Source: Acidocella sp. (GTDB lineage Bacteria; Pseudomonadota; Alphaproteobacteria; Acetobacterales; Acetobacteraceae). Taken from it: a stretch of 64,000 nucleotides of DNA. Shown piece after piece: positions 1 to 64,000 of this stretch. Positions within the stretch are counted from its first letter, which is position 1; every line of letters begins with the position of its first letter. The position numbers and the translations under genes are program-made. The notes beneath the pieces are model-generated. The model worked only from the letters and a program-made list of their open reading frames with translations. It was not told where the DNA came from and ran no database searches. The DNA is taken from NCBI GenBank assembly GCA_031291755.1, contig JARLIK010000010.1, positions 1 to 64,000 on the forward strand, in the 5' to 3' direction.

Positions 1-1117
1 ACCGCTCGGTGCCGCGGTTATTATCCTCCGGGTGATAAAAGCCACTGGCCGCATTCGGCCCGCGCACCCGCAACTGCCCAATCGTCCCAGTCGACAATTT
101 TCGGCCATCCGGCCCGGCAATCTCGATATCAACGCCCGGAAGCGCGACTGGTTTACCCACCGATTCTGACTGTTTGGCAATTTCAGCGGGGCCAATGCAC
201 GCGATCAGCCCGAGCCCGGCGCAGCCGTAAATATCATAAAGATTAGGGGTCAGGCGTTTCACCATCTCAACCTTGTCATGGCTGGGCAAAGGCTGGCCGC
301 TGATCGCCAAAGCCCGCATTTTAGGAAATATGATTCCCGATTGCGCTGCACATGACATGAAACTCTTGGCGATGACCGGCGGCACCGGGCAAATCGCGTC
401 CTCCCAGGCAGCAACTTCGCGCACCAACTCGATCAGATACCTCCATACGGGCAGCAACACCGTGGCCCCGCCGATCAGTAATTGTGTTGTAAGGAACTGT
501 GCCACCAGGCTGGTGCTGGCCGGGGCCGCCAGCAACAAGACGCCGGGATTTTCCTCGGTATAAAACCCGGCATGATTGGCATACACCTCCGAGCGGAAGA
601 TCCGCTGCCGATGGGTGGTGATGGTGCCCTTGGGAAGGCCGGTACTGCCCGAGCTGAGAATAATAAACGTCAACTGGCTGGAGTCGCCCTGATAACGGGC
701 ATCGCCTGAAAAATTGGCAAGCTCATGGCGCCAATCCAGCCCCAGGCACAGCGCAATCCGCGCGGTTGAATTCGGGCCACCGATTTCGACAATCGTGGCC
801 GCCATGCCGAAACGGGCGACATACGATGCCAGGACCGGCGCCGTGATATCGGTCGGCAATTCCAGCGTCACCGCCCCCATCCGCAGGCAGGCGAACGAGA
901 CCACCACCCGGTCAATACAGTTGGTCATGGCGATGCCGACGCGATCCCCCGGCTTCACACCCTTTTCTGTCAGATAAACCGCAGCCTGCTCAACCAGATT
1001 TGCCAGTGCCTGGTACGAGACCGTTTCATGCCCCTGAATCAGCGCCGGTGCCGCAGGCTGCCAAACGGCATGGTGAAAGATGCAATCGCTGATGTTTTCA
1101 AAGGGAAATTTAATCAT
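1..1117 (-). CDS. AMP-dependent acyl-CoA synthetase/ligase, partial (C-terminus outside window)
   Basis: The reading frame opens with ATG at 1117 (MIKFPFENIS) and runs off the left edge after about 372 residues. The N-terminal part has the adenylation-family layout: a domain that senses the acyl group (HHAVWQPAAPAL) followed by the Ser/Thr/Gly-rich phosphate-binding loop SSGSTGLPKGT near residue 155 and an acceptor-type DIYGCAGLG segment. Enzymes of this family activate a carboxylic acid with ATP and load it onto CoA or a carrier. The substrate cannot be read from the visible half. It stands alone, divergent from the glutamate dehydrogenase gene 151 bp away, so the two may share a promoter region. 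Family certain, substrate unknown. Confidence 0.85.
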   Translation of the reverse strand, partial: MIKFPFENISDCIFHHAVWQPAAPALIQGHETVSYQALANLVEQAAVYLTEKGVKPGDRVGIAMTNCIDRVVVSFACLRMGAVTLELPTDITAPVLASYVARFGMAATIVEIGGPNSTARIALCLGLDWRHELANFSGDARYQGDSSQLTFIILSSGSTGLPKGTITTHRQRIFRSEVYANHAGFYTEENPGVLLLAAPASTSLVAQFLTTQLLIGGATVLLPVWRYLIELVREVAAWEDAICPVPPVIAKSFMSCAAQSGIIFPKMRALAISGQPLPSHDKVEMVKRLTPNLYDIYGCAGLGLIACIGPAEIAKQSESVGKPVALPGVDIEIAGPDGRKLSTGTIGQLRVRGPNAASGFYHPEDNNRGTER

Positions 1118-1268
1118 GATCCACCGCTATCAGGTTAAATTGTAATGCCGCCGGTTGTCCCAGTGCCTTAGCGTAATGGATGGATATGGGGAACCTCCTT
1201 CCCTTCCGCCGACCGAGCGCCCACATTCACCAAGCCAGGCTCCACCATAAAACCCCAGGAGACACGTC

Positions 1269-2528
1269 ATGAGCATCTATACCGGTCCGGTTTTCGATAT
1301 GGCGCGGCGGCAGTTTCAGGTGATCGCCGACCATATCAACATCCCGGCCGACGAGCGGGACCGGCTGCTCTACCCCAAGCGGGCTATCACCGTCTCCTGC
1401 CCGATTCACCGCGACGACGGCAGCACCGCCGTTTTTCAGGGCTACCGCGTGCAGCATCACCTCACACTTGGCCCCACCAAAGGCGGCACCCGCTTCGCCG
1501 CTTCCGTCGATATCGGCGAGGTCGCCGCCCTGGCGGTGTGGATGAGCTGGAAATGCGCCCTGGTGGGCCTGCCCTACGGCGGCGCCAAAGGCGGCGTGAC
1601 GGTGGACCCGCACAGCCTTTCGCGCCGCGAACTGGAGGCGTTATCGCGCCGCTATATGCAGGAGATGATCCCCTTTGTCGGCCCGCATACTGACGTGATG
1701 GCGCCTGACATGGGCACCAATGAGCAGGTGATGGCCTGGTTCATGGACACGTATTCCGCCTACCAGGGCAAAACTGTCACTGAAATTGTCACCGGCAAGC
1801 CGGTCGCCACCGGCGGCACGGTGGGCCGGCGCGAGGCCACCGGCCGGGGTGTGGTGCATCTGGCAATGCGGGCGGCTAAAAAAATCGGATTGAACCCCAA
1901 GGGTGCCACCGCCATTGTACAAGGCTTCGGCAATGTCGGTGCCATCACCGCCGCCGAGTTGGTGGCCCGCGGCGTTAAAATCATCGGCATCAGCGACCAC
2001 ACGGCTTGCCTGTTTGACGACGGCGGCCTGCCGATGGAGGCGATTTTCAAACATACCGCCACCCATGGCGTGCTGGCGGGCTTCTCCACCCAAGCCGCCT
2101 TCGATCCCGCCGCTTTGCTGGCACAACCTTGCGATATTCTGGTGCCCGCCGCGCTGGAGCGCGTCATCGACGCCGCTATGGCGGCAAAACTGCGCTGCCG
2201 GATTCTGGCCGAAGGTGCCAATGGCCCGACCACCCCAGAGGCCGATTTAGTGCTGGAGCAGCGCCAGGACGAAATTTTCGTGCTGCCCGATATTCTCTGC
2301 AACGCCGGCGGCGTGGTGGTGAGCTATTTTGAATGGGTGCAGGATTTACAGCAATTTTTCTGGGAGGAGACGGAGGTGAACAGCCGCCTCGCCCAAATTC
2401 TCGACCGCGCCTTCGAGCAAATGCTGGCCCGCGTCACCCGCGAGCGCATCAGCCACCGTACCGCCGCCATGGCGATCGGGGTTGAGAAGGTTTACGCCGC
2501 CAAACAAATGCGCGGGCTGTTTCCGTAA
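1269..2528 (+). CDS. gdhA: Glu/Leu/Phe/Val-family dehydrogenase, probably glutamate dehydrogenase
   Basis: The 419-residue protein matches the usual length of hexameric amino acid dehydrogenases. It has the substrate-binding region KGGTRF, the catalytic-lysine motif PYGGAKGG near residue 105, the segment PDMGTNEQ, and a C-terminal Rossmann domain opening with VQGFGNVG near residue 220. The family oxidatively deaminates L-glutamate to 2-oxoglutarate with NAD(P)H, reversibly, in the cytoplasm. AGGAG lies 6-10 nt before the ATG, which fixes the start. It converges on ppc, with only 5 nt between the stop codons, placing two enzymes of the 2-oxoglutarate/oxaloacetate node side by side. Cofactor preference is not readable with confidence. 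Confidence 0.93.
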   Translation: MSIYTGPVFDMARRQFQVIADHINIPADERDRLLYPKRAITVSCPIHRDDGSTAVFQGYRVQHHLTLGPTKGGTRFAASVDIGEVAALAVWMSWKCALVGLPYGGAKGGVTVDPHSLSRRELEALSRRYMQEMIPFVGPHTDVMAPDMGTNEQVMAWFMDTYSAYQGKTVTEIVTGKPVATGGTVGRREATGRGVVHLAMRAAKKIGLNPKGATAIVQGFGNVGAITAAELVARGVKIIGISDHTACLFDDGGLPMEAIFKHTATHGVLAGFSTQAAFDPAALLAQPCDILVPAALERVIDAAMAAKLRCRILAEGANGPTTPEADLVLEQRQDEIFVLPDILCNAGGVVVSYFEWVQDLQQFFWEETEVNSRLAQILDRAFEQMLARVTRERISHRTAAMAIGVEKVYAAKQMRGLFP

Positions 2529-2533
2529 GGTTT

Positions 2534-5284
2534 TTAGCCGCTGTTGCGCAAGGCCGCGGCGATGCTGTTGATGGAAATATGCACGCCGCGCCTCAGCCTT
2601 TCGCTGACCTCACCGGGGCCGTCTGCCGCCTGGTCACGGCAACGCCGCAGCATCGCCACCTGCACATGGTTCAGCGGGTCCAAATACGGAAAGCGGTTCA
2701 TAATCGAGCGGCGCAGTAGCGGATTGCGGTCAAGCAGCGCGCGCTGGCCGGTGATGCTGAGCAGATGCGCACAGGTGCGCTCATACTCGGCCTTGATGCG
2801 CGGAAAAATCCGCTCGCGCAGTTCGTTATCTTCCACTAGCGCCGCATAACGCACCGCAATGCCCATATCAGCCTTCGCCAGCACCATGTCCATGTTCAAC
2901 AGCAACGTGGAAAACACTGGCCAATCCTGAAACATCGACTGCAACAGCCACATACCGCGCTCGCCATGCTTGGCAATCATGGCATCCACAGCGCTGCCAA
3001 ACCCATACCAGCCCGGTAACATCACTCGGCATTGCGCCCATGAAAACACCCAGGGAATCGCTCGCAAATCATCAATTGAACGGCCCTTGGTGCGCGACGC
3101 CGGCCGGCTCCCCAAATTCAGACTTGCAATTTCGGCAATCACCGTCGATTGCCAAAAATAATCCTCAAACCCCGAGGTTTCATAAACCAGATTCCGGTAA
3201 GCTGCATAAGCCGCATCCGAAAGTTCGGTGATGGCATTCACAAAGCTCGGCGAAAGCGGCTCTGCAAGCCCCGGTTCGGCGGTCGCCACCAGGCTGGCTG
3301 CAACCATAACTTCTAGGTTGCGCTTGCCAACTTCGGCATTGCCATATTTGGCAGCGATTACCTCGCCCTGCTCGGTCAGACGTATTTGCCCCTGCACCGC
3401 GCCCTTTGGCTGTGCCAATATCGCCTGATAGCTCGGCCCGCCGCCGCGCCCTACCGAGCCGCCACGGCCATGGAACAGCCGCAGCCGCACGCCGTGTTTG
3501 GCGAACACCGCCACCAACCCGACTTCGGCGCGATATAATTCCCAGCCGGAGGTTAAAAACCCGCCGTCCTTGTTGCTGTCCGAATAGCCCAGCATCACCT
3601 CTTGGGTATCGCCCCGTCTGGCCAGCAGCGCGCGGTACAAAGGCTCGCTGAACAGCGCCTCCATAATCCGCGCCGCCGCCCGCAAATCATCAATGGTCTC
3701 GAACAGCGGCACAATATTGACATCGAGCGCCTGCTCATCAGGCCGTAAAATGCCTGCCTCCTTCAGCAGAATCGCCAACTCCAGCATGTCCGACACATCA
3801 TCGGTTTTGGAGATGATCATGGTGCGGATCGCCCGCAGCCCGTAGCGTTGATGCGCTGCCCGTGCCGCATCGAAAATCGCCAGCTCCTTGGCGGTCTCGG
3901 CGCTATAGGTGATATGGCGCGATACCAAAGGCCGGCTGGTGGCCAGTTCACGCAGCAGAATTTCGCAGCGCCCCGCTTCATTTTTTTCCAGATAGCGGGT
4001 GCCTGGATGAGCCCGCTCCAGCAACTCCGCCACGCTCTGCTCATGCACCGCGGAGTTCTGCCGTAAGTCGAGCGGCGCCAATGTCCAGCCAAATACCCGC
4101 ACGGCCCGCTGCAAATTACCCAACCGCCCCTGTGCCAACAGCCCGGCGCCATGGTTCAGCAGAGAATGCTCGATCACCGCGAGATCATCCATAAAGGCTT
4201 CCGGCGCCGCATACGGCACCGCCGCCGCTTTGACCGGATTTTGCGTCGCTACCAATCGCGCTTCGATGGTTGCCAGCGCCAGCCTGTATGGTTCGTCAGC
4301 CCGATGGTCAGATTTGTCAGGTGAGGCTTGTGCCAGCGCCTTGAGGTCCGGGGTGACATCCGCCAGCAATGCCGCAATCGAAAGCTCACCACGCAGCTTC
4401 GCCACCTGGCCGATATAAAACCCGATGGCCCGCTGCGATTGCCGGGCCAGCGTCTCACTGAGCACGATGGCATCCACGAATGGGTTGCCGTCACGGTCAC
4501 CGCCAATCCAGGTGCCAATCTCCAAAAACGCCGGCAGCTTTTCATCCGTCACGCCGATCGCCCGCTCCACAGCGGCATAAAGCTTGGGCACTTCGGCGAA
4601 AAATGTGGCACTGAAATAGCTCAGCGCGTTCTCCACCTCATCGAGCACGGAGAGCTTGCTGGTTCGCAATGTCCGGGTCTGCCACAATGTGAGGACCAGC
4701 CTGCGCAAGCCTTGGTCCATCTCAGCGCGCTCCTCGGCAGTTTCCTCACCCCGGTCGCGCCGATTCAATAATCGCGTGATTTCATCAAGACTATTAAGAA
4801 TACTCCGGCGCTGCACCTCGGTCGGGTGCGCCGTCAGCACCGGCGCGATATAGGCATTACGGAAAAACGCCTGCAACGCCGCATTATCAAACCCCACTGC
4901 CCTGGCCAGCGCCAATCCCGCCGCCAAACTACCTTCACGCGGCGGCGAACCCGCCACCTGATGCGCCCGCCAGCGCCTGGTATGATGATGATCCTCGGCA
5001 ATGTTCGCCAGAATTGAAAAATACCCAAAAGCGCGCGTGACCTTGTTGATCTCGCCATCCGACAACCCGGCCAGAATCGCCTCCAATTCGGCCTGTGCCG
5101 CTTGGTCCTGATCACGATGAAACCGCACCGCCAACTGCCGGATCGTTTCGATTTGCCGATAAACCGCCTCGCCCTCGATAGCGCGGATGGTCTCGCCCAA
5201 AATTCGGCCCAGCAGGCGAATATCATCACGCAAGGCTTCATCCATCAATTCGGCGCGGTGTTTTGGCGTGTGCACAATGTCCAT
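2534..5284 (-). CDS. ppc: Phosphoenolpyruvate carboxylase
   Basis: PEP carboxylase fixes bicarbonate onto phosphoenolpyruvate to give oxaloacetate, refilling the TCA cycle. The 916-residue protein has the expected length. Visible signatures are the catalytic histidine motif TAHPTEVQRRS near residue 154, the glycine-rich loop GRGGSVGRGGGP near 605, and the lysine motif SDSNKDGG near 568. The C-terminus ends RNSG where most family members end in RNTG, a conservative change at the effector-binding tail. It is a single-gene unit whose 3' end abuts gdhA. The serine cycle also uses this enzyme, but no other serine-cycle gene is evident here, so an anaplerotic role is the plain reading. Confidence 0.97.
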   Translation of the reverse strand: MDIVHTPKHRAELMDEALRDDIRLLGRILGETIRAIEGEAVYRQIETIRQLAVRFHRDQDQAAQAELEAILAGLSDGEINKVTRAFGYFSILANIAEDHHHTRRWRAHQVAGSPPREGSLAAGLALARAVGFDNAALQAFFRNAYIAPVLTAHPTEVQRRSILNSLDEITRLLNRRDRGEETAEERAEMDQGLRRLVLTLWQTRTLRTSKLSVLDEVENALSYFSATFFAEVPKLYAAVERAIGVTDEKLPAFLEIGTWIGGDRDGNPFVDAIVLSETLARQSQRAIGFYIGQVAKLRGELSIAALLADVTPDLKALAQASPDKSDHRADEPYRLALATIEARLVATQNPVKAAAVPYAAPEAFMDDLAVIEHSLLNHGAGLLAQGRLGNLQRAVRVFGWTLAPLDLRQNSAVHEQSVAELLERAHPGTRYLEKNEAGRCEILLRELATSRPLVSRHITYSAETAKELAIFDAARAAHQRYGLRAIRTMIISKTDDVSDMLELAILLKEAGILRPDEQALDVNIVPLFETIDDLRAAARIMEALFSEPLYRALLARRGDTQEVMLGYSDSNKDGGFLTSGWELYRAEVGLVAVFAKHGVRLRLFHGRGGSVGRGGGPSYQAILAQPKGAVQGQIRLTEQGEVIAAKYGNAEVGKRNLEVMVAASLVATAEPGLAEPLSPSFVNAITELSDAAYAAYRNLVYETSGFEDYFWQSTVIAEIASLNLGSRPASRTKGRSIDDLRAIPWVFSWAQCRVMLPGWYGFGSAVDAMIAKHGERGMWLLQSMFQDWPVFSTLLLNMDMVLAKADMGIAVRYAALVEDNELRERIFPRIKAEYERTCAHLLSITGQRALLDRNPLLRRSIMNRFPYLDPLNHVQVAMLRRCRDQAADGPGEVSERLRRGVHISINSIAAALRNSG

Positions 5285-5403
5285 GTCTTAACCATGCAAT
5301 AAATATACCGTTATAAAGCCTCCTTAAAATTTTCCGCGCAAGCCATATTCGGCTTTGGCCCGGCCATAGATCAAATTAATCTCCAACACCGCCCTGGCCG
5401 GAT

Positions 5404-6159
5404 TCAGGCCATAAAGCCATCCAATGCCCGCATTCCAGCCAGCACCGCCGCCAACACCAGCAACCCAATGGATATGAACCTGAAATGCCCCTCATGACTG
5501 GACAAATAAAGCTTCGTGCCAGCCACCGACCCCAGCAACACCACCGGCAGGCCAACCACCGAACCCGCCATACTCCACAGGTGAAATTTCCCGAACATCG
5601 CCAACGGAATGAGCGCCAAAATTGAGCTGATCAGGAAAAATATAATCATCGAGGCCCGTGCCACCGCCACACTCAACGGTGCTGCCAAAAAAAACGCCAC
5701 TACCGGCGGGCCGGACATTCCCGCCAAGCCATTCAAAATCCCCGAGGCCACACCAAGCGCCAAAACTTTTCGCCCCGAAGGAATCATTTTCAAGCGATAG
5801 CCGGCTGCTAACGTCACCGCCGTTGCAAGCACGATCACTGCAATACAAAGCCGCAACATATTGGCAGACAAATATATCAACGCCCAGGAGCCCACCGGCG
5901 TCGCAACAATCGACCCAATCGTCAGTCTGTTCACCAATGGCCAATGGCAAAGCCGCACCGAAGTCTGAAAATTCAACAGACTGACATAAACCTGCAACAA
6001 CAACACGATCACCACCGCATCGGTTGGCGGCATCATCAGGCTGAGCAAAGGTATTGCCACAATACCCATACCGAACCCGGTAAAGCCGCGCGCCAACCCC
6101 GCCACAAACAGCATGACAAGACCAACAGCAATATCAATCGGCAACGTGAACATCGGCAT
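5404..6159 (-). CDS. TSUP-family (TauE/SafE-like) membrane exporter, candidate sulfite exporter
   Basis: This 251-residue protein is almost entirely hydrophobic, with about eight predicted membrane segments. It carries the TSUP hallmark GFGMGIVAIPLLSL near the N-terminus and a second half-repeat with GILNGLAGMSGPPVVAFF, where GxxGPP is typical. TSUP proteins export small sulfur-containing anions such as sulfite, or organosulfonates, coupled to ion gradients. It is the last gene of the minus-strand cluster that starts with the biotin carboxylase at 12005. Its nearest functional partner is xsc at 20759-22537, whose reaction releases sulfite in the cytoplasm. A sulfite-export role is inferred from that context, because the family also moves other anions. 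Confidence 0.85.
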   Translation of the reverse strand: MPMFTLPIDIAVGLVMLFVAGLARGFTGFGMGIVAIPLLSLMMPPTDAVVIVLLLQVYVSLLNFQTSVRLCHWPLVNRLTIGSIVATPVGSWALIYLSANMLRLCIAVIVLATAVTLAAGYRLKMIPSGRKVLALGVASGILNGLAGMSGPPVVAFFLAAPLSVAVARASMIIFFLISSILALIPLAMFGKFHLWSMAGSVVGLPVVLLGSVAGTKLYLSSHEGHFRFISIGLLVLAAVLAGMRALDGFMA

Positions 6160-6255
6160 CAGCTATCTAACATCAGCCGATGAAAATCAACGAAGGGCCC
6201 AATGCTGTCTTCTACAAGCCAGCACGAACCCCTCATCGATGCGCGACGGATAATG

Positions 6256-7668
6256 CTACGACTGCGTTTGCAGCTTCGTAATATCAGTCCCGGTTTGTTC
6301 AACACTAAGCCCCGATGTCTGCACACCGAACAGCGCAATCGGCACAATGGCGATCACAGTGAGCACGCCGAGAAAGGCAAACACGGTGCTCGACGAAAAA
6401 TCAGCCTGCAGTGTTGGGAAATAGTAAACCAGAATCACGCCGGTCAAAAACCTGGTGATGCTCTCCCCAATCATCGAGCCCGTAGCCCGCAATCTGGTCG
6501 GGAATTGCTCAGCCATGTAAAGCTTGGCCAGCGGGAACGCCGCATACACCAGACCCCACACCACCATTGCCGCAAATATCGTCCCGATTTGCGACAGCGA
6601 TTGCCCCAGCGCAATGGCCCCCAAACCCGCCAGCGTCATGATTACCGTCAGCCCCGCACGGCGACTGATCTTGTCACCCGCGAGCCCCGCGGCTGCTGTG
6701 GTAATCACTGTGAAGAACAACAATGCCGACGTATAATACAATGCATCCGCCTTGGTCGCTCCCATCCGTGCAATAATCGTCGGTCCATAAATCGTGATCA
6801 CATAAAATACGATGAACGGCGACAACAACGATGCATATGAAATAATGCAGCGGGCCAGATAAGGCGGCTTCAGGAAATCGCCTAACGACACGCGCCGATG
6901 TGCCGTCGCTTCCAGCACCTGCAGCGATGATTTATCAATCAACGAAGTATCATGCGCGAGGCTGCTTACATCTTCCAGCCCCTCAACAAATTTACGTACC
7001 ACATCAATTCGTCCGGCCTTCAACAAAAACCGTGGCGACTCTGGGAGGTATTTAATCAGGATCGGCACAATGAAAATTGTGCAGCCACCTAGGATCAGCA
7101 AAATCCGCCAGGCTTCGGCGTCAGGAACCTTGCCGACAATCAACGCGCCGATCAGCGTATTCAACCCGTAGGAAAAACCCAACATTGCGTTGGATAATCC
7201 CACCGCCGTACCGCGCCATCTTTTGCCAACAAATTCCGATAGCAGCAAATACGGCACCGGAAACACCGCGCCCTGACCCAAGCCTGCCACAAATCGGCAG
7301 ATCACCAGTTGCTCGACGTTCTGCGAAAAGCTAGCCAGAAATGTCACAACACTGAAGATGACAATGCCCGCCAGCAAGGTTGTCTTGCGGCCAAACCGGT
7401 CCGCCAATCGCCCCGCCGGCAACAGGCCAATCACAATCCCCAATGTTCCAGCACTGGCCACCAGCCCCACCTGTTTGGGAGCCAACTGCCAAGTGGATTT
7501 CAGCAGGAACAGAACCGGCGCAATGATGCCGATATCAAACGCCTCCAGTAGCCACACGATGCCGAGCAGGCAGGTTAGAAAAAATATTTTTCGATTAAAC
7601 GGAATCCGGTCAAGACGAGCCAACAGGTTCTCTTGCGCATAGATGGATTGTTCAGCGGTTTCGGACAT
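6256..7668 (-). CDS. MFS transporter (aromatic acid/organic anion:H+ symporter type)
   Basis: The 470-residue protein has twelve predicted membrane segments. It has the MFS signature loop GRLADRFGRKTT after helix 2 and the YLPESPRFL motif before the central loop, typical of the sugar/organic-acid porter branch. It is clearly related to the transporter at 13831-15261 (shared LLPAGR-AD-GRK, LPESPR and LRATG blocks), so the window holds two paralogous importers. It lies between the biotin carrier gene and the TSUP exporter, so it probably brings in the substrate of the carboxylase/BKACE module. The 190-bp gap upstream, with a 16-bp tandem repeat, could hold its own promoter. Confidence 0.87.
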   Translation of the reverse strand: MSETAEQSIYAQENLLARLDRIPFNRKIFFLTCLLGIVWLLEAFDIGIIAPVLFLLKSTWQLAPKQVGLVASAGTLGIVIGLLPAGRLADRFGRKTTLLAGIVIFSVVTFLASFSQNVEQLVICRFVAGLGQGAVFPVPYLLLSEFVGKRWRGTAVGLSNAMLGFSYGLNTLIGALIVGKVPDAEAWRILLILGGCTIFIVPILIKYLPESPRFLLKAGRIDVVRKFVEGLEDVSSLAHDTSLIDKSSLQVLEATAHRRVSLGDFLKPPYLARCIISYASLLSPFIVFYVITIYGPTIIARMGATKADALYYTSALLFFTVITTAAAGLAGDKISRRAGLTVIMTLAGLGAIALGQSLSQIGTIFAAMVVWGLVYAAFPLAKLYMAEQFPTRLRATGSMIGESITRFLTGVILVYYFPTLQADFSSSTVFAFLGVLTVIAIVPIALFGVQTSGLSVEQTGTDITKLQTQS

Positions 7669-7747
7669 ATTGGTTCCCCGATCTTTTGATTTTTAACGCA
7701 GCCAGTTAGTCAGTAACGCTCTACCCGTCATATCTGCGGCGGCGGCC

Positions 7748-7779
7748 TGGCCGTCTCATACACTGGCCGTCTCATACAC
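7748..7779. repeat. Perfect tandem duplication of a 16-bp unit
   Basis: The unit TGGCCGTCTCATACAC occurs twice, back to back, at 7748-7763 and 7764-7779. It sits in the 190-bp non-coding gap between the biotin carrier gene and the MFS gene. It could be a slippage duplication or a doubled protein-binding site. No function can be read directly. Confidence 0.95.
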
Positions 7780-7858
7780 AGGATGAAACCTACTTCAAAA
7801 CGATCTCCCTTGAAAAGAGAAAATTATATCTTTTACATTAATTTAAAAATGCACAACC

Positions 7859-8338
7859 TTAAGTCTGTACTTCGATGGCGAACAGCGGTTGATCAAACTG
7901 CACCAGCACGGCATTATCCGGAAAAATCCGTACCACTTTACCGCTAACTTCGGCGGTAATCGTTGTAAATAGCTTCATCACCTCGATGCTGCACAAAACA
8001 TCACCGGCGTTCACCACGCTGCCCACTTCAACAAACGGCGGGTCCTTCGGCGATGGTGAGCGGTAAAATGTGCCGGTCATCGGCGCACGCACGATCACTC
8101 TGCCATCGCTATCCTGTGCGGATAACGCACTCGGCACGGCCTTCGGCGGTGGTGCTGATGGCACCGGCATTGCCGCTGGCCGCACCGCAGTCACCGGCGC
8201 AGTCACGATCGCTGGCGTACCCCCGCCTCCACGGCGCACCACAATTTTTACATCCGCCAGTTCCACAATCACCTCATCGCAACTACTGGCATCGATAATC
8301 TTGATGATATCCGCAACATCCTTGTAGCTCAACGTCAT
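7859..8338 (-). CDS. Biotin carboxyl carrier protein (second copy, module-specific)
   Basis: The 159-residue protein has AccB architecture: an N-terminal helical segment, a Pro/Ala-rich linker (residues 40-75) and a C-terminal biotinyl domain. The biotin attachment motif is EVMKLF with the acceptor lysine at about residue 122; the common form is EAMKM. In biotin-dependent carboxylases this protein shuttles carboxybiotin between the carboxylase and carboxyltransferase subunits. It is distinct from the housekeeping accB at 43930-44394. It lies 11 nt downstream of the BKACE gene and in one operon with a dedicated biotin carboxylase and a pyruvate-carboxylase-like carboxyltransferase, so a three-subunit enzyme is likely. 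Confidence 0.9.
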   Translation of the reverse strand: MTLSYKDVADIIKIIDASSCDEVIVELADVKIVVRRGGGGTPAIVTAPVTAVRPAAMPVPSAPPPKAVPSALSAQDSDGRVIVRAPMTGTFYRSPSPKDPPFVEVGSVVNAGDVLCSIEVMKLFTTITAEVSGKVVRIFPDNAVLVQFDQPLFAIEVQT

Positions 8339-8349
8339 GTCAGCACTCC

Positions 8350-9174
8350 CTATGCGGCCAGCCCAAGAATTTCGCGCGCTTCCGCCGGGGTGGCGGGCCG
8401 ACGTCCGTACGCAGCCGCATTTTCCACCACCAGCGACACCAACTCCGCATTGCTGCTCGCCAGCCGGTCCTTGCTGATCCGCAGATTATCTTCAAAGCCG
8501 GTGCGCGTATGGCCACCCAATTCAAGGCACCATTTATTCACTTCCAACTGCTGCCGCGCCATACCCAGCGCCGACCATGTGGCGTTTGGTGCAATCACCT
8601 TCAACTCGCTTAATAAAAATTCCAGCAAACTACGCCGCACCGGCATCGCATTCGGGACACCCATCACAAACTGCACATGCAGCGGCTCGGCAATCATGCC
8701 GCGCTTTGCCAAATTTACCGCATTATACATCATAGCCGCATCAAACACCTCAATCTCTGGCTTGATGTGATAGGTCATCATCTCCTTGCAGAGTTCATCA
8801 ATAAAATCCGGCGCGTTCTCATAAATCTGCTGCGGAAAATTAACCGACCCGGTGGTAAGCGATGCCATGTCCGGCTTCAAATACAGGCTGGCTCCGCGCT
8901 TGGCAGCCTCCCGCCCACGCCCCCCGGTTGAGAACTGAATAATCATTCCCGGACAATGTTTGCGTACCCCCTCCTGCACCTGTGCAAACAGCTCCGGTGA
9001 TGAGGACGGATTCTCCTGCTCATCGCGCACATGAATATGCACTAGCGCCGAGCCCGCCTCATAGGCGGCATGTGTTGATTCTATCTGCTCCGAAGGCGTC
9101 ACCGGCAACGCCGGATTATCCTTCTTCCTCGGAATCGCGCCGGTAATGGCGGTGGTGATAATAATCGGTGTCAT
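8350..9174 (-). CDS. Beta-keto acid cleavage enzyme (BKACE, DUF849 family)
   Basis: The 274-residue protein is a TIM-barrel BKACE. It shows the N-terminal strand IIITTAITGA, the metal-binding motif VHIHVRD near residue 46 and the active-site segment RTGFEDNLRIS near 230. Family members transfer the acyl part of a beta-keto acid to the CoA of acetyl-CoA, giving an acyl-CoA and acetoacetate; 3-keto-5-aminohexanoate and dehydrocarnitine are known substrates. I start at ATG 9174, matching the family N-terminus. In-frame starts at 9201 (ATG) and 9216 (GTG) are possible, and the GTG would overlap the upstream gene. Its place inside a carboxylase operon suggests the carboxylase makes its beta-keto acid substrate. 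The specific substrate is not readable. Confidence 0.9.
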   Translation of the reverse strand: MTPIIITTAITGAIPRKKDNPALPVTPSEQIESTHAAYEAGSALVHIHVRDEQENPSSSPELFAQVQEGVRKHCPGMIIQFSTGGRGREAAKRGASLYLKPDMASLTTGSVNFPQQIYENAPDFIDELCKEMMTYHIKPEIEVFDAAMMYNAVNLAKRGMIAEPLHVQFVMGVPNAMPVRRSLLEFLLSELKVIAPNATWSALGMARQQLEVNKWCLELGGHTRTGFEDNLRISKDRLASSNAELVSLVVENAAAYGRRPATPAEAREILGLAA

Positions 9175-9205
9175 CGCAGTCTCTTTCGCTGTGCTGGTCA
9201 TCGCC

Positions 9206-10666
9206 TCATGCGACACCCTGTTTGAAGTGAAAATACTTAATCGCTGGCCGCTGACTGATTTCCTTAATCAAGGTCGCCAGTGGGGTCGCCATAATCGGAT
9301 ATTCAATATTGATCGGCCCGGCATCTTTCAACGCCCGGTAATTGCCGTCATCATAAAACGCCGCCAGCAATAAATCATCATCTGATTTAAAAGGCCCCCG
9401 CTCCGCCCGCAGATTTTGCAAAGCCGGCGGTACCAGCGCCCCCGGACGCTCAGTAATCTGTGGCGCCCCCTTGGTAATTTTGTCGTATAAATTCGGGTCA
9501 ATCGGCCCGGCGATCTCGCCATAGCCACCGCGCACATACAGCCTTATCTCGTCGGGCACAGTATCATAGCGCTCACGCCCCTGCCCGCGCCCTACAACAT
9601 TCAATACTGATTGCGTGACAATATATTGCGCAAAGGGGCTCACGACGATCGGATAGCCTAAATCCTCCCGCACATGCCAGGCTTCTTCGAGGATCTCCTC
9701 CAACCTATCGCGTAACCCCATCGTTTCAAGCTGATACGCCAGGTTCGAGACCATCCCGCCGGGGCACTGATGCAAAAAATGAAAATCATCATATTCGTTG
9801 GGTGTACCGACAGGTTTGTCTTCCTTGGCGGCAATATAAGCTAACAGCTCCGCCACCTCCTCCACCGGCGCCAGATCAACCGGCACCTGATATCCCCGGC
9901 GGCGTAAATTACGCACCACCCGCTCGGTTGGCGAATGCGAAACTCCATTGGCCAAAGTTGAGGTCGCGGTGTGAACAATATCAACCCCATGCTCGACCGC
10001 CTGCAACACCACATAAGGGGCGAGACCCGAATTGCAGTGCGTATGAATCTGTAGTGGCTTGCCGCCCATCACCGCTTTCACCGCCGGTACCAACGTAGCC
10101 ACCCGCTCCGGCGTCAGCAGCCCGCTGGCATCTTTCAAGAATATTGCATCAACCCCCAAAGCCAATAGCTCCTTGGCCTTCTTGGTGTAATACTCATCCG
10201 TATGCACGGGGCTAAAAGTGTAAACCAACCCGCCCACCACATACATGCCATGCCGCTTCGCCGCTTTCACCGGAATTTCCAAGTTGCGCATATCGTTCAA
10301 CGCATCATACGGCGTATGGTAGCGCATCCCATTGGCCGCGAACCGCTCGGCGGCCAGTTCCACCACATCATCGGCAAAAAACTCAAACGTGAACAGACTC
10401 TGCCCGCGCGTATGAATAATCAGGGGCGTCTTGGTCACCCATTGCGACAATATCCGCATCCGCTCCCACGGGTCTTCGCGCAGATACCGCACCGCCACGT
10501 CAAACACCGCGCCGCCCACCAGATCAATCGCCTCAAACCCCGCATTATCCAAACGCGGCGCAATATCGCGCATCATCGCGGTGGTCATCCGCGTCGCCCA
10601 CAGGCATTGGTGCGCATCACGCAGCGTGACATCAACAATCCCAACCTGGCGGTTTTTAAGCGGCAT
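9206..10666 (-). CDS. Pyruvate-carboxylase-like carboxyltransferase subunit with altered substrate pocket
   Basis: The 486-residue protein belongs to the HMGL-like carboxyltransferase family (pyruvate carboxylase, transcarboxylase 5S, oxaloacetate decarboxylase alpha). The catalytic core is there: LRDAHQ at residues 15-20, the lysine of FLKDASG (K178) and the metal-binding HTH at 208-210. Two sites differ. The Arg of the usual FRxFD motif, which holds the pyruvate carboxylate, is replaced (YHTPYD, T118). The conserved Thr after HxHx is Asn (HTHCNSG, N212). There is no biotinyl domain; carrier and carboxylase are separate neighbouring genes. ATG at 10666 overlaps the upstream stop by 11 nt, indicating translational coupling. 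Probably carboxylates a methyl ketone other than pyruvate (inference). Confidence 0.88.
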   Translation of the reverse strand: MPLKNRQVGIVDVTLRDAHQCLWATRMTTAMMRDIAPRLDNAGFEAIDLVGGAVFDVAVRYLREDPWERMRILSQWVTKTPLIIHTRGQSLFTFEFFADDVVELAAERFAANGMRYHTPYDALNDMRNLEIPVKAAKRHGMYVVGGLVYTFSPVHTDEYYTKKAKELLALGVDAIFLKDASGLLTPERVATLVPAVKAVMGGKPLQIHTHCNSGLAPYVVLQAVEHGVDIVHTATSTLANGVSHSPTERVVRNLRRRGYQVPVDLAPVEEVAELLAYIAAKEDKPVGTPNEYDDFHFLHQCPGGMVSNLAYQLETMGLRDRLEEILEEAWHVREDLGYPIVVSPFAQYIVTQSVLNVVGRGQGRERYDTVPDEIRLYVRGGYGEIAGPIDPNLYDKITKGAPQITERPGALVPPALQNLRAERGPFKSDDDLLLAAFYDDGNYRALKDAGPINIEYPIMATPLATLIKEISQRPAIKYFHFKQGVA

Positions 10667-12005
10667 GATTAAATTCCGTTTCAACCCAGCGCGTGTGAAT
10701 GGCCGATCCAATAAAATCCGGCGTCGTCAACAACTTCCGCAAAAACGGAATGGTTGTGGCAACACCTGCAACCTTGAAGCAATCCAGAGCATCCAGCGCG
10801 CGCGCAATGCATTGCACCCGATCCGGTGCATGCACAATCAGCTTACCAAGCAGCGAGTCATAATAGGGCGGCATCTCATAGCCCCGGTAAACATGGCTAT
10901 CAAACCTAACACCCGGCATTTCGGGCACCCGCCACTGCGTAAAAACTCCCGGGCTTGGCATGAATCCACGCGCCGGGTCCTCGGCATTAATCCGCAACTC
11001 AATCGCATGACCATTGGCCTTGAAAGGCGCCTCCGGAAACGACAATTTCTCTCCCGCCGCCACCAGTAATTGCTCAGCCACCAAATCCGTCCCGGTCAAC
11101 ATCTCCGTCACCGGATGCTCCACCTGAATCCGCGTATTCATCTCGATGAAGTAAAAATCCCGGCTCTCCACGTCAAAAATAAATTCAACCGTGCCGGCCC
11201 CCACATAATTGATCGACGACGCCAGCTTCACCGCCGCCGCGCAAATCGCTTGGCGCACGCCCTCATCCAATACTGGCGAAGGCCCTTCCTCCACCAATTT
11301 CTGGTGCCGCCGCTGCACGCTGCAATCGCGCTCCAGCAGATGCACAACCCGCCCAGCATGATCGCCAAACACCTGCACCTCAATATGCCGCACCCGGCCG
11401 ATGAACCGCTCCAGATAAATCCCACCGTCACCAAACGCCGCCTCGGCCTCGCTGGTGGCCTGCACAAAAGCGGCGCGGAACGAAGCCATATCCGGCGCAA
11501 TCCGCATCCCGCGCCCGCCACCTCCCGCCTTGGCCTTCAACAATATCGGAAACCCAATTCCAGGCGCCGCCTTCACCGCCACCTCAGCATCCGAAAAAGC
11601 CTCGTCAGAGCCAGGAACAACCGGCACACCGCATTTCATCGCCGAGCGCCGCGCTTCGGCCTTATCGCCCATCAGCGAAATCGCTTCCGCCGACGGCCCC
11701 ACAAATATGATCCCCTCCGCCGCGCATTCCGCCGCGAACGCCGCTCGTTCCGATAAAAATCCATAGCCCGGATGCAACGCATCACACCCCGTGGCTTTCG
11801 CAACTTCCAGAATAATCCTTGTATCTAAATAACTCTTCGCCGCCGCTGGTGGTCCAATTCGCACCGCCTTATCCGCCGCCCATATATGAGCGGCATTTTC
11901 ATCGGCATCCGAATAAACCGCCACACTCTGCAGCCCAAGCTTCCGGCAGGCGCGAATTATGCGAAGCGCAATTTCCCCTCGATTAGCAACCAGGACACGT
12001 TTCAA
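10656..12005 (-). CDS. Biotin carboxylase subunit (second copy, module-specific)
   Basis: The 449-residue protein is a complete biotin carboxylase: N-terminal KRVLVANRGEIA, the ATP-grasp glycine loop KAGGGGRGMR near residue 160, the ERDCSVQRRHQK segment and the EMNTRIQVEHPVTE metal/bicarbonate motif near 290. It carboxylates biotin on its carrier with ATP and bicarbonate. It starts with TTG at 12005 behind a GAGGAAG ribosome site. It is clearly distinct from housekeeping accC at 42582-43925. As first gene of the cluster carboxylase, carboxyltransferase, BKACE, carrier, MFS and TSUP, it is divergent from an IclR regulator 110 bp away, which probably controls the operon. Confidence 0.93.
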   Translation of the reverse strand: MKRVLVANRGEIALRIIRACRKLGLQSVAVYSDADENAAHIWAADKAVRIGPPAAAKSYLDTRIILEVAKATGCDALHPGYGFLSERAAFAAECAAEGIIFVGPSAEAISLMGDKAEARRSAMKCGVPVVPGSDEAFSDAEVAVKAAPGIGFPILLKAKAGGGGRGMRIAPDMASFRAAFVQATSEAEAAFGDGGIYLERFIGRVRHIEVQVFGDHAGRVVHLLERDCSVQRRHQKLVEEGPSPVLDEGVRQAICAAAVKLASSINYVGAGTVEFIFDVESRDFYFIEMNTRIQVEHPVTEMLTGTDLVAEQLLVAAGEKLSFPEAPFKANGHAIELRINAEDPARGFMPSPGVFTQWRVPEMPGVRFDSHVYRGYEMPPYYDSLLGKLIVHAPDRVQCIARALDALDCFKVAGVATTIPFLRKLLTTPDFIGSAIHTRWVETEFNHAA

Positions 12006-12115
12006 AGACTTCCTCGATTTGTTTTTTGACTTGATCTTTAAAAACTTGCCAAACTAAAATCCGTATTGCAAGTAAATATTATTCATATTCTGATAATTCA
12101 TGCCCAAGGCCGAAA
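12006..12115. promoter_or_regulatory. Divergent promoter region between the carboxylase/BKACE operon and the IclR/SDR pair
   Basis: This 110-bp AT-rich gap separates divergent starts at 12005 and 12116 and must hold promoters for both. It contains the arms ACTTGC (about 12044-12049) and GCAAGT (12068-12073), an imperfectly spaced inverted repeat that could be part of an operator. The placement beside an IclR gene suggests autoregulation and operon control. No clear -10/-35 pair was assigned. Confidence 0.5.
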
Positions 12116-12955
12116 GTGACCCCAAAAATGAAAGAAACCCCCGAAACATCCGCGGAAATCACCTTCGAGACTGAAGGCAAGCCAGCCGCTGCCCCCTCGA
12201 TGAAGGCCTTTGCCTTTCTTGAAGCCGTTGCTAAAGCCCAACGTCCGCTCAGCATTCTCGACCTCAGCGTGCTGCTCGACATCCCGCAACCCACCGCGCA
12301 CCGCATCGTCCACATGCTCGTCGCCGAGGGCCTGCTCATCCGCGAGCCCGGCAGCCGCCGCTACGGCCCCGGCGAGCGTCTTACCAATTTAAGTCTAGGA
12401 CTGCTCTCCGCAGCCGTACGTTCAGCACCCCGCCAAGCAATTTTGCGCGATCTTTCACAAGCTCTGCGCGAAACCTGCAATTTTGGCATTATATCCGGCA
12501 ACGATCTGGTGTATCTCGACCGCGTCGAGGCGGCCTGGCCATTCGGCCTGCGCTTCGAGGCTGGCTCGCGCGTGCCATTACACTGCACCTCCATGGGCAA
12601 ACTTTTCCTCAGCTACATGCCGGCCGAAACCCGGCGGCGGCTCATCAACACCCGCCCATTGCACCCCTACACCGCCACCACCATAACCGATGCCGCCGCC
12701 CTCACGCGCGAGCTTGATAATATTCGTAAAACCGGAATCTCCACTGATAATCAGGAATTTCTGGCAGGCGTGGTGTGTGTCGCCGTCCCAATTCACGCGG
12801 ATAACGGCACAGTCGTCGCGGCCATCGCGGTGTCAGCACCGGTGGCCCGCATGTCACTCCAACAAGGGCTGCAACATGTCCCCCGCCTGCGTGAAGCCGC
12901 CGCCAAAATCCAAGATACCCTCACCACATCAAGGCCCGCCAAGCGCGCCACATAA
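12116..12955 (+). CDS. IclR-family transcriptional regulator
   Basis: The 279-residue protein has a winged helix-turn-helix in the first 90 residues (LSVLLDIPQPTAHRIVHMLV) and an IclR effector domain (ETCNFGIISG, VYLDRVEA, GSRVPLHCTSMGKLFL). IclR proteins bind small organic acids and repress or activate adjacent catabolic operons. GTG at 12116 has AAGG six bases upstream; ATG at 12128 is an alternative. The effector domain closely resembles that of the IclR protein at 19793-20614, so the two are paralogues, probably sensing related compounds. It is divergent from the carboxylase/BKACE operon and 17 bp upstream of an SDR gene. Confidence 0.92.
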   Translation: MTPKMKETPETSAEITFETEGKPAAAPSMKAFAFLEAVAKAQRPLSILDLSVLLDIPQPTAHRIVHMLVAEGLLIREPGSRRYGPGERLTNLSLGLLSAAVRSAPRQAILRDLSQALRETCNFGIISGNDLVYLDRVEAAWPFGLRFEAGSRVPLHCTSMGKLFLSYMPAETRRRLINTRPLHPYTATTITDAAALTRELDNIRKTGISTDNQEFLAGVVCVAVPIHADNGTVVAAIAVSAPVARMSLQQGLQHVPRLREAAAKIQDTLTTSRPAKRAT

Positions 12956-12972
12956 AATTTAAGGAGGCAACC

Positions 12973-13746
12973 ATGTCACTAACGCTCGACCCGCTGTTTT
13001 CCATCGCTGGACAAAACATTTTCGTCGCAGGAGGTGCCGGTGGTCTGGGCTGGCCCATTGCGCAAGAACTCTCAAAACGCGGCGCCAATGTCGCCATCGG
13101 TGATCTTGATTCCACAAAAGCCGCGGCCTGTGCTGAAACTCTATCAAACAACGGCGGCCAGGCGCTGGCCATTGGGCTGAACGTCACGCAACGCGCCTCA
13201 TGCGAAGCCGCCTGCCAGCACGTTGCCAAAAGCTGGGGCCGCCTCGACGGCCTGGTCAATGCCAGCGGTATCTACCGCGTCGGCCCTGCGTTAAACTTTA
13301 ACGACCAGGACTGGCAAAATTCCATCGACATCAACCTCACCGGCAGCTTCCAACTGGCCCGCGCTGCCGGCGCGCTGATGGTGCCGCAAAAATCCGGCAG
13401 CATCATCACCATCACCTCGGTCTCCAGCAGTGTTGCCAACCCCAACTACGCCGCCTACGCCGCCAGCAAAGCGGGGGCAGCCCATGTAACCCGTGTCCTC
13501 GCCCTGGAATGGGCCGCTGCGGGCGTACGGGTCAACGCCATCGGCCCCGCCGTAACACCCACGCCGCTGGCCGCACAAATCATCGACGATCCCGCAACCC
13601 GCAGCAATGCTCTGGCAAAAATCCCCATGCAGCGCTTTGGCACGCCAGATGACCTGCTCGCCGCGGTGGTATTTTTACTCGCTCCCGGCGCCCAATTCCT
13701 GACCGGCCAAATTCTCTATGTTGATGGTGGCCGCACCATCTCATAA
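12973..13746 (+). CDS. Short-chain dehydrogenase/reductase (SDR)
   Basis: The 257-residue protein is a classical SDR: nucleotide-binding glycine motif VAGGAGGLG (residues 18-26), NASG near 96, catalytic serine in TSVSSS near 148, YAASK at 162-166 and a C-terminal LTGQILYVDGG. The usual TGxxxGxG begins with AG here. It uses NAD(P) to interconvert an alcohol and a ketone or aldehyde. It directly follows the IclR gene, with AAGGAGG before its ATG, so the two are probably co-transcribed. Given the neighbours, oxidation of a hydroxyalkyl sulfonate to the keto sulfonate fed to the carboxylase is an attractive guess. SDR sequence alone does not reveal the substrate. Confidence 0.88.
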   Translation: MSLTLDPLFSIAGQNIFVAGGAGGLGWPIAQELSKRGANVAIGDLDSTKAAACAETLSNNGGQALAIGLNVTQRASCEAACQHVAKSWGRLDGLVNASGIYRVGPALNFNDQDWQNSIDINLTGSFQLARAAGALMVPQKSGSIITITSVSSSVANPNYAAYAASKAGAAHVTRVLALEWAAAGVRVNAIGPAVTPTPLAAQIIDDPATRSNALAKIPMQRFGTPDDLLAAVVFLLAPGAQFLTGQILYVDGGRTIS

Positions 13747-13750
13747 AAAA

Positions 13751-13781
13751 GGCTAAGCTTCATGACGCATGAAGCTTAGCC
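13751..13781 (-). terminator. Perfect 14-bp hairpin terminator of the sulfoacetate operon
   Basis: Arms at 13751-13764 and 13768-13781 are perfect reverse complements around a 3-nt loop. Read on the minus strand, the hairpin is followed by six T residues, the form of an intrinsic terminator. It lies 50 bp past the stop of the last operon gene (13831) and just past the convergent SDR stop. Confidence 0.85.
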
Positions 13782-13830
13782 CACTTGCCTTAAAAGCCCT
13801 TATTGGCCGTTAACACACCGCTACGGGTTT

Positions 13831-15261
13831 TCAGGCATCCGAACGTACCGGCTGTCCAAACGGTGCGGCCACCTGTTGAACCTCGCCTTCCAACTCTTCC
13901 AGTGTTTTTCCCTTAGTTTCAACAGTGGCGGTCAACTCCGTTGCCACCCCAATGAACGCCACCACGGCAATGGTCGCAAAACTCACGCCCACACCATAGG
14001 CGTGCAGCAGCACCGGCAGTGAATACGACCCCACCACGCCGCCCAAAAGTCTGGCAACGGATTCAATGGTCGCCGCACCGGTTGCCCGTAATGCCATCGG
14101 ATACTGCTCTGCCATCGACATTTTGAGACTAGGAAACGCCCCCAGCCCAAAAAATGACATGATGCAGGCAAACCCAACCGAGCCAAAAACCGACCCCGCC
14201 ACCGCGAACAGCAAAGCGCCGGCCCCGGCAATACCCATGAACACCACGTAAGCAGCACGCCGGCCAAATTTTTCGCTGAACCAGCCGTTCAACAACTTAC
14301 CTGGAATCGACACCCCGATAATAATCGCCGTAAACAACAGCGATGTCGCAAACTTAAAGCCACCAGCCACAAAAATCGTGGGCATATAGCTCATCACCAC
14401 GTAGAACATGAAAAACACGCCGGTCGCAGAAATGCAGCGTGCTACCGTGCGGCCAATCAAACGCGGCCCGAATATCCCGGCAACCGCCTGCAGCGAAGCC
14501 GTACCGGTTGAAACAACCGGCACCTCGGCCAATGGCGGCAAAGCATGGCCCAGCTTCTTCTCAGCGCCCCGCTCCATCTCCGACAAAATCGCATCCGCTT
14601 CGGCCATCCGGCCATTGCGTTCCAGCCAGCGCGGCGATTCCGGCAGATATTTATAAATGAACCAGATATAGAAAATCGGCGCCGCTGCGATCATGAAAAA
14701 CACGCGCCATGAAACATCGGCGCTGAAATGCGGGAACACCAAAAACCCCAGCAATGGCGCAATGAAATACCCAATCGACAAACAGGCATCCATGAACCCA
14801 TTGAACATGGTCCGATGATTTTTCCGCACAAACTCACAAACGATCGCGTATGGCAGCGGGAATATCGACCCCATACCAATACCCGCAAGAAACCGGATGA
14901 ACAGCAAGCTGTCATAATTTGTTGCAAAAGCACACATAAATGTGAAGAGGCTATAACCAATAATCCCGCCGATCAGCACACGCTTGCGGCCATACTTATC
15001 GGCAAAACGCCCGGCGGGAATCAGCCCAACCACCACGCCCAAAGTTTGCGTCGCCACCAGCAACCCCACATCGCTCGGCGTCAGCCCCATCGTGGCTTTC
15101 AACGCCGGCAATGAAACGCCGAGCGACCCAATGCTGAGCGCTTCGGTAAACCAGGCCAGACCCGCCAGCAGCACAATTCGCCAGGTCAGCCATGTAACAG
15201 GCAGTCGCTCCAACCGCGCCGCGGCTGTTGCAGGAACTCTTTGGTCGTTGGACGTTTGCAT
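13831..15261 (-). CDS. MFS transporter, candidate sulfoacetate importer
   Basis: The 476-residue protein has twelve predicted membrane helices, the MFS loop GRFADKYGRKR and the YLPESPRWL motif before the cytoplasmic loop. An AGGAGG site lies 7 nt upstream of the ATG. It is the last gene of the xsc-pta-SauS-SauCD operon and ends just before the hairpin terminator. In Cupriavidus necator the sulfoacetate cluster also encodes an MFS importer (SauU), so the same role is inferred. It is paralogous to the MFS protein at 6256-7668, which serves the adjacent cluster. The substrate is inferred from position only. Confidence 0.87.
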   Translation of the reverse strand: MQTSNDQRVPATAAARLERLPVTWLTWRIVLLAGLAWFTEALSIGSLGVSLPALKATMGLTPSDVGLLVATQTLGVVVGLIPAGRFADKYGRKRVLIGGIIGYSLFTFMCAFATNYDSLLFIRFLAGIGMGSIFPLPYAIVCEFVRKNHRTMFNGFMDACLSIGYFIAPLLGFLVFPHFSADVSWRVFFMIAAAPIFYIWFIYKYLPESPRWLERNGRMAEADAILSEMERGAEKKLGHALPPLAEVPVVSTGTASLQAVAGIFGPRLIGRTVARCISATGVFFMFYVVMSYMPTIFVAGGFKFATSLLFTAIIIGVSIPGKLLNGWFSEKFGRRAAYVVFMGIAGAGALLFAVAGSVFGSVGFACIMSFFGLGAFPSLKMSMAEQYPMALRATGAATIESVARLLGGVVGSYSLPVLLHAYGVGVSFATIAVVAFIGVATELTATVETKGKTLEELEGEVQQVAAPFGQPVRSDA

Positions 15262-15287
15262 TTTTTATCCTCCTGATTTGCGTATTT

Positions 15288-16193
15288 TTACGCTGTATTA
15301 TAGGCACTCTTCCTCTTCGTCGCGTGCGCCAAAGCCGTGGCGATATCACGCGGCGTGTCCACAACAATTACGCCGGCATCCTCCAACGCCTTGCGCTTAC
15401 CGGCATAGCTGCCGGCATCTCCTGCGGTAATCGCGCCCGCGTGCCCCATCCGTTTTCCCGGAGGTGCGGCACGCCCCGCGATAAAGGCCACAATCGGCTT
15501 CTTCATGATCGCCGCATAACGCGCCGCCTCTTCCTCCATGCCACCGCCAATTTCACCCACCATCACCACCGCATCAGTATTCTGGTCATGATCCAGCGCC
15601 ACCAGTGCATCCTTGGTGGTGGTCCCAATCATCGGATCACCACCAATGCCGATAAAACTCGACTGTCCAAACCCAGCGCGCGTGAGGTTCAAACAAATCA
15701 AAGTCCCCAAGCTGCCACTGCGCGAAATTACGCCGGTCCGGCCAGGCTTGAAAATATTGCTGTTATGGCCTGGCATAATACCCACAAACCCGGCCCCTGG
15801 CGTGACCAGACCGGCGGTATTTGGCCCTACGATCTTGGTGCCATGCTTGGCCGCTGCCGCAAAAATTTCCAGCACGTCATGCGATGGAATATGCTCGGTC
15901 AAAATCACGATCCCACGCACACCTGAAGTTATCGCATCGAGGGCTGCATCCTTCGCCAGTGTCGGCGGAATGAACATCAATGTGACATCAACCTGCTCGC
16001 TCTTCACAGCCTCTGCTACCGAGCCATAGATCGGCAAGCCAAGATGCGTGGTGCCGGCCCGCTTCGGGTTCACACCACCTATCACCTTGGTACCGCATTC
16101 AATCATCTTCTCTGTCCAGAAGGTCCCCTGGCCGCCGGTCATGCCTTGCACCAGCACCCGGTCGGTACGGCGAATAATCGGAAAATCGTTCAT
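15288..16193 (-). CDS. sauD: ADP-forming acyl-CoA ligase alpha subunit (SucD-like), candidate sulfoacetate-CoA ligase
   Basis: The 301-residue protein matches the succinyl-CoA synthetase alpha subunit: N-terminal CoA-binding fold ([22 protein letters not shown]), [10 protein letters not shown] near residue 182, and the phosphohistidine motif GHAGAI with H251. The acid-binding loop SRSGSLGT differs from the SRSGTLTYE of the TCA enzyme, suggesting a different acid. Its ATG overlaps the beta-subunit stop by 4 nt, as expected for a heteromeric enzyme. Bilophila is reported to use an ADP-forming sulfoacetate-CoA ligase of this type. The assignment here rests on linkage to SauS and xsc. Malate-CoA ligase is the main alternative. 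Confidence 0.85.
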
Positions 16194-17311
16194 TTTGTCA
16201 CCGCAATCGCCGCCTGCACGGCGTCTTCCATAAAATCAAATGGCGTGACGCCAAATTGTTCCTCGATCAAGGCCACAGCCTCATCCTCACCCGTGCCGTG
16301 CACCGAGAAAAACACCGGGACATCGGGTTTCAAAACCTTCCAGGCATCAGCGACGCCCTTCGCCATCACATCAGTTCGGGCAAAGGCACCGCAGAAATTC
16401 ACCACCAGGCTTTTCACGTTCGGATTGGCCAGCACCAGCGCCAGTGCGGCCTCACCCTTGGTGTAGGCATCACCGCCAATTTCCATAAAGTTGGCAGGCG
16501 TACCACCCAGATGCTGCACCACATCCATCGTCGTCATCGTCAAACCGGCCCCATTGGCCAGAATGCCCACATTGCCAGGCAACTCAATAAACTTCAGCCC
16601 CTGAGACGCACCCTTTGCCTCCAGCATCGTCGGCTCCTCTGAAGCCGCCGCCGCCGCCAATTCAGTTTGCCGGTAGGTTGCCGCATCATCGAGGATGAAT
16701 TTGCAATCAAGCGCCACCAGCCTGCCATCTTCCAGCAGCGCCAACGGATTAATTTCCACCAGCTCAGCATCCGTCTGCCGGTAGCGCTGATACAGCTTCA
16801 CCAGTAAATCGCTGATCCCGGCAATATCAACGTCCAATCCGGTCAACATTGACTTCGCATCTTCAATGCTGAAATCATCTGGTGTGCGCACGATAAATCG
16901 CCGGATTGCCTCTGGCTTGGTCGCGGCTAGTTCCTCAATATCCATGCCGCCTTCGGCTGAGAACAAAATCAGCGTGGCCCGCTCCACCGGTGCATGCAAA
17001 ACCGCTGCATAATATTCCTTGGCAATCGCCGCACATTGCTCCACCAGCAGGCCTTGCACGGCATAATCGCCAATCCGCATCGCCAGAATATCCGCCGCGA
17101 CTTTTTCAGCTTCCGCAGCGGTGGCAACCAGCTTGATCCCACCGGCCTTACCGCGCTTGCCAGCCGGCACCTGGGCCTTGATGACGCAGCGCCCTAGCCG
17201 TTGTACCGCCGCCGCGGCCTGGGTGGCTGTTGCGCATATTTCGCCCTGCAGCAGGTTGATGCCAGCCGGAGCCAGCACCAGTTTTTTTGCATCGCCTTCA
17301 TTTAAAATCAT
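16190..17311 (-). CDS. sauC: ADP-forming acyl-CoA ligase beta subunit (SucC-like), candidate sulfoacetate-CoA ligase
   Basis: The 373-residue protein has an ATP-grasp domain (KAQVPAGKRGKAGGIKL, GGMDIEE, LVEINPL) and a C-terminal CoA-ligase flavodoxin-like domain. That domain reads NGAGLTMTTMD and EIGGDAYTK, where TCA-cycle SucC usually has DVGGGA, so the active-site loop is divergent. With SauD it would form sulfoacetyl-CoA from sulfoacetate, CoA and ATP. ATG at 17311 overlaps the upstream SauS stop by 4 nt; an in-frame start at 17329 would overlap more. The three genes are therefore translationally coupled. Family certain, substrate inferred from operon context. Confidence 0.85.
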   Translation of the reverse strand: MILNEGDAKKLVLAPAGINLLQGEICATATQAAAAVQRLGRCVIKAQVPAGKRGKAGGIKLVATAAEAEKVAADILAMRIGDYAVQGLLVEQCAAIAKEYYAAVLHAPVERATLILFSAEGGMDIEELAATKPEAIRRFIVRTPDDFSIEDAKSMLTGLDVDIAGISDLLVKLYQRYRQTDAELVEINPLALLEDGRLVALDCKFILDDAATYRQTELAAAAASEEPTMLEAKGASQGLKFIELPGNVGILANGAGLTMTTMDVVQHLGGTPANFMEIGGDAYTKGEAALALVLANPNVKSLVVNFCGAFARTDVMAKGVADAWKVLKPDVPVFFSVHGTGEDEAVALIEEQFGVTPFDFMEDAVQAAIAVTK

Positions 17312-18732
17312 TTGCCGTACTTCGCCCAATAGTTGCCAAATAAATCCGCTTCCGCCGGTCTATCCTCGGGAATCGGCTTGACCAGATGTGTGATATTGAG
17401 AAATTGCTTATAGCTGAGGTTCTCACTGATCGAGTTTTTCTGCCACGACCCGCAGCCCATGCTGAGCGTAAAATTCAAGCCGCTGTTGAATCCGCCACCA
17501 TTGCCGAACGTATGGGCAAAATTTACCAGCACCCGCACCACATCCAGCGTCTCAGCCATCACCCACGCCCGGCTAAAGTCGCGCGTATGAATCCCACACG
17601 AATGCCCACGTCCCTGATAATCCAGGATATGCTTGATGATATCGCGCCCATCATCAAAATCCTTAGCCCGATACACCGCCAGCACCAGCGATAATTTCTC
17701 ACCCGAAAACGGATGCGCCTTGCCATAGCCGCTCTCAGGCACCATGAAAAACTTAGCATTTGCCGCCGCTTTCGGCAGGCCAAACGCCTCCGCCAAAATC
17801 GCCGGGTCCTTGGCAATCAAATGCCGGTTCAAACTGCCCTTGTGCCAGAGAACCGATTCAATCCGCTTGGCTTCCTCGGCGGTGCACATATACCCGCCCA
17901 CTTTTTCCAACGCAGCAATCGCCTGGCCATACCCAGCATCAACAATCACCACGGCGTTTTCTGAAGAGCATGACGTGGAATTATCAAATGTCTTGGAGGC
18001 CAAAATTTTGCCCGCCGCATCATCAAAATCGGCAGTCTCATCAATCATCACCGGCACGTTGCCAGCACCCACGCCGATCGCCGGAGTCCCGCTCATAGCG
18101 GCGCGGCGCACATTATCCTGTGAACCGGTCACCACCACCAAATCGGCAGCCTTCATTAACGCTTCCGTCAAAGCCTTTGAAGGCGGCGGCGGTAAAATCT
18201 GCACCAAATCTTCCGGCGCTCCAATCCGCTTCAGTTCGGCCCGCATCGCGTCGACAGTTTGCGATGTCGTCTCGCTTCCCGCAGGCGACGGTGCAATAAT
18301 TATTGCATTGCGGCCTTTCAACGCCATCATGGCCTTGTTCACCGGTGTCGCCGAAGGGTTGGTCGAAGGTGTTACCGCCGCCACCATGCCAATCGGCTTG
18401 GCAAACTTCACCAGCCCGAGTGCTGCATCCTCTTCAATCACCCCAACCGATTTTGCCCGTAGCAAATCACGCAACGTGCCAAATGTCTTGCGTTGGTTCT
18501 TGATGATTTTGTCAGGAACATTCCCAAGCCCGGTATCCTGCACCGCCAGCTTCGCCAGCCGCTCAGCGTGCTCTGGCTGGTACAACGACCACGCCAACGC
18601 AATCACCAGTTCATCTGTCTGCGCCTGGTCATAATTGGCGATTTGCTGCATAGCAGCCCGCGCTCGCGCCACAATCGGTGCAATAATCCCGGCTTCCTTA
18701 CTCTGCATATCTATCGACGCCATCTGATCCAT
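17308..18732 (-). CDS. sauS: CoA-acylating aldehyde dehydrogenase, candidate sulfoacetaldehyde dehydrogenase
   Basis: The 474-residue protein resembles EutE/AdhE-type acylating dehydrogenases: TPSTNPSATPVNK near residue 121, GVGAGNVPV near 220 and the catalytic cysteine in NSTSCSSEN (C255). The C-terminal GNGGGFNSGLNFT and TLSMGCGSWQ segments are typical. It reduces an acyl-CoA to the aldehyde with NAD(P)H. In this operon, reduction of sulfoacetyl-CoA to sulfoacetaldehyde is the natural reading, as for SauS of Cupriavidus. AGGAGG lies 6 nt before ATG 18732. It is followed with a 4-nt overlap by the CoA-ligase beta subunit. Confidence 0.9.
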   Translation of the reverse strand: MDQMASIDMQSKEAGIIAPIVARARAAMQQIANYDQAQTDELVIALAWSLYQPEHAERLAKLAVQDTGLGNVPDKIIKNQRKTFGTLRDLLRAKSVGVIEEDAALGLVKFAKPIGMVAAVTPSTNPSATPVNKAMMALKGRNAIIIAPSPAGSETTSQTVDAMRAELKRIGAPEDLVQILPPPPSKALTEALMKAADLVVVTGSQDNVRRAAMSGTPAIGVGAGNVPVMIDETADFDDAAGKILASKTFDNSTSCSSENAVVIVDAGYGQAIAALEKVGGYMCTAEEAKRIESVLWHKGSLNRHLIAKDPAILAEAFGLPKAAANAKFFMVPESGYGKAHPFSGEKLSLVLAVYRAKDFDDGRDIIKHILDYQGRGHSCGIHTRDFSRAWVMAETLDVVRVLVNFAHTFGNGGGFNSGLNFTLSMGCGSWQKNSISENLSYKQFLNITHLVKPIPEDRPAEADLFGNYWAKYGK

Positions 18733-18774
18733 TTGTTTCCTCCTGTTGCGGTCTTGCCCGCCTAATCAAAAAAC

Positions 18775-19713
18775 CTAAACCATCTCCGCCGCCGCCAGCC
18801 GCGCCAACGCAATCGAAGCAAGCTTGGCCTCAGCCGGGTCTGCCCGCGAATTCAAAATAATCGGCACGCTGGCGCCCAGCACCACCCCAATCGCCGTCGC
18901 CTGCTTCATATGCACCAGCATTTTAAACAGCCCATTGCCGGTCTCGATATTCGGCACTACCAATATATTCGCCGCACCAGCCACTTTATCATGCTGCAAT
19001 CCTTTTATTTTCGCAGCATGTTTTGAAATCGCCACATCCAGCGCCAACGGCCCAGTAATAGCGCATCCCAGTGCAGCAGCCTCAGCCTGAAACGCATCGG
19101 CAAACGCGCCGGCCGCCATTGATGACGCCATCGCCGGGCTGCGCTCCTCAGTCGCTGAGAGCATCGCAATCCGCGGCGCCGCCATATCCAGCACCTTCGC
19201 CACCATCACCGCATGGCGCACAATATGCAGCATGGTGGCCGGGTTCGGCGCCACATTCAAAGCCGCATCGGTAATCAGCAAATAGTCCGCCGCCCCCGGC
19301 CAGATCATTGCAAACACATGGCTCAAGCGCCGGCCGGTTCGCAAACCACCGGCTGGCTGCAACACCGCCCGCATCAGCACATCCGTATGTATATGGCCTT
19401 TCATCAACAACTGGGCCTCACCGCCATGCACCAGACTCACCGCCAACCGCGCTGCATCTTCCTCGTCAACCGCAGCAACAATCCGCACATCAGCCAACGC
19501 GCGATCATACGCCGCCACGTGCCGCAAAATCCAATCTTTATCACCAACCAAAATCGGCTCGATCAAGCCAAACTCGCGCGCCCAGCTAATGCTTTCCAGC
19601 ACATGCACCGCATTAGCGCCCGCCACCGCCACCGGCACCCGGCCCATCGCCCGCGCTCGCAGCAACAACGCCGGAGGGCATAAATACGCCAAATCTGCTG
19701 GCACATCCGCCAT
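18775..19713 (-). CDS. pta: Phosphate acetyltransferase (short Pta/Ptb type)
   Basis: The protein of about 312 residues belongs to the phosphate acetyl/butyryl transferase family, with GANAVHVLES, LLMKGHIHTDVLMRAVL, TDAALNVAPN and the C-terminal VVPNIETGNGLFKMLVH blocks. It converts acetyl phosphate, the product of Xsc, to acetyl-CoA, completing carbon recovery from sulfoacetaldehyde. ATG at 19713 (preceded by an in-frame TTG at 19716) has a weak ribosome site. A 15-codon leader with a good site (19718-19765) ends 4 nt upstream and may drive its translation. It lies between the IclR gene and sauS. Confidence 0.9.
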   Translation of the reverse strand: MADVPADLAYLCPPALLLRARAMGRVPVAVAGANAVHVLESISWAREFGLIEPILVGDKDWILRHVAAYDRALADVRIVAAVDEEDAARLAVSLVHGGEAQLLMKGHIHTDVLMRAVLQPAGGLRTGRRLSHVFAMIWPGAADYLLITDAALNVAPNPATMLHIVRHAVMVAKVLDMAAPRIAMLSATEERSPAMASSMAAGAFADAFQAEAAALGCAITGPLALDVAISKHAAKIKGLQHDKVAGAANILVVPNIETGNGLFKMLVHMKQATAIGVVLGASVPIILNSRADPAEAKLASIALARLAAAEMV

Positions 19714-19717
19714 CAAA

Positions 19718-19765
19718 TTACGCCACTCGCCATTTTGCCGGTTTTCCGGCCAATCTTTTATTCAT
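19718..19765 (-). CDS. Possible 15-residue leader peptide upstream of pta
   Basis: ATG at 19765 is preceded by AGAGGGGAAAG, one of the better ribosome sites of the operon. It opens a frame (MNKRLAGKPAKWRVA) that stops at 19718, four bases before the pta ATG in a different frame. Pta itself has a poor ribosome site, so ribosomes stopping here could re-initiate. It may equally be a remnant of an earlier pta start. No similarity is claimed. Confidence 0.35.
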   Translation of the reverse strand: MNKRLAGKPAKWRVA

Positions 19766-19792
19766 CAACTTTCCCCTCTAATTTTTAAGCGT

Positions 19793-20614
19793 TCACTTCA
19801 GCATAAAGCTGGCTCCAATTTCCTTCGCCGCCAGCAGTAGCGCCTCACGATGCCGCTCGGCATCAGCAACCGACATCCGTGCCGCCGGCGCCTGAATCGC
19901 CACGCCAGCCTGAATTTCACCTTTTTTATTAAAAATCGGCGCCGCCACACAAACCACGCCGATGGTATATTCTTCCCGATCCACCGACAGTCCATCCACG
20001 GCGATCGCCTGCAATTCCGTCTCCAGCGCCGAGCGGTCCACAATCGTGTGCGGTGTCAGCGCGGTCATATCCATCGCCGACAATAATTTCTCCCGCTGAT
20101 TGGCGGGTAGATGCGCCAAAAACAATTTACCAATAGCCGTGCAATGCAGCGGCACCCGCGAGCCAATATGAAAATTCAAGCGCAGCGGCCAGTGTTTGGC
20201 TTCCACGCGGTCGAGATACACAATCTCATTGCCCTCAAGCGTGCCGATATTGCAGGTCTCGCCAACCTCAGCGACCAGCGCGTTTAAAATCGAGCGGCGC
20301 GGCGCGTGCTGGATTGATGCCCGCACCACGTCAAAGCCAAAATCGGCCAGCCGCGGGCCGATGCCAATCCGGCGCGACGCAAATTGCCGGCGCAAAAACC
20401 CCTGCGCCTCAAAACTTTCAATCATCCGGTACACCGTCGGCTTCGGCAAATGCAGATGTTCGGCAATATCCGAAGGCGCCACCGGGTGCCCCGCTCGCAC
20501 CACATATTCCAGCACCGCAAACGAGCGCTGGAACACATTCACTTTCAGCCGGTCATCTGGCTCAACGGCAGATTTAACCTCGGTAACATCCAGGTTGGTC
20601 TCAGACAAATCCAT
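19793..20614 (-). CDS. IclR-family regulator inside the xsc operon
   Basis: The 273-residue protein has an N-terminal winged helix-turn-helix (SDIAEHLHLPKPTVYRMIESF, residues 48-70) and an IclR effector domain (ETCNIGTLEG, VYLDRVEA, GSRVPLHCTAIGKLFL). It sits between xsc and pta on the same strand, so it probably senses sulfoacetate or a downstream metabolite and controls the operon. The 144-bp gap between xsc and this gene could carry its own promoter. It is a paralogue of the IclR protein at 12116-12955. Confidence 0.92.
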   Translation of the reverse strand: MDLSETNLDVTEVKSAVEPDDRLKVNVFQRSFAVLEYVVRAGHPVAPSDIAEHLHLPKPTVYRMIESFEAQGFLRRQFASRRIGIGPRLADFGFDVVRASIQHAPRRSILNALVAEVGETCNIGTLEGNEIVYLDRVEAKHWPLRLNFHIGSRVPLHCTAIGKLFLAHLPANQREKLLSAMDMTALTPHTIVDRSALETELQAIAVDGLSVDREEYTIGVVCVAAPIFNKKGEIQAGVAIQAPAARMSVADAERHREALLLAAKEIGASFMLK

Positions 20615-20758
20615 TTATAATTTCACCTAGTGAGAAAGGCGTATTCAAATCTTAAAAACTTCTCTTGCCGTGTCAACTTACCTTCGCACGGCATACACAA
20701 CTTATAATCCGGCACGGCAGGGACAGCATTTTCCAATACCGCCCCGCCGCCCATCTGC

Positions 20759-22537
20759 TTACTCGGCTGCCATCTGCGGGCGCATATCCGCCCGATCAAT
20801 ACCAGCCACCACCACGGGTTTCTTCATCGCGTCACGCCGGAATGGCTCACCCAGCTCCTGGTTAAGAATCACCTCAATAAAGGTGGTCACCCGCTTCTTC
20901 TGCAATTCACAGGCTTCTCGCAACGCTGCCGTCAATTCAGCTTGGGTGCGCACCTGCACGCCGCGCAAACCGCAACCTTCCGCCACCTTGGCGTAGCTCA
21001 AATGCGGGTCGAGCTCGGTGCCCACAAAATTGTTGGCATACCACAACGTCGTGTTGCGCTTCTCCGCACCCCATTGGTAATTGCGGAAAATCACCATGGT
21101 AATGCCCGGCCATTCCTCGCGCCCAATCGAGCTCATTTCGCTCATCGAGATGCCAAACGCGCCGTCGCCGGCAAAGCCAATGCAAGGCACATCCGGGTTA
21201 CCAATTTTCGCGCCTATAATCGCGGGAAATCCATAGCCGCACGGACCAAACAGGCCGGGCGCCAAATACTTCCGTGGCTGCTCAAACATCGGATAGGCAT
21301 TGCCAATCGCGCAGTTATTGCCGATGTCACTTGAGATAATCGCATCCCGCGGCATCGCCGCCTGAATCGCCCGCCAGGCTTGGCGTGGCGACATCCGGTC
21401 CTTGTCACGCTCGCGCGCATCATGGTTCCAGCTGGTACCTTCATCATCCTGCTCATGGTCCATGCTGGACAGGGTCTGCAACCAGGCTGATTTGGTCTGA
21501 TGAACCAGCGCCTTTCGTTCTTCACGTCCGGCATCGCCAGCGCTGGGGCTCAACTGCGCCAGCAGGCTTTCCGCCACCATCTTGGCATCACCACAAATGC
21601 CAACGCTCACCGGCTTGGTCAGACCAATCCGGTCGGCATTGATATCCACCTGAATGATCTTCGCCTCTTTCGGCCAGTAATCAATCCCGTAGCCCGGCAG
21701 TGTGGAAAATGGATTCAAGCGGGTTCCCAGCGCCAGCACCACATCGGCTTTCGCCACCAGCTCCATCGCCGCCTTCGAGCCATTATACCCGAGCGGGCCA
21801 ACGGCAAGCCTATGGCTGCCAATGAAGCTGTCGTTGTGCTGATAGTTATTGCACACCGGAGCATCCAACCGCTCCGCCAACGCCGCCAGCGCCGGAATCG
21901 CATTCGCCAGCACCACGCCAGCGCCTGATAAAATCACCGGAAATTTCGCCGATGACAGCAACCGCGCTGCCTCGGCAATCGCCTGCGCGCCACCGGAAGG
22001 ACGCTCAAACTCCACAATCGCCGGCATCGGTACGTCGATCACCTGCGTCCAATAATCACGCGGAATGTTAATCTGCGCCGGTGCCGAAAGCCGCTTGGCC
22101 TTCAAAATCACCCGGTTCAACACTTCGGCCACCCGCGAGGCATCGCGCACTTCTTCCTGGTAGCATACCATGTCGCGGAACAGCGCCATCTGCTCAACTT
22201 CCTGGAAGCCGCCCTGGCCGATGGTGCGGTTGGCCGCCTGAGGTGTTACCAGCAGCATCGGCGTATGGTTCCAGTAGGCGGTCTTGATCGCGGTCACAAA
22301 GCCGGTCACGCCGGGGCCGTTCTGGGCAATCGCCATCGCAATCTTGCCGGTCGAGCGCGTGTAACCATCGCAGATCAAACCGCCATTGGTCTCATGCGCC
22401 ACATCCCAAAAGGTTATTCCGGCCTGCGGAAACAAATCGGAGATCGGCATAAAGGCCGACCCAATAATGCCGAAGGCATGCTCAATCCCATGCCGCTGCA
22501 ATACTTTAACAAACGCTTCCTCAGTCGTCATTTTCAT
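20759..22537 (-). CDS. xsc: Sulfoacetaldehyde acetyltransferase
   Basis: Xsc uses thiamine diphosphate to cleave sulfoacetaldehyde with phosphate into acetyl phosphate and sulfite. The 592-residue protein has the three-domain ThDP-enzyme layout. It carries the Xsc-diagnostic C-terminal region: GDGAFGISMSE, then the stretch FRNYQWGAEKRN, which separates Xsc from acetolactate synthases. N-terminal signatures include FGIIGSAFMP, HETNG and NGPGVTG. I start at ATG 22537 (MKMTTEEAF), with GGGGGAG 9 nt upstream. This is the anchor that identifies the region as organosulfonate catabolism. It is the first gene of the minus-strand operon. Confidence 0.97.
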   Translation of the reverse strand: MKMTTEEAFVKVLQRHGIEHAFGIIGSAFMPISDLFPQAGITFWDVAHETNGGLICDGYTRSTGKIAMAIAQNGPGVTGFVTAIKTAYWNHTPMLLVTPQAANRTIGQGGFQEVEQMALFRDMVCYQEEVRDASRVAEVLNRVILKAKRLSAPAQINIPRDYWTQVIDVPMPAIVEFERPSGGAQAIAEAARLLSSAKFPVILSGAGVVLANAIPALAALAERLDAPVCNNYQHNDSFIGSHRLAVGPLGYNGSKAAMELVAKADVVLALGTRLNPFSTLPGYGIDYWPKEAKIIQVDINADRIGLTKPVSVGICGDAKMVAESLLAQLSPSAGDAGREERKALVHQTKSAWLQTLSSMDHEQDDEGTSWNHDARERDKDRMSPRQAWRAIQAAMPRDAIISSDIGNNCAIGNAYPMFEQPRKYLAPGLFGPCGYGFPAIIGAKIGNPDVPCIGFAGDGAFGISMSEMSSIGREEWPGITMVIFRNYQWGAEKRNTTLWYANNFVGTELDPHLSYAKVAEGCGLRGVQVRTQAELTAALREACELQKKRVTTFIEVILNQELGEPFRRDAMKKPVVVAGIDRADMRPQMAAE

Positions 22538-22901
22538 CGGATTTCTCTCCCCCTTGATAAACCATCCGCCGCAAAGCCCATTCAAAACGCCTGAGCCGGA
22601 CCGCTCAGACCGCGCTCATGGGCGGAGCCATAATATAAAATCGTCTGATGATCAAGTCTTCTCACCAGTCAAGAATTTTTATATCAAAATATGATAGTAT
22701 GCTGCACCGCACCCCATAAAAACCGCCTATTTTGAGCTTTTAAGGTGATAAATGATTAACAAAATCTCAATTAGCGATATGTTCCATCTATACATTCCCG
22801 CAATAGCTGATTATGCTTTTTTCACTAAAACCCCATCATAGGGGCAAAGATTCTCATTGAATGAGAATGATAATAAGTAACGGTCAAGGAAAGGTCTCGT
22901 C
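22538..22901. promoter_or_regulatory. Divergent intergenic region between xsc and the transporter/GMC operon
   Basis: This 364-bp AT-rich gap contains no credible gene. It must hold promoters for two divergent catabolic operons. Visible elements are the inverted repeat TATCA-N5-TGATA at 22682-22696, on the xsc side, and a perfect 17-bp palindrome at 22851-22867, just ahead of the transporter start. Both are plausible regulator sites, but no -10/-35 pair is clear enough to call. Confidence 0.6.
22851..22867. promoter_or_regulatory. Perfect 17-bp palindrome, candidate operator
   Basis: TTCTCATT and AATGAGAA flank a single G, centred about 43 bp before the ATG of the transporter gene. The position suits a repressor or activator site. 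It is followed by GATAATAAG, so part of it resembles a Fur box. Regulator unknown. Confidence 0.55.
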
Positions 22902-24257
22902 ATGCAGCCAACTCGCCTCAGTGAAAGTGAAGCCAAACGCATCCGCCGCATTGCCTACGCAAGCGCCATCGGCACCACCATCGAGTGGTATGACTTCTTC
23001 CTCTACGGGGTGGTCGCCTCAATCGTCCTGAACCACATTTTCTTCCCGAACTTCAGTCCGCTCATCGGCACTTTGCTGTCCTACACCACCTTCGCCATCG
23101 GCTTCATTGCCCGCCCGGTCGGCGGCCTTATCTTCGGCCATTTCGGCGACCGCATCGGCCGCAAAACCGTCCTGATCCTCACGCTATTGATCATGGGCGT
23201 CGCCACCTTCCTCATCGGCTGCCTGCCAGGCTATTCCACCATTGGCGTCGCCGCCCCCATCCTGCTGCTGCTGCTGCGCATCTTCCAGGGCATCGGCATC
23301 GGCGGCGAGTGGGGCGGCGCGGTGGTCATGGCCATCGAGCACGCGCCCAAAGGCCACCGCAGCTTCTACGGCAGCTTCCCGCAGGTCGGCGTGCCCGCCG
23401 GGCTGATGACCAGCGCCGGCGCGGTGGCTCTGTTCAACCTGCTGCCAAACGACCAGTTCCTGCTCTGGGGCTGGCGCGCCGCCTTCATGCTCAGCGCCTT
23501 GCTGGTCGCCGTCGGCCTGTTCATCCGCCTGCGCATCAGCGAGACGCCGGAATTCCAGGCGGTGAAAGAATCCAAGCGCGAAGCCGCACTCCCCGCGGGC
23601 ATGATGTTCAAGCTATACCCCGTGGAAGTCATCCTCACCCTGGGTGCACGCTACATTGAAGGCGCCTGCTTCAACATCTTCGGCGTGTTTATTTTCGCCT
23701 ATGTTACCGGCACGCTGCACCTTACACGCGGCTTTGCCCTCAACGGCGTTATCATCGCCTCCGGCCTGATGATCCCGATGATCTTCATCTACGGCGCCTA
23801 CGCTGATCGCGTCGGCCTCAAGCGCATGTTCGGCACCGGCGCCTTACTTGTCGCCATCGCCACCGGGGTCTCCTTCTACGTCATGGAAACCTATGGCCGC
23901 ACCACACCAGGCTTAGTGTGGCTCGCCATCATCGTGCCGCTGTCGTTCATCTACCCCATGGTGTACGCCACCGAATCCTCACTGTTCGCCACCCAATTTG
24001 ATGCCCGGGTGCGCTACTCCGGCGTTTCGTTCGCGTACCAATTCTCCGGCATCTTCGCCAGCGGCCTCACCCCCATCGTCGCCACCCTGTTGCTTGGGTA
24101 TGACGGCGGCAAACCCTGGTACATCGTCGCCTATATCGGCGTGGTTGGGCTCATCAGCTTTATCTCAGTCACCGCCATGCGGATCCCCAACCCCAAGGTC
24201 GATGCCAACGACGCCATCCTCGACACCGTGCCGGTCTTCGGCGGGGCCGCCGATTAA
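22902..24257 (+). CDS. MFS metabolite:H+ symporter (MHS family)
   Basis: The 451-residue membrane protein has the MHS-family opening AYASAIGTTIEWYDFFLYG, the loop GHFGDRIGRKTVL and GIGIGGEWGGAVVMAIE near residue 130, all typical of shikimate, alpha-ketoglutarate and proline/betaine symporters. Twelve helices are predicted. AAGGAAAGG precedes the ATG. Its TAATG junction overlaps the GMC oxidoreductase start by one base, so the two are translationally coupled and the transporter probably imports the oxidoreductase's substrate. Divergent linkage to xsc raises the possibility of a sulfonate such as isethionate. Sugar-acid or C2-C3 hydroxyacid import is the alternative. Confidence 0.9.
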   Translation: MQPTRLSESEAKRIRRIAYASAIGTTIEWYDFFLYGVVASIVLNHIFFPNFSPLIGTLLSYTTFAIGFIARPVGGLIFGHFGDRIGRKTVLILTLLIMGVATFLIGCLPGYSTIGVAAPILLLLLRIFQGIGIGGEWGGAVVMAIEHAPKGHRSFYGSFPQVGVPAGLMTSAGAVALFNLLPNDQFLLWGWRAAFMLSALLVAVGLFIRLRISETPEFQAVKESKREAALPAGMMFKLYPVEVILTLGARYIEGACFNIFGVFIFAYVTGTLHLTRGFALNGVIIASGLMIPMIFIYGAYADRVGLKRMFGTGALLVAIATGVSFYVMETYGRTTPGLVWLAIIVPLSFIYPMVYATESSLFATQFDARVRYSGVSFAYQFSGIFASGLTPIVATLLLGYDGGKPWYIVAYIGVVGLISFISVTAMRIPNPKVDANDAILDTVPVFGGAAD

Positions 24258-25861
24258 TGCTGCCTGCTGAGACTTTTGACTACATCGTCGTTGGTGCTGG
24301 GTCGGCGGGGTGCGTTCTCGCAAACCGCCTCTCCGCCGACCCTTCCAACAAAGTGCTGCTGCTTGAAGCCGGACCGAAGGACACCTACCCCTGGATTCAC
24401 ATCCCGGTCGGCTACTTCAAAACCATGCACAATCCCAAAACCGATTGGTGCCTGCACACTGAACCAGACCCAGGCCTAAACGGCCGCAGCCTGGATTGGC
24501 CGCGCGGCCGGGTGCTAGGCGGCTCCAGCTCGATCAACGGGCTGCTCTATATCCGTGGGCAGGCCGAGGATTATGATGACTGGGCCGCCCTCGGCTGCAC
24601 CGGCTGGGGCTATGCCGATGTGCTGCCCTTGTTCAAACGCGCCGAGGACCAGGAGCGCGGCCCGAGTGAATATCACGGCACTGGCGGCCCGCTCGCGGTC
24701 TCTGACATTCGCGCAAAGCGCAACATTTGCGATGCCTACATCGAAGCCGCAGGGGCTTTGCAAATCCCCGCCAATAACGACTTCAACGGTGCCACCCAGG
24801 AGGGTGCTGGCTATTTCCAGCTCACCGCGCGCAACGGCCTGCGCTGCAGTGCTGCTGTCGGCTACCTGCGCCCGATCAAAAACCGCTCGAATTTACGCAT
24901 CGTTACCAACGCCCTGGTCAAACGCATCATCATTGAGGACCGCACCGCCACCGGCATCGCCTACGAGGTCAACGGCCAGAACTTCACCGCCCATGCGGCG
25001 GGCGAAGTTATCCTCTCCGCCGGTGCCATCCATTCACCGCATTTGCTCGCCCTCTCCGGCGTCGGCCCGGCGGCGGACCTCACGCAGGCGGGCATCGAGG
25101 TGATCGAAAACCTCCCTGGTGTGGGCGGCAATTTGCAGGACCATCTGCAGGCCCGCGCGATTTACGCCAGCACGGTGCCCACGCTGAACAATGAGGTGAA
25201 CAACCCGTTCCTGAAAGCCCGCATCGGCCTGCAATATATCTTCAACCGCAGCGGCCCGATGGCGATGGGTGTCAGCCAGGTATGCATATTTGCCCGCACC
25301 AGCCCGGACCTAACCCGGCCCGACATTCAATTCCACATCCAGCCGGTTTCCACCGACGCGCCGGGCAAAGGCCTGCACCGCTACGCCGCCTTCACCGCCT
25401 CGATCTGTCAGCTGCGCCCGGAAAGCCGCGGCTGGCTGAAATTCACCTCACCGGATGCGCGTACCCAGCCCGCCATCCACCCCAATTACCTCGCCACTGA
25501 GACCGACCAGCAGGTCATCGTCGCGGGCGTCAAACTATCCCGCCGGCTCGCCGCCACCCCACCGTTGTCGCAATATGTCAAAGGTGAGCTGGTGCCGGGG
25601 CCGCAGGTACAAACCGATGCCGCGTTACTGGACTCCATCCGCAACACCGCCACCACCATCTACCACCCGGTCGGCACCTGCAAAATGGGCATCGATGAGA
25701 TGTCAGTGGTAGACCCGCGCCTACGCGTATGCGGCATTCGTAACCTGCGCGTGGCCGACGCCTCCATCATGCCGGTCATCCCATCGGGCAACACCAACGC
25801 CCCTGCCATCATGGTCGGCGAAAAAGCCGCCGATATGATCCTTGAGGATGCGCGGGCGTAA
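24257..25861 (+). CDS. GMC-family FAD-dependent alcohol dehydrogenase
   Basis: The 534-residue protein is a glucose-methanol-choline oxidoreductase: FAD dinucleotide motif VVGAGSAGCVLANRL at the N-terminus, GMC signature 1 GRVLGGSSSINGLLYIRG near residue 82, signature 2 GAIHSPHLLALSGVG near 257 and a C-terminal HPVGTCKMG with the catalytic histidine, then NTNAPAIMVGEKAADMI. It oxidises a primary alcohol to the aldehyde, passing electrons to the respiratory chain or oxygen. Isethionate dehydrogenase (IseJ) of Cupriavidus belongs to this family and yields sulfoacetaldehyde. The adjacent xsc makes that role worth testing. Choline or glycol oxidation are alternatives. Confidence 0.92.
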   Translation: MLPAETFDYIVVGAGSAGCVLANRLSADPSNKVLLLEAGPKDTYPWIHIPVGYFKTMHNPKTDWCLHTEPDPGLNGRSLDWPRGRVLGGSSSINGLLYIRGQAEDYDDWAALGCTGWGYADVLPLFKRAEDQERGPSEYHGTGGPLAVSDIRAKRNICDAYIEAAGALQIPANNDFNGATQEGAGYFQLTARNGLRCSAAVGYLRPIKNRSNLRIVTNALVKRIIIEDRTATGIAYEVNGQNFTAHAAGEVILSAGAIHSPHLLALSGVGPAADLTQAGIEVIENLPGVGGNLQDHLQARAIYASTVPTLNNEVNNPFLKARIGLQYIFNRSGPMAMGVSQVCIFARTSPDLTRPDIQFHIQPVSTDAPGKGLHRYAAFTASICQLRPESRGWLKFTSPDARTQPAIHPNYLATETDQQVIVAGVKLSRRLAATPPLSQYVKGELVPGPQVQTDAALLDSIRNTATTIYHPVGTCKMGIDEMSVVDPRLRVCGIRNLRVADASIMPVIPSGNTNAPAIMVGEKAADMILEDARA

Positions 25862-25933
25862 CAGCGAATTTCGCCCTCGCGCGATTCTGGTTTATCCCCC
25901 TCTGCAAACCCATTAGCCTTGCAAGGACCAACT

Positions 25934-26716
25934 ATGCCAAAATTTGCTGCCAACCTGACGATGCTGTTCAACGAACTCCCCTTCCTCGAACGCTTCGCCG
26001 CCGCTGCGCAAGCTGGCTTTACGGCGGTGGAATTCATGTTCCCCTATGACTACGAACCCGCCGCCATTAACGACGCGCTGCGTACCAACAACCTCACGCT
26101 GGTTCTGCACAACCTGCCCGCTGGCAACTGGGCCGGCGGCGAGCGTGGCATCGCCTGCGCCCCTGAGCGCATCAGTGAATTCCGCGACGGTGTGGCCAAA
26201 GCCATCAGCTACGCCACCGCGTTGAACTGCCCGCAGCTCAATTGCCTCGCGGGCATCGTGCAGCCCGAAAATGCCGCCACCGCCCGCGCCACGCTGATTG
26301 AAAATCTGGGCTTTGCCGCTGCCGCCTTACAAAAGGCCGGATTAACTCTGCTGCTGGAGCCGGTAAACACCCAGGATATTCCAGGCTTTTTTGTCAACCG
26401 CTCGGCCCAGGCGCTCGCTATCATCAACGAGGTGGCCGCCCCCAATCTCAAACTGCAATATGATATCTATCATGCGCAGATCATGGAAGGGAATCTCGCC
26501 CGCACCATCGAGGCGAACCTCGCCCAAATTGGCCACATCCAACTCGCCGATAATCCCGGCCGCCATGAACCCGGCACCGGCGAAATCAACTATCATTATC
26601 TTTTCAAAAAACTTGATGAGTTGGGTTATACCGGCTGGGTCGGCTGCGAATATAAACCCAAAGCCGCCACCACCGAGGGGCTTGGCTGGCTCGCTGCCCA
26701 CCACATCAAACTTTAA
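25934..26716 (+). CDS. hyi: Hydroxypyruvate isomerase-family TIM-barrel protein
   Basis: The 260-residue protein opens with MPKFAANLTMLFNELPFLERF, close to known hydroxypyruvate isomerases, and has the family's metal and proton-transfer segments LLEPVNTQDIPGFF near residue 140, QYDIYHAQIMEG near 178 and GCEYKPK near 240. Hyi converts hydroxypyruvate to tartronate semialdehyde, the substrate of the next gene's product. The start at 25934 has AAGGA 7 nt upstream. It lies third in an operon of transporter, GMC dehydrogenase, Hyi and GlxR. The name follows family similarity; related TIM-barrel isomerases act on other keto sugars. Confidence 0.88.
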   Translation: MPKFAANLTMLFNELPFLERFAAAAQAGFTAVEFMFPYDYEPAAINDALRTNNLTLVLHNLPAGNWAGGERGIACAPERISEFRDGVAKAISYATALNCPQLNCLAGIVQPENAATARATLIENLGFAAAALQKAGLTLLLEPVNTQDIPGFFVNRSAQALAIINEVAAPNLKLQYDIYHAQIMEGNLARTIEANLAQIGHIQLADNPGRHEPGTGEINYHYLFKKLDELGYTGWVGCEYKPKAATTEGLGWLAAHHIKL

Positions 26717-26740
26717 TATATATCCAAAGGAATTTTCAGC

Positions 26741-27631
26741 ATGAGCAATCTCGGCTTCATCGGGCTCGGTATTATGGGCACGCCGATGGCGGCGCATCTT
26801 ATCGCAGGCGGGCATAAATTATTTCTCTATGCCAACGGCAAAACCCCGCAAGCGCTGATCGACCAGGGCGCCACCCTATGCCCGAACAGCCGCGCTGTGG
26901 CTGAACAATCCGACATCATGTTTCTGATGGTGCCTGATACCCCCAATGTGGAGGCCGTTTTGTTTGGCGAAAACGGCGTCGCCGAGGGCCTCACGCCTGG
27001 CAAGATCGTGGTTGATATGAGCTCGATCTCGCCGATCGAGACCAAAAACTTCGCCGTCAAAATCAATGAACTTGGGTGTGAGTATCTGGATGCCCCGGTC
27101 TCCGGCGGCGAGGTTGGCGCCAAGGCGGCTTCGCTCACCATCATGGTGGGCGGCACAGAGGCCGCCTTCGCCAAAGTGAAGCCTTTATTTGAGTTGATGG
27201 GCAAAAACATCACCCTCGTCGGCGGCAATGGTGATGGCCAGACCACCAAGGTTGCCAACCAGATCATCGTGGCGCTGACCATCGAAGCCGTCGGTGAAGC
27301 GCTGCTCTTCGCCTCCAAAGCCGGGGCTGACCCCGCCCGCGTGCGGCAAGCGCTGATGGGTGGGTTTGCCAATTCGCGTATCCTCGAAGTGCATGGCGAG
27401 CGCATGATCAACCGCAATTTCACGCCCGGCTTTCGCATTGAATTGCACCAGAAGGACCTCAACCTCGCCCTCTCCGGTGCGCGCGCGCTGGGCATCAGCT
27501 TGCCGAATACCTCCACCGCGCAAGAACTCTTCAACGCCGCCGCCGCCAATGGCGGGAAAGCGTGGGATCATTCCGGGATGGTAAAAGTGCTGGAAATGCT
27601 GGCGGGGCATGAGATTGGGGAGAAGGGGTAG
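26741..27631 (+). CDS. glxR: 2-hydroxy-3-oxopropionate (tartronate semialdehyde) reductase
   Basis: The 296-residue protein belongs to the beta-hydroxyacid dehydrogenase family. It has the N-terminal NAD(P) motif GFIGLGIMGTPMA, substrate loop DAPVSGGEVGAK near residue 120 and the catalytic lysine block GQTTKVANQIIV near 167. GlxR/GarR reduces tartronate semialdehyde to D-glycerate. Coupling to hyi 24 bp upstream, with AAAGGAA before its ATG, makes this the best reading. The same fold also reduces sulfolactaldehyde and 3-hydroxyisobutyrate semialdehyde, so a sulfonate role is conceivable in this neighbourhood but not indicated by sequence. Confidence 0.9.
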   Translation: MSNLGFIGLGIMGTPMAAHLIAGGHKLFLYANGKTPQALIDQGATLCPNSRAVAEQSDIMFLMVPDTPNVEAVLFGENGVAEGLTPGKIVVDMSSISPIETKNFAVKINELGCEYLDAPVSGGEVGAKAASLTIMVGGTEAAFAKVKPLFELMGKNITLVGGNGDGQTTKVANQIIVALTIEAVGEALLFASKAGADPARVRQALMGGFANSRILEVHGERMINRNFTPGFRIELHQKDLNLALSGARALGISLPNTSTAQELFNAAAANGGKAWDHSGMVKVLEMLAGHEIGEKG

Positions 27632-27776
27632 AGGGTGATCTGATTTTCTGGAACAAGTCCGACAGAAAATGAAGAGCGACCTATAAATATTTCACTGCTA
27701 TCAACGATAGATTCGATATAAATTGATACTGTAAAAGCTAAAATATTTTTCGACGCCTGCAACCATAAGATTTGAT

Positions 27777-28007
27777 GTGACAAAAGATTTTATTTATGAT
27801 CCAGAAAATGGAACTTGCATTGCTACAATTGATAATAACAAAGTATTTCGTGAGACAGATGGCCTTCATGTGGCCACCATCCAAAACGGAAACATCATCG
27901 GATTGAAAGGTAAAGTTATCGGGCATCTGACGCTGGCTGGTTCAGATCAAAAGTCTACTCTCTCTGCCGTTTTTAGAAAACTTCTTTTGGAAAAGGTGAA
28001 ATCATGA
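27777..28007 (+). CDS. Small hypothetical protein, AT-rich
   Basis: GTG at 27777 (an overlapping ATG at 27775 stops at once) opens a 76-residue frame. It shows an alternation of short beta-strand-like repeats: FIYDPENGTCIATIDN, then HVATIQNGNIIGLKGKVIGHL, each built around Asn/Asp-Gly turns. I do not recognise the family with confidence. Composition is clearly more AT-rich than all neighbours, which suggests transfer or relaxed selection. Its stop overlaps the start of the following 59-residue gene by 4 nt (ATGA), a coupling that argues the frame is real. No ribosome site of quality is visible. Confidence 0.6.
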   Translation: MTKDFIYDPENGTCIATIDNNKVFRETDGLHVATIQNGNIIGLKGKVIGHLTLAGSDQKSTLSAVFRKLLLEKVKS

Positions 28008-28183
28008 TCGACCATTATACAAAATTTGTATTATCAGTAATCGCGGTGTGTTTAGTCTTTTTAGTTGGACAGAATTTTACCAAATCAGCGAGTGCTCAAA
28101 GCTACAGTGGGCCGATTCATGTAACAGTCGACCAGCTAGGCGCATACATCCCAACCTTACCGCTACCAGTTAGAGCGCAATAG
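28004..28183 (+). CDS. Small membrane-anchored or secreted protein (59 aa)
   Basis: ATG at 28004 overlaps the preceding stop as ATGA and opens a 59-residue frame ending at TAG 28181-28183. The protein starts MIDHYTKFVLSVIAV, with a hydrophobic helix (about residues 8-22) followed by a small-residue stretch KSASAQS that could be a signal-peptidase site, then a short proline-containing tail. AGGTGA lies upstream. A tiny gene with this layout beside another tiny gene suggests a membrane partner or a two-component small system, but nothing identifies its role. Very short genes are easily spurious, so confidence is moderate. Confidence 0.5.
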   Translation: MIDHYTKFVLSVIAVCLVFLVGQNFTKSASAQSYSGPIHVTVDQLGAYIPTLPLPVRAQ

Positions 28184-28188
28184 CCAAC

Positions 28189-28298
28189 CTAGGGCGGAAA
28201 AGCGCAGCGCTTTCCACCATCTTTAGAAACTTTGTCTTCACCAGAATGGAACCATAGCGCATCACCAAAAGCGGCGGATAGCACTGCGCTCATCCGCC
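28189..28298. repeat. Pair of palindromic REP-like elements
   Basis: Two related GC-rich hairpins lie in the non-coding gap after the small genes. The first is around 28193-28214 (GGAAAAGCGC / GCGCTTTCC). The second is at 28273-28298, with arms GGCGGATAGC and GCTCATCCGCC. Both resemble the widespread genomic palindromes of the type AGGGCGGA...TCCGCCCT. They are probably inherited interspersed elements and may act as transcript ends. Confidence 0.6.
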
Positions 28299-28354
28299 CT
28301 ACAATTTATATAGCGTTTCAAATCCAACCCCACCCACCGCTAACAATCCACCCC

Positions 28355-28990
28355 TCACATCGGCGGCACTAACCCATCTTTGCCCACATTAATCCGTTTC
28401 GTCGTAAGCTTGCCGTCAGTCGCTGGCATCGGGAAAAACATCACATGCGCGCCTGGCTGTAATTCTGCCGCAGTGCCTGGTGCAAACGTCACCACCGGCA
28501 CACCCGCAGGCACCAGCACGGTCTTATCACCACTGCCGTCATTTACCGTGAGTGTAACATCGCCCGACCCACTCACGGTGCCAACCGTACCACCAGCCTT
28601 GGTAAGCCCGCCCACGGTGCCGTTGGTCATGGTGCTATGCGGCTTTAAGTTCCACGCCCTCGTGCCCAGGCCAACGCCCTTCATGCTATCCGGAAATATC
28701 TGCAACTCCATCGCCCGGTAAACTCCACTCGCCTGCTTCAGCGCCGCCGTGCCCACATAAGTTCCTGGCTTAACATCGGCCAATGATGCCGGGGTGACAT
28801 CAATTACCGTCAAATCAGGTGCCAGCGTGAGCGCAATTTTCGCGCCCGACATCTCAGTAATTTCAAGCGTTGATCCCGCCACACTATCAATCGTCCCGCG
28901 GATCGGTAACGGCGCTGTCGTTTTTGCCAACGCGCTCCCACCAACACTTGTCAGCAATGCCAGCACGGCAAGGGTCATCATTTTTGTCAT
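28355..28990 (-). CDS. Exported hypothetical protein
   Basis: The 211-residue protein begins with a clear Sec signal peptide (MTKMMTLAVLALLTSVGGSALAK) and is otherwise hydrophilic and glycine/threonine-rich. It has two related beta-rich segments: IRGTIDSVAGSTLEIT (about 30-45) and GTVGTVSGSGDVTLTVNDG (about 140-158), as in DUF5666-like small beta-barrel repeats. TGAGGAC precedes ATG 28990 by 4-6 nt, deciding that start over upstream in-frame ATGs. It probably lives in the periplasm; function unknown. It is divergent from thiC and stands alone. Confidence 0.75.
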   Translation of the reverse strand: MTKMMTLAVLALLTSVGGSALAKTTAPLPIRGTIDSVAGSTLEITEMSGAKIALTLAPDLTVIDVTPASLADVKPGTYVGTAALKQASGVYRAMELQIFPDSMKGVGLGTRAWNLKPHSTMTNGTVGGLTKAGGTVGTVSGSGDVTLTVNDGSGDKTVLVPAGVPVVTFAPGTAAELQPGAHVMFFPMPATDGKLTTKRINVGKDGLVPPM

Positions 28991-29172
28991 GGCAGTCCTC
29001 ATCATTTGGTTGGGTTGCTTCACGCCGTCATGCTCATGCATTAAGCCCGAGCATATGGCGCCACATAGTGACAGCTTCACATAATTTTTAGCCCTCTTGC
29101 GCGCCCTCATTTCAAATCAACCAACACAAAACCGCGATACCCTCAAACCCCACCACCGAAAATTTTCAGCAT

Positions 29173-29201
29173 TTGACAAACCCCGCCTCCTGGCATCTGA
29201 T
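29173..29201 (+). promoter_or_regulatory. Candidate sigma-70 promoter of thiC
   Basis: A perfect -35 box TTGACA at 29173-29178 is followed after 17 bp by TCTGAT at 29196-29201, a four-of-six match to the -10 consensus. Transcription would start about 29208, just upstream of the riboswitch. The position supports the call. Confidence 0.6.
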
Positions 29202-29204
29202 GCC

Positions 29205-29315
29205 CCTACCGAGGGGTGTTCCGGAAGGAACTGAGACGCAGCTTGGGGGGCAACCCTACCGCAGCAAACCCTTTGAACCTGATCCGGATCATACCGGCGG
29301 AGGGACGGGGGTTTC
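29205..29315 (+). promoter_or_regulatory. TPP riboswitch (THI element)
   Basis: The stretch contains the conserved THI-box core: GGGGTG at the 5' helix, CTGAGA at 29231-29236, and CCCTTTGAACCTGATCCGGAT starting near 29270, ending with the closing GGAGGGA. Such elements bind thiamine pyrophosphate and shut down expression of the downstream gene. It lies 50-60 bp ahead of thiC, with the ribosome site AAGGAG beyond it, so translational or transcriptional control of thiC is expected. Confidence 0.95.
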
Positions 29316-29349
29316 ACTAAAACCACAACACCCGGCTCTCCTTTTTTGA

Positions 29350-31575
<2,226 letters not shown>

Positions 31576-31583
<8 letters not shown>

Positions 31584-32820
31584 GTCTGACTTTTCCTTTG
31601 CACGCCAAATCAACGCAACTTTCCATCCCCAGCAAGGTCGGCGTATAGCCATAACCTCCAATAATATTCACCAGCTTCGCCGAATTGGTAGCAAGCCGCT
31701 TCCAGTTATTCGCCTCCGCCATTTCCCGCGCATAGCTGTTATAAAAACACATGCCCGAAAGCACCGTGCCTCCCGCATCCTCGATCCGTTTGGTAATCCC
31801 CATCCGGTCGGCGTCGGGCTTCACCTGCGGGCTGGTGATTGCCAGCAACGGCATTTTCACATGCCGCCCCTCCAGCAAATCCGCCACCTGCTGCATCTCG
31901 ACAATGCTCAATTGCGGTGCCGAGAACACCACCAGATCAATATCACCATCATCCTGCCTATAGCGCCGCTGCAATACTTTCAAATCATCTTGCGTGACGC
32001 TGTGCACTGGCAAACCCTCGGTACCTTTCATGAACGACAGGTCCTTCGCTTCCGGCGTTACTCCCGCGATATGAAACAGCGCCAGCGACCCAAAGCTCGC
32101 CGCCGCCGCGCCAAAATGCTTCATGTCATCCGAACCCGGCACAATATCAATTCCAGTTACCACTGGAACATGCCAGTAATCCCCCGCAAGTTTCCCAACC
32201 AGCGCTCCCAGCGCCCCCCATTCATTCAGCGCCCGCGGCGTATATTTCACATCAATCCGCACACTCGGGCGCCGCGTTTTGTCCAAATGAAACCCATAGC
32301 GCGGCGTCCGCCCAGTCAACCCCGCCGACAAAGCCGAAGGCCCACCCTCAAAGTTCGACCGTGCCCCTAATACGCTGTTGCAGTAAATCACCACGCCGGT
32401 ATCGCCGTAAGCCACATGGTCTCCCAGCAGCGGCGGCATAATCGTCTGGTAGTTAATGCAGGTATTCGTCATCAGCACATCCAGCGCCTCGAGCGCCGCA
32501 ACCGTCCGCCGCTCGCGTGTCACCATCCAATCCTGCTGCCGCAGCCCGTTGGCTTTTTCAAAATCAGTCCCGCGCGGGTCGGTAATGGTCGGTACTCGCA
32601 CCCTGCGCTGCTCACGCGGCAAGCCTGTCCACCGCTCCAGCCATTCCACCCCAGCATCGCCTAACGATTCCGTATCACACATAATATGCGCCTGCGCGAC
32701 CGGCACAAAATCATCGGCGCCAAAATATCCGCCCACCTTCAACTGATGCTCAATCGCCCACCGGCGTAGAGGCCCAAACTCCCCCGCCGCCATCGCCTGT
32801 TCTTCATCATTCATTTTCAT
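31576..32820 (-). CDS. Aconitase X catalytic (large) subunit, DUF521
   Basis: The 414-residue protein carries the AcnX catalytic domain with candidate iron-sulfur cysteines in TNTCINYQ (C121), YCNSVLGARSN (C147) and SGMCFYNSY near residue 360. It also has the family block SNFEGGPSALSAGLTGRTPRYG. The N-terminal AQAHIMCDTESLGDAG has a cysteine where AcnX enzymes I recall have a glycine/serine-rich loop. GGAGAG precedes ATG 32820; 32814 is an alternative. With the small subunit it should dehydrate an imported hydroxyacid, and the TRAP transporter genes directly upstream on the same strand fit this. Confidence 0.87.
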
Positions 32821-32868
32821 CGCAGCTCTCCAACATGCCAGACTCGATTCAAAACTCACCATCCCTCG

Positions 32869-34158
32869 CTACGGCATCGCCATATGGCCCGGCAAAAACA
32901 ATGTCAGTTGCGGGAAAAAATACAGCGCATAAACCATCACCAGTTCAATCGCGATGAACGGCAAAATGCTCACCATCATTCGCGTCAGCGGAATATCCGA
33001 AATTGCCGATACCGTAACAAGATTCAGCCCCGCCGGCGGATGGATCTGCGCAATCTCCTGGTTCACTGCGATGATCACCCCAAACTGCACCGGATCGATC
33101 CCTATCGCCTGCGCAATCGGAAAGAAAATTGGAATCGTGAGAATCGTCAGTGCACCGGATTCTAAAAACGTCCCCAGCAGCAAATCTGTCACCACAATGC
33201 CGGTGAACACCAGCAGCGGCCCGCCCGGCAGATTGCCCACCGCCCCGGCAATCTGCTGCGGCAACTGCAACATCGCGCTATAGCGCGCAAACACCGAGCC
33301 GGTTCCAAATATCAGCAGCAACATCGAAGACGTCAGCGCCGCCATCTGCCCTGCGTGCAGAATTTTTTTCACATCCAGCCGCCGCCGTGCCAGCCCCAGC
33401 AACAACACATACACCGCCGCCACCGCGCCGGTTTCGGTTGGTGTCACCAAACCAAAATAGATCGAGCCAATGATAAACACCGGCAATATCGCCACCGGCA
33501 AGCCACGCCGAATAATCGGTACCCGCTGCGCCCACCTATACCCCGGCACTCGCACCGCTGGCCGGTGCGCGAATATCGCGTAGAGCGAAAACATCGCGGC
33601 AAGCAGCAACCCCGGAATCACCGTGGCAATAAATAAACTGCCTATAGAAGTCTCGGTCAGCACCCCATAAATAATCAAAGGGAGGCTCGGCGGCAGCAGA
33701 ATTCCCAACGTCCCGCCGCCTGCCACCAGCGCCCCGCGCACCTTGTCGGAGTACCCCTCCCGCGCCAGCGCCGGCAGCGCGATCAGCCCCACCGTCACCG
33801 CCGTCACCGGGCTGGAGCCGGTGATCCCCGCAAATATCGCGCAGGTTAAGATCACCGCGACGCCCAGCCCATTTGGCACCGCGCCGATGCAAGCTTTCGC
33901 GAATTCAAATAGCTCGTCGCCAAATGATGCCGCCTGCACCAGCATCGCTGCGAATATGAACAAAGGTATCGTCACCAGTTCAAAGCGGTTCAGGCTCTGC
34001 CATAAAAATGAGGTGAAATCGACCGCCGCTTGGTTAAACCCAAACATCAGTGCCAATCCGGCAAACGCCGTCACCCCGATCGAGACAAATATCGGAATCC
34101 CCAGCGCCATCAGCGCAAACATGCCGATGATCAGCGCAAACAGGCTGCCATCACCCAT
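32869..34158 (-). CDS. dctM: TRAP transporter large permease subunit (DctM type)
   Basis: The protein of about 429 residues has at least eleven predicted membrane segments and the TRAP large-subunit signatures FAGITGSSPVTAVTVGLIALPAL near residue 110, SLPLIIYGVLTETSIGSLF near 160 and IHPPAGLNLVTVSAISDIPL near the C-terminus. It forms the ion-coupled channel of a tripartite uptake system for organic acids. AAGGTGAG precedes ATG 34158; an in-frame GTG lies at 34161. It follows dctQ by 4 nt and precedes the AcnX genes, probably in one transcript. Confidence 0.95.
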   Translation of the reverse strand: MGDGSLFALIIGMFALMALGIPIFVSIGVTAFAGLALMFGFNQAAVDFTSFLWQSLNRFELVTIPLFIFAAMLVQAASFGDELFEFAKACIGAVPNGLGVAVILTCAIFAGITGSSPVTAVTVGLIALPALAREGYSDKVRGALVAGGGTLGILLPPSLPLIIYGVLTETSIGSLFIATVIPGLLLAAMFSLYAIFAHRPAVRVPGYRWAQRVPIIRRGLPVAILPVFIIGSIYFGLVTPTETGAVAAVYVLLLGLARRRLDVKKILHAGQMAALTSSMLLLIFGTGSVFARYSAMLQLPQQIAGAVGNLPGGPLLVFTGIVVTDLLLGTFLESGALTILTIPIFFPIAQAIGIDPVQFGVIIAVNQEIAQIHPPAGLNLVTVSAISDIPLTRMMVSILPFIAIELVMVYALYFFPQLTLFLPGHMAMP

Positions 34159-34162
34159 CACG

Positions 34163-34687
34163 CTAACTCACCTTACCGCGGTCCGGCACCAGCACATGCG
34201 CCAGGCTTTGCAAAATAATCGCGAGCCCGCCTATAGGAAACGCCAGCTCTGGCCAGCATTGTGGAATCTGCAAAAGCGTATCAGAGCGTAAATCCTGACT
34301 ATACGCCGCATAGGCCTGGTTCCAACCGGCGATCAGCAAAATCATCCCAAACGCCAGCTCAAAAAATGCCGACAGCAGCGAGAGCGGCACCGCCAGTTTC
34401 GGAAATTTTGTCGCCAGTAAGTTGATCCTGAAATGATGCCCGGTCGTCAGCCCGTACCCCGATGCCGCAAAAGCTATCATGATAATCGCATAGCCGGTCA
34501 TCTCGAAAACCCACACCGGCGGCGTGTGCAACTGGTCCATCACGATTTCGTACAATACCGGCAACGGCAAAATCAGCGTCAGTATCGCTGAAACAACACA
34601 AATCATGCGCGCCGCCACCGTCAACTGCGCGGCCAGCCACCACCGCCCAGCAACCGGCTTAGGGGCCGATGAACCCGCGAGATTCAT
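34163..34687 (-). CDS. dctQ: TRAP transporter small permease subunit (DctQ type)
   Basis: The 174-residue protein has four predicted membrane helices and the DctQ-like block MTGYAIIMIAFAASGYGLTTGHHFRINLL. It anchors the large permease and supports substrate translocation. Its start overlaps the dctP stop by 4 nt, and its stop is 4 nt from dctM, the normal tight dctP-Q-M arrangement. Nothing in the protein indicates the transported acid. Confidence 0.92.
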   Translation of the reverse strand: MNLAGSSAPKPVAGRWWLAAQLTVAARMICVVSAILTLILPLPVLYEIVMDQLHTPPVWVFEMTGYAIIMIAFAASGYGLTTGHHFRINLLATKFPKLAVPLSLLSAFFELAFGMILLIAGWNQAYAAYSQDLRSDTLLQIPQCWPELAFPIGGLAIILQSLAHVLVPDRGKVS

Positions 34688-35745
34688 TTCTGCGCAGCAA
34701 TAACCTGCGCCACCAACTGCGGATCAAACGCCGCCTCCTGCGTTTTGGCCAACGGCCCCAACGCCTGCGTAAAGGCCTGATACACCGCTGTACCGGGCTC
34801 CAGCACGGTCACCGTCACGCCATGCTGACGCATTTCATCCAACTCCCCGGCATAAGCCGCCACCATCGCCGCATTTGCCTGCGTGCCGGCCTTATACGCC
34901 GCATCAATCACCACCTTCTGCAAATCGGGCGGCAACGCATTATACTTGGCCGCATTCATCACATAACCGGTGATCAACAATCCAAAAACCCCATTGGTGG
35001 CCAGCGCATTTTTGGCCACCTCATATTCTTTCAGCCCAATCGCACCTTCCAGCCCGCCAATCGCGCCCTCCACCGTGCCGCGCTCCAACGCGGGATACAC
35101 ATCGGCCACTTCAATGGTTGAAGGCGCGCCCCCCAGCGTCTGTACGATGCTCGCCGTCAATTTATCAAACACCCGCACGGTTTTGCCCTTAAAAGATTGC
35201 GGCGTGGTAAATGGCTGACGCGACACCAACACCACCGGGCCATTATACAACACGCACAGCATCTTAACGCCGTGCTTGCTCATCCCCGTATCCAGCCGGT
35301 TGAACAAAGCCGTTCCGGGGCCGATAACTTTCTCAAAATTGCCGGCGGTTGGCTTGAAGAACACCGTATTCAAAACCCCTGCTTCCGGCGCAATAGAAGC
35401 CCAGCTTCCCATCGTAGTCAGCGAAATATCCACCACATCGGACTGAATGGCCGACGGCACCGCCCGCTCATTCACCAAGGCCCCATCAGGAAAATTCTGA
35501 ATCGCAATGGCCCCGTTGCTGGCCTTCTCCACCATGCTCTGAAACGGCCCGACAAATGCCGAAACCTGCGGCGCTTTCGATGCCCCCCAGGTAGAAACCC
35601 GCAGCGTCACCTTGGCCTGCGCACGGGCGGGCGGCATTGCCGCCACCACGCCAGCCGCTCCCAACATCGCCAGCGCCGACCTGCGGCTGCTCAGCCCAAC
35701 ATCAACGCACGCTCCCACATGTCCAAATTGCTTCCGGACTTTCAT
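34684..35745 (-). CDS. dctP: TRAP transporter solute-binding protein (DctP type)
   Basis: The 353-residue protein carries a twin-arginine-like signal peptide (SSRRSALAMLGAAGVVAA) rather than a plain Sec signal, then a DctP fold (TLRVSTWGASKAPQ, KGKTVRVFDKLTASIVQTLGG near residue 170). It captures the solute in the periplasm and delivers it to DctQM. ATG 35745 has GGAGGAA just upstream, deciding it over an earlier in-frame start at 35778. The conserved Arg region VLVSRQPF suggests a carboxylate ligand. It is divergent from a GntR regulator gene, which probably controls it. Confidence 0.92.
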   Translation of the reverse strand: MKVRKQFGHVGACVDVGLSSRRSALAMLGAAGVVAAMPPARAQAKVTLRVSTWGASKAPQVSAFVGPFQSMVEKASNGAIAIQNFPDGALVNERAVPSAIQSDVVDISLTTMGSWASIAPEAGVLNTVFFKPTAGNFEKVIGPGTALFNRLDTGMSKHGVKMLCVLYNGPVVLVSRQPFTTPQSFKGKTVRVFDKLTASIVQTLGGAPSTIEVADVYPALERGTVEGAIGGLEGAIGLKEYEVAKNALATNGVFGLLITGYVMNAAKYNALPPDLQKVVIDAAYKAGTQANAAMVAAYAGELDEMRQHGVTVTVLEPGTAVYQAFTQALGPLAKTQEAAFDPQLVAQVIAAQK

Positions 35746-35777
35746 GGCTTCCTCCGCTCTTATACTCGGTTTACCCA

Positions 35778-36602
35778 ATGAGCTTGAATTATCTCAATAC
35801 AATATGGTACGTCTTTGCTATCGTCAACAATAATCTGGAAGCGATTCTGACCATCGAAGCCAAACCAAAAGCCGACCTCCGCCGCGAAAGCCCCCGCGCC
35901 CTGCACCAGCAGCTCAGCGACCGGCTGCGTGAGGATTTGCTGCGCGACTACACGCAAGGCCAGCAAATCCCCACCGAGGAGGACCTCACCCAGCGCTACG
36001 GCGTCAGCCGCGTCACCGTGCGCCGCGCCATCCAGACGCTGGTGGAACAAAACGTGCTGCTCCGGCGGCAAGGCAAAGGCACCTTCCTCGCTGCCCCGGC
36101 ACCCCGTTTCATCTACGAACTCGACCGCTTCGGCCCCTTCCTTGACGCCATCGCCTCCGCCGGCGAGGCCGTCAGCGTCACGGTGGTCGATTACCATTGG
36201 ACCAGCGAAGATGTACCCGCCGTCTTTGGCGAGGCCCGCGAGATGCTCACCTACGCCCGGTTATATGAAAGTGCGGGCAAGGCCCACGCCCTTATCCGTA
36301 TCATGCTGCCCCCCGGCCTCGGCGAAAAAGTCACTCGCGCCGACACCGCCGGTATGGGCGTCTATCAAATCCTTAAGGACCGCCTTGGTGTCATCCCCAC
36401 CCGCGCGACTTTCAACATCAGCACCGAGCTGCCAGATTCCAAACTCGCCGCCACGCTCCGCATCTCCCCTAGCAGCCCGCTGCTGGTACTCGACCGCGTC
36501 TCCTACGACGCGCACGACCACGTGCTCGAGCGCACCCTCCACTACCTGCTGCCCGATGCCTACCGCCTGAAAGTCAGTGTCCACGCCAGCCGGCGCGGCT
36601 AA
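35778..36602 (+). CDS. GntR-family regulator with UTRA domain
   Basis: The protein, about 274 residues from ATG 35778, has an N-terminal winged helix (ALHQQLSDRLREDLL, IPTEEDLTQRYGVSRVTVRRAIQTLV) and a C-terminal UTRA effector domain (YARLYESAGKAHALIRIMLP, LLVLDRVSYDAHDHVLERTLHYLLP). The helix-turn-helix begins near residue 36, so the start could lie further downstream; no good ribosome site is visible. It is divergent from the TRAP/AcnX operon across only 32 bp and probably controls it. Confidence 0.9.
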   Translation: MSLNYLNTIWYVFAIVNNNLEAILTIEAKPKADLRRESPRALHQQLSDRLREDLLRDYTQGQQIPTEEDLTQRYGVSRVTVRRAIQTLVEQNVLLRRQGKGTFLAAPAPRFIYELDRFGPFLDAIASAGEAVSVTVVDYHWTSEDVPAVFGEAREMLTYARLYESAGKAHALIRIMLPPGLGEKVTRADTAGMGVYQILKDRLGVIPTRATFNISTELPDSKLAATLRISPSSPLLVLDRVSYDAHDHVLERTLHYLLPDAYRLKVSVHASRRG

Positions 36603-36646
36603 TCCCAGCGCTTTTCAGCGCCCCGCTTTTGTATCAAACCAACCCC

Positions 36647-37882
36647 ATGACACCGCCCCCAACCACGGCACGAGCCCCCCTGCACGGCATCCGAATCCTC
36701 GACCTCAGCCGCGTCCTCGCTGGTCCCTGGGCGGGCCAGACCCTGGCTGATCTCGGTGCCGAGGTCATCAAAGTCGAGCGCCCCGGCTTTGGCGATGACA
36801 CGCGCGCCTGGGGTCCGCCGTTCCTGCCTGACACCCAAAACCCCGAAGCCCGCGGGGAGAGCGCCTATTACCTCGCTGCCAACCGCGGCAAAAAATCCGT
36901 CACCATCGACTTTGCCAAACCCGCCGGCCAGGCCCTCATCAAACGCCTCGCCGCGCAGTCAGATGTTGTGCTGGAAAATTTCAAGCTCGGTGGCCTTGCC
37001 AAACTCGGCCTTGGCCCCGAGCACCTCCTCACCCTCAACCCGCGCCTGATTTACTGTTCCATCACCGGCTTCGGCCAAACCGGCCCCTATGCCGCCCGCG
37101 CTGGCTATGATTTTTTGATGCAAGGCATGGGCGGCCTGATGAGCCTCACTGGCGAGCCTGATGGCGAGCCGATGAAGGTGGGTGTCGCGGTAACAGATGT
37201 ATTCACCGGCATGTACGCTACCACCGCCATCCTGGCCGCCTTGAATGAGCGCCATGTAAGCGGCCTCGGCCAGCATATCGACATCGCGTTATTCGATGTC
37301 CAAATCGCGACGCTGGCCAATCAGATCAGCTCGTATCTGGTCTCCGGCGAACAGCCGCCCCGGCACGGCAACGCGCACCCCAGCATCGTGCCCTATCAGG
37401 TGTTCAAAACGTCGGATGGTTACGCCATTCTCGCCATCGGCAATGACGAGCAATTCCGCCGCTTCTGTGCCATCGCCCATGCCCCCGAACTCGCCGATAA
37501 CCCCGCCTATGCAACCAACCCGGCGCGGGTGAAACACCGCGATGTTTTGGTGCCGCTGCTGCAAGCCATCATGCAAACCCGCAGCACCGCCCAATGGATT
37601 TCACAACTTGAACCGGCATCCGTGCCGTGCGGCCCGATCAACCAACTGCCGGAGCTTGACACCCACGCGCAAGTCGCCGCCCGCGGTATTTTCAAAACCA
37701 TCGCCCATCCCAGCGGCGGGACCATGCGCAGTGTCGCCAGCCCCATGCGCTTCTCGCGCAGCGCCACGCAGGATGACATTGCCCCGCCAACGCTTGGCCA
37801 GCACACGCGCGAGATCCTCACGACGCAGCTCGGCGCCAGCGAGGCCGAGCTTGCCCAATGGCAGCAGGACGGCATCATTTAA
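36647..37882 (+). CDS. CaiB/BaiF family III CoA transferase
   Basis: The 411-residue protein has the family N-terminus GIRILDLSRVLAGPWAGQTLADLGAEVIKVE and the later blocks NRGKKSVTIDFAKPAGQ and GQTGPYAARAGYDFLMQGMGG, with the catalytic-aspartate region at GYDF. Family III enzymes move CoA between acyl-CoA and a free carboxylic acid. ATG at 36647 is preferred over the earlier TTG at 36629. It is followed by an acyl-CoA synthetase gene 73 bp on, the same strand, forming an acid-activation pair whose substrate is unknown. Location next to the AcnX/TRAP genes may or may not be functional. Confidence 0.92.
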   Translation: MTPPPTTARAPLHGIRILDLSRVLAGPWAGQTLADLGAEVIKVERPGFGDDTRAWGPPFLPDTQNPEARGESAYYLAANRGKKSVTIDFAKPAGQALIKRLAAQSDVVLENFKLGGLAKLGLGPEHLLTLNPRLIYCSITGFGQTGPYAARAGYDFLMQGMGGLMSLTGEPDGEPMKVGVAVTDVFTGMYATTAILAALNERHVSGLGQHIDIALFDVQIATLANQISSYLVSGEQPPRHGNAHPSIVPYQVFKTSDGYAILAIGNDEQFRRFCAIAHAPELADNPAYATNPARVKHRDVLVPLLQAIMQTRSTAQWISQLEPASVPCGPINQLPELDTHAQVAARGIFKTIAHPSGGTMRSVASPMRFSRSATQDDIAPPTLGQHTREILTTQLGASEAELAQWQQDGII

Positions 37883-37955
37883 TCCGCGCTTGATCCACAT
37901 CACGGAAGCTGCGACTGCTTGGCGTAACAATAAACCAGCCTGCAGGAGACGCCCC

Positions 37956-39596
37956 ATGCCCGATATCTCACACTCGATTTTTGAAGCCGGGCTGCCGCAA
38001 AACCACGCCAACCATGTGCCGCTCTCACCGCTCAGCTTCCTGCGCCGGGCCGAGCGCATCTTCCCGCAGAAATGCGCGGTTACCCACCATGACCGCCGCT
38101 ACAGCTACGCGGAATTTTCCACCCGCATCCGCAAATTCGCCACCGCCATCAAGGCCGCCGGGGTCAAACCGGGTGAGTGCGTGGCGGTGCTCGCCCCCAA
38201 CGGCCCGGTGCCGCTGGAAGCCCATTACGCCGTGCCACTGGCCGGGGCTGTGCTGGGCATGATCAACACCTTGCTGGACCCCACCGCCATCGCCTTCATC
38301 CTCGAACACGCCGAGGCCAAATTATTCCTGGTGGACCGCGAATGGGCGCCCCGCGCCCGCGCCGCACTGGACTTACTGCCGCATAAAATCCCGCTGGTTG
38401 AAATTGCCGATGAAGCCGCTCCACCCGGCCTTACTTTGAACGCCCCGGAATATGAGGACTGGATTGCCCCGCACGAGCCGCACGCCTGGGGCCTGCCCGC
38501 TGATGAGTGGCAGGCGATTGCGGTGAATTACACCTCCGGCACCACCGGCAACCCCAAAGGCGTGGTGTATCACCATCGCGGTGCGTATCTTGGTGCTCTC
38601 GGCATCGCGCTCGCCATGACCCTCACCTCTGAGAGCCGTTATCTGTGGACCCTGCCGATGTTTCATTGCTCGGGCTGGACCCTTACCTGGGCTGTCACCG
38701 CGCTGGGTGGCACGCATGTATGTTTGCGCAAGGTCGAACCCGGCGCGATTTTTGAGCATATCGTCCGCCACAATGTCACCCATATGTGCGGTGCGCCGAT
38801 CGTGCTCGGCCTGCTCATCAACGCGCCCAAAGCCTTGCAAAAACCGCTGCCGCATAAGGTGGTGCTCGCCACCGCCGGAGCCGCCCCGCCGAGCGCTATC
38901 ATCGCGGGGGCGGAACTACTGGGCTTTGCGGTGCAGCATGTTTATGGCCTCACCGAGGTTTATGGCCCGTCCGGCACCTGCGAGGCCCAACCCGATTGGG
39001 CCGGCCTGCCCCTGCCTGAGCGCGCCCGCCTGATGGCCCACCAGGGCGTGCCCTGCATCACCCAGGAAGACCTTTCCATCCTTGACCCCACCGGTAACCC
39101 GGTGCCCCCGGATGGCCTAACGGTCGGCGAACTCGCCTTCCGTGGCAATGTGGTGATGAAAGGCTACCTGAAAAACCCCAGCGCCACCGCTGAGGCTTTC
39201 AAAAACGGCTGGTTCCTCACCGGCGATTTGGGAGTGCTGCACCCGGATGGCTATGTCGAAATCAAAGACCGCGCCAAGGACATCATCATCTCCGGTGGTG
39301 AGAACATCTCATCGCTGGAAGTGGAAGAAATTCTCTACCGCCACCCCGCCATCCGCGAGGCCGCCGTGGTCGCCGCGCCGGATGAAAAATGGGGCGAAAT
39401 CCCGCTCGCCGTCGTCACCTTCAAGGAGGACATGAGCGCCACCGAAGCCGAACTCACGGCGTTTTGCCGCGACCACCTGGCTGGTTTTAAAATCCCCAAA
39501 CGCTATATTTTTGAGGAATTACCCAAAACCTCCACCGGCAAAATTCAAAAACACATTCTGCGCAAACGCGCCCAGGCCATCATCGCGGAGAGCTAA
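37956..39596 (+). CDS. Acyl-CoA synthetase (AMP-forming, medium/aromatic type)
   Basis: The 546-residue protein has the phosphate loop YTSGTTGNPKGVVYHH near residue 190, the acceptor motif HVYGLTEVYGP near 330, and the C-terminal GDLGVLHPDGYVEIKDRAKDIIISGGENIS with the catalytic lysine in STGKIQKH near 528. It activates a carboxylic acid with ATP and loads it onto CoA. AGGAG at 37944-37948 precedes ATG 37956. Its length and N-terminal block (PLSPLSFLRRAERIFPQK) resemble the 3-methylmercaptopropionyl/acyl-CoA ligase branch. DmdB-like activity is possible but not shown. The stop overlaps the next, opposite gene by 4 nt. Confidence 0.92.
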   Translation: MPDISHSIFEAGLPQNHANHVPLSPLSFLRRAERIFPQKCAVTHHDRRYSYAEFSTRIRKFATAIKAAGVKPGECVAVLAPNGPVPLEAHYAVPLAGAVLGMINTLLDPTAIAFILEHAEAKLFLVDREWAPRARAALDLLPHKIPLVEIADEAAPPGLTLNAPEYEDWIAPHEPHAWGLPADEWQAIAVNYTSGTTGNPKGVVYHHRGAYLGALGIALAMTLTSESRYLWTLPMFHCSGWTLTWAVTALGGTHVCLRKVEPGAIFEHIVRHNVTHMCGAPIVLGLLINAPKALQKPLPHKVVLATAGAAPPSAIIAGAELLGFAVQHVYGLTEVYGPSGTCEAQPDWAGLPLPERARLMAHQGVPCITQEDLSILDPTGNPVPPDGLTVGELAFRGNVVMKGYLKNPSATAEAFKNGWFLTGDLGVLHPDGYVEIKDRAKDIIISGGENISSLEVEEILYRHPAIREAAVVAAPDEKWGEIPLAVVTFKEDMSATEAELTAFCRDHLAGFKIPKRYIFEELPKTSTGKIQKHILRKRAQAIIAES

Positions 39597-40024
39597 CTAC
39601 GTGACGACAGAAAACTCGCCGGCCTCCGGGGCGCACTCCGCCGCGTGATGCCGGTCTGCACCGGTGCGCTCAGCCAAAGCTCCATGGTGATATGCGTCGT
39701 GGCCTCGATCAAATGCCCGCCGCATGTGGCATAATCCGGCGTGTTAACGACCAGGTGCACATGCGGCCACCAAATACCGCCGCGCTTGCTGATATTGCCC
39801 GAGATCACATTCAGATCAAAAACCCCCGGCAACTCAGTGATATCGTAATCGTTATTATTGACGCAGAAAAACCCGAACCGCAGCCCATCCACCATCCCCA
39901 CACCCGACACGATGGCGAAAAAATCCCTCTCATACGCCGCCGCGAATTGCGTCAGCGAGCCGATAAGCTCCTCGCCCGCATCAAGCCGGAGGAAAAATTG
40001 GTCGCCGTAGCAGGTATGTTCCAT
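39593..40024 (-). CDS. PPC-domain (DUF296) protein
   Basis: The 143-residue protein has the PCC/PPC fold of DUF296: RLDAGEELIGSLTQFAAAYERDFFAIVSGVGMVDGLRFGFF and the later PHVHLVVNTPDYATCGGHL, where the GGHL turn is family-typical. Plant members carry DNA-binding AT-hooks, but bacterial ones are small stand-alone domains of unclear function. It follows the cupin gene by 36 bp on the same strand and its 3' end meets the acyl-CoA synthetase gene. Function is unknown; ligand binding is a plausible guess. Confidence 0.75.
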   Translation of the reverse strand: MEHTCYGDQFFLRLDAGEELIGSLTQFAAAYERDFFAIVSGVGMVDGLRFGFFCVNNNDYDITELPGVFDLNVISGNISKRGGIWWPHVHLVVNTPDYATCGGHLIEATTHITMELWLSAPVQTGITRRSAPRRPASFLSSRS

Positions 40025-40060
40025 AAGGGGTCCGGCAGGTCATGAGGAAAACGCCTCGCA

Positions 40061-40534
40061 TCAATAGGCGGTTCCGTCCTTATGAACAAAACACCGCTTG
40101 CCGTCATCACCGATCACCGCGGCAATATCATCGAACGGATAATTCACCTCATCACCCGCCGAACGGTCCCCCACCTCCAGGATCACGCAATCCCGGTCAG
40201 TATGGTTTTCCAAATGATGAGCCGTGCCGCCGGCTGGAAATCCGGCCACCATGCCGGGGCAAAGCCGCGTCTCCCCGGCATCGGTGAACAGGGTCGGCCC
40301 CCCTTCAACAACATAAATAAACTCGTCCTGCCGCGTATGCCGGTGATGCAGGGCCGATACCGCACCGGGCGGCAGACGCATCAAATTCACGCCAAAATTC
40401 ATCAGGCCAAACATATCACCCAAGGGACGCTTCACCCGCCCAGCCACGCGCGATGCAAAAGGCTCGGGATAGTTGCTGGCCTTGACGCGCGGCTCAACCT
40501 CGGCTGCCATCACAGACATTATTCCATCACTCAT
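40061..40534 (-). CDS. Cupin-domain protein
   Basis: The 157-residue protein has a conserved double-stranded beta-helix core with the metal-type motifs HHRHTRQDEFIYVVEGG near residue 63 and HHLENHTDRDCVILEVGDR near 105. Most single-domain cupins bind a metal and a small sugar or acid. GGAGG lies 4 nt before ATG 40534. It seems to form a two-gene unit with the PPC-domain gene downstream. Catalytic identity cannot be decided. Confidence 0.82.
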   Translation of the reverse strand: MSDGIMSVMAAEVEPRVKASNYPEPFASRVAGRVKRPLGDMFGLMNFGVNLMRLPPGAVSALHHRHTRQDEFIYVVEGGPTLFTDAGETRLCPGMVAGFPAGGTAHHLENHTDRDCVILEVGDRSAGDEVNYPFDDIAAVIGDDGKRCFVHKDGTAY

Positions 40535-40678
40535 AGAACCTCCGTTCCCTTACGTGACTAACTCAACCCGCATTGCCATTCCGCGCCGCTGCCGACGCTT
40601 GATAAATACCATACCAGACGCGTATCATCCAAATAATTTTCACTGTGACCTTTATAATATCTAAATTTTGGTAAAATA

Positions 40679-41956
40679 ATGATGAACGATTGCAGTTCTC
40701 ACACCAAGCGCCCCCCGGTCACGCCCAACCTGCTCGCTTTCTATCTCATTGTACTCATTACACCCTTCGAATATATCCTCGATATCTTGGGCGGTCCTTT
40801 CCCAGCCTCGCTGCTGGCGCGGATTCTTGCAACATGTGCCGTTGCGATTGTGATCACGTATTTAGGCGCAGAAAAGCCCCGCACCATCGGGCACTTGGGC
40901 ATCAGAGTCTGGGCGGTCGTTTGGCTCGTTCTATGCGCAGCAGTTATCCTCACCTTAGCAGCGGCACGCGGCCAGTTACAAAGCCTCCATAGCGCATCGC
41001 CAAGCGAACTAATATTTATTATATCACTGTCCGTGCTGATGAAAATCATCTGGCGCGCTTTTCCGAATTTTCAAAATTTTCTGGCATATGTTGGCACGAT
41101 AGCATTTCCGATCGGCTTCGTCGCAATCCCCTTCGACCTGATAACCCAGGCCATCCATCATCTTCCGAATGTGTATGACCCCGTACTATATCGGATCGAT
41201 GCACTACTGATGCTGAGTTCGGCAACCTTGTTGCCATGGCTCGTGGGTCAACACCCGCTTATTCAAAACGCTCTCGTATTCATCTATAATTATACATTAT
41301 TATGGATGCAGGCTGCCGCAATATTGCAGTGCTTTTATACGCCGGCCCGTCGAAACTACATGGTTTTATGTTCGTTTCTTGTGGGTGTTTTAGGATTTGG
41401 CCTGTATTATTTAATGCCCGCAGTCGCTCCAAGCTTTTTCTTTGGCACATTATATCCATTACACCTCCCTCCTGCGCAAGAATTACCAACTCACGAGGTT
41501 CTCTCTCCCATCGCATCCTTTCGCAATACCATGCCGTCGCTGCACACGGCATCAGCATTGTTAATCATTTTGGCTCTAAGAGACTCACCCATCTGGCAGC
41601 GCATCCCCGGCATATTCATAGCAATCGGCATCATCATCTCGACTCTGGCGCTCGGCGAACACTACGCGGTGGACCTGATTGCGGCATTCCCGCTTGTTCT
41701 TCTCGTCCGCGGCCTAGGCGCAATCTGCCTGCCCTTAAACGACCGTTCCAGATACCGCGCCATACTGGCCGGCGGCCTCCTTACCTTCCTGTGGATTCTA
41801 ACCGTGCGCGGGGCGCCGCTAAGCCTTCAAATGCCAGACCTCATTCGCCTCCTGGCGGTTGCGTCATTGGTGATTTCGGGCCTCCTGGAACACCAACTGA
41901 CAACCGCGGAAATTTTGAGTGATCACCCCATTATGCCCGCCAGCGCAGCATTTTAG
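40679..41956 (+). CDS. PAP2-superfamily membrane phosphatase/transferase
   Basis: The 425-residue protein has about twelve hydrophobic segments and the C-terminal phosphatase motifs SLH at residues 287-289 (in MPSLHTAS) and GEHYAVDLIAAFP with the second histidine at 328. The related Aur1/Ipt1 inositolphosphotransferase branch has the same arrangement. It acts on a lipid phosphate or lipid-linked headgroup. The gene is AT-richer than most of the window (upstream TTTATAATAT/AAATAAT stretches), suggesting different origin. It has no clear operon partner. Confidence 0.85.
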   Translation: MMNDCSSHTKRPPVTPNLLAFYLIVLITPFEYILDILGGPFPASLLARILATCAVAIVITYLGAEKPRTIGHLGIRVWAVVWLVLCAAVILTLAAARGQLQSLHSASPSELIFIISLSVLMKIIWRAFPNFQNFLAYVGTIAFPIGFVAIPFDLITQAIHHLPNVYDPVLYRIDALLMLSSATLLPWLVGQHPLIQNALVFIYNYTLLWMQAAAILQCFYTPARRNYMVLCSFLVGVLGFGLYYLMPAVAPSFFFGTLYPLHLPPAQELPTHEVLSPIASFRNTMPSLHTASALLIILALRDSPIWQRIPGIFIAIGIIISTLALGEHYAVDLIAAFPLVLLVRGLGAICLPLNDRSRYRAILAGGLLTFLWILTVRGAPLSLQMPDLIRLLAVASLVISGLLEHQLTTAEILSDHPIMPASAAF

Positions 41957-41993
41957 CCTTGATGTCGGCCCGCGCGCACCTCACCTCTAAACC

Positions 41994-42575
41994 ATGAAAA
42001 TCGCTATCCTCGGCTGGGGCTCGCTGCTTTGGGACCCCAAAGGCCTGAAACTCGCAGCACCCTTCACGCTCACCGGTCCCAACCTGCCGATCGAATTCTG
42101 CCGCGTCTCGAAAAATCATCGCCTGACCCTCATCATCGACGAAACCTTCGGCACCCTCTGCCAAACCTACGCCGCCCCCAGCGCCTGCGGCACCCTGGAA
42201 GACGCCGTGGAAAACCTGCGCCTGCGCGAGGACATGTCCAGCACCGCCGATGTCGGCTTCATCGAACCCGCCACCCAAAAGCGCAGCCCGATGGCCACCA
42301 AACGCCACCCGCACGCCTTCGAGACCATCGCCGACTGGACACTGAATTCCGGCTTTGACGCCACCATCTGGACCGCGCTGGATGGCCATTTCGAAAACCG
42401 CAGCGCCGAGCCGTTCTCGGTCAATGCCGCGATGCGCTTCCTCGAAAACCTGGAACAGCACGACCCGCAAGCCTTCGCCCGCGCTCTCGACTACATCCGC
42501 CGCGCCCCCGCCGCCACCCAAACCCCCGTCCGCGACCGCACCGCCGCCCAATGGCCGGAGCGCGCAGAATCATAG
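41994..42575 (+). CDS. Gamma-glutamylcyclotransferase-like protein
   Basis: The 193-residue protein opens MKIAILGWGSLLWDPKG, the hallmark of gamma-glutamylcyclotransferase-like folds (YGSL/GWGSL turn), but the rest is not a close match to any single characterised member. It could cyclise gamma-glutamyl amines. It converges on accC with 6 bp between the stops. Confidence 0.6.
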   Translation: MKIAILGWGSLLWDPKGLKLAAPFTLTGPNLPIEFCRVSKNHRLTLIIDETFGTLCQTYAAPSACGTLEDAVENLRLREDMSSTADVGFIEPATQKRSPMATKRHPHAFETIADWTLNSGFDATIWTALDGHFENRSAEPFSVNAAMRFLENLEQHDPQAFARALDYIRRAPAATQTPVRDRTAAQWPERAES

Positions 42576-42581
42576 AAAGCT

Positions 42582-43925
42582 TTAGTGTTCCTGCCCGACA
42601 AATTTTTCCAGCCAGTGAATGGTATAATCGCCTGCCAGAAACTCCGGGTTTTCCAATATGCGCTGGTGCAGCGGAATGGTGGTTTTGATGCCCTGGATGA
42701 CAAATTCCCGCAGCGCCCGCTTCATCCGTGCAATCGCTTCTTCGCGGGTTTTGCCAAAGGTGATCAGCTTCGCGATCAGTGAATCATAATGCGGCGGTAC
42801 CCGGTAGCCGGCATATAACGCCGAATCCACCCGCACGCCCAGCCCGCCCGGCGGGTGATACACGCTCACCAGCCCAGGGCAGGGCGCGAATGTTTCGGGG
42901 TCTTCGGCGGCGATCCGGCATTCGATTGCATGGCCGGAAAGTTCAATATCGGTCTGCTCATAGCCCAAGGGTTCACCAGCGGCGATGCGGATTTGCTCAT
43001 GCACCAGATCCATCCGCGAGATCATCTCGGAGATCGGGTGCTCCACCTGCAGCCTGGTGTTCATTTCAATGAACGAGAATTGCTCGTCCTGATATAAAAA
43101 CTCCAAGGTCCCGGCATTGCGGTAGCCAATTTTTTTCAGCGCATCGGTCACCACAATCCCCAGCGCGTCGCGCTGCGCCGTGGTGATCGCGGGCGAGCCG
43201 GCTTCTTCCAGCACCTTTTGGTGGCGCCGCTGCAATGAGCAATCACGCTCGCCAAAATGCACCACGTTGCCGTGCGTATCGGCTAAAATCTGCAACTCGA
43301 TATGCCGGGGCTTATCGAGATATTTCTCCATATACACGGCATTATTGCCAAATGCCGCACCGGCTTCGGCGCGCGCTTCACGAAACGCGCTCTCCAATTC
43401 ATCGCGGCTTTGCGCCACCTTCATGCCGCGCCCGCCGCCACCGGCCGCGGCTTTAATCAGCACCGGGTATTTAATGCGCTCGGCAACCGCGTAGGCTTCC
43501 TCAAGCGTTTCCAATTCCCCCGGCGAGCCTGGCACCAAAGGCACGCCCAGCTCCAGCATGGTGGTCTTGGCGGTAATTTTATCGCCCATCATCCGAATAT
43601 GCTGCGCACTCGGCCCGATGAAGACCAATTTATGCGCTTCCACCATCTCAGCAAAGTCAGCATTTTCCGAGAGAAATCCGTAGCCCGGATGAATCGCCTC
43701 AGCCCCGGTGATCAGCGCCGCGGAAATAATCGCGGGCATATTCAAATATGAATCCCGCGCCAGCGGCGGCCCTATGCACACGCTCTCATCGGCGAGGCGC
43801 ACATGCATCGCATCGGCATCGGCGGTGGAGTGCACCGCCACTGTGGCAATCCCCAGTTCCCGGCAAGCCCGCTGCACCCGCAGCGCAATTTCACCGCGAT
43901 TGGCGATCAGGATTTTTTTGAACAT
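42582..43925 (-). CDS. accC: Acetyl-CoA carboxylase, biotin carboxylase subunit
   Basis: The 447-residue protein has the complete biotin carboxylase set: KILIANRGEIALRV, KAAAGGGGRGMK near residue 158, ERDCSLQRRHQK near 230 and EMNTRLQVEHPISEM near 288. It carboxylates the biotin of AccB for malonyl-CoA formation in fatty acid synthesis. Order aroQ-accB-accC, with 4 bp between accB and accC, is the standard proteobacterial arrangement, so this is the housekeeping copy. The other biotin carboxylase (10656-12005) belongs to the catabolic cluster. Confidence 0.97.
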   Translation of the reverse strand: MFKKILIANRGEIALRVQRACRELGIATVAVHSTADADAMHVRLADESVCIGPPLARDSYLNMPAIISAALITGAEAIHPGYGFLSENADFAEMVEAHKLVFIGPSAQHIRMMGDKITAKTTMLELGVPLVPGSPGELETLEEAYAVAERIKYPVLIKAAAGGGGRGMKVAQSRDELESAFREARAEAGAAFGNNAVYMEKYLDKPRHIELQILADTHGNVVHFGERDCSLQRRHQKVLEEAGSPAITTAQRDALGIVVTDALKKIGYRNAGTLEFLYQDEQFSFIEMNTRLQVEHPISEMISRMDLVHEQIRIAAGEPLGYEQTDIELSGHAIECRIAAEDPETFAPCPGLVSVYHPPGGLGVRVDSALYAGYRVPPHYDSLIAKLITFGKTREEAIARMKRALREFVIQGIKTTIPLHQRILENPEFLAGDYTIHWLEKFVGQEH

Positions 43926-43929
43926 TGGC

Positions 43930-44394
43930 TTACTCGATAATCAGCAGCGGTTCGTCATATTCAACCGGCGCCCCGGCTGATACCAGAATCTGCGTCACCG
44001 TGCCGGCCTTCGGCGCCTTGATCTGGTTGAAGGTCTTCATCGCCTCGATCAGCAACAATGTGGCCCCTGCCGCCACTTGGCTGCCCACGGTCACATAAGG
44101 CGCTGCCCCCGGCTCAGCGGATAAATACGCCACCCCCACCATCGGGCTCTTCACCAATCCGGGATGCTTGGCCGGGTCAGGGGCCGCAGGAGCCGCTGCC
44201 GCAACCGGGGCTGCTGCCATAGCAGGGGCCGCCGCTGCGGGCACAGGCGCTGCCGCCATCATGGTCACCGGCGCTACCGCCCTGGCCAGGCGCACCTTGC
44301 GGTCGCCCTCCTCAAGCTCAATTTCGGAAAGACCTGATTTATTGAGGATTTCCGCCAGCACGCGCAGCGCATCGGGGTCAAACGAGAGGCTCAT
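43930..44394 (-). CDS. accB: Acetyl-CoA carboxylase, biotin carboxyl carrier protein
   Basis: The 154-residue protein has the AccB N-terminus ([23 protein letters not shown]), an Ala/Pro-rich linker, the biotinyl-domain opening [19 protein letters not shown] and the biotin motif EAMKTFNQI with K120. It carries the carboxyl group from AccC to the carboxyltransferase. Its ATG overlaps the aroQ stop as ATGA, and accC follows after 4 bp. Classic EAMK spelling distinguishes it from the second carrier protein at 7859-8338. Confidence 0.97.
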
Positions 44395-44837
44395 AGGTCT
44401 TCTTCCAAAATATCCGAGAGGGCAATCAATGCCAGCCTATAGCCCGCAAACCCCAGCCCGCAAATAACGCCCTGCGCCGCCCGCGACACATAGGAATGAT
44501 GCCGGAAGCTCTCGCGCTTATGAATATTGGAGAGATGCACCTCCATCACTGGAATATCCACCGCCAGCAGCGCATCCATCAGCGCCACCGACGTATGCGA
44601 ATACCCCGCCGGATTGATGATAATCCCTGCCGAGCGCGTACGCGCCTCATGCACCCACGAGATCAACTCGCCCTCGGTGTTGGATTGCCGGAAATCAATC
44701 GCCAGCCCCAGCCCTTCAGCGGTCTCGGCGCACAAGGTTTCCAAATCATCCAGGGTCCCGGTGCCGTACGTCTCCGGCTCCCGCGTCCCCAGCAGGTTCA
44801 AATTCGGCCCATTCAGGATGGTAATGATAGAGGTCAT
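44391..44837 (-). CDS. aroQ: 3-dehydroquinate dehydratase, type II
   Basis: The 148-residue protein has the type II signature [19 protein letters not shown] with the active-site tyrosine, then [32 protein letters not shown] and the histidine block [17 protein letters not shown]. It dehydrates 3-dehydroquinate in the shikimate pathway. It heads the aroQ-accB-accC operon, a common alphaproteobacterial arrangement. Confidence 0.97.
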
Positions 44838-44918
44838 GCCGTTCCGCTAGCACAAGCCCCCGGTGGCGGCCAAGCGGCCACCCTTGCGAACCACCCTCAC
44901 CCCGCCGATAATACATAC

Positions 44919-45140
44919 ATGGATGTCCTAACCAAAACCATCACCCTCACCATCAACGGCGAACCCTTGGCCCTCTCGGGCCCGCATAATGTCGCCACCC
45001 TGGTCGCCCATCTCGGCCTCGATGTCCGCAAAGTGGCTGTCGAACTCAACCGCGAGATCGTGCCGCGCTCCACCTACGGCGCCACCCCACTGGCCGACGG
45101 CGACAGCCTCGAAATCGTTCACTTCATCGGCGGCGGCTAG
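44919..45140 (+). CDS. thiS: Sulfur carrier protein ThiS
   Basis: The 73-residue protein has the ubiquitin-like fold of ThiS ([39 protein letters not shown]) and ends in the required Gly-Gly (VHFIGGG). Its C-terminal thiocarboxylate donates sulfur for the thiazole of thiamine. The ATG at 44919 (MDVLTK) gives a normal length. thiG starts 2 nt after its stop, so the pair is co-translated. No TPP riboswitch is visible before it, unlike thiC. Confidence 0.95.
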
Positions 45141-45141
45141 C

Positions 45142-45933
45142 ATGGACAGTCTCACCCCCACCACCGACCCCTGGACCGTCGCGGGCCGCAGCTTCAATTC
45201 GCGCCTGATCGTCGGCACCGGCAAATACGTGGATTTACCCACCACCGCCGCGGCCATTGAGGCTTCGGGCGCTGAAATGGTCACCGTCGCCGTCCGCCGG
45301 GTGAATTTGTCCGACCCCAAAGCCCCGATGCTGCAGGACTACGTCTCGCCGTCGCGCTACACCTATCTGCCCAACACCGCCGGCTGCTTCACCGCCGACG
45401 ACGCTGTGCGCACACTCCGCCTGGCCCGCGAGGCCGGGGGATGGAACCTGGTGAAGCTCGAAGTCCTCGGTCCGCCACCCACCTTATACCCGGATATGGC
45501 CGCCACGCTCGAAGCCGCCGCCGCGCTCATCAAAGATGGTTTCGAAGTGATGGTGTACTGCTCCGATGACCCGATCGCCGCCAAGCGCCTGGAAGACATG
45601 GGCTGCGTCGCCATCATGCCGCTCGGTGCCCCCATTGGTTCTGGTTTAGGCGTGCAGAACCCGCTGATGATCCAGATGATCATTGAAAATGCCAAAGTGC
45701 CGGTTTTGGTCGATGCCGGGGTCGGCACCGCCTATGATGCCACCTTCGCGATGGAGCTCGGCTGCGACGCCGTACTGGTGAACTCCGCCATCGCCATGGC
45801 GCAAAACCCCATATTGATGGCGCGGGCCATGAAAGCCGGGGTTGAAGCCGGCCGCCTGGCTTTCCGCGCTGGCCGCATACCCAAACGCGCCTCGGCCAAC
45901 CCCTCCAGCCCCACCACCGGCCTGATTCGCTGA
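45142..45933 (+). CDS. thiG: Thiazole synthase
   Basis: The 263-residue protein has the ThiG TIM-barrel motifs [32 protein letters not shown] with the catalytic Schiff-base lysine near residue 105, [16 protein letters not shown] and the phosphate loop [29 protein letters not shown]. It assembles the thiamine thiazole from deoxyxylulose phosphate and ThiS thiocarboxylate. It starts 2 nt after thiS and is followed by an unrelated membrane gene. Confidence 0.97.
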
Positions 45934-45947
45934 AAAAACTGCTGCGT

Positions 45948-46562
45948 ATGGCGCCTGAGCTTGGCGCCAACTTCCTTGCCCCCTGGGCTGTCTATCAGGG
46001 GCTGCATGACCAATATGGCGACGTCATCGCCCTCATCACCTCGGCCTTGCCACCGCTGCTCTGGAGCCTGTACGAGTTGGCCAAAACCCGCCGGGTCGAT
46101 GCCCTCTCGGTGCTGATCATCGCCAGTATCCTGTTCACCGTGGGGGCAACTTTCATGGGCGGCTCAGCCCGGCTCATCCAAATCCGCGAAGCCCTGGTCA
46201 CCGGTCTGGTCGGTGTGATGTTTCTGGCCTCGATGGCCTTGAAACGCCCGATGATTTTCTACCTCGCCCGCGCCACCATGGCCCGCAACACCGCGCAAGG
46301 TGCTGCGCAATTTGAAGCGCTGTGGGCGCGCGAGGGTGTGCCGCAACTCTTCCGCCTGCTCACCCTGGTATGGGGCGCCGGGCTGGTGGTGCAAACCGCC
46401 ATCATGTGCTGGCTGGCCATCATCTGGCCGATCAGCCGCTACCTGCTCATCGCCCCGGTCATCGGCTATGGCATCATCGGCGTGCTGATGGCCTGGAGCC
46501 TCTGGCACATGGCCAACCGCCGCGGCGGCGCGGTGCTGCTTGGCGCGACTAGGCCCGAATAA
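45948..46562 (+). CDS. VC0807-like integral membrane protein
   Basis: The 204-residue protein has five or six predicted membrane segments. It contains LITSALPPLLWSLYELAKTRRVDALSVLIIAS and the block FLASMALKRPMIFYLARA, as in the widespread VC0807 family of uncharacterised membrane proteins. It is only 14 nt after thiG, so it may share its transcript, though no thiamine role is known to me. The 3' end overlaps the opposite TSUP gene by 14 nt. An in-frame CTG at 45930 is a possible earlier start. Confidence 0.7.
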   Translation: MAPELGANFLAPWAVYQGLHDQYGDVIALITSALPPLLWSLYELAKTRRVDALSVLIIASILFTVGATFMGGSARLIQIREALVTGLVGVMFLASMALKRPMIFYLARATMARNTAQGAAQFEALWAREGVPQLFRLLTLVWGAGLVVQTAIMCWLAIIWPISRYLLIAPVIGYGIIGVLMAWSLWHMANRRGGAVLLGATRPE

Positions 46563-47298
46563 ACAACCCCACGGTCAACGCCGCGCCGATAGCGGTAATT
46601 CCTAGCCGCAGAATTTTCTCGTTAATCCGCCGCAGCAGATAAACCCCTAACTGCCCGCCGATGATCGCCGCCACCCCCACCAGCAGCACGATCCACCAAT
46701 CCACCTTGGTCTCGGCCAAAAACAGCACCACCGCGGCGGCGTTACACACGCCTGCCAGCACGTTTTTGGTGGCCCCGGCGTGGCGCACCAGCAGCCCGGC
46801 CGCAGTCAGCGCCGCCAGCATCAAAATACCTATGCCGCCGCCAAAATACCCGCCGTAAACCGCGATCAAAAACTGCGCGACCCCGGCCATGCGCGGCGAT
46901 AATGCCGGTTTGGCATCCTCTGGGCGCGGCTTTTTGAAAAAGCTCCCCCAGGCAAATACAACGGTGGCAAACAGCACCAGGTACGGCACCAGATGCGTAA
47001 ACACTGAAACCGGCGTTGCCAGCAGCAGCACCGCCCCGACGCCGCCACCGGCCAGCGAGATGATAATCAGCGCCCGCACTGAGAGGCCGGCCACCCCCCT
47101 CACCATGCTGCGCCCCGCCAAGCCGGTGGTAATCTGGCCCGGAAACAGCGCGATCGACGAGGTGATATTAGCCGCTCTGGGGTCCAACCCGGCATATAAC
47201 AGCGCCGGAAACGTCAAAAACGACCCGCCGCCCGCCAGCGCGTTCTGGGCACCGGCAAAAAACGCCACCGCCACCAGCACAATGTCAGTGAGGCTCAC
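46549..47298 (-). CDS. TSUP-family membrane transporter (second copy)
   Basis: The 249-residue protein has the TSUP repeat pattern: AGAQNALAGGGSFLTFPALLYAGLDPRAANITSSIALFPG near the N-terminus and YGGYFGGGIGILMLAALTAAGL in the middle. About eight helices are predicted. It differs from the TSUP protein at 5404-6159 in its motifs and belongs to a separate branch. The kinase stop overlaps its ATG by 4 nt on the same strand, so it follows the kinase in the message. Substrate unknown; nothing connects it with sulfonates. Confidence 0.87.
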   Translation of the reverse strand: MSLTDIVLVAVAFFAGAQNALAGGGSFLTFPALLYAGLDPRAANITSSIALFPGQITTGLAGRSMVRGVAGLSVRALIIISLAGGGVGAVLLLATPVSVFTHLVPYLVLFATVVFAWGSFFKKPRPEDAKPALSPRMAGVAQFLIAVYGGYFGGGIGILMLAALTAAGLLVRHAGATKNVLAGVCNAAAVVLFLAETKVDWWIVLLVGVAAIIGGQLGVYLLRRINEKILRLGITAIGAALTVGLFIRA

Positions 47299-48275
47299 CC
47301 CACCAGGCCTCGCAGCATGTCCACCGAAGGCCGCGCCCCGATCTGGCTGATCGCCAAGGCCGCCGCCTTGGAGCCGAGTTTGCCTGCCTCATGCACCGAG
47401 CGCCCTTGCGCATAGGCGGTCATGAACCCCGCCGCATAGGCATCACCGGCACCGGTGGTATCCACCACATTCACCGGCACCGCCTCGACCTCGATCACGT
47501 TCACATCCTGCACGATCACACTGCCGGCCTCAGAGCGCGTCAGCACCGCCAGCTTCACGTCCGCCGCCACCGCCGCCTGCGCCTCGGCGAACTCATTGCA
47601 TTGGTACAGGCTGCAAATCTCCGCCTCATTGGCGAACAGAATATCCACCCCCTGCTTGATCAAACGGCGGAACCCTTCGCGATGCCGGTCCACACAGAAC
47701 GGGTCTGAGAGCGACAACGCCGTCAGCCGCCCCGCTGTGCGGGCGATCCGCGCTGCCTCGGCAAATGCCGCCTGCGCCGCTGGCGGGTCGAACAAATAGC
47801 CTTCCAGGTAGGTAATCGCGGATTCCGCAATCACTGTCTCATCCAAATCCCCCAGCGAGAACTCCCCGCCCGCCCCTAAATAAGTATTCATGGTACGCTG
47901 GCCATCCGGCGTCACAAAAATCAAGCAACGCGCGGTCGGTGCTCCGTTATGCAGCGGCTTGGTCGGGTAATGCACGCCAATTTCACTCAAACCAGCCGCA
48001 AACGCCGCCCCTAGATCATCCGCCGCCACCTTACCCAAAAACGCTACACGCGCCCCCAGCGAGGCCGCCACCGCGCAGGAATTGGCCACCGACCCACCCG
48101 CCGCCGTCTGCCCGCCCGCCATCAGGCTGGTCAGACGGGTCGCGGTATCCGCATCAATCAACGTCATCCCGCCCTTGGGCATATCGTGGCGCGAGAGGAA
48201 CGCATCATCGGTGCGCACCAGCAAATCCACGATCGCATTGCCAATCCCCGTCATATCAAAACGCGCCACCGACAT
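47295..48275 (-). CDS. PfkB-family carbohydrate/adenosine kinase
   Basis: The 326-residue protein has the PfkB opening (DMTGIGNAIVDLLVRTDDAFLSRH), GGSVANSCAVAASLGARVAFLGKVAADDLG near residue 60 and the C-terminal signature VVDTTGAGDAYAAGFM with the catalytic Asp in GAGDA. It phosphorylates a sugar or nucleoside. Alphaproteobacterial proteins of this type are often called adenosine kinase, but the substrate is not proved. ATG 48275 is preferred over TTG 48287 because GGAGAG lies just upstream. It is co-translated with the TSUP gene. Confidence 0.9.
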   Translation of the reverse strand: MSVARFDMTGIGNAIVDLLVRTDDAFLSRHDMPKGGMTLIDADTATRLTSLMAGGQTAAGGSVANSCAVAASLGARVAFLGKVAADDLGAAFAAGLSEIGVHYPTKPLHNGAPTARCLIFVTPDGQRTMNTYLGAGGEFSLGDLDETVIAESAITYLEGYLFDPPAAQAAFAEAARIARTAGRLTALSLSDPFCVDRHREGFRRLIKQGVDILFANEAEICSLYQCNEFAEAQAAVAADVKLAVLTRSEAGSVIVQDVNVIEVEAVPVNVVDTTGAGDAYAAGFMTAYAQGRSVHEAGKLGSKAAALAISQIGARPSVDMLRGLVG

Positions 48276-48411
48276 CTCTCTCTCCAATTCAATAATAGCT
48301 CGCGCCTACCACCATGTCCGTATTTTCACCAAACTCAGCATTGTTCCGGCGCGAGCCCGCGTGCTAGCCACAGGCTCTAGTCATCAACTCGTCATCAATC
48401 CCGGAGGCCGC

Positions 48412-49101
48412 GTGTCAATTTTTCGTAAAGCAAATGACGCTAAACCCGAAGTGATCGCTCTGCCCCAGTCTCCCGCTCCGCCGGAGCAGCCTGATTTTCT
48501 GGGCGATAACCCCCCGCCGGAGTTTCTTCGCCACCCGCTTGATGACCAGCCCAGCGCCGCAATGCGCATGACCACACCATCCACCGCCGTTCCTCAGGAG
48601 ACCCAAATGGCCCGTTCCCCTTTCGCCCCGCCGATGCCCCCCAACGCGCCAATGCGGCCCGCCCACATCCCGGCTCCCCCCACCGCCGCCGCACCCGCCC
48701 CCTATGCCGAACCATCGGACCGCCGCACCCTGGTCGTTGGCCGCGGCATCAGCGTGCAGGGCACCGTGCAGGAAGCCGAGCGCCTGGTGGTTGAAGGCAC
48801 CATGGAAGCCACCATGATCAACGGGTTGATCGAGCTGATCATCACCCACGGCGGCGTCTTCAAAGGCGAAGTTGAGGTTGATGAAGCCGAAGTCGCCGGT
48901 ACGGTTGATGGTACATTGACCGCCCGCAACACCCTCATCGTGCGCTCCACCGGGCGTGTGCTGGGCGTTGCCCGCTGCCGCCGCCTGCAAGTGGAGGATG
49001 GCGGCCAGATCACCGGCCGCATCGAAATGCTCAACAACCCGGCCCCCGCGCCGGCCGCTCAGGATGTCTTCATCCTCGGCGATCACAGCCACGGCAAATA
49101 A
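48412..49101 (+). CDS. Bactofilin (polymer-forming cytoskeletal protein)
   Basis: The 229-residue protein starts at GTG 48412 behind GGAGG. It has a Pro/Ala-rich N-terminal arm (about residues 10-95) followed by the bactofilin beta-helix core (GRGISVQGTVQEAERLVVEGTMEATM, GGVFKGEVEVDEAEVAGTVDG, VRSTGRVLGVARCRRLQVEDGGQITG). Bactofilins assemble into filaments that localise cell-wall and stalk machinery, common in Alphaproteobacteria. It is divergent from the kinase gene and has no other neighbour of obvious relevance. Confidence 0.93.
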   Translation: MSIFRKANDAKPEVIALPQSPAPPEQPDFLGDNPPPEFLRHPLDDQPSAAMRMTTPSTAVPQETQMARSPFAPPMPPNAPMRPAHIPAPPTAAAPAPYAEPSDRRTLVVGRGISVQGTVQEAERLVVEGTMEATMINGLIELIITHGGVFKGEVEVDEAEVAGTVDGTLTARNTLIVRSTGRVLGVARCRRLQVEDGGQITGRIEMLNNPAPAPAAQDVFILGDHSHGK

Positions 49102-49150
49102 CACCATTTGGCATCGCGCCCCAGCTTCACAGCCAAGCGCGGTGCCGTTT

Positions 49151-50740
49151 TTATTTGCGCCGCTTCACCTTGCGCACGCCACGCTTGCCTTCGGTCGCCA
49201 GAATAATCGGTGCCGCCATCAGCAGGGCCGCCATATTCCAGGTGATGAAATCCAGATTATTAGCACCTTCCATCACCGCGCTCACAATCGCCGCCAGCGC
49301 CAGCGTGTTGGCCGATAAAATATCCTCCCACGTCAAATTCTTCGGCCTGTCCTTGGTCCAGAACCGGAACAATGCGCCCAGCACCGGAATGATAAACACC
49401 GCCATCGGCGCCTCCCGGTAGCGCCCGTCAAAAACCAGCATCATCTGAAATATCATCGCGCTGATCAGGAATAAAAAGCTGAACGAGTCATAATTGAACA
49501 GCAGACGGCCACGCCGCAACGCCGCCAAGGTCGCGCCCGCACTCACCCGCGGCGGCAGCATCTCACCCGCCAAAATCGCATCGGCCCGCCGAATAATCAT
49601 CACTGCAAACACGGCTTGTAAACTCAAATTTACAATCGCATCCACCACTTGCCAATAATCATACAGCATCGGCAACGTGCCCGCGCAGGCAATGGCGTAC
49701 GCATTGCCCAGCGCAAATGACGGCACCGCCAGCCGCGAACTCCGGAACCGCACGCTGGCAAACAGCAAACTTCCGCAAATTGCCCCCAGCACTGCATACC
49801 ATGGCCAGCTTGGATGCTCGACCACCCCGCCATTCAACGGGAATTTGGGCTCCCGATGCGCATTCCAGATGCCCCAATTTGCACCGGCCACGCCTTCATT
49901 TTCATATTTCCAATCCTGATCGAAAGCCTCGATCAAATTATAATCCACGTGCTCCTGGTCAGCGAGCGTCACAAACTTCCGCAAATAAACTGCCTCATTC
50001 ACCCTGGAAGGTGCTGCGTCCGCCCGCCAGCGCCCTCGGCTCGGCCAGCCGGTTTCCCCAATCGAAATGATTTTACCGGGATACATATATTTGAACCCGT
50101 CGATGGTGGTTTTAAGCTGGGCAATCGCTTTATCCACATCCAGCGGCTTATCTTCCCAGTACGGCAGTACATGGATCATCACCACATCCACATGCGGCGC
50201 CACCTGCGGAAATTGCCGCCAAAAATCCGTCACATCGGCATAAGCGATCGGCTGCTTCACCTGCGACTTCACATAATCGATGTCCTTGATCAGATCACCC
50301 ACCGATAAATCGCGCCGCAGCAGCACCTCATTGCCCACAATCACCCTTGTTACCGTATCCGGGTGGGCATTGGCCTCGGCAATCCCGGCGGCCATTTCCT
50401 TGGCGTTATCCTTAAGGTCGCTGCCCAGCCAAATCCCGATCCAGACCTTCAACCCAGCCTGCTTGGCCAGCGCCCCAATATCGTAATCTCCCTTCGCTGA
50501 GGAATAGGTGCGGATGCCATCCGCCTGGCTCGCCACCAGCGCCAGATCCTTCGCCACCTGCGCCGCCGTGGGATAGGTTTTATCCAGCGGCGACTGCCAA
50601 GCCTGATACGGCGCATACGATACGGAATTGAACTTGCCGGCGGGCATGGTCACATCCGCCGCCTGCGGCTTGTTGGGCATGCTCCACATCACAAAGCCCA
50701 GCAGGCTCAAAACCAAGCAACCAAAAATACCTTTTTTCAT
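49151..50740 (-). CDS. Membrane-anchored GH17-like beta-1,3-glucan hydrolase/transferase
   Basis: The 529-residue protein has an N-terminal anchor or signal (MKKGIFGCLVLSLLGFVMW), a GH17 catalytic domain (about 35-300) with acid/base E138 in VGNEV and nucleophile E229 in GETGWP, and then a C-terminal part with about eight membrane segments. Fusion of a GH17 domain to such a transmembrane block is an unusual architecture, reminiscent of beta-glucan processing proteins such as NdvC. It could remodel periplasmic or surface glucans. It is an isolated gene, with no glucan synthase in the window. Confidence 0.82.
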   Translation of the reverse strand: MKKGIFGCLVLSLLGFVMWSMPNKPQAADVTMPAGKFNSVSYAPYQAWQSPLDKTYPTAAQVAKDLALVASQADGIRTYSSAKGDYDIGALAKQAGLKVWIGIWLGSDLKDNAKEMAAGIAEANAHPDTVTRVIVGNEVLLRRDLSVGDLIKDIDYVKSQVKQPIAYADVTDFWRQFPQVAPHVDVVMIHVLPYWEDKPLDVDKAIAQLKTTIDGFKYMYPGKIISIGETGWPSRGRWRADAAPSRVNEAVYLRKFVTLADQEHVDYNLIEAFDQDWKYENEGVAGANWGIWNAHREPKFPLNGGVVEHPSWPWYAVLGAICGSLLFASVRFRSSRLAVPSFALGNAYAIACAGTLPMLYDYWQVVDAIVNLSLQAVFAVMIIRRADAILAGEMLPPRVSAGATLAALRRGRLLFNYDSFSFLFLISAMIFQMMLVFDGRYREAPMAVFIIPVLGALFRFWTKDRPKNLTWEDILSANTLALAAIVSAVMEGANNLDFITWNMAALLMAAPIILATEGKRGVRKVKRRK

Positions 50741-50796
50741 GGGTTGGCTGTAACCGGCCCAGCGGCTTTAAGGAAGGCAGCTTTAAGGAAGATAGC

Positions 50797-51207
50797 ATGA
50801 CCGACGACGATTTAACCCGCATCCTCACCAGCACCCGGCGCATCGCCCTGGTCGGCGCCTCCAACAAGCCCTCGCGCCCATCATACGAGGTCATGCAATT
50901 CCTGCTCTCCCAAGGTTACGACGTCACCCCGGTCAACCCCGGCCTCGCCGGCCAGAGCATTTTAGGTCGCACCGTGGTAGCCAGCCTCGACGACGCCGCG
51001 CCGCTCGACATGGTCGATTTATTCCGCAACAGCGCCGAAACCGCCGCGCCGGTGGCTGATGCCATCCGCCTGGGAGCCAAAACCATCTGGATGCAGCTCG
51101 GCGTCATCAACGAGGACGCCGCCCAAACCGCCCGCGCCGCTGGGCTGCAAGTGGTGATGAACCGCTGCCCCGCCATCGACATCCCACGGCTAGGGCTGCT
51201 GAAGTAA
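50797..51207 (+). CDS. CoA-binding domain protein (YccU-type)
   Basis: The 136-residue protein is the stand-alone CoA_binding_2 domain: RIALVGASNKPSRPSYEVMQFLLSQGYDVTPVNPG, then IWMQLGVINEDA and NRCPAIDIPRL. It has the Rossmann-type CoA fold of succinyl-CoA synthetase alpha but lacks the phosphohistidine part, so it is unlikely to catalyse ligation. AAGGAAG lies before its ATG. Its role is unknown; CoA binding is inferred from the fold. Confidence 0.88.
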   Translation: MTDDDLTRILTSTRRIALVGASNKPSRPSYEVMQFLLSQGYDVTPVNPGLAGQSILGRTVVASLDDAAPLDMVDLFRNSAETAAPVADAIRLGAKTIWMQLGVINEDAAQTARAAGLQVVMNRCPAIDIPRLGLLK

Positions 51208-51212
51208 CGCCC

Positions 51213-51824
51213 TCAGGCCCGCTTCGGCACCAACCGCTGCAACCGGCCCTCGGCCTTGTGCCGCAGCGAGGTCAGGCGCCCCACCCCGGCCAGCCGCCGG
51301 TCGAGAAACGCCAAGCTTGCCGCGTCATCATCCGAGCTATCACGCAACCAATACAGCATCGTCGGCGTATAGGCCGCCGCCAGCAGACCGCGCTTGGTGT
51401 ACCAGTTGAAATCCGCCGAAGTATCCCCCGCCGCGTGCCAGATCGCATCCACCGTCGCGCCGGTAATCTTCGTTGCAAGCGGCAAATGCGTCGGCACCGC
51501 CAGCCATGACACCGCCCGCCGGATCGCCTCCTTATAGGGCCGGTTCTGCTCAAACCGCAGCGCGATGATCGCCCGCACCCTGGCCGGCACCCGGTAGGCC
51601 GCCAGATCCGCCGCCTGCGCCGCCGCGATCATCCGCTCATCGGCCAGTGCGCAGAACGCCGCGATCATCTCCGCAGCACCACCGGGAAAATAGATCGGCC
51701 CATCATCGGGGGGCTCGCCGATGCTCACCAGGGCGTGCCGCAACGCCCGGCTGGTCCAGCCGTCAAACGGCACCTGCGCCAGCAGCGCTTCCACCAGCTC
51801 ATCGCGTTTCGCATCTTCACTCAT
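51213..51824 (-). CDS. coq9: COQ9-family ubiquinone biosynthesis protein
   Basis: The 203-residue protein matches the COQ9 family: LLAQVPFDGWTSRALRHAL at the N-terminus, FPGGAAEMIAAF, RALAL-type helices and ADFNWYTKRGLLAAAYTPTMLYWL near residue 150. It is a lipid-binding helper of ubiquinone synthesis, typical of Alphaproteobacteria and mitochondria. It starts 4 nt past the def stop and is probably co-transcribed with it. ubiA at 56661 is the other ubiquinone gene here. Confidence 0.92.
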   Translation of the reverse strand: MSEDAKRDELVEALLAQVPFDGWTSRALRHALVSIGEPPDDGPIYFPGGAAEMIAAFCALADERMIAAAQAADLAAYRVPARVRAIIALRFEQNRPYKEAIRRAVSWLAVPTHLPLATKITGATVDAIWHAAGDTSADFNWYTKRGLLAAAYTPTMLYWLRDSSDDDAASLAFLDRRLAGVGRLTSLRHKAEGRLQRLVPKRA

Positions 51825-51828
51825 GGCC

Positions 51829-52380
51829 CTACTCCTGCTGCAATTCGATTTTCGGCAACGGAAAATCATATTTTACCGTTTCCTCCTGAAAGCCAAAATA
51901 CCTGAAATCCGACATCCGCATCGGGTACAATATTCCATCCAGATGATCCGCCTCATGCTGCACCACCCGCGCATGAAATCCTGATATCTCCTTGTCGATC
52001 GGCTCACCTTGCGCATCAAACCCGGCAAGGTGAATCCGCTCATAACGCGGCACCGCCGCCCGCAGGCCGGGGATGGATAAACATCCCTCCCACCCCATCG
52101 TCACCTCCTGCGAGAGCGGCGTAATCACCGGGTTGATCACCGCGGTCAGCCCGATTTCCTCTTCATCAGTCCCCACCCGCTCACCAGGGACCTTATAAAT
52201 AAACAGCCGCACGCTCTCATGCACCTGCGGGGCCGCCAGCCCCACCCCCCCGGCATCCTCCAGCGTTTCCGCCATATTTTCGATCAAAACCGCAATCTCA
52301 GCCGCCTTGGGGTCGGCTATAGACTTCGCGCGGGTCAGTAAAACCGGGTGCCCCATCCGAGCTATTTTCAGGATCGCCAT
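51829..52380 (-). CDS. def: Peptide deformylase
   Basis: The 183-residue protein has all three deformylase motifs: GVGLAAPQ (about 45-52), EGCLS with metal ligand C100, and QHEADH with H142 and H146 and catalytic E143. It removes the formyl group from new proteins. Its stop lies 4 nt from the coq9 start. The N-terminus (ILKIARMGHPVL) is intact. Confidence 0.97.
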   Translation of the reverse strand: MAILKIARMGHPVLLTRAKSIADPKAAEIAVLIENMAETLEDAGGVGLAAPQVHESVRLFIYKVPGERVGTDEEEIGLTAVINPVITPLSQEVTMGWEGCLSIPGLRAAVPRYERIHLAGFDAQGEPIDKEISGFHARVVQHEADHLDGILYPMRMSDFRYFGFQEETVKYDFPLPKIELQQE

Positions 52381-52511
52381 GGCTGCATAGATGCCCCCTC
52401 AGAAATGATTTGGCGAGAGCGTATTTTGTGCTATAGACCGCAAAATCCGGCGATCGCGGCAATCCTGCTGCGGCGTCTTTCTGTTTTTCGGTTTCAGGAG
52501 TTGTCTGCCAA

Positions 52512-52715
52512 GTGCAAGTTCTCGTTCGCGACAATAACGTCGATCAAGCCCTCAAGGCGCTCAAAAAGAAACTCCAGCGCGAGGGTGTTTTCCGCGAAAT
52601 GAAACTGCGCCGGCATTACGAAAAGCCGTGCGAACGCCGCGCCCGCGAGGCCGCCGAAGCGGTTCGCCGCGCCCGTAAAATGGAACGCAAGCGCATCGAG
52701 CGCGAAGGCTTCTAA
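52512..52715 (+). CDS. rpsU: 30S ribosomal protein bS21
   Basis: The 67-residue basic protein reads [25 protein letters not shown], the bS21 N-terminus, followed by [16 protein letters not shown]. It begins with GTG at 52512 behind AGGAG. It is a single gene closed by hairpin terminators and a REP-like element downstream, consistent with its own transcript. Confidence 0.97.
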
Positions 52716-52735
52716 ACCTCTTCGTCAGCCTGTCA

Positions 52736-52753
52736 TTCCCGCGAAAGCGGGAA
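52736..52753. repeat. REP-like palindrome after rpsU
   Basis: TTCCCGC and GCGGGAA flank a GAAA tetraloop, giving a perfect 7-bp stem, preceded by GTCA. The form TCATTCCCGCGAAAGCGGGAA is a common interspersed palindrome in proteobacterial genomes. It sits between rpsU and its terminator. Confidence 0.65.
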
Positions 52754-52787
52754 CCTCCCCGGCCAGACGCCCACGAAAGAACACCCT

Positions 52788-52810
52788 AAAGCGCCCACGT
52801 GGCGCTTTTC
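52788..52810 (+). terminator. Intrinsic terminator of rpsU
   Basis: AAAGCGCC (52788-52795) and GGCGCTTT (52801-52808) pair across a 5-nt loop, and the stem runs into TTTTC. It lies about 75 bp past the rpsU stop. Confidence 0.75.
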
Positions 52811-52843
52811 TCGTTGGCGCAACCAACCGCCACCGCGGCCCGC

Positions 52844-52871
52844 AAAAAAAGCGCCCAACCGGGCGCTTTTT
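52844..52871. terminator. Bidirectional intrinsic terminator
   Basis: Arms AAAAAGCGCCC (52846-52856) and GGGCGCTTTTT (52861-52871) form a perfect 11-bp stem with an AACC loop and T-runs on both strands. It serves the YidB-family gene from the right and backs up rpsU from the left. Confidence 0.9.
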
Positions 52872-52892
52872 CAATGTAAAACTCAATTCAAC

Positions 52893-53258
52893 TTAAGCGT
52901 TGGAATCCGGCACCGCGCCATCCGGGGTCATATGGTTCACCACCGCCGGCAAATGCTGCGCCAGCAACTGGCTCGCGGTCGATGGATCAACGCCCAGCTT
53001 CGAGGCAATCGAGGCCACCACATTACTGCCGAGCGCTTGCTCAACCGAGCCCGCATCAATCGGCATATTGCTGCCGTTGCCAACCCAGGAGGCGACATGC
53101 TCGCCCAACCCGGCATCCTGAAATTTTGAAACCAACCCGCCAACATCGCCGATGCCGTGCTCAGAGAGCGCCCCCATCAGCATGTCTGATACCTGGCCGG
53201 TATTGCCGCCTGCCATGGCGCCTGAAATCATTCCTGCTACGCCGTCGAATAAACCCAT
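52893..53258 (-). CDS. YidB/DUF937-family protein
   Basis: The 121-residue protein is small, Gly/Ala-rich and lacks a signal. Its segments GLFDGVAGMISGAMAGG, VGGLVSKFQDAGLGEHVASWVGNGSNMPID and SKLGVDPSTASQLLAQHLPAVV match the YidB family. The family is of unknown function. ATG 53258 has AGGAG 8 nt upstream; the ATG at 53264 would be too close to it. It ends at the bidirectional terminator. Confidence 0.85.
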   Translation of the reverse strand: MGLFDGVAGMISGAMAGGNTGQVSDMLMGALSEHGIGDVGGLVSKFQDAGLGEHVASWVGNGSNMPIDAGSVEQALGSNVVASIASKLGVDPSTASQLLAQHLPAVVNHMTPDGAVPDSNA

Positions 53259-53347
53259 CGCCATGTCTCCTGGTTAAAAATACAATCAGCCAGTCACTTA
53301 AAGTCCCGTTGAGCCGCTCAAAGCCGCCCAACGGGTTTGCTCAGATA

Positions 53348-53740
53348 TTAGTCCTTGGCAGCGTGGTAGCCAGCCGCATCAGCGGTCTTCTGGCATTCAT
53401 AGGCGCCAGACTTGGTCTTGCCATACAGCTTCGAGGTGGACAGGTGATAAGCCTTGCTCTTCGAGCTGGCCCAAACCACGGTGTCCATCGGGCAGCTCGC
53501 CTTGGCTTCCGCTTCGGTCTTGAAACGGCCAGCGGTGCTCTTGGAAGCAGTCGTGGTGGTGGTCGGTTTCTTCACCTTGGCCGGCTTGGCTGGCTTGGTG
53601 GTGGCCGGAGCCATCGTGCTGGAAGCAGCCGGGGCGGTGGTCGGCGCAGCGGCCGGTGCCATCGCTGACTGCGCGAACGCCGGTGCGGCAACGCCCAATG
53701 CAAACAACGCAGCTAGTGCCGCAGATTTAAGTGACGTCAT
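53348..53740 (-). CDS. Exported low-complexity hypothetical protein
   Basis: The 130-residue protein has a clear Sec signal (MTSLKSAALAALFALGVAAPAFAQ), then a Pro/Ala/Thr/Lys-rich stretch (about 25-70, PAKPAKVKKP) and a compact C-terminal part with two cysteines (ASCPMDTVVWASSKSKAYHL, YECQKTADAAGYHAAK). The C-terminal pattern of aromatic-Cys-Lys/His residues resembles small secreted periplasmic domains seen in acid-tolerant bacteria. I recognise no function. AGGAG lies 10 nt before the ATG. Confidence 0.75.
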   Translation of the reverse strand: MTSLKSAALAALFALGVAAPAFAQSAMAPAAAPTTAPAASSTMAPATTKPAKPAKVKKPTTTTTASKSTAGRFKTEAEAKASCPMDTVVWASSKSKAYHLSTSKLYGKTKSGAYECQKTADAAGYHAAKD

Positions 53741-55269
<1,529 letters not shown>

Positions 55270-55275
55270 AAATGC

Positions 55276-55301
55276 GGCTGGGTGCCCTGCGGCGCCCAGC
55301 C
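55276..55301 (+). terminator. Stem-loop after aspC
   Basis: GGCTGGGTGCC and GGCGCCCAGCC pair over 11 bp (one G-U) around a CTGC loop, 6 nt after the stop. It lacks a T-run, so it may only stabilise the transcript end. Confidence 0.5.
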
Positions 55302-55411
55302 CGCCACCTCACATAAAGAGTAAAGTTTCGTAATAACTTTAGGGTTCCCCCGACTCACCCCCATATGACAATTATTCCGGCGAGTGTACGCCACCAGAAA
55401 AGGAATACGTC

Positions 55412-55627
55412 ATGACTGCATTTCCCCGTTTGTTACTCGTCGCATTATGCGCCGTCTCGCTGGCCGGCTGTGACCATATGGATCACCAGCAGCAACGCGA
55501 ACTCTCCGGCGGCGCCATCGGCGCGGTCGGCGGTGCTGCCATCACCGCCGTCGTCGGCGGTCCCGTTTTGGTCGGCGCTGCCCTAGGTGCCGGCGTCGGC
55601 GCCGTTGCCGGTGGCGTGACTCACTAA
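55412..55627 (+). CDS. Small glycine-zipper lipoprotein
   Basis: The 71-residue protein has a lipoprotein signal with lipobox LAGC (LLLVALCAVSLAGCDH) and then a glycine-zipper segment (SGGAIGAVGGAAITAVVGG, GAALGAGVGAVAGG). Such proteins insert into or span the outer membrane region and are often osmotically induced. AAGGAATACGTC lies before the ATG. Its function is unknown. Confidence 0.8.
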   Translation: MTAFPRLLLVALCAVSLAGCDHMDHQQQRELSGGAIGAVGGAAITAVVGGPVLVGAALGAGVGAVAGGVTH

Positions 55628-55651
55628 CTGTCATCACCGTGATGTGATCGC

Positions 55652-55677
55652 GCGGCCAGATTCAAACATCTGGCCGC
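55652..55677 (+). terminator. Hairpin after the lipoprotein gene
   Basis: GCGGCCAGAT (55652-55661) and ATCTGGCCGC (55668-55677) form a perfect 10-bp stem with a 6-nt loop. There is no strong T-run. It probably ends the lipoprotein transcript. Confidence 0.6.
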
Positions 55678-55749
55678 CGTGATCTCAACAAAATCCCACA
55701 CTACAAAAATGGCACGCCTGATTTGTCTCTTCTTGAAAGGACGGAACCC

Positions 55750-56067
55750 ATGAGCATCGCCAAAAACTTAACTCTCATCACCACGGCAGTATTTGCAGCT
55801 TCCATCTCCCTGGCCCCGCTGGCCGCCCAGGCCGATGACCATCATTATTATGGTGGTGATCGTGACCAAGGCTATTATCACGGCGGCGACCGCGGCGGTG
55901 ACGCCGTCGGCGGTGCCCTGCTCGGCATTGGCATCGGCGCTTTGATCGGCGGCGCTATTGTGTCGCAACAGCAACAATATTACGCGCCACCGCCGCCGGT
56001 TTACTACGCCCCGCCGCCGCCGGTGTATTATGCGCCACCGCCGGGCGTCTATTACTCGCCGTACTAA
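55750..56067 (+). CDS. Exported protein with glycine zipper and PPPPVYYAP repeats
   Basis: The 105-residue protein has a Sec signal (NLTLITTAVFAASISLAPLAAQA), a His/Tyr/Gly-rich stretch (DDHHYYGGDRDQGYYHGGD), a glycine-zipper GGALLGIGIGALIGGAI and a C-terminal triple repeat PPPPVYYAP. Such tyrosine/proline repeats suggest a surface or periplasmic scaffold. AAGGACG precedes ATG 55750. It forms a run of three small envelope genes with its neighbours. Function unknown. Confidence 0.8.
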   Translation: MSIAKNLTLITTAVFAASISLAPLAAQADDHHYYGGDRDQGYYHGGDRGGDAVGGALLGIGIGALIGGAIVSQQQQYYAPPPPVYYAPPPPVYYAPPPGVYYSPY

Positions 56068-56120
56068 CGGCCAAAAAGCAAAAATCCCAGTCACAGCCTG
56101 AAATTTAATGGAGACTCCCG

Positions 56121-56621
56121 ATGAAGCCCTACTCGTTCGTCCGTGTTGCCGCCACCATGGCGGCCCTCGCTCTCCCGGCGTCTTTTATCCCGACGGCCGC
56201 GTTCGCCCAAACCGCCACCCCCATGAGCGCCCCAACCAGCACGCCCATGGCGGCCCCCGGCACCATGCCAGGCATGTCGAAATCCGCGACCGCCAAGGTT
56301 GATCAACATATCAACACGCTGCACGATCAATTGAAAATCACCGCCTCGGAAGAACCGGCCTGGAAGCAGTTCGCGCAAGTGATGCGCGACAACGCCACCC
56401 AGATGGACGCCGCCTTCCATAGCCGCGCTGATATCGCCAGCATGACCGCGCCGGAAAACATGCAATCCTACGCCACTCTGGCGCAGACCCATGCCGATGG
56501 CGTTAAAAAACTCGCCGACGCCTTCAGCGCTTTATACGCCACCTTCCCACCGGCGCAGCAAAAAGTCGCCGATGCGTTATTCCAAAGCCAAATGGGAAAA
56601 CCCGGCAAAATGAAGCATTAA
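56121..56621 (+). CDS. Spy/CpxP-like periplasmic LTxxQ-type protein
   Basis: The 166-residue protein has a Sec signal (about residues 1-29) and a helical region with the Spy/CpxP-type pattern: INTLHDQLKITASEEPAWKQFAQVMRDNA near residue 65 and ADAFSALYATFPPAQQKVADAL near 132. Spy/CpxP family proteins are ATP-independent periplasmic chaperones or stress sensors. TGGAGACTCCCG precedes the ATG. The canonical LTxxQ is only partly kept. Context suggests an envelope stress gene cluster. Confidence 0.8.
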   Translation: MKPYSFVRVAATMAALALPASFIPTAAFAQTATPMSAPTSTPMAAPGTMPGMSKSATAKVDQHINTLHDQLKITASEEPAWKQFAQVMRDNATQMDAAFHSRADIASMTAPENMQSYATLAQTHADGVKKLADAFSALYATFPPAQQKVADALFQSQMGKPGKMKH

Positions 56622-56634
56622 CTGGCAATTTTCC

Positions 56635-56662
56635 AATCCCCCGGGCATCGCCCCGGGGGATT
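56635..56662. terminator. Perfect 11-bp hairpin at the ubiA 3' end
   Basis: AATCCCCCGGG (56635-56645) and CCCGGGGGATT (56652-56662) pair perfectly across a 6-nt loop. The hairpin overlaps the ubiA stop codon (56661-56663) and lies between converging genes, so it may end both. No clear T-run. Confidence 0.65.
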
Positions 56663-57563
56663 AAACCATCTGCCCGATCAAAATCGCCGCCGCCACCGCC
56701 AACCCAACCTCCCGGTTCGACTTGAATAGTTTCAAGCATAATTCAGGGTTGTTGATATCCAGCAGCAAAATCTGCCGCAGCAGCAATACCGCCGGCAACA
56801 CCAGGGCCACCATGCCAAACACCGAAAGTTTGGACATCGCCATCGCCGCCGCCAGCAGCAGCATCATCGCGCCATAGCACACCAGCAAAAACGGCTTGGT
56901 ATTCGCTTCAAACAGCCGCGCGGTGGATTTCACCCCGATCAGCGCGTCATCCTCACGGTCCTGATGCGCGTAAATCGTGTCGTACCCCAATATCCAGAAT
57001 ATCGCTGCCGCATACAGCGGCACCACCGGCCAGTGCAGCGCCCCGCTCGCCGCTGCATAGCCTTGTAAGGCACCCCAGCCGAAGGTGAACCCCAGCACAA
57101 TCTGCGGCCACCACGTCACCCGCTTCGCCAACGGATACAATGCCACCGGCACCAGCGAAATCACTCCTAGCCAGCGCGCGATGCTATCAAGCTGCACCAG
57201 AATCAGCAGCCCCAAAGCCAGCAGCAAGGATAAAAACGCCAGCGCATCAATTGGCTGCAGAATCCCCGAGGCCAGTGGCCGCCCCGCCGTACGGGTCACC
57301 AGCCGGTCCATATCGCGGTCCCACAGATCATTCACCACACAACCGGCGCCGCGCATCACCACCGACCCCACGCCGAACAGCGCGGTCAGCCATACCCCCA
57401 GCCAGAAATTCGGCGCGGCCAGGCATATCGCCCACAGCCCCGGCAAAAACAGCAGCCATGCCCCCACCGGCCGGTCGAACCGCGCCAAAATCGCAAAGGG
57501 AATCCAGCGCCGCGGTAAAAGCCGCACCCATCCGCCGGCGCGGATATCGGTAAATCCATCCAT
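56661..57563 (-). CDS. ubiA: 4-hydroxybenzoate polyprenyltransferase
   Basis: The 300-residue membrane protein has the two aspartate-rich prenyltransferase motifs: NDLWDRDMDRLVTRTAGRP near residue 82 and DREDDALIGVKSTARLF near 205. It attaches the polyprenyl tail in ubiquinone synthesis. ATG 57563 (MDGFTDI) gives the normal length. The divergent rsmE starts only 19 bp away, so the promoters must extend into opposite genes. In-frame upstream ATG 57650 would overlap rsmE and is rejected. Confidence 0.95.
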   Translation of the reverse strand: MDGFTDIRAGGWVRLLPRRWIPFAILARFDRPVGAWLLFLPGLWAICLAAPNFWLGVWLTALFGVGSVVMRGAGCVVNDLWDRDMDRLVTRTAGRPLASGILQPIDALAFLSLLLALGLLILVQLDSIARWLGVISLVPVALYPLAKRVTWWPQIVLGFTFGWGALQGYAAASGALHWPVVPLYAAAIFWILGYDTIYAHQDREDDALIGVKSTARLFEANTKPFLLVCYGAMMLLLAAAMAMSKLSVFGMVALVLPAVLLLRQILLLDINNPELCLKLFKSNREVGLAVAAAILIGQMV

Positions 57564-57582
57564 GCCTGCTAATCCACCCCCT

Positions 57583-58299
57583 ATGAGCACTTCGTCAATC
57601 AGGCTATTTGTTAACGTCCCCCTCGCGCCCGGCCTGCCCGCCCCCGGCACCGAGGCGCAGGCGCATTATCTTGCAAATGTCATGCGCCGCGGCCCCGGCG
57701 ACCATGTTCTGCTGTTCAACGGTCAGGACGGCGAATGGCACGCCGCCATCACCGAGCTCACCCGCAATAAAATCAGCTTCACCCCCCTCACCCAAACCCG
57801 GCCGCAAACTCCCGAGCCGGATAGCTGGCTTTGTTTTGCCCTGCTGAAACGCACCAAAACCGACCTGGTGGTGGAAAAAGCCACCGAACTCGGCGTTGCC
57901 TGCATCCAGCCGGTCATCACCCTGCGCACCCAGGCCGACCATGTGAACCTTGAGCGCCTGCGGGCCATCGCCATCGAAGCCGCCGAGCAATGCGAGCGTC
58001 TGACCATCCCCGAAATCATGGCACCCCTCACCCTGCCCGCCCTGATGGCAAAATGGCCCGAAAACCGCCAGTTATTCGTCGCGGATGAACGCCGCACCGC
58101 CCGCCTGCTCCGCCACACCACCACCCCCAGCGCACTGCTGGTCGGCCCCGAGGGTGGCTTTACCGACGCCGAGCTTGTCAGTATCGACACGCATCCCCAA
58201 GTGTCACGCGTGTCACTTGGGGCACATATTCTACGCGCCGAAACCGCCGCCATCGCCGGGCTTGCCTTGCTGCTCGCAACGGACCCGCCACAGGAGTAG
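57583..58299 (+). CDS. rsmE: 16S rRNA (m3U1498) methyltransferase
   Basis: The 238-residue protein ends with the SPOUT knot motifs LLVGPEGGFTDAEL and LGAHILRAETAAIAGLALL, diagnostic of RsmE, and has an N-terminal PUA-like domain (YLANVMRRGPGDHVLLFNG). It methylates U1498 of 16S rRNA using SAM. ATG 57583 is the plausible start, 19 bp from ubiA. gshA begins 4 nt after its stop, so the two form an operon. Confidence 0.95.
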   Translation: MSTSSIRLFVNVPLAPGLPAPGTEAQAHYLANVMRRGPGDHVLLFNGQDGEWHAAITELTRNKISFTPLTQTRPQTPEPDSWLCFALLKRTKTDLVVEKATELGVACIQPVITLRTQADHVNLERLRAIAIEAAEQCERLTIPEIMAPLTLPALMAKWPENRQLFVADERRTARLLRHTTTPSALLVGPEGGFTDAELVSIDTHPQVSRVSLGAHILRAETAAIAGLALLLATDPPQE

Positions 58300-58302
58300 C
58301 CT

Positions 58303-59682
58303 TTGTCGAACCCCGGAGACGCCGATACCACCCCCATCACCGGCACCAAGGAGCTTGCCGACTATCTGGCCGCCGGCTGTAAGCCCCCTGCCGCGTACAG
58401 CATCGGCACCGAGCATGAGGCATTTGGCTTCCATCTCGACAGCCTAACCCCCCCTGCCTACGAAACCGTTGGCGGCAAGCCCGGCATCAAGGCGCTGCTG
58501 CGCGTCATCGAGGACCTCGAACACCAAACCCCCATTCTCGATAACGGCAACATCATCGGGCTGAAATCCGGCGGCGCCTCGCTCTCGCTCGAGCCCGGCG
58601 GGCAGTTTGAACTCTCCGGCGCCATGTTCAGCACGCTGCACGAGACCAAGGCCGAGCTTGATAAGCACGTCGCCCGCCTCAAGCGCCTGGGCCCGGCACT
58701 CGGCCTCGGCTTCATGCCCCTCGGCTTCCACCCCACCGCCACCCGCGCGCAAATGCCCTTCATGCCCAAGGGCCGCTACAAAATCATGCGCGACTATATG
58801 CCTAAGGTCGGCACCCTCGGCCTCGACATGATGCTGCGCACCTGCACCGTGCAAGTGAACCTCGACTTCTCCTACGAAGCCGACATGATCACCAAAATGC
58901 AGGTCGCCGCCAAGCTGCAACCACTCGCCACCGCCATGTTCGCCAACTCCCCCTTCATGGAAGGCCGCCCCACCGGCTACCTCTCGAACCGTGCCCAGGT
59001 ATGGACCGACACCGACAAAGCCCGCACCGGCATCCCGCCGGTTTTCTTCAGCCACGCCTTCGGCTTCGAGGCGTACGTGGAATGGCTGCTCGATGTGCCG
59101 ATGTACTTTGTGTATCGCGACGGCATCTACCACGATGTCGCCGGGGCCAGTTTCCGCGACTTCATGGGTGGCCGCCTGCCGGGTGAGCTTGCGGGTGTGC
59201 AAGCCACCATCGGCGACTTTGCCGACCACATGACCACCGCCTTCCCGGATGTCCGTCTGAAACGCTACATCGAAACCCGCGGCGCCGATTCCGGCTCGCC
59301 CGCCATGATGCTCGCGCAATCGGCGTTCTGGACCGGCCTCTTCTACGACGCCGACGCCCTGGCCGCCGCCGCCGAGCTGGCCGCCAACATCTCTTATGAA
59401 AAACTTCTCGAACTACGCGCCGAAGTTCCCAAGCTGGGCATCCACACCCCCTACCGCGACGGCACCTTACGCTCGCTCGCTCGCGACGCCGTGGTGATCG
59501 CCGACCAGGGTCTGCGCGCCCGCGCCAACGTCAACGCCGAGGGCCTGGACGAGCGCATCTACCTCTCGCCGCTGCACCACATCGCCGCCGGCGCCCCCAC
59601 CCAGGCCGAACACTGGCTAGACCGCTACCATAACCACTGGGACCGCAATATTACCAAGATTTTCAGCGAGGCCGCGTTTTAA
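58303..59682 (+). CDS. gshA: Glutamate-cysteine ligase, plant/alphaproteobacterial type
   Basis: The 459-residue protein belongs to the GCS2 branch found in plants and Alphaproteobacteria: IGTEHEAFGFHLDSL near residue 28, LSLEPGGQFELSGAMFSTLHETK, GFMPLGFHPTATRAQMPFMPKGRY and the MMLRTCTVQVNLDFSYE block. It makes gamma-glutamylcysteine for glutathione. It starts at TTG 58303 with AGGAG 6 nt upstream, 4 nt after the rsmE stop. The glutathione product may help with reactive sulfur species from sulfonate breakdown, but that link is only suggestive. Confidence 0.95.
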   Translation: MSNPGDADTTPITGTKELADYLAAGCKPPAAYSIGTEHEAFGFHLDSLTPPAYETVGGKPGIKALLRVIEDLEHQTPILDNGNIIGLKSGGASLSLEPGGQFELSGAMFSTLHETKAELDKHVARLKRLGPALGLGFMPLGFHPTATRAQMPFMPKGRYKIMRDYMPKVGTLGLDMMLRTCTVQVNLDFSYEADMITKMQVAAKLQPLATAMFANSPFMEGRPTGYLSNRAQVWTDTDKARTGIPPVFFSHAFGFEAYVEWLLDVPMYFVYRDGIYHDVAGASFRDFMGGRLPGELAGVQATIGDFADHMTTAFPDVRLKRYIETRGADSGSPAMMLAQSAFWTGLFYDADALAAAAELAANISYEKLLELRAEVPKLGIHTPYRDGTLRSLARDAVVIADQGLRARANVNAEGLDERIYLSPLHHIAAGAPTQAEHWLDRYHNHWDRNITKIFSEAAF

Positions 59683-59688
59683 GCGCCG

Positions 59689-60471
59689 CTATCGTTGTTC
59701 AATCCGCCAGTCCTGAATCACCGTGGCAAAATACCATATTTTTTTAAAGATTGTGTTACGGATAACATACAGCGGGTGCAGGATTTGAAAGGCGAATTTC
59801 TCCAATCCGGCAACATGCAGTTTGCCGGAGAATCGTTCATCGCCGAGGCTGGATTCAAAATTTTTATCCTGCCAGGCAACTTTCGGATACACCGTCAGCA
59901 CACCCAGATGCGTCTTCCACGGCTGCCCCAACAGAATATCAATCGGCGTGGATGTATGGCTGAGTGCGCGCGCCATATTCTGGGCGCCAAATTGGTCAAT
60001 TAAATAACAATGTGACTCACCCGGTGAGGTCGCAATCCGAACCAGCGAAAACTTGTCAACCAGCCTCGCCAGCTTGCGATGCGGGCGGCGTTCATGCTTC
60101 TCGTTGCCGAAAAACCGCACCAGATGCCACAAATCCGCCTTGGCCAACAGCGCCTTGATAATGGCGGGAAATTCATCGCACATCACGCAATCATCTTCGA
60201 GAACGATCGCGCAAGCAATGTTCTCTCGCACAATCTTCTCCATCAGCCGCTTATGGCTGAGCATGCAAGCGATTTCTCCATTGTAAAGATCCTTGCCCAT
60301 AGCCAGGCGGCGGCGGCGTGAATTATAAAAAACCCGGTCCGCAGCGCTCATCATATCCTTGTGCGCGGCTGGGAAGAATTCATATGTTATGCCAAATTTT
60401 TCAAGCCGTGCTGCAATTTTGGCCTGTCGTTCAGCCTCCTGCGGCAATGTAATAATAAAGACAGTCGGCAT
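59689..60471 (-). CDS. Glycosyltransferase family 25 (LPS-type)
   Basis: The 260-residue protein from ATG 60471 opens with VFIITLPQEAERQAKIAARLEKFGITYEFFPA, the GT25 N-terminus, and has the donor-binding block ACAIVLEDDCVMCDEF near residue 80 and SHCYLIDQFGAQNMARALS near 155. GT25 enzymes add sugars, often galactose, to lipooligosaccharide. In-frame starts lie at 60525 and GTG 60585; none has a good ribosome site, so the start is uncertain. It is an isolated gene converging on gshA. Confidence 0.85.
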   Translation of the reverse strand: MPTVFIITLPQEAERQAKIAARLEKFGITYEFFPAAHKDMMSAADRVFYNSRRRRLAMGKDLYNGEIACMLSHKRLMEKIVRENIACAIVLEDDCVMCDEFPAIIKALLAKADLWHLVRFFGNEKHERRPHRKLARLVDKFSLVRIATSPGESHCYLIDQFGAQNMARALSHTSTPIDILLGQPWKTHLGVLTVYPKVAWQDKNFESSLGDERFSGKLHVAGLEKFAFQILHPLYVIRNTIFKKIWYFATVIQDWRIEQR

Positions 60472-60586
60472 CTTATTAGACGCCCATTCACCCTGCAAAG
60501 CTTGCGGTGCTGACCAATAGTTCATGAAAAAAGTGTAATCCAGCGCTAGGGTTTTTCGAATATGCCCGATTATACCGGCTTTCACA

Positions 60587-60601
60587 TGTCTGGTCCAGAC
60601 A
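60587..60601. promoter_or_regulatory. 15-bp perfect palindrome upstream of the GT25 gene
   Basis: TGTCTGG and CCAGACA surround a single T. It lies just upstream of the earliest possible start, in a plausible promoter zone, and could be an operator. No regulator is adjacent. Confidence 0.4.
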
Positions 60602-60697
60602 ACACTAACCGCGATGGCGAATGTAACAGTTCGCGCTAACTATTTATAACGATTACGGTACAAATATCGCCCCACCAACAACGCCGAATGACGATGT

Positions 60698-61684
60698 TCA
60701 GGGGCTATCCGACAAAAACACCGTCGCTGCACTCGGTGCGCCTGACTGCACGCCCGCCCCCAATATAAACCCCGCAATATCGGCGCTCGGCACCGTGCGC
60801 TCCAAATCGCGCTCGATTAAATGATAATCAGGCGGATAATACGCCAGCACCACCGGCGCCTTCGCCGGAATCGCCTCCCAGCAGCGGCGCATCGCCTCCT
60901 CGGGGATCAGCTCATCATGCCCGCCATATAAAATCAGCGCCGGTTTATCAAACCGTGCGCAAGCATCCTGTGCCTCCCCCATCATCCGCACCAGCCCAGC
61001 CAGATCATCCACCCGCGGCGCATGAATCGTCAGCGGGTCCTCCCCGAACGCAATCAAGGCGGCTTTGTTATCACTCGCTTTCACATGCACCGCCCCGCCG
61101 GTCAGGCGCTTTTGGGGTGCAAAAAATGCCGCCACCTTCAAGGCCACCCGATACGCCGGGTCCATCGCATCCGCCCCCCACACCGCCGGGGCCGAAATCA
61201 CATAAGCATCCACCGGCGGCGGGTTCGCCGATGCCCCGAGCAAAATTGCCTCGGCCCCGCCCATGCTCTCACCCATCAACACCAGTTTGGTATCCGGGTA
61301 CTGCCCCCGCAACTGCACCGCCATCTGGCGCGCCTCATCCAGCATGACCGCCGTGCCCGCCCAATGCCCCCGGTTGGCGGTGGCGCCAAAGCCTGACTGA
61401 TCCGGCGCATAAATCGCAATGCCTTGGGCGTTCAACTGCTTCGCCAGCAGCACCCAGGCGTCGCGGCTATCGGTGTAGCCGTGCAGCGCCAGCACCACCG
61501 CCCGCAGCTTGCCCTGCGCCGGATACAGCCGGTACGGCAGCCGCTCGCCACCGTTCAAACTAAAAACCCCGCTGGTAATAATCGGATGCCCCGGATACGC
61601 CTTGGGCACCCCAAACGGGATCGCCGCACAGCCCCCCAACCCCAGCATCAACACGAACGCGCAAAATTTTGAACCCATCCGCAT
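60698..61684 (-). CDS. Alpha/beta-hydrolase lipoprotein (monoacylglycerol lipase-like)
   Basis: The 328-residue protein has a lipoprotein signal (FCAFVLMLGLGGCAA, lipobox GGC) and an alpha/beta-hydrolase fold: ALHGYTDSRDAW oxyanion loop near residue 70, nucleophile elbow GESMGGAEA near 137, and Asp/His block YGGHDELIPEEAM and PPDYHLIERD near the C-terminus. It is close to lysophospholipase and monoacylglycerol lipase proteins (PldB-type). ATG 61684 is chosen, but ATGs at 61678 and 61696 are possible. It is divergent from the small zinc-finger gene across 40 bp. Confidence 0.87.
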   Translation of the reverse strand: MRMGSKFCAFVLMLGLGGCAAIPFGVPKAYPGHPIITSGVFSLNGGERLPYRLYPAQGKLRAVVLALHGYTDSRDAWVLLAKQLNAQGIAIYAPDQSGFGATANRGHWAGTAVMLDEARQMAVQLRGQYPDTKLVLMGESMGGAEAILLGASANPPPVDAYVISAPAVWGADAMDPAYRVALKVAAFFAPQKRLTGGAVHVKASDNKAALIAFGEDPLTIHAPRVDDLAGLVRMMGEAQDACARFDKPALILYGGHDELIPEEAMRRCWEAIPAKAPVVLAYYPPDYHLIERDLERTVPSADIAGFILGAGVQSGAPSAATVFLSDSP

Positions 61685-61724
61685 TAGCGCTATCATACCC
61701 CCAACCCTAACAGCGAGGCCCATC

Positions 61725-61916
61725 ATGCCGGACGGCACACCAACCACCCCGACCGAGATTATCCACGTCAAATCCCGTTCCGTCTCCTGCGACGGCGATG
61801 CCAGCGTGCTGGGTCACCCGAAAGTGTTCCTCAAAATCACCGGCACCCAGATCATGTGCCCGTATTGCTCAAAACTCTTCATCCTCGAACCCGGTGCCGT
61901 GGATAACAGCCATTGA
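61725..61916 (+). CDS. Small zinc-finger protein (zf-CHCC, NDUFS6-like)
   Basis: The 63-residue protein contains C-x-G-D (RSVSCDGD), a conserved His in LGHPKVFLKI and C-x2-C (MCPYCSKLFIL), together the CHCC zinc site of the NDUFS6-like family. In mitochondria-like respiratory systems this fold belongs to complex I; alphaproteobacterial homologues are small orphan genes. Its stop overlaps the polA TTG start as TTGA, so the two are co-translated. Zinc binding is inferred from the motif. Confidence 0.87.
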   Translation: MPDGTPTTPTEIIHVKSRSVSCDGDASVLGHPKVFLKITGTQIMCPYCSKLFILEPGAVDNSH

Positions 61917-64000
61917 GCACAGCGCCCCGCCTGGTATTGGTTGACGGCTCAGGTTTCATCTTCCGCGCCTTCCACGCCATCCCGCCGATGACCCGACCGG
62001 ACGGCACGCATGTCAATGCGGTGTTCGGCTTCTGCAACATGATATCGCGGCTCATCAAGGACCACACCGGCAGCCACATCGCGGTGATTTTCGACGCCGG
62101 CAGCCAAACCTTCCGCAACCGGCTTTACGCGCCCTACAAAGCCCACCGCCCACCGGCACCACCCGAACTCATCCCGCAATTTGCCCTGATCCGCGAAGCC
62201 ACCCGCGCCTTTGGCCTGCCCAGCATCGAACTGCCGGACTGGGAAGCCGATGATCTCATCGCCGCCTACGCCAAAGCGGTAAAAGCCATCGGCGGCCAGG
62301 CCATCATCGTCTCCTCCGACAAAGACCTGATGCAGCTCCTCGGCCCCTCAGTCACCATGCTTGACCCGATGAAAAACATCCCCATCGGCCTCGCGGAAGT
62401 GGAAGCCAAATTTGGCGTCACGCCTGATAAAGTTATCGAAGTGCAGGCCCTGATCGGCGATTCCACCGACAACGTGCCCGGCGTGCCCGGCATCGGCCCG
62501 AAAGGCGCTGCCCAGCTCATCAACGAATACGGCACGCTCGAAGCCGTGCTGGAAGCCGCCCCATCGATGAAGCCCGGCAAGCGTCGCGACATGCTGATCG
62601 AGCACGCCGATGACGCCCGCATCTCCAAACAACTTGTTCTGCTCCGCGACGATGCGCCCTTGCCGGAACCGATTGAAAATTTCGTGGTTAAACATTGGGA
62701 CGACGCCACCTTAAGCGCCTTCCTCGACGCGCAGAATTTCAAAAGCATCAAGCAGCGCCTCGATGTAATCGGCACTAAACCCGCGGCTCACCAGCAAGCT
62801 GTGGAACCCCATGCGCCAGCCCACGCCGCCGCATTTTCCGGCTACACCAGCATCACCAGCCGGGAGGCGTTGAATACCGTCATCGAAGCCGCCAGGACCG
62901 CCGGGCGTTTCGCGCTGGACATGCAAACCGACGACCGCAACTCCCTGCACGGCAACCTCGTTGGCATCGCGCTCGCTACCGCCCCCGGTACCGCCTGCTA
63001 CATCCCGCTGGCCCACAACCTCTCGCTCGATGACGAAGCCCAACTTCCATTGGCCGATGTCATCGCCGCCTTAAAAAATCTGCTTGCAGACTCAAGTGTT
63101 TTGAAAATCTTCCACGACGCCAAATACGGCACCGAAATTCTCGCCAAGCTCGGCATCAGCCCCATCGCCCCGCTCGATGACACCATGCTGATCTCATATG
63201 CCATGGACGCTGGCCTGCACGGCCATGACCGTGACGAGCTGGCCTTGCTGCATCTCAACCACACCGCGCAAACCTATGATTCCATCTCAGGCACCGGCCG
63301 CAACCGCCTGGCCTTCGCCAGCATTCCCCTACCCCGCGCCACCGCCTACGCCGCTGAAGCCGCTGACATCACGCTGCGCCTGTGGGAGCTGTTAAAACCC
63401 GCCCTGCGCCCCAATAAATCTCTCGCGCTGTATGAACTCACCGAGAAAAAACTCATCCCCGTTTTGGCCGCCATGGAATTTTCCGGCATCATGGTGGACC
63501 GCGATGATCTGCAATCCATGTCGGTGGAATTTGCCGCCCGCATGGCGGAGTTCGAGACGCAAATCCATAAACTGGCAGGCCAAAGCTTCAACGTCGGCAG
63601 CCCCAAGCAGTTGGGCGACATATTATTTGATGTTCTCAAACTTCCCGGCGGCAAAAAAAGCAAACTCGGCGCCTGGGGCACCGATTCCTCGGTGCTGGAA
63701 ACCCTCGCTGAATCCGGCTACGAGATCGCGCAAGCCGTCACCGACTGGCGACAGCTCGCCAAATTAAAATCCACCTACGCCGACGCGCTGATCAACCAGA
63801 TCGACCCCGTAACCAACCGCGTGCATACCAGCTTCGCGATGGCCGCCACCACCACCGGGCGGCTGTCTTCCATCGACCCGAATTTACAAAACATCCCCAT
63901 CCGCACCACCGAGGGGGCCCGCATCCGCAAGGCCTTCATCGCCGCACCCGGCCATATGCTTATCTCCGCCGATTATTCGCAAATTGAGTTACGCCTGCTC
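61913..64000 (+). CDS. polA: DNA polymerase I, partial (C-terminal polymerase end outside window)
   Basis: The frame starts at TTG 61913 and runs through 696 residues to the window edge. The 5'-nuclease domain is intact (VDGSGFIFRAF, VSSDKDLMQL, GDSTDNVPGVPGIGPKGAAQL). The polymerase domain has begun (TTTGRLSSIDPNLQNIPIR and motif A ADYSQIELRL). In the middle exonuclease domain, three of the expected metal ligands are altered by comparison with E. coli from memory: Q338 for E357, G406 for D424 and A483 for D501, while D336 is kept. Proofreading is therefore probably lost. Such loss is known in Taq and Bst enzymes. It is co-translated with the zinc-finger gene. Confidence 0.95.
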   Translation, partial: MSTAPRLVLVDGSGFIFRAFHAIPPMTRPDGTHVNAVFGFCNMISRLIKDHTGSHIAVIFDAGSQTFRNRLYAPYKAHRPPAPPELIPQFALIREATRAFGLPSIELPDWEADDLIAAYAKAVKAIGGQAIIVSSDKDLMQLLGPSVTMLDPMKNIPIGLAEVEAKFGVTPDKVIEVQALIGDSTDNVPGVPGIGPKGAAQLINEYGTLEAVLEAAPSMKPGKRRDMLIEHADDARISKQLVLLRDDAPLPEPIENFVVKHWDDATLSAFLDAQNFKSIKQRLDVIGTKPAAHQQAVEPHAPAHAAAFSGYTSITSREALNTVIEAARTAGRFALDMQTDDRNSLHGNLVGIALATAPGTACYIPLAHNLSLDDEAQLPLADVIAALKNLLADSSVLKIFHDAKYGTEILAKLGISPIAPLDDTMLISYAMDAGLHGHDRDELALLHLNHTAQTYDSISGTGRNRLAFASIPLPRATAYAAEAADITLRLWELLKPALRPNKSLALYELTEKKLIPVLAAMEFSGIMVDRDDLQSMSVEFAARMAEFETQIHKLAGQSFNVGSPKQLGDILFDVLKLPGGKKSKLGAWGTDSSVLETLAESGYEIAQAVTDWRQLAKLKSTYADALINQIDPVTNRVHTSFAMAATTTGRLSSIDPNLQNIPIRTTEGARIRKAFIAAPGHMLISADYSQIELRLL

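Follow-up and report, generated by a model that had tools for sequence, protein, structure and literature searches.

Three-subunit biotin-dependent carboxylases acting on methyl ketones have been described for the degradation of hydroxyphenylethanones, where HpeCBA, AcvCDE and XccBCA (hosts Rhodococcus GD02, Sphingobium SYK-6 and Aromatoleum EbN1) participate in pathways that carboxylate the methyl ketone and go on to degrade the resulting beta-keto acid, as set out in the available part of PMC9618137. Another described system is that of sulfoacetate breakdown, where SauS, together with either SauT or SauCD, leads to sulfoacetaldehyde, the substrate of Xsc (available parts of PMC12625764 and PMC12890257). 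Cupriavidus necator and Bilophila wadsworthia are among the sulfoacetate degraders.

Features of both systems are found in an Acidocella-like metagenome-assembled genome (MAG), in a stretch of 64,000 nucleotides that is referred to here as the window. Positions 5404-13746 encode a biotin carboxylase (BC), a PYC-type carboxyltransferase (CT), a BKACE, a biotin carboxyl carrier protein (BCCP), an MFS importer and a TauE/SafE permease, with IclR and SDR genes divergent from them and an Xsc/SauS/ADP-forming-ligase operon adjoining. The gene content given in the first-pass annotation was borne out by profile matches and coordinates, every named gene being present:

2534-5284: PEP carboxylase, beside the cluster
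5404..6159, minus strand: TauE/SafE (TSUP) permease, probably a sulfite exporter (Pfam TauE PF01925, 91 bits, cut-off 32.6)
6256..7668, minus strand: MFS importer (best NCBIfam match TIGR00895, under cut-off)
7859..8338, minus strand: BCCP (TIGR00531, 125 bits, cut-off 115)
8350..9216, minus strand: BKACE (Pfam PF05853, 316 bits, cut-off 24.8)
9206..10711, minus strand: CT, PYC/OadA-type, without biotin domain (NF006761, 441 bits, cut-off 402)
10656..12005, minus strand: BC subunit (NCBIfam NF006367, 638 bits, cut-off 597)
12044..12073: palindrome ACTTGC-N18-GCAAGT, between the divergent IclR and BC genes
12116..12955, plus strand: IclR-family regulator
12973..13746, plus strand: SDR dehydrogenase
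42582-43925: second BC, probably housekeeping (Pfam BC domains)

The BCCP translation contains the biotinyl-lysine region EVMKL. Since the BC and CT reading frames overlap, as do those of CT and BKACE, and BKACE and BCCP are 11 nt apart, these four genes very probably form one operon. The entire SDR-to-TSUP set is kept in three other loci (L005, L006 and L041), and many of the 41 CT loci retain its core around a CT, which indicates that the cluster is more than a chance arrangement. The MFS importer (6256..7668) is kept in the same three loci and has relatives in genomes G183 and G034.

Both this cluster and the Hpe, Acv and Xcc systems have separate BC, CT and BCCP subunits. The Hpe system, as presented in the available part of its description (PMC9618137), additionally needs the kinase HpeHI and the phosphatase HpeD and acts on aromatic substrates, whereas no such kinase or phosphatase is among the window cluster genes, which are instead linked to BKACE, an SDR, a TauE/SafE permease and SauS/Xsc. 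With these carboxylases on record, the earlier statement that no pathway of this form had been described was too strong, and ketone carboxylation followed by beta-keto acid breakdown is not wholly new. An aliphatic-sulfonate version of ketone carboxylation with BKACE did not turn up among the papers searched, and titles and abstract openings retrieved for the named proposed compounds held nothing about their catabolism.

The adjoining genes, running as an operon on the minus strand (22585-13831: Xsc, IclR, Pta-like, SauS, SucC-like, SucD-like, MFS), and the pair beyond them are as follows:

13831..15261, minus strand: second MFS importer, probably for sulfoacetate (SauU role)
15288..16193, minus strand: SucD-like subunit of an ADP-forming acyl-CoA ligase, SauD-like (under succinate-CoA ligase cut-offs)
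16190..17329, minus strand: SucC-like subunit of the ligase, SauC-like (under cut-offs)
17308..18732, minus strand: SauS, CoA-acylating sulfoacetaldehyde dehydrogenase (NF047625, 772 bits, cut-off 600)
18775..19716, minus strand: phosphotransacetylase-like (Pta-like) enzyme (best matches under cut-offs)
19793..20614, minus strand: second IclR-family regulator
20759..22585, minus strand: Xsc, sulfoacetaldehyde acetyltransferase (TIGR03457, 944 bits, cut-off 676)
22902..25861, plus strand: MFS and GMC oxidoreductase, presumably for isethionate import and oxidation (IseU/IseJ role)

This operon fits the sulfoacetate pathway with a SauCD-like ADP-forming ligase, as far as the available parts of PMC12625764 and PMC12890257 describe it, the SauCD-like naming of the pair resting on its position beside SauS and on similarity. 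The MFS/GMC pair has relatives in locus L110, and the GMC enzyme has one in G183. By homology, the island would also carry genes for sulfoacetate and probably for isethionate.

From these sequences, we lean towards reading the carboxylase cluster as a further branch of this C2-sulfonate island, where carboxylation of a keto-sulfonate followed by BKACE would lead into the SauS/Xsc route. In the proposed pathway, a small sulfonated alcohol would be imported and oxidized by the SDR to a methyl keto-sulfonate, the simplest case being 2-hydroxypropane-1-sulfonate giving 2-oxopropane-1-sulfonate. BC, BCCP and CT, enzymes assigned by homology, would use ATP and bicarbonate to carboxylate the methyl group of this putative substrate to 4-sulfoacetoacetate, which BKACE would convert with acetyl-CoA to sulfoacetyl-CoA and acetoacetate. 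Known steps, with genes assigned by homology, would complete the route: SauS would form sulfoacetaldehyde, Xsc would release sulfite and yield acetyl phosphate, Pta would return this to acetyl-CoA, and the TauE/SafE permease, likewise identified by homology, would export the sulfite. Unlike the sulfoacetate pathway, the module would give sulfoacetyl-CoA without free sulfoacetate, as co-occurrence and operon structure suggest. The broader proposal, in which a dedicated ATP-dependent biotin carboxylase and then BKACE would carry a methyl keto-sulfonate (2-oxopropane-1-sulfonate or a near relative of it) to sulfoacetyl-CoA in bacteria from two or more classes, stands in our judgement at even chances.

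The CT belongs by family match and by its retained catalytic motifs (RDAHQ, KD, HxH) with pyruvate carboxylase subunit B, oxaloacetate decarboxylase alpha and transcarboxylase 5S, and its best model, NF006761, is named pyruvate carboxylase subunit B, which would point to an ordinary pyruvate carboxylase or oxaloacetate decarboxylase, although this model is broad and also takes the CT of L187. The window CT differs from these enzymes in both pocket and clade. The pocket motifs common to 2nx9, 5ks8 and 1rqb (WGGAT, LLRGQN, FR(V/I)FD, KDM and VTP(T/S)SQ) are changed both in the window CT and across its family, represented by another 39 full-length CTs (L034 and L042, too short, were left out of the alignment), and the window-type CTs form their own clade with support 1.0. 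A role as pyruvate carboxylase was rejected on account of the changed pocket and separate clade, and this departure from pyruvate-type CTs bears out part of the first-pass interpretation; with a PEP carboxylase already adjoining, the ordinary-enzyme reading as a whole is extremely improbable.

A parallel lies with an Hpe-like CT on a Rhodococcus pyridinivorans plasmid, so named solely for the gene content of its operon, which is like that of hpe; this CT, rather than HpeB, was the one compared. It has the pocket features DLVG, M-to-A and PF(S/A)Q in common with the window-type CTs and groups with the window CT opposite the references (support 0.958, in a tree with three reference sequences only), the CT clade itself excluding it. 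More distant relatives, 36-45% identical, occur in plasmid operons resembling methyl-ketone pathways, and the related CT operon of L187 includes a CoA-transferase and a thiolase. We propose that CT 9206..10711 is a subunit of a keto-sulfonate carboxylase.

Evidence for the link to sulfoacetyl-CoA metabolism comes from other genomes. Among the 40 CT genomes searched (mostly MAGs and related to one another, the genome of L029 being left out; the 39 full-length CTs fall into 18 clusters at 85% identity), SauS exceeds its curated cut-off in 34 and gives partial matches in a further 5 (39 total), and Xsc exceeds its own in 34, with partial matches in a further 4 (38 total). In the window's class, the background over cut-off is 15/289 for SauS and, for Xsc, 32/289; in the class of G238 it is 7/185 for SauS (24/289 and 8/185 for SauS at a looser E<=1e-120), giving a Fisher p of about 4e-32 for SauS when relatedness is ignored. 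One CT genome, from Rokubacteria (L045), lacks both SauS and Xsc. A CT was found at E<=1e-100 in none of the 43 genomes with SauS or Xsc in the sample of the window's class, the window genome left out, so that the CT is a rare accessory and the co-occurrence is one-way only. SauC-like matches at least 50% identical occur in 26 of the 40 CT genomes, and 13 of the 14 others have a SauT-like ligase (at least 46% identity, one being the query itself); with a sulfoacetate ligase in almost every CT genome, SauS alone is no proof of a feed from BKACE.

Locus structure points the same way. In two gammaproteobacterial MAGs (L018 and L022), the operon order is BC-CT-BKACE-SauS, where the operon SauS is the sole one over cut-off in its genome (next match about 300 bits) and a SauT-like ligase lies on another contig. 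The idea of BKACE as the only source for SauS in G213 and G217 was dropped, SauT-like ligases being present on other contigs. Locus L110 (genome of L035) has CT-BKACE, IclR, BCCP, SauS-SauC-SauD, Xsc and IseU/IseJ-like genes within 17 kb, and in Brevirhabdus Xsc and SauS lie about 10 kb and 13 kb from the CT. The CT is within about 20 kb of SauS or Xsc in at least 6 of the 40 genomes, many contigs being short. Genome co-occurrence, the operon in two MAGs and proximity support the tie of the CT module to SauS and Xsc, as the first-pass annotation had supposed.

Around the CT, profiles trained on genes from the CT loci and the window matched BC in 31 of 41 CT loci versus 2 of 40 control stretches (taken from 11 of the 40 CT genomes), BCCP in 32 versus 1, and IclR in 22 versus 0. 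TauE/SafE was matched in 18/41 CT loci, 0/40 control stretches and 0/17 CT-paralogue and outlier loci, by a profile whose 17 training sequences comprise 16 taken from CT loci and the one of the window; of the 18 loci matched, L015 and L030 alone were new to it. SDRs related to 12973..13746 occur in many CT loci, an observation that covers CT loci only.

A plain-ketone pathway (acetone, butanone) in bacteria that eat C2 sulfonates, with an association that is ecological, would agree with the close linkage to SauS/Xsc in just 6 of 40 genomes, itself a lower bound, and with the L187 operon, which suggests that relatives use plain methyl ketones. It sits poorly with SauS lying within the operon in two MAGs and with the TauE/SafE and (weakly matched) SsuA/SsuD-family neighbours of the CT, and with acetone BKACE would have no task; we hold this pathway improbable.

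The window BKACE resembles its family (PF05853, DUF849) in family match and catalytic positions, but differs in being tied to a ketone-carboxylase operon. When the window BKACE was aligned with 24 others from CT genomes (L002, too short, was left out), all 25 sequences retained the positions corresponding to the catalytic and metal residues H46, H48, S82, E143, R226, E230 and D231 of Kce. A cationic analogue, where trimethylaminoacetone would be carboxylated to dehydrocarnitine and BKACE would give betainyl-CoA, could draw on the carnitine-like genes of the Arenicellales loci, but the cluster BKACEs have V, I, L or Q where Kce has Glu14, and extra arginines are common among them, which would suit an anion; as SauS and Xsc would also go unexplained, this route is very unlikely.

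The NCBIfam name for the window BKACE is 3-oxoadipate:acetyl-CoA acetyltransferase (444 bits, cut-off 350), which raises a levulinate route, where the CT would make 3-oxoadipate, BKACE would give succinyl-CoA and acetoacetate, and the sulfonate genes would be mere neighbours. An anionic side chain would suit the GGR arginine, which this BKACE shares with 3no5, 3chv and 3fa5, in its presumed role. The model is nevertheless broad, giving two less related BKACEs 485-492 bits, and the route leaves unexplained why almost all CT genomes have SauS and Xsc, and with this the BC-CT-BKACE-SauS operon and the TauE/SafE excess; we assign it a low probability. A BKACE route from oxaloacetate to oxalyl-CoA was also considered and found to be without support, the BKACE substrate in the available part of the CORE-cycle paper (PMC11961710) being malonate semialdehyde. 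No sulfonated beta-keto acid substrate was found in the BKACE literature searched. BKACE of the window type at E<=1e-60 is absent from 17 of the 40 CT genomes, and among the 23 that have it, 3 match at only 51-58% identity; these genomes may use a divergent BKACE (L008, L021, L013) or a different route. Among cultured carriers, Hyphomicrobium sp. CS1BSMeth3 and Brevirhabdus pacifica DSM 27767 have no window-type BKACE next to the CT.

A different keto-sulfonate could pass through the same chemistry, for example 3-hydroxy-2-oxopropanesulfonate from dihydroxypropanesulfonate, or the enzyme could mainly re-carboxylate decarboxylated 4-sulfoacetoacetate. The source of 4-sulfoacetoacetate would in the latter case be a sulfonated carnitine analogue, with decarboxylation being spontaneous. 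The Arenicellales loci carry carnitine-dehydrogenase-like and crotonobetainyl-CoA-hydratase-like genes after CT-BKACE, fitting a beta-keto acid X-CH2-CO-CH2-COO- and so speaking for the favoured reading as well, and a HisD-family dehydrogenase lies near the CT in L024, L037 and L039. PYC-type enzymes are known to carboxylate methyl groups, which counts against this variant, and we consider it rather unlikely.

If the favoured route through a methyl keto-sulfonate holds, CO2-dependent chemistry would join organosulfonate breakdown as a carboxylation-dependent entry to sulfonate catabolism, the methyl keto-sulfonate or its alcohol would be a real, unrecognised natural substrate, and a BKACE subgroup would gain a function, as would a CT clade whose best named model is that of pyruvate carboxylase subunit B.

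Joint control of the carboxylase cluster and the Xsc operon, implied by the checks set out in the first-pass annotation, finds no support in the sequence. An IclR gene accompanies each of the two operons, and a search for a shared operator found none, the palindrome before BC recurring in the window only with 2 mismatches, at chance level. The palindrome (12044..12073) is itself a candidate IclR operator; it is identical in L005 and L006, and in L041 it differs at the outermost base of each arm.

The gene cluster described in the first-pass annotation, in which carboxylase and BKACE genes stand beside an Xsc operon, is present in the window, whose source MAG has 2.59 Mb and an estimated completeness of 83.7%. 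Both Xsc (sulfoacetaldehyde acetyltransferase) and SauS (CoA-acylating sulfoacetaldehyde dehydrogenase) exceed their curated cut-offs.

Gene groups of the cluster
12005 to 5404, minus strand: biotin carboxylase (BC), PYC-type carboxyltransferase (CT), BKACE, biotin carrier (BCCP), MFS and TauE/SafE permease
12116-13746, plus strand: IclR and SDR, divergent from the carboxylase genes
22585-13831, minus strand: Xsc operon, including SauS, a SucCD-like ligase and a Pta-like enzyme
22902-25861, plus strand: MFS and GMC oxidoreductase, past the Xsc operon

For this cluster, an inferred pathway of ketone carboxylation and BKACE cleavage to sulfoacetyl-CoA is the best-supported reading. In the window, Xsc and SauS, together with the Pta-like enzyme and SucCD-like ligase, look like a complete stand-alone sulfoacetate route, and the BKACE module would thus be dispensable for sulfoacetate. 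The MFS and GMC pair adjoining Xsc, putatively IseU/IseJ, are probably isethionate genes.

A genome contig scan found the CT gene in 41 loci, at 63-96% identity to that of the window. The carriers are alpha- and gammaproteobacterial MAGs, a single Rokubacteria MAG and the named isolates Hyphomicrobium sp. CS1BSMeth3 and Brevirhabdus pacifica DSM 27767; the nearest relatives are Acidocella MAGs (CT identity 95-96%). Within a 200-genome sample of the window's family, a CT was matched at E<=1e-60 in three genomes besides that of the window, at 65% identity in two and at 37% in the third. Searchable genomes were available for 40 of the 41 loci, that of L029 being left out, and SauS (NF047625) and Xsc (TIGR03457) each exceed the cut-off in 34 of the 40. 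Partial matches of 1.5 to 1.8 bits per position, similar to the full ones, add five genomes for SauS (G216, G221, G227, G219, G204) and four for Xsc (G227, G230, G215, G232), while in this profile search G239 (L045) has neither and G225 lacks Xsc. This compares with a background of 15/289 for SauS and 32/289 for Xsc in the window's class (window genome included), and of 7/185 for SauS in the class of G238, itself a CT genome and included; relaxing the threshold to E<=1e-120 raises SauS to 24/289 and 8/185, respectively. Fisher tests on this co-occurrence ignore relatedness, the 39 full-length CTs forming 18 clusters at 85% identity. The link of the cluster to C2-sulfonate catabolism is strong. 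Of 43 genomes from the sample of the window's class that carry SauS or Xsc, the window's own aside, none has a CT at E<=1e-100, a threshold at which the same query recovers 40/40 CT genomes, and since SauS or Xsc occurs in these genomes without it, CT appears to be an accessory of a SauS/Xsc metabolism already in place.

In two loci, L018 and L022, SauS follows BC, CT and BKACE in the same orientation, at distances of 43 and 37 nt, respectively. The L018 copy of SauS reaches 730 bits (cut-off 600). In both genomes the operon SauS is the only one over the cut-off (the next scores ~300 bits) and a SauT-like sulfoacetate-CoA ligase sits on a separate contig, so this SauS appears to be common to sulfoacetate and the BKACE product. 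The simplest shared intermediate is sulfoacetyl-CoA, and passage of the BKACE product to SauS is likely. In L110, from the L035 genome, 17 kb hold CT-BKACE, IclR, BCCP, IseU/IseJ-like genes related to the window's MFS and GMC pair, SauD-SauC-SauS and Xsc. CT and Xsc are about 10 kb apart in Brevirhabdus, and CT lies within about 20 kb of SauS or Xsc in at least 6/40 genomes besides the window (G200, G201, G213, G217, G229, G237), many contigs being short. G183, which belongs to the window's family, has BC-CT-BKACE-SDR next to relatives of the carboxylase cluster's MFS gene and of the GMC oxidoreductase, the latter being the only member of the 22902-25861 pair with a relative there. The TauE/SafE profile matches 18/41 CT loci (627 kb), 0/40 control stretches drawn from 11 of the CT genomes (800 kb) and 0/17 CT-paralogue and outlier loci. 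Weak SsuA-family neighbours in 4/41 loci and SsuD-family neighbours in L008 and L021, all under cut-off where a representative was scanned, agree with a sulfonate link.

BKACE lies immediately 3' of CT in 17/41 loci, with a 96-residue fragment in L020, and a relative at E<=1e-60 occurs in 23/40 CT genomes, only 51-58% identical in three (G206, G219, G237). Its catalytic positions are retained in 25/25 aligned sequences; R102 (22/25) and R194 (23/25), both missing from the structures 3no5, 3chv and 3fa5, would be compatible with an anionic substrate but are no proof of one. The original BKACE study, according to the summary of it in PMC4922564, distinguished groups of which one is for negatively charged substrates. 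NF053568 labels the window's BKACE a 3-oxoadipate enzyme, and two less related BKACEs outscore it on this profile.

The carnitine dehydrogenase product is a beta-keto acid, X-CH2-CO-CH2-COO-, in which X is trimethylammonium; with sulfonate as X, it becomes 4-sulfoacetoacetate. In Arenicellales-type loci (L025, L026, L040, L044), CT occurs with BKACE, and after them come a GST-like gene and other conserved genes. For representatives of these, the best matches, all below cut-off, were to a CoA-transferase, L-carnitine dehydrogenase and an ADP-forming CoA ligase in L040 and to crotonobetainyl-CoA hydratase in L026. By analogy, these carnitine-like genes lend weak support to 4-sulfoacetoacetate as an intermediate.

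In a tree of the window CT, 39 full-length CTs, paralogues and the pyruvate/oxaloacetate-type references 2nx9, 5ks8 and 1rqb, the window CT and the 39 form a single clade (support 1.0) apart from the references; the clade also includes the two 65% relatives from the family sample and a duplicate entry of L045. Catalytic motifs are retained in the alignment, and positions common to the references, including W67, T71, L103, N107, F134, R135 and T360 (5S chain numbering), are altered in at least 93% of the clade. In the window CT, ECWGGAT becomes DLVGGAV, LLRGQN becomes HTRGQS, FRVFD becomes HTPYD, KDM becomes KDA and VTP(T/S)SQ becomes VSPFAQ, the KDM Met site being A or P among the alignment rows listed. 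Two altered sites fall at or beside M186 and A59 of 5S, residues known to affect the site.

Related carboxylases occur in plasmid operons. One in Rhodococcus (PPDK-like kinase, biotin protein, BC, CT, thiolase) resembles the hydroxyphenylethanone pathway, and its CT has part of the window clade's pocket pattern. A Cnuibacter plasmid (L187) carries IclR-CT-BCCP-BC-BioY-CoA-transferase-thiolase, where the CT is 45% identical and bears the annotation pyruvate carboxylase subunit B, and the CoA-transferase is of the 3-oxoacid type. This set has the look of a biotin-dependent pathway for methyl-ketone degradation. A Pseudomonas putida YC-AE1 plasmid (L188), with a 36% identical CT, BC, biotin protein, HAD hydrolase and acetoacetate-CoA ligase, is perhaps a hydroxyacetophenone carboxylase cluster; the CTs of L187 and L188 were left out of the tree. 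The changed pocket and the ketone-type plasmid relatives are what a methyl-ketone carboxylase family would look like. A sister family (L166-L172, 46-49% identical, in seven CT genomes) usually shares an operon with IclR, BCCP and BC, with divergent BKACE in L170 and L171, and probably represents further ketone carboxylases.

The claim that no such pathway had been described goes too far. Ketone carboxylation is already described for HpeCBA (PMC9618137); among the papers searched, the proposed compounds turned up nowhere in a catabolic sense. What would be new is the joining of ketone carboxylation with known BKACE and Xsc chemistry.

Between IclR and BC lies a palindrome, ACTTGC-N18-GCAAGT, which L005 and L006 share unchanged with the window and which in L041 differs at the outermost position of both arms; the SDR and carboxylase operon may have a common regulator. 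The three further matches in the window at <=2 mismatches are at chance level, and the Xsc operon is thus not visibly under the same regulator. Elsewhere in the window, aconitase X adjoins a TRAP DctM permease (31576-34161). Amidase-family genes lie near the CT cluster in L010, L012, L016, L037 and L039, and in L008 and L021 CT adjoins a divergent BKACE, the SsuD-family monooxygenase and a TAXI TRAP transporter. A single contig (L179) of the Rokubacteria genome G239, which has neither SauS nor Xsc, carries three CT copies (63, 59 and 50% identical).
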